Shown here: positions 1 through 34,904 of the stretch, in pieces
How the letters are laid out: every line of letters begins with the position of its first letter
How positions within the stretch are numbered: position 1 is the first letter of the stretch
Source: an uncultured Alphaproteobacteria bacterium
GTDB lineage: Bacteria > Pseudomonadota > Alphaproteobacteria > HIMB59
DNA: 34,904 nucleotides
Direction: 5' to 3'
Assembly (NCBI GenBank): GCA_902601865.1
Contig: CACKOX010000014.1
Span: 1-34,904, forward strand
The notes under the pieces: model-generated
Told to the model about the DNA's origin: nothing
What the model saw: only the letters and a program-made list of their open reading frames with translations
The model's database searches: none
Position numbers and translations under genes: made by a program

Positions 1-2
1 CT

Positions 3-506
3 GATCCTGAATTTATTGTCGAATTAAATAATTTAGATAATGTTGACCATTTTGTGAGAGTTCACTCTGGTACAGAATATTGGGTCGCCTCTCTTGGTTT
101 TTGGCCAGGTCTTCCTTTCACTATGCCTTTAGATCCCCGATGTAAGTTAACAGCGCCTAAGTACAACCCTCCAAGAACTTGGACACCAAAAGGAACTGTT
201 GGCATGGGCGGGTCATCAACTGCAATATATCCAGACCGTCTTCCAGGTGGATATCAAATATTTGGTCGAACCCCAGTTCCAATATGGGATCCAGAAAAAA
301 ACTTTGATGTGTTCAAAGATAGTATTTGTTTATTTAGACCTGGAGACAGAATTAAATTTATACCTTGTGATTATGATGAGTTCGAGATGATAGAAAAAAA
401 AGTTAAAGAGAAAACATATAAATATGACCTCATTGATGAGCACAAATTTTCAATAAAAAAATATAAACAATGGCTAACACAATTAGACTATAATAAGAAA
501 TTTTAA
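3..506 (+). CDS. pxpB: 5-oxoprolinase subunit PxpB / KipI-like (allophanate hydrolase subunit 1 type), 5' truncated by window edge
   Basis: Frame stays open upstream of the listed GTG start (DPEFIVELNNLDNVDHFVRVHSGTEYWVASLGFWPGLPFTMPLDPRCKLTAPKYNPPRTWTPKGTVGMGG), with the GF.PG and P...VP.G..G.G pattern of the family; abuts PxpC gene. Confidence 0.85.
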   Translation, partial: DPEFIVELNNLDNVDHFVRVHSGTEYWVASLGFWPGLPFTMPLDPRCKLTAPKYNPPRTWTPKGTVGMGGSSTAIYPDRLPGGYQIFGRTPVPIWDPEKNFDVFKDSICLFRPGDRIKFIPCDYDEFEMIEKKVKEKTYKYDLIDEHKFSIKKYKQWLTQLDYNKKF

Positions 507-1475
507 ATGTTTGAAGTTATAAAACCAGGTTTAGAAACATCTGTTCAAGATTACCCGGGAAGAATTGGATTTCTAAATCAAGGTTTCCCCCCTTCTGGAC
601 CTATGGACAGTTGGTCTTTTAGGCTTGCAAATCTTCTTGTAGGGAACCATGAAAATACGGGTGCACTTGAATGCCAGTATACAGGCCCTACTCTTAAATT
701 TGAAAAAGATCATGTTATTTCAATTTGTGGCGCAGATATGCAACCAAAAATTGATGGTAGGTCTATTCCAATGTGGGAAAGTATAATGGTGAAATCTAAT
801 CAAACTCTTGAACTTGGTTTTACTGTTACTGGTGCCCGATCCTATATTGCTTTTTCTGGAGGCATTGACTCAGAAAAATGGTTGGGTTCTCAATCGACAT
901 TTCATAAAGCTGGTGTTGGAGGAATTGATGGTTATGCTTTAAAAGAAAGTCAAAAAATTTCACTTGGTAACTCAAAAGGAAAAATTGGAAGAAAGATAAG
1001 AGCTGAATCTATCCCAGACATTACTAATTCAGGAGTATGGGAGATTGAGGTAGTTAGGGGACCAAATGATGATTGGTTAGATAATGCTGGTTATGAAACA
1101 TTTTTAAAAGCTGATTGGAAACTTCAAGCCAGAAGTGACCGAACAGGGTTTAGACTTGATGGGCCCTTACTTAGTTTTAACGAAAAAGCGACAAATAAAT
1201 CACCTGAGCATGGTTATGAACCCTCAAATATTATAGATCAAGGATACCCTATTGGTGGCATAAATCTCGCAGGTCAAACACCAATTATCCTTGTAAATGA
1301 TGGTCCAAGCATGGGGGGATTTATAGTTCCATTTACAGTTCCCTCAGCCTCTTTTTGGAAACTTGGTCAAGCAAAACCAAATGAAAAATTTAAATTTAAA
1401 GAAATAAGTGTGCTAGAAGCTCAAGAAATGAGATCTGAGCAAACCTCTCTTTGTTCAATGGGAAGTATTATTTAA
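507..1475 (+). CDS. pxpC: 5-oxoprolinase subunit PxpC / KipA-like (biotin-dependent carboxyltransferase family)
   Basis: MFEVIKPGLETSVQDYPGRIGFLNQGFPPSGPMDSWSFRLANLLVGN... is the typical N-terminus of the KipA/urea amidolyase C-terminal family. Confidence 0.9.
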   Translation: MFEVIKPGLETSVQDYPGRIGFLNQGFPPSGPMDSWSFRLANLLVGNHENTGALECQYTGPTLKFEKDHVISICGADMQPKIDGRSIPMWESIMVKSNQTLELGFTVTGARSYIAFSGGIDSEKWLGSQSTFHKAGVGGIDGYALKESQKISLGNSKGKIGRKIRAESIPDITNSGVWEIEVVRGPNDDWLDNAGYETFLKADWKLQARSDRTGFRLDGPLLSFNEKATNKSPEHGYEPSNIIDQGYPIGGINLAGQTPIILVNDGPSMGGFIVPFTVPSASFWKLGQAKPNEKFKFKEISVLEAQEMRSEQTSLCSMGSII

Positions 1476-1477
1476 CA

Positions 1478-1696
1478 ATGACCACTGAAGTTTTGACCTC
1501 TGTGCCTGGGAACATATGGAAGGTCCTAGTAGAAGTTGGTGATGAAGTGAACGAGGGAGATGTTTTATTTATTATGGAAGTAATGAAATCAGAGGTAAAT
1601 CATAGTGCTCCAGTAAGTGGAACTATTTCTCAGGTCAATATCAGTAATGATCAAGAGGGAGTTAATCCAGGTACTGTAGCTGTAGTGATCGAATAA
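1478..1696 (+). CDS. Stand-alone biotin/lipoyl attachment-domain protein (BCCP-like)
   Basis: TTEVLTSVPGNIWKVLVEVGDEVNEGDVLFIMEVMKSEVNHSAPVSGTI; biotinylation-type EVMKSE motif; ATG at 1478 preferred over the TTG at 1451 in the ORF track. Confidence 0.85.
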   Translation: MTTEVLTSVPGNIWKVLVEVGDEVNEGDVLFIMEVMKSEVNHSAPVSGTISQVNISNDQEGVNPGTVAVVIE

Positions 1697-2311
1697 ATGA
1701 GCAATATTCCTTTATTATATAATGGTCCCACATCTCCATTTGGTAGAAAATGTAAAGTCGCTGCTTTAGTCTTAGAAATTGAACATGAAGAGGAAAAGAT
1801 AAATATTTACAAATCCAGATTTCTTGATGAGTTTAATCCCTTGAGACAAGTCCCAACCCTAATAGTTGGGAATAAGACAATTACTGATAGTGATAATATT
1901 TGTTTATACTTTGATAGTATCTCAAAACGAAAGTCTATTTATCCAAATGAACGATACTGGGAATGTATGACGATGATTAGTATTTCTAATGGAATAATGG
2001 AAAATGCAGTAAATCGATATATAGAAACATCAGCGATACCAGAAGACGAACAAAGATCCAAATCAATTGAAAGATACGAAAAAAAAATTTTAAGATCTAT
2101 TCAATGGATTGAAAATAAATTTGATGAATTTGTTAGCGATCATCTTACAATGGACCAGATATCGGTTGCTTGCGCGTTAGACTATACTTCGCTGAGACTT
2201 AATAGTAACTGGGGTGAGAACAATCCTAAACTAAAAACATGGCTTGAAAGATTGACTGAGAATAATTTTATGAAATCTACCTTACCGGGGGAAAGTTTTA
2301 AATATGAATAA
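1697..2311 (+). CDS. Glutathione S-transferase family protein
   Basis: Thioredoxin-fold N-terminus LLYNGPTSPFGRKCKVAALVLEIEHEE...NPLRQVPTLIVGNKTITDSDNICLYF; directly abuts upstream stop. Confidence 0.85.
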   Translation: MSNIPLLYNGPTSPFGRKCKVAALVLEIEHEEEKINIYKSRFLDEFNPLRQVPTLIVGNKTITDSDNICLYFDSISKRKSIYPNERYWECMTMISISNGIMENAVNRYIETSAIPEDEQRSKSIERYEKKILRSIQWIENKFDEFVSDHLTMDQISVACALDYTSLRLNSNWGENNPKLKTWLERLTENNFMKSTLPGESFKYE

Positions 2312-2335
2312 AAGCTTTAGAAAATATTTTAACAA

Positions 2336-2845
2336 ATGATACATTATTCAATGATGAGATTATTAGCTGTCCTAATTGTATTTGTTTTATTAGCGCCCTT
2401 ATCTGGTAAAGCTGAATATGAAATGCATATACCTAATTGTACGCAAAAAGGTGTTGAAAATTGCGGTGGTTTTTTGTTTGATAATGAAACTGGCGATGTC
2501 TTGTTTTGTGGATCTGAAAGTTGCATTGATTTAAAGCTGCCAAAATCTTGGAAATCTAAACAAAGTGATAAACAATCAAAACAAGATCAAATAATTGAAA
2601 TGCTATCAAATATTCAAGTTGGAACAGTAACTTCAAGTGTTCAAAATATTGAACCCTCATCAAACCAAGTAGTTGAAGAAAAAGTAGTGAAAACAGAGGA
2701 TATAAAAGAAGAGAAAAAAGAGTCAAAAAAAGAAGAGAAAAAAATTGAAAAGTGTGACAAAGAAAAGAAAAGTTTGTGTAAAGGTTCTGGTGGAATGCAG
2801 CTTGGTGGAACAGGTATGAAACTTAAGAAACCATCTAAAAAATAA
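2336..2845 (+). CDS. Hypothetical secreted protein, Cys-containing N-terminal part and Lys/Glu-rich C-terminal part
   Basis: Hydrophobic signal-like segment (MMRLLAVLIVFVLLAPLSGKAEYE) and KKEEKKIEKCDKEKK low-complexity tail; no family recognised. Confidence 0.6.
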   Translation: MIHYSMMRLLAVLIVFVLLAPLSGKAEYEMHIPNCTQKGVENCGGFLFDNETGDVLFCGSESCIDLKLPKSWKSKQSDKQSKQDQIIEMLSNIQVGTVTSSVQNIEPSSNQVVEEKVVKTEDIKEEKKESKKEEKKIEKCDKEKKSLCKGSGGMQLGGTGMKLKKPSKK

Positions 2846-2846
2846 T

Positions 2847-3074
2847 TTGAGAAAAAGTAAAAAAAGAAAAATCACTGCCCTTTTCTTAATAAGAGAAAAG
2901 CTTGCGCTAGATTTATCAAATGAAATTAGTATGCACAAAGAGGAGGCGTATGAGATCGTTGATTTTTCTTTTCAATTGAGTGACAAACTTCCCTCTACTT
3001 ATGAAGAGTTGAAATCTGAAATTAAGGCTTACATTATTATAAATATGTTATCTTTGGTTACTAAATTCCACTAG
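2847..3074 (+). CDS. Small hypothetical protein (TTG start)
   Basis: Open frame adjacent to preceding gene; overlaps the convergent gene end by 14 nt; no family recognised. Confidence 0.35.
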   Translation: MRKSKKRKITALFLIREKLALDLSNEISMHKEEAYEIVDFSFQLSDKLPSTYEELKSEIKAYIIINMLSLVTKFH

Positions 3075-3654
3075 TGTCAATTTCTTTTACTTGTGTAGTT
3101 TGACTTTTATCCTCTAATAACAAATCATATTTTTTGTTCTCATTTATCATGTAGGAATTATCACTCAGTATAATATCCATTCTTCTGTTATTGAAACTAT
3201 AGTCGCAAGTAACAGAAAAAATTAACTTATTATCATCTGTGATACTATCGAGGTAAATTTCCCAAGTTGTTTTACTTTTAAGTTTATTTGGAAACTGTTT
3301 TACTTCAGTAGAATATTCATCAGAATTTTTATTTTGAAAAGATTTTATAAATTGACTTTGTATATCCAAGCATTCCACAGGATTTAATTGAAGTAATTTA
3401 TTTGAGCCGTGTATTTCATAAATATTTCCAGTTTTGGTGGCTTTAATAACATAGTTTTTAAGATATTTATTTGAGATCAAAACTCTTTCTTCTTGAATTG
3501 ATATGCTTTCAATTATTTCTTTTTTAAACTTTATGTCCCCGTCATTTTCATACTTAAATATATTCTCATATAACTTATAACCAAAAAGATCTATAGCATG
3601 AGAATTAAGAGAAATGAGCAACAAAGAGAGGCTTAATGACAAAATCCTTAGCAT
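3061..3654 (-). CDS. Hypothetical exported protein
   Basis: N-terminal signal peptide MLRILSLSLSLLLISLNSHA; no family recognised. Confidence 0.6.
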   Translation of the reverse strand: MLRILSLSLSLLLISLNSHAIDLFGYKLYENIFKYENDGDIKFKKEIIESISIQEERVLISNKYLKNYVIKATKTGNIYEIHGSNKLLQLNPVECLDIQSQFIKSFQNKNSDEYSTEVKQFPNKLKSKTTWEIYLDSITDDNKLIFSVTCDYSFNNRRMDIILSDNSYMINENKKYDLLLEDKSQTTQVKEIDTSGI

Positions 3655-3673
3655 ACATCATTGTAACATTGAT

Positions 3674-4123
3674 TTAGTTCTTTGTAATTTTATTGAGTGG
3701 ATAAGGAACATCTTTTATTGAAAAATTTTGACAATATTCAACCCCCTCTAATAATTTATCCCATAAAACTTTTGTCTCATTTTCTAAAATAGGCATAAGA
3801 AATGATGCTAAACTGAGAAACCATAATTTAAAAGAGTCTTTAGAAATTCTATCTAAATCAGAATTGATTATTTGAGAAAATGTATCTTTCCATTGATTCA
3901 ATAATAATGTTGCCTCATCCTTTGATAAATCTTTAGGGGAAATAAAATATTTTTTTTGAACTGTTGATTTATCTTGCTCTAAAATTGAAAATTTAAATTG
4001 ATAGGCACTATCAAGAATCATGGCTCGTTCTTGACTATCATTTATTTCAATCCAACTGATAAAGCCTTTTAATAAACTTGAACTAATATTTTCCAGCTGC
4101 TCATAGTCAATATTTTTGTTCAT
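3674..4123 (-). CDS. Hypothetical protein next to ParA-like ATPase
   Basis: 149-aa ORF co-oriented with and 16 nt downstream of parA-like gene. Confidence 0.6.
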   Translation of the reverse strand: MNKNIDYEQLENISSSLLKGFISWIEINDSQERAMILDSAYQFKFSILEQDKSTVQKKYFISPKDLSKDEATLLLNQWKDTFSQIINSDLDRISKDSFKLWFLSLASFLMPILENETKVLWDKLLEGVEYCQNFSIKDVPYPLNKITKN

Positions 4124-4139
4124 AGTAATAATTTAAAAA

Positions 4140-4778
4140 TTATATATTGAGAAATGATTTAATTTCCTTAGCTAGGGCCAACATTTCCAAACAACCTTTT
4201 CCAGTTCTTTGTTTTTCTACAACTGTGAGGCCAAGGCCCATAGAGGAAACAAAAATTTGTCTATTACCTAAAATAGTTTTTGCTTTTTTGACTTTCATGC
4301 GATCGACAAATTTTATTGCTTCATGAATTAATTTTGATTTAGCATTTGCTCTATTGATTAAAATTAAAATTTCCTTTTTTTCACGTTTTGCTAACTCAAT
4401 AATTGACTCCGTTGCCCAAAAATCTACCTGTGAAGGAGAAATTGGAATAACTACTAAATCTGCTATTTCAATTGCAGGCCTGCCATCCGCGTCTATCTTG
4501 GGTGGAGTATCAATTATGACTATGTCTGATTTTTGCTTAAGAGATTTAGCTTCATATTGAGCGCCCCATAGACTTGCGGTTTTAAATTCTATTGTATTCT
4601 TGTCTTTGAGTTTATCTTTTCTCATAAGAAACCACTTACCCAAACTACCTTGCGGGTCGGTATCTAAAATCACGGTGGAAAGATTGTGTTTAATTGAAAA
4701 AACAGTTGCTAAATTAGCAGCAATTGTTGTTTTTCCAGAACCACCTTTTTGTTGAGCGATGGTAATTACTTTAGACAC
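4140..4778 (-). CDS. ParA/MinD-family ATPase (orphan, no ParB seen)
   Basis: Deviant Walker A QQKGGSGKTTIAANLA, VILDTDPQGS, DIVIIDTPP. Confidence 0.9.
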   Translation of the reverse strand: MSKVITIAQQKGGSGKTTIAANLATVFSIKHNLSTVILDTDPQGSLGKWFLMRKDKLKDKNTIEFKTASLWGAQYEAKSLKQKSDIVIIDTPPKIDADGRPAIEIADLVVIPISPSQVDFWATESIIELAKREKKEILILINRANAKSKLIHEAIKFVDRMKVKKAKTILGNRQIFVSSMGLGLTVVEKQRTGKGCLEMLALAKEIKSFLNI

Positions 4779-4837
4779 AATTTAAGTATAAAAATATAAA
4801 ACCTATAAGAAAGTCTTATTTAAAAAATCCTGTGGGT

Positions 4838-4858
4838 TTATTTTATTCAATAAAATAA
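4838..4858. repeat. Perfect AT-only-arm palindrome TTATTTTATT-C-AATAAAATAA in the divergent parA/Fe-ADH intergenic region
   Basis: 10-bp arms read directly from sequence. Confidence 0.6.
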
Positions 4859-4905
4859 GGATATTTTTTATAGGAAATAAACTTTACATAATTTATATTG
4901 CTCAA

Positions 4906-6069
4906 ATGCAACCTTTTCAATTTAACACAACAGCAGGTATTCGATTTGGTGAGGGACATTCAGAAAATACAGCTGAAGAAGTATCAAACAAACTTGGGAA
5001 CAGAATCCTCTTTGTTACAGATCCTGGTCTAGTTAAATTAGGATTGATTGATAAAACCATATCCGCTCTTCAAAAAAATTCGGAAATATTAATTTTTGAT
5101 AATGTAGAAGCAGATCCTTCTTTAAAAACTCTATTGAAATGCGTTCAAGAAGGAAAAGATTTCAAGGCAACGGGTGTGATAGGTTTTGGTGGCGGTTCTT
5201 CTATGGATGTGGCTAAGCTAACTGCTCTTTTGATAGGGTCAAATGAAGACATCCATCAAGCTTGGGGGGTAGCTAATGCAAAAGGACCTAGATTGCCTTT
5301 AGTTTTATATCCGACAACATCAGGTACTGGTTCAGAAGTGACACCCATATCTATAATTACACAAGATGATTTAGAAAAAAAAGGAGTTTCCTCTTCTATC
5401 ATCCTTCCTGACTTAGCTATACTTGATCCTTTGTTAACTTTGGGACTGCCTCCACATATTACGGCGGCGACAGGTATTGATGCAATGGTCCACGCTATTG
5501 AGTCTTATGCATCTAAAAGTATAAACAATAATTTAATTTCAAAAACTTTGGCTAAAGAAGCTTTAAAACTTTTAGGAAGTTCCATTCAAAAAGCTGTCAC
5601 AGACGGCAATAATGTTGATGCTAGATCAAATATGTTAATTGGATCTATGTTAGCTGGTGTCTCTTTTGGAAACTCTCCAGTGGCTGGGGTGCACGCACTT
5701 GCATACCCTATAGGTGGAACATTTCACATACCTCATGGACTATCAAATGCAATCGTATTACCATATGTTTTAAGATTTAATATTACAGAGCAAAGTGCCG
5801 CTAAGTTATATAGCGAGATTGCTCCTATTATTTTTCCAGATATTAATACTTCAACTAGCACTCAAGATATTGCATCAAATTTTATCGAAAAGTTATCTAA
5901 TCTTTCAAGTGAACTTGGTTTAGAACAAAGGTTACGAGATGTGAATATTCCTGAAAGTGCTTGTGAAACTATGGCCAAAGATGCTATGAAACAAACACGT
6001 TTGCTAATTAACAACCCCAAGGAAATCTCAGAAAAAGACGCCTATGATATTTATAGATCTGCTTGGTAA
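4906..6069 (+). CDS. Iron-containing (group III type) alcohol dehydrogenase
   Basis: GFGGGSSMDVAK, PTTSGTGSEVTP, HAIESYAS, GVSFGNSPVAGVHALAYPIGGTFHIPHGLSNAIVLP. Confidence 0.92.
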   Translation: MQPFQFNTTAGIRFGEGHSENTAEEVSNKLGNRILFVTDPGLVKLGLIDKTISALQKNSEILIFDNVEADPSLKTLLKCVQEGKDFKATGVIGFGGGSSMDVAKLTALLIGSNEDIHQAWGVANAKGPRLPLVLYPTTSGTGSEVTPISIITQDDLEKKGVSSSIILPDLAILDPLLTLGLPPHITAATGIDAMVHAIESYASKSINNNLISKTLAKEALKLLGSSIQKAVTDGNNVDARSNMLIGSMLAGVSFGNSPVAGVHALAYPIGGTFHIPHGLSNAIVLPYVLRFNITEQSAAKLYSEIAPIIFPDINTSTSTQDIASNFIEKLSNLSSELGLEQRLRDVNIPESACETMAKDAMKQTRLLINNPKEISEKDAYDIYRSAW

Positions 6070-6145
6070 AATGTTTATATTTGCCCAATAATTAAATATC
6101 TAAGTTCTTGAAATTATGAATTTATAGACTAAATAATTATCAAAA

Positions 6146-6847
6146 ATGCTACAAGTTAATGACATATCTAAAAATTTTGGTGATTTTAAAGCCATAAATG
6201 ACCTCTCATTTGAAGTAAAAGTTGGAGACGTTATGGGTTTTTTAGGCCCAAATGGTGCTGGTAAAACTACATCCATGAGAGTAATTACTGGTTACCTTAA
6301 ATCTGATAAAGGAAGTGTGGTCATCAATAATAAGAATATTGATGAAGATCCAATATTTACAAAATCAATGATTGGATACCTACCTGAGGGAGTCCCATTA
6401 TATTTAGATTTATCTCCTTATCTATATTTAGATTATGTTTGCCAAGTTAGAGAAATAAAAAATCCTAAGACTGCTATTAAAAAAGCTATTAGTGATCTAC
6501 AGCTCGAAGAAGTGAAGGATGTACCTATAGAAACTTTATCAAAAGGTTTTAAAAGAAGAGTGGGTATTGCTCAAGCCCTTATTCATAATCCAAAATTATT
6601 GATATTAGACGAACCAACAGATGGTTTAGACCCTCTTCAAAAATTTGAAGTAAGAAAATTAATTACAAAATTATCAAAGACAAAAGCAATAATAATTTCA
6701 ACACATATACTCGATGAAGTTCCAGAGGTTTGTAACAAATGTCTTATAATTAACAATGGTGAAAAAGTATTTGAGGGTACACCTACACAATTAAAAAAGA
6801 AAGTAGGTAAAACTTTAGATGAAAAATTTAGGAAGTTAGTAAAATAA
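6146..6847 (+). CDS. ABC transporter ATP-binding protein (GldA/CcmA-like)
   Basis: Walker A GPNGAGKTT, signature LSKGFKRRVGIAQAL, Walker B LLILDEPTDGLDP. Confidence 0.92.
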   Translation: MLQVNDISKNFGDFKAINDLSFEVKVGDVMGFLGPNGAGKTTSMRVITGYLKSDKGSVVINNKNIDEDPIFTKSMIGYLPEGVPLYLDLSPYLYLDYVCQVREIKNPKTAIKKAISDLQLEEVKDVPIETLSKGFKRRVGIAQALIHNPKLLILDEPTDGLDPLQKFEVRKLITKLSKTKAIIISTHILDEVPEVCNKCLIINNGEKVFEGTPTQLKKKVGKTLDEKFRKLVK

Positions 6848-7566
6848 TGTTAGCCTTAATCAAAAGAGAACTAAAACTATATTTTATAACTCCTGTTGCC
6901 TACATATTTACTGCAATTTTTATTTTAACTTCAATGTCGCTTACTTTTTACTTTGGATCTTTTTTTTCTTCAGGTGTAGCAGACTTAACGGTTTTTTTTA
7001 GCTTTATACCTTGGGTATTTATATTCTTTGTATCAGCTGTAACTATGAAAAGTTGGTCAGAGGAAAAAAGACTAGGCACGATAGAACTTTTATTAACTCT
7101 TCCTGTACCGCTTTGGAAAATAGTTTTGAGTAAATTTTTTGCTACTTGGGCATTTGTTGTATTTTCTATTATCCTTACTTTTCCAATATGGATTACAGTT
7201 AATTATTTAGGAAACCCAGATAATACTGTAATAGTTGGGCAATATCTGGGTGTGATTATAATGGCTGGTGCATACGTTTCACTGGGAATTTTCTTTTCTT
7301 CACTTACCAATAATCAAATAATTGCTTTTATTTTATCTATTATGGTTTCCTTTCTTTTTACGATTAGTGGCTTTCCTCTAATGATTAATTTTATCACAGG
7401 AATTTTACCAATTGAGATTGTTGAATTAATTTCAAGTTTTAGTTTTTTGACACATTTCTCAACTATTCAAACAGGTTTCTTCTCTATTAAAGGATTATTT
7501 TTCTTTTTATCTTTTATTGCTCTTTGGAACTATTTAACAATTATAAAATTTCAAAATCGAGACTAA
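6847..7566 (+). CDS. ABC transporter permease (GldF/ABC-2 type)
   Basis: Multi-TM; MKSWSEEKRLGTIELLLTLPV motif of ABC-2/GldF permeases; overlaps preceding stop by 1 nt. Confidence 0.88.
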   Translation: MLALIKRELKLYFITPVAYIFTAIFILTSMSLTFYFGSFFSSGVADLTVFFSFIPWVFIFFVSAVTMKSWSEEKRLGTIELLLTLPVPLWKIVLSKFFATWAFVVFSIILTFPIWITVNYLGNPDNTVIVGQYLGVIIMAGAYVSLGIFFSSLTNNQIIAFILSIMVSFLFTISGFPLMINFITGILPIEIVELISSFSFLTHFSTIQTGFFSIKGLFFFLSFIALWNYLTIIKFQNRD

Positions 7567-9401
7567 TGAATAAATTTTTACAAAAAAACTATATTCTTAT
7601 TTCAATTTTAAGTACTGTTATTTTATTTCTTTCTTTTAATTTTATTATCCAAAAAATTAATTTTAATTTAGGTATTGATTTTACCTCAACCAAAACTTTT
7701 ACTCTTTCAAGTGGTACAAAAAGAGTTATAGATGAAATTGAAGAGCCTCTTAAAATTAATTTTGTGTATAGTAGAAATTTATCTAAAAATATTCCTATAA
7801 TTCAGAATTATGCCAACCAAGTTCAGGGTTTACTAAACAGGTACTCAGATCTTGCCTCTGGTAAAATTGAATTAAATTTTATTGAGCCAGAACCTTATTC
7901 AGATGATGAGGATTATGTTAACAGGTATGGAGTTCAAGGTTTTCCAATAGATCAAGAGGGATCTAAAGTATATTTTGGATTAATAGCTTCTAATACTACT
8001 GATGATATTGAAACTGTATCCTTCTTTGATCCTTCAAAAGCAGGGACATTGGAAAAGCAATTAACTGACATTATATACAAATTAAATAGATCAAAAAAAC
8101 CAATGATCGGTTTTCTATCATGGGTAGACACAACACCTCCTATGATGCCAAATAATCAACTTGGACAAGGAGAATATACAATATTAGAGGAACTAAGTTA
8201 TTTTTATGATTTCGAATTTTTAGATACCGACGTTGAAAATTTTGAGGGTGTTGATTTATTAGTTGTATATCACCCCTCTGATATTACAGAAAAAACAGAG
8301 TATGCAATTGAACAATTCATCCTAAATGGAGGAAAATCTGTTATTTTTCTGGATCCTTTCTTTGAGAAAAATGACCATTCAAATAAATCTTCAAATTTAG
8401 AAAAAGTCTTAAAAACACTTAATATCAACTACAATAGCAATGTTATCTTGGATGGAGCTCAAGCTACAAGACTTCAAACACAACAAAATATAACTGAAAA
8501 TACATCTCTTCAAACTTTATTGAAATTGAATTGGCCAGAAGTTAGAGGTCAATACATAAATCAATCAGAAGAAATCGGTGATGGTCTATCTTTGATAAGA
8601 CTAGTATCACCTGGAGGTCTTTCACAATTAGATGATCAAAGTGAAATTTTATACATCCCTATTATGTCATCTAGTGAAGTGACAATGGATTTACCAATGA
8701 AAGAAGTCCACGATCCAATTAAACTTATTAATAATTTCAAACCAACAGGGGTTTCTTACGATTTTGGCGTAAAATTAAGCGGTGTTGCAAAGAGTAGTTT
8801 TAATGACTTCGAATTTAAGAATAATGATCATTTAGAAATATCATCAAAAAATCTAAATGTAGTTATCTTTAGTGATGCTGACTTTATTAGAAATGCCTTT
8901 TGGGCGAGAATACAAAAGTTTCTCGACACCAACGTGATCGAGGCAACATCAGACAATGGAAGTTTAGTGACTAATGTATTTGACTCGATGACTGGGTATG
9001 ATGAATTTATTAATTTAAGAAACAAGGAAGCTCCATTTAGGCCATTTGTCGTTGTTCAAAAATTACAAGCTGAGGCGGAGCAGATGTATTTAGGACAAGA
9101 ACAACAATTACAAGCACAACTTGATAATACCTTAAGCCAAATTCAAAATTTATCTGGCGGTAGAGATGTAGAGACAGTTAATTTATCTGATAAACAATTA
9201 ATGGAACTAGCAAACTTTCAATTGCAGGTTGAGAATACGCGCCAAGAATTAAGAGAAGTTAGAAGAAATCTAAGTAAAGACATAGATCGACTTGCAAATC
9301 AAATTAATATTTTAAACACTTTTTTAATTCCTATTCTTTTAATTTTGTTAATGTTTCTTATTCCAAGACAACTTGGTATTAAAAAAAGAAAGAGCAATTA
9401 A
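7566..9401 (+). CDS. GldG-family ABC-associated membrane protein
   Basis: N-terminal TM then long extracytoplasmic domain (FTSTKTFTLSSGTKRVIDEIEEPLKINFVYS..., GFLSWVDTTPPM) and C-terminal TM; ATG at 7566 overlaps permease stop (TAATG), preferred over 7524. Confidence 0.82.
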   Translation: MNKFLQKNYILISILSTVILFLSFNFIIQKINFNLGIDFTSTKTFTLSSGTKRVIDEIEEPLKINFVYSRNLSKNIPIIQNYANQVQGLLNRYSDLASGKIELNFIEPEPYSDDEDYVNRYGVQGFPIDQEGSKVYFGLIASNTTDDIETVSFFDPSKAGTLEKQLTDIIYKLNRSKKPMIGFLSWVDTTPPMMPNNQLGQGEYTILEELSYFYDFEFLDTDVENFEGVDLLVVYHPSDITEKTEYAIEQFILNGGKSVIFLDPFFEKNDHSNKSSNLEKVLKTLNINYNSNVILDGAQATRLQTQQNITENTSLQTLLKLNWPEVRGQYINQSEEIGDGLSLIRLVSPGGLSQLDDQSEILYIPIMSSSEVTMDLPMKEVHDPIKLINNFKPTGVSYDFGVKLSGVAKSSFNDFEFKNNDHLEISSKNLNVVIFSDADFIRNAFWARIQKFLDTNVIEATSDNGSLVTNVFDSMTGYDEFINLRNKEAPFRPFVVVQKLQAEAEQMYLGQEQQLQAQLDNTLSQIQNLSGGRDVETVNLSDKQLMELANFQLQVENTRQELREVRRNLSKDIDRLANQINILNTFLIPILLILLMFLIPRQLGIKKRKSN

Positions 9402-10406
9402 ATGTTTATTAAAAATTTAAAAATCTTAATTTTATTATCTTTGGGATTTTTGGTTGTTGCACTTGGAATGTATTTTGATGATAAATCTGACTCTACCAAC
9501 TCAACGTCTGAGGTATTATTTCCAAGTTTTGGTGATGTTTTACCAAATATTGCTTATATAGAGTTTTCTAACCAAACTGGAAAATCGGTAATTGAGAATA
9601 TTGATAATCAATGGCTAATTTCAAGTTCTGATAATTTCCCTGCAAATACTGAACTTTTAAGCAGATTTTTTATTCAACTTCGTGAAGCAAAAATTATAGA
9701 TGCTAAAACTAATCGTGAAGATCTCCTTTTTAAATTGGGTCTTGATGAAGAAAATAAAATGCAATTACTATTAAAGTCTAAAAATGATGAAGTTTTATAT
9801 TCTCTAGATATAGGTATATATAATTATAATATTCCAGGATCTTATGTAAAGGCAACTGACTCCAATCAATCTTATTTAGTTTCAACCAATTTATCAGCTG
9901 ATGTATCTGATTTCTACTGGGTACCGACGGATTTAATTAATATTGGTAAATCTCAAATAAAATCAATTCAAATATATAATCAAAATATGATCAATCTAAA
10001 TACAGTTGAAGGGAAATTTATTCATACAAATTTGACTTCTCAATTCAATGAAATTGATGATGATAAAATTATTGATGCTCAAAATATATTAACAGATTTA
10101 CAACATAATGGTTTTATTCTTAAGTCTGATTTACCTAACTCTCCAGATTTAAAGACTAGATTTACTCTTAATAATGGAACAATAATTTTTGTAAATCTTT
10201 ACGATATAGATGGCAAAGGAGTTCATGCCACTTTTAATTGGAATTATATAGATGATAAAATTCAAATATCAAAATTTATTGATCCATTGTTAGACGGAAA
10301 CCAAATACAAGTTAGTTCTGTTGCATTGTTAAATAACTTTGCTTTCAGTGTGCCTCAAATATTCTTTGACTCACTTAATATAAAACTTAGAGAAAAACAA
10401 GAATAG
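9402..10406 (+). CDS. DUF4340-like protein
   Basis: Single N-terminal TM, WLISSSDNFPANTELLSRFFIQLREAKI-type segment; last gene of the Gld-like operon. Confidence 0.7.
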   Translation: MFIKNLKILILLSLGFLVVALGMYFDDKSDSTNSTSEVLFPSFGDVLPNIAYIEFSNQTGKSVIENIDNQWLISSSDNFPANTELLSRFFIQLREAKIIDAKTNREDLLFKLGLDEENKMQLLLKSKNDEVLYSLDIGIYNYNIPGSYVKATDSNQSYLVSTNLSADVSDFYWVPTDLINIGKSQIKSIQIYNQNMINLNTVEGKFIHTNLTSQFNEIDDDKIIDAQNILTDLQHNGFILKSDLPNSPDLKTRFTLNNGTIIFVNLYDIDGKGVHATFNWNYIDDKIQISKFIDPLLDGNQIQVSSVALLNNFAFSVPQIFFDSLNIKLREKQE

Positions 10407-11360
10407 TTATTTAATCTCTTCAATCTCAAACTTTATATTATGCTTATAAGTTTGTGATGGATCTAATCGAGTTGATGGAAATTTTGAATTATTTGGTGCA
10501 TTAGGAAATCCCTGTGTCTCAAAACACATTCCTTGATATTTTTTAATTGTCTTACGATCAGTAGAGTATTTTAAATGTTGACCTGTATAAAATTGTACAC
10601 CTGGTTGGTTTGAAGAAATTCTCAATGAAATATTACTTTTAGAAGATTTGATTTTAGCTATAAATTTTGAATTCTTATTAATAATGAAGTTTTCATCAAA
10701 ACTGTTTAATTTATTGGTAAATTTATCTTTAATCTTACTTGGTTTTTTAAAATTAAAGCTTGTACCATCTACACTAATCACCTTACCTGTAGGTATATTT
10801 TCATCATCATTTTCTAAATAATGATTAGCATTTATTTGGACGTAATGATCAAAAACATTCTTTTTAATTTTATCTAGGTTCCAATATGCATGATTGACTA
10901 AATTTACATGTGTGGATTTTGTAGTTTTTGCTCTTAAATTAATACTAAGAACAGAGTTTTTGATTGAGTATCTGCATGAGGAGCATAGTTCTCCTGGAAA
11001 ACCCTCCTCTTTATCCGGTGATATATAATAATAAGTAATATGAGATTTTGATGAGTTTTTAACACTCCATATTTTTGAGTCAAATCCTTTTTTACCTCCA
11101 TGTAAAATATTTTTTCCCTCATTTCTTGTTAATTTATAATTAATACCCTTAATTTTAAATTGGCTATTTCTAATTCTATTTGCATACCTACCACATGTTG
11201 CGCCTAGGTAGTTTTTATTATTTTTATAGGAAGAGATATTACCTAAGTTGAGTATTAAATTTATTTTTTTCTTTTTATAAAAAACTTCAAATAATGTAGC
11301 TCCAATATTAAGAGTCCTTACTCTTAAAAATTTATTTTCAATAGTATTAGATTTAATCAT
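10407..11360 (-). CDS. Aldose 1-epimerase family (galactose mutarotase)
   Basis: YLGATCGRYANRIRNSQFKIKGINYKLTRNEGKNILHGG...NLVNHAYWNL...GVQFYTGQHL. Confidence 0.9.
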   Translation of the reverse strand: MIKSNTIENKFLRVRTLNIGATLFEVFYKKKKINLILNLGNISSYKNNKNYLGATCGRYANRIRNSQFKIKGINYKLTRNEGKNILHGGKKGFDSKIWSVKNSSKSHITYYYISPDKEEGFPGELCSSCRYSIKNSVLSINLRAKTTKSTHVNLVNHAYWNLDKIKKNVFDHYVQINANHYLENDDENIPTGKVISVDGTSFNFKKPSKIKDKFTNKLNSFDENFIINKNSKFIAKIKSSKSNISLRISSNQPGVQFYTGQHLKYSTDRKTIKKYQGMCFETQGFPNAPNNSKFPSTRLDPSQTYKHNIKFEIEEIK

Positions 11361-11366
11361 TAATGA

Positions 11367-12197
11367 TTAAATTTTGGATATATTCTCTAAAACTTTTTTT
11401 GTTACTTCTTTTAATCTTGGGATTGTGGAATTGATTAATTTAATACGGTCATAAGTGTCTGGGTCTTTTATTACTTCCTCTCTTAAAGTATCACCAAATG
11501 TTTTCCTTAGTTCAGTTCCAATGTTGAATTTACAAACATTCGTGGTATTAGCTATTGTTCTTTTAAGTGTGTCTTCAATCCCACTACTTCCATGAAGAAC
11601 TAACGGCACATCTGTTAAAGTTTCTATTTTCTTTATGACTTGCATATCAATTGATGAAGATTTTTGGGTCTGTAAGTGTACGTTACCTGCGCTAATTGCC
11701 ATTGCATCACATTCTGTTAAGGTAGCAAAAGTTTTTGCTTCCTCTGGGTCTGTGCTTTGTGATTTAGCGCCCTCACTATACCCAACAAAACCAATTTCTC
11801 CCTCTACGGAAATATTTTGTTTATGTGCTAATTCAACAATTTCTCTTGTTTTTTCAACATTTTCATTGAGTGAAAGCTTAGACCCATCAAACATAATAGA
11901 TGTAAATCCATTGTCTATAGCCTCTAGACATTCTTCCTTAGCATAACCATGATCTAAATGACAAACGACAGGACTGGAGGATTGCTCAGCCAAGTATCTA
12001 AACATTTTACCTAAAACTGGTAATGGAGTATTTGCTCTACAACCTGGTCCCGCTTGAAGAATTACGGGTAACCCAAGTTCATCGGCTGTCTCTGCGTAGC
12101 ATCTTGCATCTTCCCAGCCTAGTACAACTAATCCTGCGACTGCATAATTATCTTTTTTTGCCTTTTGTAAAACATCTGAGAGGCTTGCAATCGTCAT
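11367..12197 (-). CDS. Class II fructose/tagatose-bisphosphate aldolase-like; candidate IolJ role
   Basis: CHLDHG, FTSIMFDGS, VEGEIGFVG, LVLHGSSGI; location next to iolB/iolC-like genes. Confidence 0.85.
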   Translation of the reverse strand: MTIASLSDVLQKAKKDNYAVAGLVVLGWEDARCYAETADELGLPVILQAGPGCRANTPLPVLGKMFRYLAEQSSSPVVCHLDHGYAKEECLEAIDNGFTSIMFDGSKLSLNENVEKTREIVELAHKQNISVEGEIGFVGYSEGAKSQSTDPEEAKTFATLTECDAMAISAGNVHLQTQKSSSIDMQVIKKIETLTDVPLVLHGSSGIEDTLKRTIANTTNVCKFNIGTELRKTFGDTLREEVIKDPDTYDRIKLINSTIPRLKEVTKKVLENISKI

Positions 12198-13036
12198 TTA
12201 TACTTAGCTATCATATCCTTAATTCCAGGAATTGTTTCTAATTGATAAGCATGAGTTTTTTGAAAATATTGAACAAGTGATCTTTGGGAAAGACCAACTA
12301 AAATTGTAAAATAGTACATTTCGTATCCTGGTGCAACAACACATGGGTGATAGCCCTTATCTATTGCTATTGTGGATCCATTAAATAGTTGATAACCAAA
12401 ACCTTCTTTGTCGTCTTCATATTGCATGACCTGAACTCCAAAACCATGTCCTGGTCTAAAACGATAATTATAAACCTCATCATGACGTGTTTCATCAGGC
12501 AGTCTATTTGTATCATGCTTATGCGGAGGAAAACCTGACCAGCCACCAGCTCCAACTGTGTAGAGTTCATTGACAAGTAATCTTCCAACTTGTTCATGAT
12601 GCTTTGCTCCTAAGATATGTTTAATTTTTCGATGTGTTTTTGTATCATCTGATCCATATTGCACTATATCAATTTCTTTTTTTTGAACTAAAAATGCCTC
12701 TAATTTTTTCTCATAAATACCTCCAGCAATAAAACACTCCGTACTGTCCGAAAGACATGTGATTGTACATTCTGCATTTGTAGGTATGTAGCTGCCTTCT
12801 GGTTCTCCATCCCAAACGTCAGATTTTCTAGTGCCAATTTGACCAAGTCTAATACCATCAACTTCGAGCTCCACTATGCCTGTAGCTGGAACGACGCTGG
12901 TTTCGTGCTCAGGAAGTTTATAACTATAACTCTCACCTTTTTTTAAATTAATAATGTTAAAGTATACTAAGGGAACGGTTTTATTTTGCTCACCAAATAA
13001 AGCGATATTCTTATTGTCTGAGTAAGGTATATGCAT
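12194..13036 (-). CDS. iolB: 5-deoxy-glucuronate isomerase (IolB family)
   Basis: TGIVELEVDG, GGWSGFPPHKHD, DEVYNYRFRPGHGFGVQVMQY, DKGYHPCVVAPGYEMYYFTILVG. Confidence 0.9.
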   Translation of the reverse strand: MHIPYSDNKNIALFGEQNKTVPLVYFNIINLKKGESYSYKLPEHETSVVPATGIVELEVDGIRLGQIGTRKSDVWDGEPEGSYIPTNAECTITCLSDSTECFIAGGIYEKKLEAFLVQKKEIDIVQYGSDDTKTHRKIKHILGAKHHEQVGRLLVNELYTVGAGGWSGFPPHKHDTNRLPDETRHDEVYNYRFRPGHGFGVQVMQYEDDKEGFGYQLFNGSTIAIDKGYHPCVVAPGYEMYYFTILVGLSQRSLVQYFQKTHAYQLETIPGIKDMIAKYK

Positions 13037-13999
13037 CTATATCTCCATTGTTTGTTGATTAATAAAATTTTCTAGTTCATCAGTATTTGGCATTGCTGAA
13101 GAGCAGCCCACCTTAGTGACAACGATAGCTGCGTTTGCTGAGCCTCTTTCAATAGAGTCCTCCAGTGAATATCCTTGAAGAACAGAGCTGATAAAACCCC
13201 CATTAAAAGCATCTCCCGCTCCTGTTGGTTTTATAGCTTCAACTTTAAATATTCCAAAATTTTGTTCTTTTTCTTTAGTAATAACAGTCGATCCTTTTTC
13301 ACCCATTTTGTAGATTATAATTGATGGTTTCTCATTTATAAAGCTTTTGGCTAATTGAAAACCTTCTGTGGAATTATCTGCAATATTAAATTCTAAATCA
13401 TTTCCTATAATAATATCCATTTCATTCATAATTTTTTTATAGATTTTTGATTTAATTTCATCTGACTCCCAATTGTATGGCCTATAATCCATATCAATAA
13501 TTAAGGGAATACTGAGCGATGATGCCTTTTGAGTGGCATAAAATACTGCGTCCCTTGATGGGTTAGAAGACAAAGTAGTGCCAGAAATAAATACAGCCGA
13601 ATAATCTTGAAAATTAATATTGTCTATATCGTTTTTGTTTAACTGTAAATCACAAGAATTATTTCTGTATAAAATAGATTGGTTATTTTTAAGAATAGTT
13701 TCCACAACAGCTACTTGTGTTTGAAACTTATTTTTTACTCTTCTACAAAAGTTACTTCCCACATTGAATTCCTTCAATTTTTCAAAAATATACTCACCAA
13801 TGGCATCCTCTGATACACAGGTCAAAAGATCTGACTGTACACCTAACTGAGATAAAGCCACACAGGTATTAGCAGCAGATCCACCTAGATGAGTAGAAAA
13901 ATTTTTAACCTCAGATATTTTAGTACCTGGGGGTTCAGGATATATATCCATACCTGCTCTGCCTATTACTAGTATTTTATTTGATTTATTAAATTCCAT
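13037..13999 (-). CDS. iolC: PfkB-family sugar kinase (IolC-like, 5-dehydro-2-deoxygluconokinase candidate)
   Basis: LVIGRAGMDIYPEPPGTKISEVKNFSTHLGGSAANTCVALSQLG; PTGAGDAFNGGFIS. Confidence 0.8.
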   Translation of the reverse strand: MEFNKSNKILVIGRAGMDIYPEPPGTKISEVKNFSTHLGGSAANTCVALSQLGVQSDLLTCVSEDAIGEYIFEKLKEFNVGSNFCRRVKNKFQTQVAVVETILKNNQSILYRNNSCDLQLNKNDIDNINFQDYSAVFISGTTLSSNPSRDAVFYATQKASSLSIPLIIDMDYRPYNWESDEIKSKIYKKIMNEMDIIIGNDLEFNIADNSTEGFQLAKSFINEKPSIIIYKMGEKGSTVITKEKEQNFGIFKVEAIKPTGAGDAFNGGFISSVLQGYSLEDSIERGSANAAIVVTKVGCSSAMPNTDELENFINQQTMEI

Positions 14000-14032
14000 T
14001 TGAGAAAATGTAGTCTAAAGGAAATATCTATA

Positions 14033-15190
14033 TTACTTAAGAATTTTTTGTATTTCTTCTAGGGTGAAGTAATCAGCTTTTTGACATGATGTTTTGATAT
14101 CCTGTGTTGTCCTTGAGTCTGCTGCCTTCATAGTAGATTTAATAATGTCTAAAACATGAAGTGACAGTTCGCCATTACACCTATGATTTATGCCATTTTC
14201 TATGCAATAAAGCATCTCAGCTAGACCTACTCCACGGTAATTTGCATTTGTAGGGGACTCGTTAGCTCTTCCGCTTTGAGTAGTAATATTTATTCTCCCA
14301 AGTGGTAAATCATCAGTTTTATGCTCTTCCCATATTCCAGAGTCATCATTACTTGTCATAACTGACCCTCCAAACATGTTGGGGTCTGGGACTATCATTG
14401 AGCCCCTATCTCCGTAAAGCTCAATATGATTGCGCTGATGAGTAACCACATCAAATGAAAGAGTAATTTGAATTAAAGCTTGATTATGAAATTCTAAGTT
14501 AACTAGATAGCTTGTTGGACACTCGACTGAAAATTCTTGATCTTTTTTAGGGCCTATCCCAATTACTCTTTTTTCGAAAACTTTAGTGGATATTCCATGG
14601 ACACTTTTAGCTGGTCCCAAAAGATTTACTAATGCTGTAAGATAGTATGGTCCCATATCCATTACCGGTCCACCTTCATTATTAGCAAACCAAGGCTCTG
14701 GATTAGGATGATATGATTGGACGCCTGGATAAGCAAAGATGGCACTTCCAAGTCGAACATTTCCTATTTTATTTTGATTAATTAAATCTATCGATTTTTG
14801 TATACCTCCACCCAAAAATGTATCGGGAGCGTTTCCAATATATAAACCTTTAGATTTTGAAAGTGCTAAAAGTTCCTCACCCTCTGAGAAATTGACAGCC
14901 ATAGGTTTTTCACTGTAAACATGCTTTCTATTTTCTAAAGATTGTTTTGCAACTTCATAATGTGCTCTGGGTATTGTTAAATTTAAAATTACTTCAATCT
15001 CAGTGTCTTTTAATAGTTCATCTACTGAACAGGCTGTAATATCATAGGTGTCAGCACATTTTTCTGCATTTTCAGAATTAATATCTGCACATTTAGTAAT
15101 TTTAAAATTATTAAAGTAATCGTGACCTCGAAAATAAGTTTCGGATATATGACCACAACCTATTAATCCAACCTTGAAGACTTTGCTCAT
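14033..15190 (-). CDS. Gfo/Idh/MocA-family oxidoreductase
   Basis: VGLIGCGHISETYFRGHDYF, SEKPMAVNFSEGEELL, GGPVMDMGPYYLTALVNLLG. Confidence 0.88.
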   Translation of the reverse strand: MSKVFKVGLIGCGHISETYFRGHDYFNNFKITKCADINSENAEKCADTYDITACSVDELLKDTEIEVILNLTIPRAHYEVAKQSLENRKHVYSEKPMAVNFSEGEELLALSKSKGLYIGNAPDTFLGGGIQKSIDLINQNKIGNVRLGSAIFAYPGVQSYHPNPEPWFANNEGGPVMDMGPYYLTALVNLLGPAKSVHGISTKVFEKRVIGIGPKKDQEFSVECPTSYLVNLEFHNQALIQITLSFDVVTHQRNHIELYGDRGSMIVPDPNMFGGSVMTSNDDSGIWEEHKTDDLPLGRINITTQSGRANESPTNANYRGVGLAEMLYCIENGINHRCNGELSLHVLDIIKSTMKAADSRTTQDIKTSCQKADYFTLEEIQKILK

Positions 15191-15199
15191 TAAATATTT

Positions 15200-16657
15200 T
15201 TATTTATCTAAGCCGCACATATTGACGTATTTTATTTCAATAAAATCATCAATACCATATTTTGAACCTTCTCTTCCAAGGCCTGACTCTTTAATTCCAC
15301 CAAATGGAGCCTCCGCTTTTGAGGTTAAACCAGTATTTACACCAACCATTCCGTACTCAAGAGCTTCTGCAACTCTCCAAATTCTTCCTATATCTCTTGA
15401 ATAAAAATATGAAGCTAATCCATAAGGAGAGTTATTTGCTAAATCAATAACTTCTTTTTCGTCTTTAAATTTATATATAGGTGCAACAGGGCCAAAGGTT
15501 TCCTCAGTTGTAATTTTAGCTTGTGGGGTTACATCAGTTAAGATTGTGGGTTGATAAAAATTCAATCCCAGAGAGTGCCTTGCACCTCCTATTGCTACTT
15601 TTGCCCCATATGCAACAGCATCTTCTACATGCTCTTCAACTTTGCTTAAGGAATGTTCATCGATCATCGGACCAGAGGAATTTTCTTCATTGAGTCCATC
15701 TCCAACTTTCATTTTAGAGACCGCATCTACGAACTTTTTACAAAATTCCTCATGAACTTTTTCTTGAACATAAATACGATTTGCACAAACACAGGTTTGA
15801 CCTGTATTTCTAAATTTACTCTGCATAGCACCTGCAACTGCATCGTCTATATTAGCATCATCAAAAACTATAAAGGGAGCGTGGCCACCCAATTCCATTG
15901 AGACTTTTTTGACTGTGCCTGAGCATTTTTGTAACAAAATTTTTCCAATTTCAGTGGACCCGGTAAAAGAGAGTTTCCTGACAATTGGGTTAGAAGCTAA
16001 TTCATCTCCGATAGCCGATGCTTTTCCTGTAATAACATTCAAAGTGCCTTTAGGAAAGCCAGCCTCCTCAGCTAATACGGCAAGTGCTAATGCTGAAAAA
16101 GGAGTTTGACTTGCTGGTTTAATAACAACAGGACAACCGACAGCTAAAGCTGGTGCACATTTTCTTGTAATCATAGCATTTGGAAAATTCCAAGGAGTAA
16201 TCGATGCTACAACACCAACTGGCTGTTTGAGAACTACAATTCTTCGATCGGTCATGGGATCAGGAATTGTATCTCCATAAACTCTTTTAGCTTCCTCTGA
16301 GAACCACTCTACAAAGGATGCACCATAGCCAATTTCACCTCTAGATTCATTAATAGGTTTTCCTTGTTCAATAGTCATCATTTGAGCCAATTCTTCTTTG
16401 TTTTGGATCATAAGATCAAACCATTTTCGAAGAATATCTGAGCGCTGTCTTGCTGACTTTGCTCTCCACTCTGGCCAAGCTTCATTTGCAGCTTCTATGG
16501 CTCTTTTAGTCTCAGCTGTCTCACATTTAGGGACAGTTCCAATTTCTTCTAAAGTTGCAGGATTGTTAACTGAGATAGTTTCTCCGGAGTCAGATGTAAT
16601 CCATTCTCCATTAATATAACATTTATCTCTATAAAATTTTGAATCTGTAATCTTCAT
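15200..16657 (-). CDS. NAD(P)-dependent aldehyde dehydrogenase (succinate-semialdehyde dehydrogenase/GabD-like)
   Basis: ITPWNFPNAMITRKCAPALAVGCPVVIKPASQTP, MELGGHAPFIVFDDA, FRNTGQTCVCANRIYVQ. Confidence 0.93.
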   Translation of the reverse strand: MKITDSKFYRDKCYINGEWITSDSGETISVNNPATLEEIGTVPKCETAETKRAIEAANEAWPEWRAKSARQRSDILRKWFDLMIQNKEELAQMMTIEQGKPINESRGEIGYGASFVEWFSEEAKRVYGDTIPDPMTDRRIVVLKQPVGVVASITPWNFPNAMITRKCAPALAVGCPVVIKPASQTPFSALALAVLAEEAGFPKGTLNVITGKASAIGDELASNPIVRKLSFTGSTEIGKILLQKCSGTVKKVSMELGGHAPFIVFDDANIDDAVAGAMQSKFRNTGQTCVCANRIYVQEKVHEEFCKKFVDAVSKMKVGDGLNEENSSGPMIDEHSLSKVEEHVEDAVAYGAKVAIGGARHSLGLNFYQPTILTDVTPQAKITTEETFGPVAPIYKFKDEKEVIDLANNSPYGLASYFYSRDIGRIWRVAEALEYGMVGVNTGLTSKAEAPFGGIKESGLGREGSKYGIDDFIEIKYVNMCGLDK

Positions 16658-16682
16658 TTTTTTAAATATAGCATTTCATAGA

Positions 16683-16910
16683 TTATTCTACAGTAGCAAT
16701 TTTGCCGCCGACAGGTATTGTTTCCCCCTCAGGTGCCGTGATTTCAGTTAGTGTTCCATTTACTGTTGACGGAATTTCAGCAGCAGTCTTATCTGTTTCA
16801 ACCTCACATAAAATATCTCCTTCTTTAATTTCATCTCCAACATTTTTATGCCATTTTATGACTTTTCCTTCATCAACTGTCTCACCAAGTGAGGGCATTA
16901 TTATTTCCAT
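16683..16910 (-). CDS. Stand-alone lipoyl-domain protein (no E2 catalytic domain)
   Basis: MEIIMPSLGETVDEGKVIKWHKNVGDEIKEGDILCEVETDKTAAEIPSTVNGTLTEI...; canonical ETDK lipoylation motif; ORF ends after one domain. Confidence 0.9.
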   Translation of the reverse strand: MEIIMPSLGETVDEGKVIKWHKNVGDEIKEGDILCEVETDKTAAEIPSTVNGTLTEITAPEGETIPVGGKIATVE

Positions 16911-16912
16911 AG

Positions 16913-17896
16913 CTATTCTCCTTTTACTTTTTTTATAACTTCATTAATTATCAAATCTACTGAAGGAATAGTATTATCCTCTAGTATATCAGCACTAGGA
17001 AGAGGTACGTGAGGTGTTGTGACTCGAGTAACTGGTCCCTTTAAATTAGAGAAGCAATGCTCGGTTATGAGAGATGAAATCTCTGCACCCCATCCACATA
17101 ACCTTGGATTTTCCTCTACAGTGATGACTAATCCAGTTTCAATAATAGATCTTTTAATGGTCTGTAAATCTAGAGGAACCAAAGTTCTCAGATCTATAAC
17201 TTTTGCATTAATATTATGTTTTTCTTTTAAAATTTGTGCAGCTTTTTTTGAACGCTGTGCCATCAAAGCTAAGCCTATTATAGTAATATCTGCTCCTTCG
17301 TGAAGTATATTAGCCTGCCCTAATGGAATTGATAAATTTGTATTTTCTAATTGTTCTTTAGAAGCATAAAGAGATTTATGTTCATAAAATATCACCGGAT
17401 CAGGATCTTTAACTGATGCATCCATTAAGCCTAGGACATCACTAGCACAACTAGGAGCTACTACTTTTAAGCCTGGTATCATCATCGACCAATTTTCTAA
17501 ACTTTGAGAATGCTGAGCACCAAATTTTGACCCTCCACCATTTGCAGTTCTTATGACTAAAGGAATATTAATTTGACCATCGGACATATATCTAGTCTTA
17601 GCGATTTGATTGGCAATAATATCCCAGCATACTGCTAAGAAATCAGAAAACATAATTTCAGCTATTGGTCGCAAACCTGTCATTGCTGCTCCCATAGCTG
17701 CACCTAGAATAGCTTGCTCAGAAATGGGAGCATCCATAACTCTTTCTTTTCCAAATTCATCCAAAAGACCAACGGTGGCTTTAAAAACACCTCCCGCTGC
17801 TCCAACATCTTCACCAATAAAAAAAACCTTAGGGTCTTTTCTCATAGCTTGAGCAATAGCTAATGAAACACTCTCTCTATAAGTTAATTGTGCCAT
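16913..17896 (-). CDS. 2-oxo acid/acetoin dehydrogenase E1 component beta subunit (TPP-dependent)
   Basis: VFFIGEDVGAAGGVFKATVGL, APISEQAILGAAMGAAMTGLRPIAEIMFSDF, VIDLRTLVPLD. Confidence 0.92.
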   Translation of the reverse strand: MAQLTYRESVSLAIAQAMRKDPKVFFIGEDVGAAGGVFKATVGLLDEFGKERVMDAPISEQAILGAAMGAAMTGLRPIAEIMFSDFLAVCWDIIANQIAKTRYMSDGQINIPLVIRTANGGGSKFGAQHSQSLENWSMMIPGLKVVAPSCASDVLGLMDASVKDPDPVIFYEHKSLYASKEQLENTNLSIPLGQANILHEGADITIIGLALMAQRSKKAAQILKEKHNINAKVIDLRTLVPLDLQTIKRSIIETGLVITVEENPRLCGWGAEISSLITEHCFSNLKGPVTRVTTPHVPLPSADILEDNTIPSVDLIINEVIKKVKGE

Positions 17897-18888
17897 TTAT
17901 ATCCACCGTCTGCCCAAACATCTGTATAAATTTCTTTAATATCTGGGATCGGAGAATTCTTGGAAATATTTGTTGCTTCTTCTACTTGTTGTTGAATTTT
18001 ACTCTCTATTCCAGTTATTGTTTTTTCATCAATATTAAATTCTAAAAGTTTTTGTCTATAGTTTTTAATTGGGTCTTTGTTTTCCATCCAATCTTTTACC
18101 TCTTCATCTGGTCTGTATTTTCCTGGATCTGCTCTTGAATGTCCACTGTGTCTGTATGTTTTTGCCTCAATTAAACTAGGGCCATGACCGTATCTAGCTT
18201 TTTTTATCGCAGTTTGAGCTGTGCGATACATTTCATCGGCGTCATTACCATCTACAATAATTTTATCTAAGCTGTAGGCTGATGCCCTATCTGCTGCGGG
18301 ATGTTCTACGGCTGTAACTTCACTAATGGCAGTATATTCCATATACAAGTTATTCTCACATACAAAAACTATCGGTAAGTCCCATATTTTAGCCATATTT
18401 AAAGCTTCATGAAATGCTCCTATGTTAGTAGTGCCGTCGCCAAAAAAACAAACACTTACCTCTTTTGTCTTGTTGTACTTAGATGCTAACGCAGTCCCAT
18501 TTGCTATTGTAAGGTGAGCTCCAATAATAGCGTAAGATCCCATTACACCTTTTTCAACATCAGTAAGATGCATGGAACCACCTTTACCCTTCATCAAACC
18601 ACATTGTCGTCCCATTAATTCCCCTAGGACACCTTCGATAGAGGAACCTCTAGCTAAGGTATGGGCATGTCCTCTGTAAGTACAAAAAGTATAGTCGCCC
18701 TCTTGGAGAGCTATTCCAAATGCACCAGCTATAGCCTCCTGTCCTAGTGCTAAATGGCTTGTTCCTTTTATTAAATTTTGAAGAAATAAATCGTATGCTT
18801 TTTTTTCAACCGATCTTAATTTGAGCATCATTTCCCAGAGTTGAAGTCTCTTTGCTTCGCCTATGTCATCATTTAATTTATCTTCCAT
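17884..18888 (-). CDS. 2-oxo acid/acetoin dehydrogenase E1 component alpha subunit (TPP-dependent)
   Basis: YRGHAHTLARG, KGGSMHLTD, GDGTTNIGAFHEALNMAKIWDLPIVFVCENN, YRHSGHSRADPGKYR. Confidence 0.92.
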   Translation of the reverse strand: MEDKLNDDIGEAKRLQLWEMMLKLRSVEKKAYDLFLQNLIKGTSHLALGQEAIAGAFGIALQEGDYTFCTYRGHAHTLARGSSIEGVLGELMGRQCGLMKGKGGSMHLTDVEKGVMGSYAIIGAHLTIANGTALASKYNKTKEVSVCFFGDGTTNIGAFHEALNMAKIWDLPIVFVCENNLYMEYTAISEVTAVEHPAADRASAYSLDKIIVDGNDADEMYRTAQTAIKKARYGHGPSLIEAKTYRHSGHSRADPGKYRPDEEVKDWMENKDPIKNYRQKLLEFNIDEKTITGIESKIQQQVEEATNISKNSPIPDIKEIYTDVWADGGYKWHN

Positions 18889-20177
18889 TAATATTTATTG
18901 GCGATAGGCAAATCTTCGGCTGGAAATAATGATATTACTTGACAACCTTTGTCAGTAACTATTAATTCCTCTTCAATTCTGGCAGCTGAGTAACCATCTT
19001 TAGCTGGACAGTAAGTTTCAAGTGCAAAAACCATTCCCTCTTTGATCTCGTCTGGTGAGTCCATAGAAACTAAACGACTGATGATTGGTCTTTCATGGAT
19101 AGCTAACCCTAGTCCATGACCAAACTGTAAAGCAAATGCAGACATTTCATCAGCAAAACCAAACTCTTCAGCTTTAGGCCATACTGCAGCTATTTTGTCA
19201 GTTGACACTCCGGGTTTAACGAGCTCTATAGCTTTGTCTAACCATTCTCTGCACTGTTTATAAGCGTCATTTTGCGATTCTGATGCTCTTCCGATATTAA
19301 AAGTTCTGTAATAGCAGGTGCGATAGCCCATGTAGGATTGGAGGATATCAAAAAATGCCTGATCTCCTGGTCTAAATATTCTGTCTGTAAAATTATGAGG
19401 ATGAGGGTTGCACCTCTCACCTGAAATAGCATTAATGGCTTCGACATCGTCTGAGCCAAGTTCGTATAAAAGTTTGTTAGCATTTGCTACTATTTGAGCT
19501 TCACTTACACCAGGCTTCATAGTCTCATATATTTGATGGTATGTTGCATCAACCATAGATGCTGCTTGATTTAACAACATAAGTTCATCGTAAGATTTGA
19601 TTTCTCTAGCTTCGAGTAAAATTTGTTGGCCATCAATAATTTCCAAACCCTCCTCTTGAAGAGCAAACATCATTGCTGGCTCAACGAGGTCAACACCAAC
19701 TGGTTCATTAGCCAATCCTTTTTCATTTAACATTGATTTAATTTCTTTTGCTGCATTTTTCATCAAACCTGCATCTGGGTGGACGGTGCCTCTGAGTCCA
19801 ACCATTCCTGCCTTCCAGTTTTCTTTAGGAAGCCAAGGTGAGAAAATTTGATGGTGTTTCGCAGCTGAACCAAAATCCCAAAGAATAGGGTCGTGATCTT
19901 GTGCCAATAAAGAATATCTACAAATTTTGTCTCTTGACCATTCTCCAATAACTGTACTAGTGAGATAACGTATATTATTGTTATCAAAACAAAGTAAAGA
20001 ACCAGCCTTCGATTTTTTTAATGCCTGTCTTGCTCTGCCAAGCCTGTATTTATGAAGTCTTGGGAAATTAATTCTCTCTTCATAATCAACATTTGTTCTT
20101 CCATGAGAAGGGACTCTTCTATGCCAATTATAATTTGGATTAATATCTTCTGGTTTAATTATTGTAGGTTCAGTCAT
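18888..20177 (-). CDS. M24 (creatinase/Xaa-Pro aminopeptidase/DddP-fold) family protein with altered metal site
   Basis: RQALKKSKAGSLLCFDNNNIRYLTS; FFDILQSYMGYRTCYYRTFNIG; GHGLGLAIHERP; GMVFALETY; RIEEELIVTDKG. Confidence 0.85.
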   Translation of the reverse strand: MTEPTIIKPEDINPNYNWHRRVPSHGRTNVDYEERINFPRLHKYRLGRARQALKKSKAGSLLCFDNNNIRYLTSTVIGEWSRDKICRYSLLAQDHDPILWDFGSAAKHHQIFSPWLPKENWKAGMVGLRGTVHPDAGLMKNAAKEIKSMLNEKGLANEPVGVDLVEPAMMFALQEEGLEIIDGQQILLEAREIKSYDELMLLNQAASMVDATYHQIYETMKPGVSEAQIVANANKLLYELGSDDVEAINAISGERCNPHPHNFTDRIFRPGDQAFFDILQSYMGYRTCYYRTFNIGRASESQNDAYKQCREWLDKAIELVKPGVSTDKIAAVWPKAEEFGFADEMSAFALQFGHGLGLAIHERPIISRLVSMDSPDEIKEGMVFALETYCPAKDGYSAARIEEELIVTDKGCQVISLFPAEDLPIANKY

Positions 20178-20981
20178 TTATTGAATAACCATCCCTCCAT
20201 CAATCATAAGTATTTGGCCTGTCATATAATCGGAGTCTTTTGATGCTAAAAATGAAGCTGTTCCGACAATATCTTCTGGATATGAATATCGTTTCATTAA
20301 AATCATATTTTCAGCTATAGAGTCCATAGACTCACCATGTTTTTTAAACTTACCCATTGCAACTAACTCTTTGTCTAATTGCTCCCACATCTCTGTTCTA
20401 ACAACACCTGGTCCATATCCATTAACATTTATACCATACTCAGCCAATCCCTTAGCTCCACCTTTTATTAAACCTGCAACTGCATGTTTACTTGCACCAT
20501 AAATGACAACATCATCAAAAGTTTCTCGCGATAAAATTGATGCAACATGCAAAATTTTATATGGCTCATTTTGCTTACCTTGTTTAATCATTTGTCTTGC
20601 TTGTTCTTGCATACCAAGCCAGGCACCACGGACATTTATATCAAATATAAAATCATAATTTTCTTCAGTTACATCCATAAACCAAAGAGGTTTATTTACA
20701 CCAGCATTATTTAAAGAAACATTTAGACTACCAAAGGCCTCGACTGTTGCCTTAACTGCTGCAACATGATCCTCTCTTTTTCTCACATCTAATTTACAAG
20801 AGATTGCCTCACCACCAGCTGACCTAATTCTATCCTCTACTTCTTTACAACCATCAATATTTACATCGGTGATGCAAACCTTTGCACCTTGTGCGCAATA
20901 GTCCTCAGCGATAGCTGCTCCCATTCCTTGAGCTGCACCAGTAATTAGAACGTTTTTACCTTTAAGTCTTTCCTTGTCCAT
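20178..20981 (-). CDS. Short-chain dehydrogenase/reductase (SDR)
   Basis: VLITGAAQGMGAAIAEDY, LNNAGVNKP, YGASKHAVAGLIKG, GQILMIDGGMVI. Confidence 0.93.
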   Translation of the reverse strand: MDKERLKGKNVLITGAAQGMGAAIAEDYCAQGAKVCITDVNIDGCKEVEDRIRSAGGEAISCKLDVRKREDHVAAVKATVEAFGSLNVSLNNAGVNKPLWFMDVTEENYDFIFDINVRGAWLGMQEQARQMIKQGKQNEPYKILHVASILSRETFDDVVIYGASKHAVAGLIKGGAKGLAEYGINVNGYGPGVVRTEMWEQLDKELVAMGKFKKHGESMDSIAENMILMKRYSYPEDIVGTASFLASKDSDYMTGQILMIDGGMVIQ

Positions 20982-21009
20982 GAGTATCCTCCAAATACAT
21001 CTAAATTCT

Positions 21010-21039
21010 ATTATAAGTATTAATTTATCTAAGCATCAA
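21010..21039 (-). promoter_or_regulatory. Candidate sigma70-type promoter of the SDR-to-epimerase operon (TTGATG, 18 nt, TATAAT on minus strand)
   Basis: Minus-strand TTGATG (21034-21039) and TATAAT (21010-21015) upstream of the SDR start. Confidence 0.5.
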
Positions 21040-21041
21040 AT

Positions 21042-21058
21042 ATATTCAAAATGAATAT
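21042..21058. promoter_or_regulatory. Palindromic operator site 1: ATATTCA-AAA-TGAATAT
   Basis: Perfect 7-bp arms; 61 nt upstream of SDR start; shares 15 nt identically with site 3. Confidence 0.7.
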
Positions 21059-22092
21059 TATTTACCTAGAACAGTTCTCTTTTTTTCTAGGAGTGTAGTT
21101 TTACGTTCATCAATCGTAGCCAGTAAACTCTTTCTCGACTGTCTAGAGTCAAACACTCTGGACATAGTTTGAAAAACTATAACGATTACCAAAAGAACAG
21201 ATGTAAATAATTGTACAAAATGAACTTGTAAAGCATAAAAGACAAGACCTGTATTTAAAAAATTTACAGTTAATGCTCCTATGGCGGCCCCTAGAACTCC
21301 CCCCTTTCCTCCTAATATACTCACACCTCCAACAAAAGCTGCAACTGTTCCTGCTAATAATAAGTACTGTAATCCTAAGCCTTGTGCAGTACCAGACTTT
21401 AGTCCTATTACAGTTCCAGCAAAACCTGCACAAAATCCTGAAAGGGCAAAGGCTATAACCATTGGTCGCCTTAAAGGTATGCCTGCAGTTAGAGCCTCTT
21501 TTCTAGCACCACCTATGGCATAAATTTCTCTTCCATATTTTGTGTATCGCATAAATATACCCACACATATAAATATGAATATAACTGTAAGGCTTGCTGG
21601 AGAGAAATACATCAAAACTTTAGTAGTAATAAAATCAGGAACTCTGAAATCAGTAAGCATTACTGTTTTTTCTTCTGCTATTAATAAAGCCACTCCTCTT
21701 AAAAGCATTAATGTACCAACAGTAATTACAATTGCTCTTATTCTAATAAATGCAATTACAAAACCTTGTATGGCCCCAATAAGAGTTGAGACAGATAAGC
21801 CAATCAACATTGCAAAGGGTGCTCCTAAAGGGTCAGTCAACTTAACTACAATTACTGCGCATAAAGCTGCATTAGAACCAATAGAAAGATCTATTTCTCC
21901 GGCTATGATACAGATGGTAAGAGCTAATCCGACAAGCCCTAGAACAGCAAATCTTTCGAGTATTGCAAAAGAGATATTATGACTGAAAAAAATTTCTATA
22001 TTTAATGAAAAAAATACATAAACACAAAACGATAAAAGAATAGCAAATGATAAATCTACATCTTTGGTGACTTTTTTGAAAAAATTTTCCAT
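21058..22092 (-). CDS. CUT2-type sugar ABC transporter permease (RbsC-like)
   Basis: ITCIIAGEIDLSIGSNAALCAVI-type segment, IVITVGTLMLLRGVALLIAE, YAIGGARKEALTAGIPLRR, GGVSILGGKGGVLGAAIGAL. Confidence 0.9.
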   Translation of the reverse strand: MENFFKKVTKDVDLSFAILLSFCVYVFFSLNIEIFFSHNISFAILERFAVLGLVGLALTICIIAGEIDLSIGSNAALCAVIVVKLTDPLGAPFAMLIGLSVSTLIGAIQGFVIAFIRIRAIVITVGTLMLLRGVALLIAEEKTVMLTDFRVPDFITTKVLMYFSPASLTVIFIFICVGIFMRYTKYGREIYAIGGARKEALTAGIPLRRPMVIAFALSGFCAGFAGTVIGLKSGTAQGLGLQYLLLAGTVAAFVGGVSILGGKGGVLGAAIGALTVNFLNTGLVFYALQVHFVQLFTSVLLVIVIVFQTMSRVFDSRQSRKSLLATIDERKTTLLEKKRTVLGK

Positions 22093-23132
22093 TATTCTTG
22101 AGCCCTACTTCCTTTAGCAAATAGTCCAAAAACTATAATGCTAAATACAATCATTAGGCCCACTCCGACTATTCTAGGACCACTATTAAACCCTTGTAAT
22201 ACCATCATATTATCAACCATAGCAATAAATATAGCCCCTAAGCTAGTTCTGAGAGTAGAACCATAACCACCCATAATTGAATTTCCACCTACCATCACAG
22301 TGGCAATGACAAGAATGGTCATATCACCTGATGAACCAAATTCTGCAGAAAAATAGTTAGACTGAGCACTATCCATTTGAGCAACAAAAGCAACAGCAAC
22401 AAATGCACAGCATACTGAACAAATAGTGAAAACAATTATAGCCATTGAAAAATTCTCATGACCTGTTGCCCTTCCTGCTGCTTTGTTGGCACCAACTAAA
22501 TAAACTTTTCTGCCAAAATTTGTGTGTCTAAGGACTAATTCTGCTGCAATTGCTATCAAAATAAATGCCAATGTTATACTTGGGAGACCTAAAAAAGAGC
22601 CTGTTCCAAGCCATTCTGCATCATGTGGTCTTTTAAAATTAATAACAAGATTATCACTCCACCAAGCTCCTATTCCATATAAAATACCAGCCCCTCCAAG
22701 AGTAACAACTATGGGGTTACCTCCCATGCCAACAAAATACCCCTGGATTACTCCACTCAAAACTCCAACAGACAGAGCGGCTAAAAGGGATACTAAAAAG
22801 TTTCCAACTAAATCTGGCGAACCAAATCCAGTTGCCATTCCCATGGCAAAAGTAACACCGCAAATCGATGCTGTTTCTTTTAAGGATAATAAGAAAAAGT
22901 TACCTGATAGAGTAACAAATGTTAGTCCAATAGCCATGATCCCATATAATGCAGCATCTCTAATAATTGCTTTGAAATTTGTAATTGTTAGATAATTATC
23001 TGTAAAAAAAATTCCATAAACAAACATCACTGCAAAAAGTGAAAGCAGAATTGCTAATAAGGTTCTATCTTTATAAAATTGTAAAAATTTCGAAGAAAAA
23101 GGGCTTTTGTTGTCCTGCGTAATTGTTGTCAT
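22092..23132 (-). CDS. CUT2-type sugar ABC transporter permease (RbsC-like)
   Basis: AIGLTFVTLSGNFFLLSL, GGNPIVVTLGGAGILYGIG, VYLVGANKAAGRATGH, VGGNSIMGGYGSTLRTSLGA. Confidence 0.9.
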   Translation of the reverse strand: MTTITQDNKSPFSSKFLQFYKDRTLLAILLSLFAVMFVYGIFFTDNYLTITNFKAIIRDAALYGIMAIGLTFVTLSGNFFLLSLKETASICGVTFAMGMATGFGSPDLVGNFLVSLLAALSVGVLSGVIQGYFVGMGGNPIVVTLGGAGILYGIGAWWSDNLVINFKRPHDAEWLGTGSFLGLPSITLAFILIAIAAELVLRHTNFGRKVYLVGANKAAGRATGHENFSMAIIVFTICSVCCAFVAVAFVAQMDSAQSNYFSAEFGSSGDMTILVIATVMVGGNSIMGGYGSTLRTSLGAIFIAMVDNMMVLQGFNSGPRIVGVGLMIVFSIIVFGLFAKGSRAQE

Positions 23133-24637
23133 AGATTAGTCTCATTAAATGGATCAGTTATTTCTTTCAGTATAACCGGTGTTTTGATCTGTTCTAATCT
23201 ATGTTCGTCTATCATCATTCCTCTATAAAATGTTATAACTCTATCAGGAAGATAAGTGATCTCTTGAATATCTGTAGAGGCGAATATAATAGTTATTCCT
23301 CTTGCAGCTAGTTCTCTCATTCTTTGATAAATTTCTGATTTAGCTCCGACATCGACACCTCTAGTTGGCTCATTTACTAGAAGAACGTCTGGCTTAATTG
23401 ATAGCCATTTTCCCAAAGCAACTTTTTGCTGATTTCCTCCACTCAGCAGACCAGACTCGTCGTAAACTCTCTTTACGTCGATAAGGAATTCTTGAGCGAG
23501 GTTTTTTGCATAACTATCTTCCGTGCTCCCAAAATTAAATCCAAATTTTGAAATAGTATCAAGTGCAGGTGAGGTTAAATTTTCGAATATCGGTCTTCCC
23601 AAGAAAAGGCCATCTTTTTTACGATCCGAAGAACAGTAAGCAATCTTTTTCTTAATTGCTTGACTAGGTGATTTAGGAAGAAAAGTCTCTCCATTCAATG
23701 TAAGAGAGCCAGATCGTGATTTTAAAGCACCTGCAATTGAAGCTAATACCTCTCCAGCACCACTTCCAAGTTGCCCAGATAGACCAAGTATTTCTCCTTG
23801 ATAAGCTGAGAAACTCACTGGCTCTAATACTCCATCAGGCCATAAGTCTTTAACTTCAATTTTTGATTCCAAGCTAATATGATCAGCTCGGGAAGGGAAC
23901 ATGTTTGCTAACTCTCTTCCCAACATTATTTCAACTAATTTATTTACATCGATGTCTTTTGTTTCTTGCACACCTTGAGAGACACCGTCCCTCAAAATTG
24001 TAATTCTTTTTGTAATTTTAAAAATTTCATCTAGCCTATGACTGACATAAATAATTGACTTCCCATTTTTTGCAAGGCGCTGAACCATTTCTAAAATTCT
24101 ACGACTTTCCAGCTCTCCAAGGGCTGCTGTTGGTTCATCTAATATTAAAATTTTAGCTTCTCTGGATATTAACCTAGCTACTTCAACTAGATGTTGTTCA
24201 CCTACTGATAGTAAATTTATTCTTGTTGAGGGATCAATATCTGTGAGTCCTACTTCATCTAAATAAGGTCGAGCCATTTTTGATAATGTGTTTAAGGTGG
24301 CAAATTTTTTAACTTTTGCACCTGTCAGAAAAATATTTTCAGCTACTGACATATTTGGGATTAAACTCAATTCTTGTTGAGCTATAGCTATACCAGACTC
24401 TTCCGCCTTTGAGGGGGTATCGAATTTTACTTCTTTACCATTTAGCTGATAGCTTCCTTTGAAACCAGGGTCGAAACCGCTAATGATCTTAACTAATGTA
24501 GATTTTCCAGCACCATTCTCACCAACCAATCCCATAATTTCTCCTTCATTGATTTCAAAATTTGCCTCTTTTAAGGCTTGAATAGCACCAAAAGTGCGAG
24601 AAACGTTTGTAATCTTGAGTACTGGATCAGAAGCCAT
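23129..24637 (-). CDS. CUT2-type sugar ABC transporter, tandem ATP-binding domains (RbsA/MglA-like)
   Basis: Two ABC domains: GENGAGKSTLVK, ILILDEPTAALGELE and LSGGNQQKVALGKWLS, VLLVNEPTRGVDVGAK. Confidence 0.93.
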   Translation of the reverse strand: MASDPVLKITNVSRTFGAIQALKEANFEINEGEIMGLVGENGAGKSTLVKIISGFDPGFKGSYQLNGKEVKFDTPSKAEESGIAIAQQELSLIPNMSVAENIFLTGAKVKKFATLNTLSKMARPYLDEVGLTDIDPSTRINLLSVGEQHLVEVARLISREAKILILDEPTAALGELESRRILEMVQRLAKNGKSIIYVSHRLDEIFKITKRITILRDGVSQGVQETKDIDVNKLVEIMLGRELANMFPSRADHISLESKIEVKDLWPDGVLEPVSFSAYQGEILGLSGQLGSGAGEVLASIAGALKSRSGSLTLNGETFLPKSPSQAIKKKIAYCSSDRKKDGLFLGRPIFENLTSPALDTISKFGFNFGSTEDSYAKNLAQEFLIDVKRVYDESGLLSGGNQQKVALGKWLSIKPDVLLVNEPTRGVDVGAKSEIYQRMRELAARGITIIFASTDIQEITYLPDRVITFYRGMMIDEHRLEQIKTPVILKEITDPFNETNL

Positions 24638-24671
24638 CGTCTTAATTATACATACTTATAAATTGAATAAC

Positions 24672-24700
24672 TACACACAGGGAAAAATTCCCTGTGTGTA
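24672..24700. repeat. Perfect stem-loop between SBP and ATPase genes (13-bp stem TACACACAGGGAA, 3-nt loop)
   Basis: tacacacagggaa-aaa-ttccctgtgtgta read directly; no U-tract after it on the minus strand. Confidence 0.75.
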
Positions 24701-24724
24701 AAATTTAAATATTAGAAAACTAAC

Positions 24725-25768
24725 TTAGTCCCAAGCACCTGAGCATAGCTCATCGATGCCATAAAGGTTTCCATCAAAACCCCTGAGTGCAGTAAAGTCC
24801 ATAGTTGCACCAGTTACTGATGGGTTAGGTGTAAAGTTAATGTAGTTTGCAAGTTCACCATTTTCCATGTACTCCTGCACAAGCTTGATAGCTAATTGAC
24901 CCTCGTGAAGAGGTGACTGAAGAGTTGTACCGAATTGCTTACCGTCAGTAATCATCTGTTTGTCACCATTACAAACTGTACCAACAGTTATAACAGCGTC
25001 ACCATCGACACTTCCGTTTTTACCAGTACCTGCATACCAGTCAACGTTATAGCCAGCTTCTTCAAGAGCTTTAATACCTCCGGTTAAGATAGCATCATCC
25101 ATTCCATAGACGAAGTGGATACCTTGGTCTTTAACTTTAGCAATAAGCTTTGCGGCACCTTTGTAACCATTGGCCTGACCAAATCCTTCACCAATATCAC
25201 CAATTAGATTTAAATCAGTTCCTGCAATAGCTTGTTTGAAAGCATTGATTGATAAACCATAACCACCGTAAGAGTGAGGGTATGATAATGCTATAACATT
25301 AAATCCATCTCCACCTGCAGCTTGTTTCATCTTCATGGCTTTAACCATCATCTCACCTGCATTATATGCACGTAAGCTATCATCAGGTCCAGCATACCCG
25401 AAGATAAAAGCCTTATCTTGCTCATTAGGTAATTGGTTAATTTTTAAAACTGGAACTCCTGTCTTTGCTAATTTTCTTAGAGATCCTAAACCAGCAACTG
25501 CATCAGGTGGCCACCAGATAAATACATCTGGAAGTGCGCCGCTTGACAAATATTGCTCGACTTGTTGATTTTGCTCAGCTTGATTATAATTATTTTCAAA
25601 AACTGTAATATCATAACCATACTGAGCTGCAGTAGCTTTAATTCCTTTAACAAATGCTCCTACATAAGCTTCTGAAGATGCCGCATTAAAAGATACGATC
25701 TCAACAGCTTTTGCAGAACCAAATGAAAAGCACATTAAAACAGCTAATACTCTGACTAGGTTTTTCAT
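24725..25768 (-). CDS. CUT2-type sugar ABC transporter periplasmic substrate-binding protein
   Basis: Signal peptide MKNLVRVLAVLMCFSFGSAKA; AYVGAFVKGIKATAAQYGYDITVFENNYNQAEQNQQVEQYLSSG; strong SD AGGAGG before ATG. Confidence 0.9.
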   Translation of the reverse strand: MKNLVRVLAVLMCFSFGSAKAVEIVSFNAASSEAYVGAFVKGIKATAAQYGYDITVFENNYNQAEQNQQVEQYLSSGALPDVFIWWPPDAVAGLGSLRKLAKTGVPVLKINQLPNEQDKAFIFGYAGPDDSLRAYNAGEMMVKAMKMKQAAGGDGFNVIALSYPHSYGGYGLSINAFKQAIAGTDLNLIGDIGEGFGQANGYKGAAKLIAKVKDQGIHFVYGMDDAILTGGIKALEEAGYNVDWYAGTGKNGSVDGDAVITVGTVCNGDKQMITDGKQFGTTLQSPLHEGQLAIKLVQEYMENGELANYINFTPNPSVTGATMDFTALRGFDGNLYGIDELCSGAWD

Positions 25769-25830
25769 TTCTATCCTCCTATATCCATGTTCTAAAATTA
25801 TCTATAAATAAAGTGTATTGTTTAACTGTA

Positions 25831-25853
25831 AATATATTCAATTTGAATATATT
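25831..25853. promoter_or_regulatory. Palindromic operator site 2: AATATATTCAA-T-TTGAATATATT (23 bp) in the SBP/regulator divergent promoter region
   Basis: Perfect 11-bp arms around a single central base; core TTCAwwwTGAA shared with sites 1 and 3. Confidence 0.8.
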
Positions 25854-25889
25854 GAGAAAAGCTATATTTTTAAGGGTAATTTAGAGCTT

Positions 25890-27575
25890 ATGAATAGAAA
25901 TGAAATCACTACTCTTTTGAACTTTGTAGATAAGACAAGATTATTATTTAATAAGAAAATTACAAATAACACTGTGGACTCTGAGTGGAGAATATTTTCA
26001 TATGTTATAAAAAATCACCTCGATAATAAAATTATAACTACAACAAGTATCATTCAATCATCAGGTCTTCCTTTTGCTACTGGCCTTAGGAGAGTTAATA
26101 AATTAATCAAAGAAAAAAAATTAATACAAAGAGTCAAAACAAAATCAGGTAAGTCTTTTTCAATTCATCCAAGCTCAGAATTAATTGAGGAATTTACTTT
26201 GTACTTATCATCTATCAAAAATGAAATAGCTTCTAATTTAGGTTTTGGGGAATTAAATGACTCTTATTATTTTGGGATGTCCTTATCTGCTGGTAATATA
26301 ATTCCTTCGCCTAAAGTTTTTATTAATTCCTCAAACCGATTTAAGAAAATTTCTTTACTATCAAATGATAATCCAACATTTAAAGTTATAAATAGTAATT
26401 TAGATTTTTTTGAGTATATCTTAGATTGTAAAATTGAGCATATAATTGAAAATGATCTTAATAAACTTTTAAATTTAATTGTAAAAAACTCAGAAAAAAA
26501 GACAAAGTCTAAATTTGATATCGTTGGGTTTAATTTGCCTTGGGTTGGCCAGCTAGCAAAATTAAATACATTACTGCCATTAGATAAATATATCGACTCA
26601 AGTGGTTTTAACCTCAGGGACTTTCATTTTTCAGCTATTAGATCTAGCTCTTACAACAATAAATTATTTGGTGTTCCAATTGAAACTATTCCTGACCTAC
26701 TATTTTATAGAAAAGATATTTTTGAAAAATATGGTTTAAGCCCTCCTAAAAAATTTGATGAATTATTAGCAGCTTGCGAAATTTTAAAAAAATCAAATGA
26801 GGTAGAAAGCCCGATATCTTGGCCTGCTCGTAAAGGTCAACCTCTAGCAACTAGTTTCATATTAATGATGGCTAATTTTGGAAAACCTTATGTTAATCTT
26901 CGCCATATAGGCCAAAACACATACGATTTAGACACTCAGAAAATAGTAATTAAAACAAATTTCCTATCTGAGGCTGCATTTAAAGCAGCAAAAGTTTTAA
27001 AATCTTTAATACCATACTCTCCCACAGATTTGTCCCTGCAATCAAATGACGAGTGTGTTGAATATTATAGCAAAGGAAAATCAGCAATGGTGATGAATTG
27101 GAGCAGTAGAGCTCATCAATTTGAATTAAATAAAAATTCTCCTGCTTTTAAAAATAGCGGTTACTTACCTAGACCTGCTGGTGTAGAACCTTTTCAAGTA
27201 TCTCCAATAGGAGGATTTTCTTTAGGCATACCTTCAAACATACTCGATGATAAAATCCCTTTTGTAATGAAGACTATCCAAAGCCTAGTTTCACCAGAAA
27301 TTATTAAATATTACATCGAACATGGTAGTCTTTCTTCTCCAGTGTTTAGTGTAGCTAATGATCCTGAAGTTAGAACATTAAGTCCTATTTTTAATGAATT
27401 AGACAAAATGGAAAGAGATGAACGATTTGTAGAATGGGCTAGATACCCACTTCCATCTTACTCAAAAATTATTGAGCAAGTTGGTAATGAGCTTTTTGAG
27501 TATTTATTTTTGAACAAAGATCTTCAGACTACTTTAGAACAATGTCAAAAAAGTGCCTCTAGATTATTAGTTTGA
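25890..27575 (+). CDS. Cytosolic fusion regulator: N-terminal winged HTH (MarR-like) + C-terminal extracellular solute-binding protein family 1 (MalE-type) domain
   Basis: wHTH-like SEWRIFSYVIKNHLDNKIITTTSIIQSSGLPFATGLRRVNKLIKEKKLIQRVKTKSGKSFSIHP; SBP_1-like LLPLDKYID...YNNKLFGVPIETIPDLLFYRKDIFEKYGLSPPKKFDELLAACEIL...YYSKGKSAMVMNW; no signal peptide. ATG 25890 preferred over TTG 25818, because the palindrome lies inside the extended start. Confidence 0.82.
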   Translation: MNRNEITTLLNFVDKTRLLFNKKITNNTVDSEWRIFSYVIKNHLDNKIITTTSIIQSSGLPFATGLRRVNKLIKEKKLIQRVKTKSGKSFSIHPSSELIEEFTLYLSSIKNEIASNLGFGELNDSYYFGMSLSAGNIIPSPKVFINSSNRFKKISLLSNDNPTFKVINSNLDFFEYILDCKIEHIIENDLNKLLNLIVKNSEKKTKSKFDIVGFNLPWVGQLAKLNTLLPLDKYIDSSGFNLRDFHFSAIRSSSYNNKLFGVPIETIPDLLFYRKDIFEKYGLSPPKKFDELLAACEILKKSNEVESPISWPARKGQPLATSFILMMANFGKPYVNLRHIGQNTYDLDTQKIVIKTNFLSEAAFKAAKVLKSLIPYSPTDLSLQSNDECVEYYSKGKSAMVMNWSSRAHQFELNKNSPAFKNSGYLPRPAGVEPFQVSPIGGFSLGIPSNILDDKIPFVMKTIQSLVSPEIIKYYIEHGSLSSPVFSVANDPEVRTLSPIFNELDKMERDERFVEWARYPLPSYSKIIEQVGNELFEYLFLNKDLQTTLEQCQKSASRLLV

Positions 27576-28397
27576 TTAATCTAAAGAAATTTTTCCCTCA
27601 GGAGTTGGAGGAGAGAAAGGATAACCGCCCCAAACAGATTGATCAAAATTAACTACTGAGCCTGTCATCATGCCAGAATCATCAGATGCTAAAAATGTTA
27701 CTGCCTTTGCTACTTCATTAGGGTCTAGAAGCCTCTCAAAAGGTTGTTCCTTTGCAGCATCTTTTAACCAATCTTCTGGAGCACCATGATATTTAGTTTG
27801 AATTTCATGCTCCCCATCTGATGCCATCCATCCAATATTTAATTGATTAACTCTTATCTTATTATTAAGTAATGCAAACGCCGTGTTTCTCGTTAAAGTT
27901 GCCAAGGCCCCTTTCGAGGTGCAATATGCAGATATAAATGGTTGTCCAGTTAGAGCAGACACAGACCCTATGTTGATAATAGAACCATGAATTCCTTGAT
28001 CTATCATAATTTTGACAGTTTCTTGTATGAGGAAGAAAGGCCCTTTGACATTAGTTCCTATCATTTTATCGAATAATTCTTCAGATGTGTTGACAATATT
28101 ACCTCGATCAGTGATACCTGCTGCATTTACAAGAACATCTATTTTTCCAAAATTTTTTTTTGCAACTGTTACAGCGTTACGACACTCTTGAACATTAGGT
28201 AAGTCTGTCTTAACGAAAATTACTTTGCACCCAGTTTCCTCTTGAATCTTTTTTGCTACCTCTTTTCCTTTTTCCTCTTTTCTTCCAATAGTAATAATAC
28301 CCTCTGCACCATTTTCAGCAAAATTTTTAGCAATTGCTGCCCCCAAACCCTGTGTTCCTCCTGTAACGAGTGCAAACTTTCCTTTAATGCTATTCAT
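27576..28397 (-). CDS. Short-chain dehydrogenase/reductase (SDR)
   Basis: ALVTGGTQGLGAAIAKNFAENG, LVNAAGITDRG, SAYCTSKGALATLTRN. Confidence 0.92.
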   Translation of the reverse strand: MNSIKGKFALVTGGTQGLGAAIAKNFAENGAEGIITIGRKEEKGKEVAKKIQEETGCKVIFVKTDLPNVQECRNAVTVAKKNFGKIDVLVNAAGITDRGNIVNTSEELFDKMIGTNVKGPFFLIQETVKIMIDQGIHGSIINIGSVSALTGQPFISAYCTSKGALATLTRNTAFALLNNKIRVNQLNIGWMASDGEHEIQTKYHGAPEDWLKDAAKEQPFERLLDPNEVAKAVTFLASDDSGMMTGSVVNFDQSVWGGYPFSPPTPEGKISLD

Positions 28398-29301
28398 CTA
28401 TGTAATCCTCTATCTGATATCCATACATACTTAAGCACTCTACTAACTCTTTGTTTCCAATTTTTGCATATTCAAAAGGATTTGCTTTTGCTGGATCTTG
28501 TTCTGCCTCCACAATGAACCATCCCTCGTAATTATTTTTGGATAAAGTTTCAACAACTTCTTTAAAATTAATATTCCCATCACCAGGTACTGTAAAAGCC
28601 CCCTCAAGGACAAAATCTAAAAAACTTTGTTTTGATCGATCTAAATTATTTACTATTTTTGAGCGAATGTCTTTTGCATGAAAGTGATTTATTCTTTTTG
28701 CATGTTTGTTTATAACCCCTAAAGAGTCTCCTCCAGCAAAGGTCATGTGACCTGTATCAAATAAAATTTTTACTGCCTCACCTGTATGGTTCATCAGACT
28801 ATCTAGTTCTTGTTCAGTCTCAATCGCCGTACCCATATGGTGATGAAATGAAATTGGTACTCCAAAATCTGCACAAAATTCTGCAAATAATGTTAATTTT
28901 CTTCCATACTCTTTAAAGTCTTCACTATGTATTTTTCTTTTTGTATTCAGGGGAGCGTGTCTGACATTTTGAATGGTTCCTGAGGTTTCTCCGTAAGCCA
29001 AAACTGCTGCTCCTAAATCTCTAAAAAGTGTTAATTGTTGAAGAACTCTATCTTTTTCATTTTCTAAATCATTATCAAGAACAGTGCCTGAGTACCACCC
29101 AGAGGCTAGGTATAGTTTGTGACTTTTCAAAATAGGCCCTAATTTTTCAGGAGTTTTAGGGAATTTACCCCCTGTTTCTACACCAGTAAATCCTGCTAGT
29201 TTTGATTCACTAAGGCATGTATCTAAAGATGTTTCCCCTCCCAACTCAGGTAAATCGTCATTAGACCATGCTATAGGTGCTATCCCCAATTTTGCTTTCA
29301 T
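28390..29301 (-). CDS. iolE: myo-inosose-2 dehydratase (IolE) family TIM-barrel protein
   Basis: LGIAPIAWSNDDLPELGGETSLDTCLSESKLAGFTGVETGGKFP is the characteristic IolE N-terminus; HHHMGTAIET, LFDTGHMTFAGGD, HFHAKDIR. Confidence 0.9.
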   Translation of the reverse strand: MKAKLGIAPIAWSNDDLPELGGETSLDTCLSESKLAGFTGVETGGKFPKTPEKLGPILKSHKLYLASGWYSGTVLDNDLENEKDRVLQQLTLFRDLGAAVLAYGETSGTIQNVRHAPLNTKRKIHSEDFKEYGRKLTLFAEFCADFGVPISFHHHMGTAIETEQELDSLMNHTGEAVKILFDTGHMTFAGGDSLGVINKHAKRINHFHAKDIRSKIVNNLDRSKQSFLDFVLEGAFTVPGDGNINFKEVVETLSKNNYEGWFIVEAEQDPAKANPFEYAKIGNKELVECLSMYGYQIEDYIDE

Positions 29302-29358
29302 TAACCTCTCCTCTAATTAGATTATAAATAAATAAATCTTTTAAAGAATACTTAAATT

Positions 29359-29373
29359 ATATTCAAAATGAAT
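29359..29373. promoter_or_regulatory. Palindromic operator site 3: ATATTCAAAATGAAT in the iolE/iolG divergent region
   Basis: 15 nt identical to site 1; perfect ATTCA-AAA-TGAAT core. Confidence 0.65.
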
Positions 29374-29417
29374 TATTTTTTATTTTTAATATTAAAATAG
29401 TACTATATGTCTGAGGT

Positions 29418-30422
29418 ATGAAAAAAGTAAGAATTGCAGTGATTGGGTGTGGTCGTATAGGTCAAATGCATGCCAAAAATATTCAGCTTCATGAAAAGAC
29501 AACTTTAGCTTGTGTTTTTGATCCAAACGATCAATTTGCAAAAAAAGTTTCAAATGATTTAAGTGTTCCAGCTGTAGAAAAAGTTGATGAAGTTTTTAGC
29601 GATAGTGGTATTGATGCAATTCTTATATCCTCTCCAACAAATACCCATATTGATTTCATAGAGAAATCAGTTGCTGCAAAAAAACCTGTTCTTTGTGAGA
29701 AGCCAATTGACTTAGATATTATTAAAGTTAATGAGTGCTCTGAAAGGCTTAAAGGAAATAATATTCCAATTCAATTGGGATTTAATAGAAGATTTGATCC
29801 CGGTCATCAAGCTGCGAAGCAATCTTTAATAGATGGGGAGATAGGTGAACTTCATCAATGTTTGATTACATCAAGAGACCCTGGTTTACCTAGTTGGGAT
29901 TATTTAAAAGTATCAGGTGGTCAATTTAGAGATATGACTATTCATGATTTTGATTTAGCTCGCTTTATGCTAGGAGAAGAACCTAAAAAAATATTTGCGA
30001 TATCTAATGCTTTGATAAATCCAAGAATAAAGTCTGAATTAGATGATAGTGATACTCTGATGATTATCATGGAGACTGCTTCAGGAAAACAGTGTCATAT
30101 TAACAACTCTAGATCGGCCACATATGGTTATGATCAAAGAGTAGAGCTATTTGGAAGTAAGGGAATGGTTGTATCTGAAAACAGAAAGCCCCATGAGCTT
30201 AAAAAGTATAATATGGAATTCGTTGATAAACGAGAGCCGTATCTAAATTTTTTTATAGAGAGATATCAAGAGGCTTATATGAATTCTATTACATCATTTG
30301 TCGAGGCTATTATTGAAAAAAAGCAAGTATCTGTTGGATTTGAAGATGGAAGGAGAGCCCTTCTTTTAGCTGAGGCTGCATATAAATCTGTCAAAAGTGG
30401 GAGGTTTGAAAAAATTGATTAA
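29418..30422 (+). CDS. iolG: Inositol 2-dehydrogenase (IolG) family, Gfo/Idh/MocA
   Basis: VIGCGRIGQMHAKNI, CEKPIDLD, IQLGFNRRFDPGHQAAKQSL, VSGGQFRDMTIHDFDLARFMLGEEP. Confidence 0.88.
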   Translation: MKKVRIAVIGCGRIGQMHAKNIQLHEKTTLACVFDPNDQFAKKVSNDLSVPAVEKVDEVFSDSGIDAILISSPTNTHIDFIEKSVAAKKPVLCEKPIDLDIIKVNECSERLKGNNIPIQLGFNRRFDPGHQAAKQSLIDGEIGELHQCLITSRDPGLPSWDYLKVSGGQFRDMTIHDFDLARFMLGEEPKKIFAISNALINPRIKSELDDSDTLMIIMETASGKQCHINNSRSATYGYDQRVELFGSKGMVVSENRKPHELKKYNMEFVDKREPYLNFFIERYQEAYMNSITSFVEAIIEKKQVSVGFEDGRRALLLAEAAYKSVKSGRFEKID

Positions 30423-30432
30423 TATTATGCAT

Positions 30433-30453
30433 TTATCTATGACTAATAGATAA
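30433..30453. repeat. Inverted repeat TTATCTAT-GACTA-ATAGATAA between iolG and HpcH/HpaI genes
   Basis: Perfect 8-bp arms, T-rich downstream; possible weak terminator or operator. Confidence 0.4.
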
Positions 30454-30488
30454 TTGTTATAATTAATTTTTTAAATATTTTTAGATAG

Positions 30489-31310
30489 ATGATTGAAAAT
30501 AAAGTAAAAGAAAAATGGAAAAGTAAAAAAGTAGTTCTTAATAGTTTCTTATCAATACCAAATACCTTTACTGCCGAAATCATGTCAGAGCAAGGATACG
30601 ATGCTTTAACTATTGACTACCAACATGGGATGATTGGCTTTAATGACTTATTTACAATGTTGCAGAGTATTCGACATAGTGGTGTGACTCCAATTTGTAG
30701 AGTCTCTGGTTTAGATCATGCTGTTATATCTAAAGTTATGGATGCAGGTGCTTTGGGAGTTATATGCCCTATGATTAATACACGTCAACAAGCAGAGCAA
30801 CTAGTTCAAGATTGTAAATATCCTCCTGTTGGTATTAGAAGTTTTGGCCCAACTAGGGCAAATTTTTCTGTGAGCTCAAACTATTTTTATGAGGCAAATG
30901 AAAGTACTTTTTGTTTAGCTATGATTGAAACACAACAGGCATTTGATAATCTTGATGAAATAGCATCGACACCTGGCCTAGATGGACTTTATATAGGAAC
31001 AGCAGATTTAACAATTGGTCTCAATCAAGGGAAGCTTGTTCCAGGTTTTGATCGCAAGGAACCTGAAATGATTGATGCAAAAAAGAAAATTTTAGCTGCA
31101 GCTCATAAATATGGAAAAGTTGCTTGTCTTCATTGTGGCACTCCTGAGTATGCTGCTCAAGCTTCTGAGTGGGGTTTTGATTTTGTAACGATTACTAATG
31201 ATGTTCGACTTCTTGCTGGAGCTGCTGGAGCTCACGTGAAAAAATTTAAAGAGTTAACAAACCAAGAACACGATGAAACTGACAAAGATACTAATCCAAG
31301 CTCTTATTAG
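30489..31310 (+). CDS. HpcH/HpaI-family aldolase (2-keto-3-deoxy sugar acid aldolase type)
   Basis: MSEQGYDALTIDYQHGMIGF, VMDAGALGVICPMINTRQQAEQLV, GIRSFGPTRA, MIETQQAFDNLDEIASTPGLDGLYIGTADL. Confidence 0.93.
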   Translation: MIENKVKEKWKSKKVVLNSFLSIPNTFTAEIMSEQGYDALTIDYQHGMIGFNDLFTMLQSIRHSGVTPICRVSGLDHAVISKVMDAGALGVICPMINTRQQAEQLVQDCKYPPVGIRSFGPTRANFSVSSNYFYEANESTFCLAMIETQQAFDNLDEIASTPGLDGLYIGTADLTIGLNQGKLVPGFDRKEPEMIDAKKKILAAAHKYGKVACLHCGTPEYAAQASEWGFDFVTITNDVRLLAGAAGAHVKKFKELTNQEHDETDKDTNPSSY

Positions 31311-31319
31311 AAATTTAAA

Positions 31320-32108
31320 TTAAACTGCTTCTAATTCTTTTGCTAAATCACCAATTTCTGCGCCACCAGCCATCAGTCTTTTGACATCGTCCCCACCAAG
31401 CTCAGATGACTTGCCTGATCCTATTACTTCACCGAGACTTAAAAAAGTAAAACGGTCTGCGATTAAGCGGGCATGAATTTCATTGTGTGTTATAAGAATG
31501 ATAGCTATGTTTCCAAGCTTTTGGACCTTCTTAATTGTTTTTAAAACCTCCATCTGCTGTCTTTGTCCAAGAGCTGATGTTGGTTCGTCTAATATTAAAA
31601 TTTTTGCTCCAAAATAAATAGCTCTAGCTATGGCTAATGTTTGTCTTTGTCCACCAGACATTGTTCCTACAGGTTGGGCTGGATCAGATATATTAATTCC
31701 TATTTTTCCCATTTCAGAAATTGTAATTTCATCCATTTTTTTAAAATTAAGAATTCCAAATGGTCCAGGGCCTTTTTTTAATTCATTTCCTAAGAAAAAA
31801 TTTCTTGTAACTGAAGTCAGTGCATTGAGTGCCAAGTCTTGGTAAACTGTTCCTATTCCGGTATTTGTAGCTTCTCTGGGAGATCCAAATTTTACTTCTT
31901 TGCCCCCTACTTTTATTATTCCTGAAGTAGGCTGATGGACCCCTGATAAAACTTTAATTAAAGTTGATTTCCCTGCTCCATTATCGCCAAGAAGAGCATG
32001 AACCTCTCCGGGTAACACGTTTAAAGAAACACCATTAAGCGCTGTAAATGTTCCAAATTTTTTTACTAAGTCTGTAATCTCAATAAAAGGTGTTTGATTA
32101 TTATCCAT
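31320..32108 (-). CDS. CUT2-type sugar ABC transporter ATP-binding protein (single domain, FrcA-like)
   Basis: GDNGAGKSTLIK, MSGGQRQTLAIARAI, ILILDEPTSALGQRQ. Confidence 0.92.
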   Translation of the reverse strand: MDNNQTPFIEITDLVKKFGTFTALNGVSLNVLPGEVHALLGDNGAGKSTLIKVLSGVHQPTSGIIKVGGKEVKFGSPREATNTGIGTVYQDLALNALTSVTRNFFLGNELKKGPGPFGILNFKKMDEITISEMGKIGINISDPAQPVGTMSGGQRQTLAIARAIYFGAKILILDEPTSALGQRQQMEVLKTIKKVQKLGNIAIILITHNEIHARLIADRFTFLSLGEVIGSGKSSELGGDDVKRLMAGGAEIGDLAKELEAV

Positions 32109-32111
32109 AGT

Positions 32112-33698
32112 CTAAATACTTCCCATAATTCTTTTTCGAATATTTTCATTTGTTAATGCTGAGGCAATGATAACGAGTCCTAAGAACACTCGATAAAAAG
32201 AGCCATCAATACCTGGTATATAAAAGAAAGCCTCTTTTGCTACACCAAATATAAAAGCTCCTACTACAATACCCAATATAGTTCCAAAGCCACCTGTGAG
32301 GACAACACCTCCAATTACAGCTGCTGCTATTGCTTCTAATTCTTTCAAATTACCTTTAGCTGCATCAGCAGTGTTGACTTCAAATACCTGACATGTTGCA
32401 AAGATAGTAGCGCAAAAAGCAGAGAACATAAATAATGAGACCTTGACTTTGTCAGTGGGTACTCCATTTGCTTTGGCCGCATTTAAATTTCCACCCGTTG
32501 AGTAAATCCAATTTCCAGCCTGAGTCTTACTTAAAACAACATAGCATACTAGTGCTATGATTAGCCATATCATAACACATGAATATAGGCCTGAGGCAAA
32601 CTGATTTCCAAAGTTATTGGTATTCCAATCAACAGGAAAATAAAGCCAGTCAAATATTGGTTCTAAAATATCACCGCCAAAGAAGTTAGCGACAGGTTTT
32701 GTAGAGTATAATGAGTCAATATAAACTCTGGCTATATCAACATCTGTAACAGTTTTAGCGACAGCTGGTTCAATTTTAAAGTTCGTAATTTTTTCTTGGA
32801 TCATTGAAACCATATAATCATTACCGGACTGTTGTGCGTTAGCGAGTGCTTGTTCTAAGGGTTTGACACCTTTTTTTATAAGAATTTCTGTTTTTGCTTC
32901 AGCAACTCGTTGGTAGGTATATTCTAATCTTTCAGTTATTGAGGCCACCTTATCTGCGGGTATATCTTGAGCTATAGCAACAAGATCTGCTTCCGGTAAT
33001 GCTTTGGCTTTTTCTCTGACCATTTCTCCATGACCAGGAACATTTACAATATTTTTAATATCAGGGATTTCAGTCACTGTTGTTGCACCTTTAGTTTGAT
33101 CTGCTCTATGATTAAAAGATCGAAGGGAAACCTCTGTTAATCCTCTTAAGAAAAACAAACCTCCTAAAGTAACAATAAATGAAGGAAGACCTGATCTCAC
33201 AATAATTGTTCCTTGAAGCCAGCCAAAAAATAATGTGAAACACAAAGTTATAAAGATTGCTCCTAGTGGAGAGACATCAGATAAATGGATTAATGTTAAA
33301 AATTCAATATGAAAGCCCCCTTCAAAGGAAACATAAGGAATTATAATAGAAAAACCCCATCGCAAGATCATGGCCATACAAGCGCCAGCAAAACCAATCA
33401 TTGAGCCTATAGATAAATCAAACTCCCCAGCTATTATAAGTAAACCAGCTCCAATCGCTATTATTCCTAACTGCGAAATAACTCTTAAAAAATTTCTTAT
33501 ACCTAATGCATTAAAACCCTCACCAGTAAATGGGTTCCATGACATTTCTCCAGCAGGGATGGAGAAATATCCAAGCATTCCAAACAACAAGAGCATCACT
33601 CCAATTGGACCAATCTCAGGTCTTGAAATTAGTTTTGAAAACCAAGACTTTTCTTGGTGTCTATCCGCTTCTTTTCTTTGTGTTGTGGATGTATTCAT
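32112..33698 (-). CDS. CUT2-type sugar ABC transporter permease with large hydrophilic insertion
   Basis: LLIIAGEFDLSIGSMIGFAGA, PSFIVTLGGLFFLRGLTEVSLRSFN, IYSTGGNLNAAKANGVPTDKVK, GGVVLTGGFGTILGIVVGA; 528 aa, longer than usual members. Confidence 0.9.
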   Translation of the reverse strand: MNTSTTQRKEADRHQEKSWFSKLISRPEIGPIGVMLLLFGMLGYFSIPAGEMSWNPFTGEGFNALGIRNFLRVISQLGIIAIGAGLLIIAGEFDLSIGSMIGFAGACMAMILRWGFSIIIPYVSFEGGFHIEFLTLIHLSDVSPLGAIFITLCFTLFFGWLQGTIIVRSGLPSFIVTLGGLFFLRGLTEVSLRSFNHRADQTKGATTVTEIPDIKNIVNVPGHGEMVREKAKALPEADLVAIAQDIPADKVASITERLEYTYQRVAEAKTEILIKKGVKPLEQALANAQQSGNDYMVSMIQEKITNFKIEPAVAKTVTDVDIARVYIDSLYSTKPVANFFGGDILEPIFDWLYFPVDWNTNNFGNQFASGLYSCVMIWLIIALVCYVVLSKTQAGNWIYSTGGNLNAAKANGVPTDKVKVSLFMFSAFCATIFATCQVFEVNTADAAKGNLKELEAIAAAVIGGVVLTGGFGTILGIVVGAFIFGVAKEAFFYIPGIDGSFYRVFLGLVIIASALTNENIRKRIMGSI

Positions 33699-33750
33699 AT
33701 TTCTAGAATATTAAAATAATATCTATCTTTCTCGTAAAGTTTTTTTTGTT

Positions 33751-33773
33751 AAGTGGGCAGAAACTGCCCACTT
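33751..33773. repeat. Perfect stem-loop between second SBP and permease genes (10-bp stem AAGTGGGCAG, 3-nt loop)
   Basis: aagtgggcag-aaa-ctgcccactt read directly; followed by an A-tract rather than a U-tract on the minus strand. Confidence 0.75.
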
Positions 33774-33788
33774 TATAAGATATTTTGA

Positions 33789-34691
33789 TTATCTATCAAT
33801 ACCTGCTAAAGCAGAAACTGATGATGCGTTTGACTTGTCAACAAATCCTGGACCTGATGGAATGTTTGCACCAGGAAGAAGACCAGCACCATTGTTGTAC
33901 AAATGAAGAACAACAACAGGCATATAACCTTGTAATCTTTGTTGTTGATCAATTGTATATGCAACTTTACCTGAGTTGATTAAGTCCATTACCTCTGGGC
34001 TTAAGTCAAAACATGAGTGATGAACTGACATACCTAGATCATCGATCGCTGCTTGAACACCTGAACAAACGTGTGGTCCAACTGAGAGAACAGCATCAAC
34101 ATCTGGGTTAGCTTGTAAACCAGCAGCTGCTCTTGTTGGGATAGAAGCAGGGTCATTAGAAGTATCTACATTTGTTGTAGGTAATGCTGTAGCATATCCA
34201 CCACATCTGTCTGTAAGAGCAGTGTTGTATGCCTCTTGGATCATGCAAAGTGCTTTTGTAGCGCCCTCAGCTTTTGCTCTTTCACCCGCTTTCTGACCAG
34301 CAAGAAATTCTGGCTGACCAACGTGCATAAGTGCACCTAATGAAGCAGAAGACTCTAAACCTGAGTTCATTGTAATGACTGGGATACCAGCTGCTACAGC
34401 GTCTTTAATTGCTTGACCTAGTGCTTCAGGATCTGGAAGCGAAACTACCATACCATCAGGCTGAGTAGCAGCTGCAGCTGCAATTGACTTAGCCATATCA
34501 CCTAGATCTCCAGATGGGTTAAAGATATATTCAAAATCTGCACCTACGTGTCTAGCAGCATCTTCACCACCTTTTTGCACAACAGGCCAGAAAGGGTCTT
34601 TACCCTCACCGTGTGTTACCATAACTATTCTTTCAGCAAATGCAGAAAGAGATAGGAATGAAACAAGAATTGTAAGAATTATTTTTTTCAT
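33789..34691 (-). CDS. Sugar ABC transporter periplasmic substrate-binding protein (type 1 PBP)
   Basis: Signal peptide MKKIILTILVSFLSLSAFA; VVQKGGEDAARHVGADFEYIFNPSGDLGDMAKSIAAAAATQPDGMVVSLPDPEALGQAIKDAVAAGIPVITMNSG; SD AAGGAGG upstream. Confidence 0.92.
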   Translation of the reverse strand: MKKIILTILVSFLSLSAFAERIVMVTHGEGKDPFWPVVQKGGEDAARHVGADFEYIFNPSGDLGDMAKSIAAAAATQPDGMVVSLPDPEALGQAIKDAVAAGIPVITMNSGLESSASLGALMHVGQPEFLAGQKAGERAKAEGATKALCMIQEAYNTALTDRCGGYATALPTTNVDTSNDPASIPTRAAAGLQANPDVDAVLSVGPHVCSGVQAAIDDLGMSVHHSCFDLSPEVMDLINSGKVAYTIDQQQRLQGYMPVVVLHLYNNGAGLLPGANIPSGPGFVDKSNASSVSALAGIDR

Positions 34692-34881
34692 TAATTCCTC
34701 CTTAATTATAACGGTTGCATACTATTAAATTTTCGATACAAATCCAAACAAATGTGTCTAAAAAACTATGTAATATCTGCATTTGCGACAAAATTATCGA
34801 TCATAAATGTGCATAAATTGGACAATGTGGTATTAAAAATTATTAATAGATAAAATTATTTAAATAATAGAAGATGTATTT

Positions 34882-34904
34882 ATGAAAAAACAAGAGTTTG
34901 GAGC
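34882..34904 (+). CDS. Start of a divergent CDS truncated by window end (MKKQEFG...)
   Basis: ATG followed by open frame to window edge; too short to classify. Confidence 0.3.

Follow-up and report, generated by a model that had tools for sequence, protein, structure and literature searches.

A MarR-like winged helix-turn-helix joined to a MalE-type solute-binding domain: an apparently undescribed family of predicted cytosolic regulators

The window, i.e., the whole 34,904-nucleotide stretch of alphaproteobacterial DNA analyzed here, carries an inositol-type gene island that includes a fused regulator gene at 25890–27575 on the plus strand. This gene is an open ORF of 561 amino acids, and the evidence from Pfam, AlphaFold2, Foldseek and full-length relatives together identifies its product as a winged helix-turn-helix (wHTH) followed by an SBP_bac_1-type solute-binding domain. 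Divergent from it, on the minus strand, is a CUT2 sugar transporter operon (21058–25768), a predicted target of the regulator, with genes for a solute-binding protein (SBP; 24725–25768), an ATPase (23129–24637) and two permeases (22092–23132 and 21058–22092). The transporter SBP belongs to Peripla_BP_4 and is therefore of the CUT2 type, as the first-pass annotation had proposed for this adjacent system. A second predicted target on the minus strand is the SDR-to-SSADH operon (15200–20981), which encodes an SDR (20178–20981), an M24 peptidase-like protein (18888–20177), E1 alpha (17884–18888) and E1 beta (16913–17896) proteins, and an SSADH-type dehydrogenase (15200–16657). On Roseobacter plasmids, genes of these types again adjoin this regulator and are arranged in a similar order. 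Farther downstream on this strand are cyclitol genes (10407–15190): Gfo/Idh (14033–15190), iolC (13037–13999), an iolB-like isomerase (12194–13036), a class II aldolase (11367–12197) and an epimerase-like gene, read by eye (10407–11360). On the other side of the regulator, an SDR gene (27576–28397) and iolE (28390–29301) occupy the minus strand (27576–29301), and iolG (29418–30422) and an HpcH/HpaI-type aldolase gene (30489–31310) occupy the plus strand (29418–31310). The products of iolE (TIGR04379), iolG (TIGR04380) and iolC exceed the curated NCBIfam cutoffs; iolD was found elsewhere in the genome, outside the island.

The full-length AlphaFold2 model of the protein, built on 25 aligned sequences, has a mean pLDDT of 81 and a pTM of 0.70 and consists of two bodies, so that structure prediction places both a wHTH and an SBP fold in the same chain. 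The first body is a MarR-like wHTH spanning residues 1–116 (25890–26237, plus strand; AlphaFold2, Foldseek and profile searches), with helices at residues 3–20, 30–44, 51–58 and 62–75, wing strands at 79–83 and 90–94, and a final helix at 96–116. From the family alignment and the model, the predicted recognition helix comprises residues 62–74, FATGLRRVNKLIK (26073–26111, plus strand), in which Thr64 and Arg67 are almost or completely invariant in the family. A low-confidence stretch of the model, residues 117–152 (26238–26345, plus strand), forms the linker. The second body, residues 153–561 (26346–27572, plus strand), is a complete MalE/SBP_bac_1-type domain according to Pfam, solved-structure matches, AlphaFold2 and Foldseek. 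The first-pass annotation had assigned a wHTH to the first ~85 residues and an SBP_1 domain to the remaining ~470; both folds stand, but the boundaries move, because the C-terminal helix of the wHTH extends to about residue 116 and the SBP domain begins only after the linker, near residue 153.

In Pfam, residues 210–427 score 67 bits against SBP_bac_1 (3.8e-18; cutoff 26), and the protein also matches SBP_bac_8 at 3.3e-15. Its top solved-structure matches are the trehalose/maltose-binding protein (TMBP; PDB entry 1eu8) and MalE3 (6dtq), and the family profile matches 5iai (Arad_9887) at 3.9e-59. The same three structures head the Foldseek results for the SBP model (6dtq, 1.1e-25; 5iai, 2.0e-25; 1eu8, 5.6e-25), with TM scores of 0.85–0.89 normalized by target length. 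These SBP_bac_1-type proteins thus share the fold of the sensor domain and provide its best sequence matches; they are exported parts of transporters, whereas the fused protein is predicted to be cytosolic and is joined to a wHTH. Twenty diverse members share a complete SBP core, whose conserved positions include Pro217-Trp218, Asp244-Phe245, Trp311 and Gly441-Gly442, and the residues invariant among these aligned members include Pro217, Trp218, Pro263, Arg274, Asp276, Gly441 and Gly442.

For the wHTH, Pfam finds nothing significant before residue 200, and no wHTH model in Pfam or NCBIfam exceeds its cutoff in the 561-residue protein. This includes MarR and MarR_2, for which the best family member reaches 21.2 bits against a cutoff of 27; among the family members scanned, the HTH_IclR cutoff is passed only by that from Paraburkholderia. 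However, a wHTH profile built from 19 family members matches TubR (3e-4) and MarR-type proteins (1.5e-3). When residues 1–121 were modeled separately, AlphaFold2 gave a pLDDT of 85, a pTM of 0.79 and the order H-H-H-H(recognition)-E-E(wing)-H of a wHTH. The first 13 PDB matches to this model in Foldseek are all MarR-family regulators, including DNA-bound MepR, with probabilities of 0.99–1.00, modest E values of 8e-3 to 5e-2 and TM scores of about 0.5–0.6. An end-to-end alignment of 20 diverse members over both domains shows His43, Arg67 and Pro94 of the wHTH to be invariant.

The same wHTH profile also matches the C-terminus of response regulators in other Alphaproteobacteria (L129–L133, from genomes G201, G423, G328, G500 and G189), which have a receiver domain, a long linker and a wHTH of this type at the C-terminus; a Pfam scan of the L129 protein returned no output domain over its cutoff. 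Judged by these sequences, the wHTH appears to act as a module that would take its input from a receiver domain in the response regulators and from an SBP domain in the fused family. Stand-alone wHTH relatives of 144–146 residues also exist. One, of 144 residues, is encoded in the same genome as the window (G000:C5:17818-18249; L002 1495–1929) and stops about where the SBP domain would start, and a second lies at L117 6400–6840. They could be either remnants of a fused gene or functional single-domain forms.

Relatives of the fused protein are widespread: scans of genomes and plasmids, of the kind that the first-pass annotation had suggested for marine Alphaproteobacteria, recovered a conserved family in several orders. 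A scan of GTDB genomes yielded 11 full-length relatives with identities of 61–99%. The full-length fusion is present in 24 of the 52 genomes of the window's genus, and in three further genomes the copy is split at contig ends. The sister family has one fusion, which runs off the end of its contig (G006), and class-wide profile searches added fusions in G278 (two), G381, G315 and G503. Plasmids carry it in Skermanella, Marinovum, Phaeobacter, Pacificitalea, Tritonibacter, Shinella, Agrobacterium, Rhizobium, Sinorhizobium, Loktanella and Aminobacter, and plasmid records also place it outside the Alphaproteobacteria, in Paraburkholderia. The occurrence of the same fusion in so many independent genomes and plasmids rules out a one-off event or an assembly chimera. 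With the SBP domain alone as the query, all of the 30 plasmid matches listed correspond to the records and positions of fused genes. One genome (G151) has two paralogous fused regulators, ~42% identical (L115 7676–9370 and 15261–16961), which flank a single CUT2 operon, with a copy of the operator described below beside each.

We constructed a tree of 46 SBP domains, i.e., 27 from fused proteins, 17 from exported SBPs and two from Lachnospiraceae LacI+SBP_1 proteins. The 27 fused domains form one clade (SH-aLRT 99), apart from both the exported SBPs and the LacI+SBP_1 fusions. A single origin of the fusion is therefore favoured on these sequences, but not proven, because few exported SBPs are included. 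The grouping of the sensor domain in a clade made solely of fused proteins agrees with the earlier view that it was not copied from the local SBP. Derivation from that protein was ruled out separately: the window SBP belongs to Peripla_BP_4, and the SBP_1-type relatives in the same genome are ~24% identical.

Between the regulator gene and the divergent CUT2 SBP gene lies a palindrome, AATATATTCAATTTGAATATATT (25831–25853), with the core TATTCA-N3-TGAATA at 25835–25849, which we designate predicted operator 1. The palindrome reported previously at this position proved exact, with 11-bp arms and a 1-bp gap, and none of 60 shuffles was as good. Predicted operator 2, TATTCAAAATGAATA (21043–21057), is located between the permease and SDR genes, just upstream of a −35/−10-like pair on the minus strand, and predicted operator 3, TATTCAAAATGAATT (29360–29374), with one mismatch, is located in the iolE/iolG divergent promoter. 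The predicted consensus is TATYCA-N3-TGRATA. Allowing up to two mismatches, the core TATTCAAWTTGAATA occurs five times in the window against 0.65 expected, with three occurrences in island promoters and two within a distant gene. The exact sequence TATTCA-N3-TGAATA occurs only three times in the 1.22-Mb assembly, twice in the island, and the reversed-pattern control does not occur at all.

Conservation points to the same sites. For the comparison of the palindrome across loci, rows L086–L108 were left out, as not all of them are oriented. Operator 1 is kept in 11 of 11 close loci, in the regulator's own promoter; operators 1 and 2 are the longest invariant blocks in their intergenic alignments; and operator 3 is conserved in L006 and L008, but the corresponding position in L015/G119 has a weak site or none. 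The third exact site in the assembly (G000:C42:1832-1846) lies between genes that we named by eye as DAHP synthase-like and nicotinate phosphoribosyltransferase (NAPRT)-like; it has no evident connection to the island and counts against the link between operator and regulator. An operator-like palindrome occupies the same place in a second genome (G111:C1:1408730-1408744).

In distant loci of the Roseobacter type, TATCCA-N3-TGGATA-like sites occur in the same intergenic region between regulator and transporter. Matches to TATYCANNNTGRATA within one mismatch were found in the 350 bp upstream in 7 of 14 distant loci (0.022 expected), and ATCCA-N3-TGGAT has five intergenic and no coding matches in nine annotated plasmid loci, in which the 29 other arm permutations have no intergenic match. 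Both counts are partly circular, since the widening of the motif from T to Y drew on Marinovum and Tritonibacter. We therefore examined nine loci that had not been used, a comparison free of this circularity: three have exact sites (Shinella, Rhizobium jaguaris and R. rhizoryzae) against 0.01 expected, Pacificitalea and strain SC52 have weaker sites in the correct position, and four have no site. Over all loci, no clear site was seen in several from Rhizobiaceae or in either of the two from Paraburkholderia. Residue 62 of the regulator is mostly Phe in the genus of the window (LPFAT), with the operator half-site ATTCA, and Tyr in many other members (PYAT), with the half-site ATCCA; this pairing may reflect a change of specificity.

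The operator is tied to the regulator through position and co-occurrence. It could instead belong to a different regulator of the island, with the fused protein acting on other targets, and both the purely positional nature of the link and the lack of a nearby site in some fused relatives would fit such an arrangement. We regard it as unlikely, because the motif accompanies the fused gene across genera whose pathways differ (Roseobacters, Rhizobium, Aminobacter) and is present in the regulator's own promoter throughout the close loci. That the fusion and the DNA word travel together is the best available evidence for the preferred reading, in which the fused protein is predicted to be a DNA-binding regulator of conserved specificity.

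The ligand can be approached only from the fold and the neighborhood. Because of the inositol genes in the island and a Paraburkholderia copy whose neighbor is annotated as inositol 2-dehydrogenase, a cyclitol/polyol or an early breakdown product, e.g., myo-inositol or inosose, is the most likely ligand. In six other loci (L149, L152, L154, L196, L199 and L200), the regulator adjoins YciI, Gfo/Idh and SDR genes, and mostly also intradiol dioxygenase and maleylacetate reductase genes. These neighborhoods suggest a carbohydrate or cyclitol route ending in ring cleavage, and given the dioxygenase and reductase genes the ligand probably varies between members. It had been considered odd that a sensor of the class normally paired with CUT1 transporters lies beside a CUT2 system. 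This holds locally, but the oddity is weakened by relatives in Agrobacterium and Aminobacter that adjoin CUT1-type operons. Ligand binding is itself a prediction, and binding folds can lose their ligand, so the regulator might be real and its SBP domain serve as a dimerization or protein-interaction platform, or sense a protein partner. Such a role seems quite improbable to us: the diverse members retain a complete, conserved SBP core, the closest solved relatives of the domain bind carbohydrates, and it remains with carbohydrate loci.

Nearly all annotated members of the family are named "extracellular solute-binding protein". Among 19-residue segments that begin within the first 40 residues, hydropathy peaks at 0.27 for the fused protein, compared with 1.84 for the exported CUT2 SBP encoded next to it, which upholds the proposed absence of a signal peptide by a simple hydropathy measure rather than a trained predictor. 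An exported CUT1 SBP with an unusual N-terminal domain would suit the database name and the SBP_bac_1 match, but is hardly credible for a protein that lacks a hydrophobic signal segment, begins with a MarR-like wHTH, adjoins CUT2-type transporters with their own Peripla_BP_4 SBP, and is encoded beside a conserved palindrome.

The fused protein is very probably a cytosolic one-component regulator with a wHTH that recognizes TATYCA-N3-TGRATA and a MalE-type sensor for a cyclitol/polyol, controlling the inositol-type island at three promoters. The core of this proposal, already made in the first-pass annotation, is supported by the folds, the absence of a signal peptide, family conservation and the operators at three island promoters. 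In the mechanism that we envisage, the N-terminal wHTHs would bind the palindrome as a dimer, as the symmetry of the operator, with its 6-bp arms, implies. The C-terminal domain would act in the cytosol and bind either a small carbohydrate that the cell has imported or a product of the first steps of its breakdown, and closure on this ligand would shift the spacing of the paired wHTHs. This switch would act on the promoters of the regulator/CUT2 transporter pair, the SDR-to-SSADH operon and iolE/iolG. Operators just upstream of the −35 element are typical of activators. The −35/−10-like pair of the SDR operon is immediately downstream of its operator, and the CUT2 promoter has a conserved GATAAT-like element ~30 bp downstream of its own; promoter scans returned only weak matches, that of the SDR operon included. 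As two operators lie just upstream of −35/−10-like pairs, the sequences mildly favor activation. More broadly, we consider it likely that the protein represents a widespread, so far undescribed family in which a MarR-like wHTH is combined with a cytosolic MalE-type flytrap, with one conserved operator across alphaproteobacterial orders, and which possibly acts as an activator. This regulator family, for which an operator and regulon are now defined as predictions, is concealed under a misleading name, almost every annotated record describing an exported SBP. The analysis also points to control of inositol-type carbon use in small-genome marine bacteria.

MalE is the textbook periplasmic flytrap, and the LacI and LysR families reuse periplasmic-binding-protein folds as cytosolic effector domains. 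Both families differ from the fused protein in the class of HTH and of binding protein, and the 561-residue protein has no Pfam match to either family, with neither the LacI HTH (PF00356) nor Peripla_BP_1/3 present. MarR regulators share the wHTH fold and a short palindromic operator with it. However, they are small (~140 residues) with a ligand pocket at the dimer interface, whereas the fused protein has 561 residues and a separate SBP domain, i.e., ~410 additional sensor-domain residues, and does not pass the Pfam MarR models. With exported CUT1 SBPs it shares the SBP_bac_1 fold but, by the hydropathy measure, not the signal peptide. No description of the present architecture, or of a characterized family that has it, was found in the open literature; a subscription journal could hold one.

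The nearest known design is that of E. coli SgrR and Vibrio cholerae DsvR, cytosolic proteins of ~550 residues with an N-terminal wHTH and a C-terminal SBP_bac_5 domain that are linked to sugar metabolism (PMC13060122). The fused protein has the same layout of a wHTH and a solute-binding domain without a signal peptide, but SgrR combines SgrR_N (PF12793) with SBP_bac_5 (PF00496), whereas the fused family combines a MarR-like wHTH with SBP_bac_1/8. SgrR_N has no Pfam match in the 561-residue protein, one Paraburkholderia member reaches 12.7 bits against a cutoff of 24, and hhalign to SgrR_N gives a probability of 1.6; homology to SgrR was rejected for both domains (Pfam, hhalign). The Lachnospiraceae proteins (L019 6945–9218 and L020 6918–9167) likewise carry SBP_bac_1 on a regulator that starts with an HTH and has no signal peptide, but theirs is a LacI HTH followed by an extra LacI-type periplasmic domain (Peripla_BP_1) and then SBP_bac_1, so that a single regulator combines two distinct binding-protein folds. 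As their SBP domain falls in a separate clade, they represent an independent fusion.

The earlier statement that the protein lies outside the classical regulator families holds in that it matches neither LacI nor SgrR_N, but its design has precedents in SgrR/DsvR and the Lachnospiraceae LacI fusions. In principle, the architecture is less exotic than the first-pass annotation supposed, and the support for it is stronger, through the operator and the distribution. If the proposal is true, the MalE version as a cytosolic switch would show the same fold driving DNA binding rather than transport and would offer a modular sugar/polyol biosensor. Alongside SgrR/DsvR and the LacI fusions, we place a real, conserved and apparently undescribed regulator family with a sensor of the periplasmic-binding-protein type.
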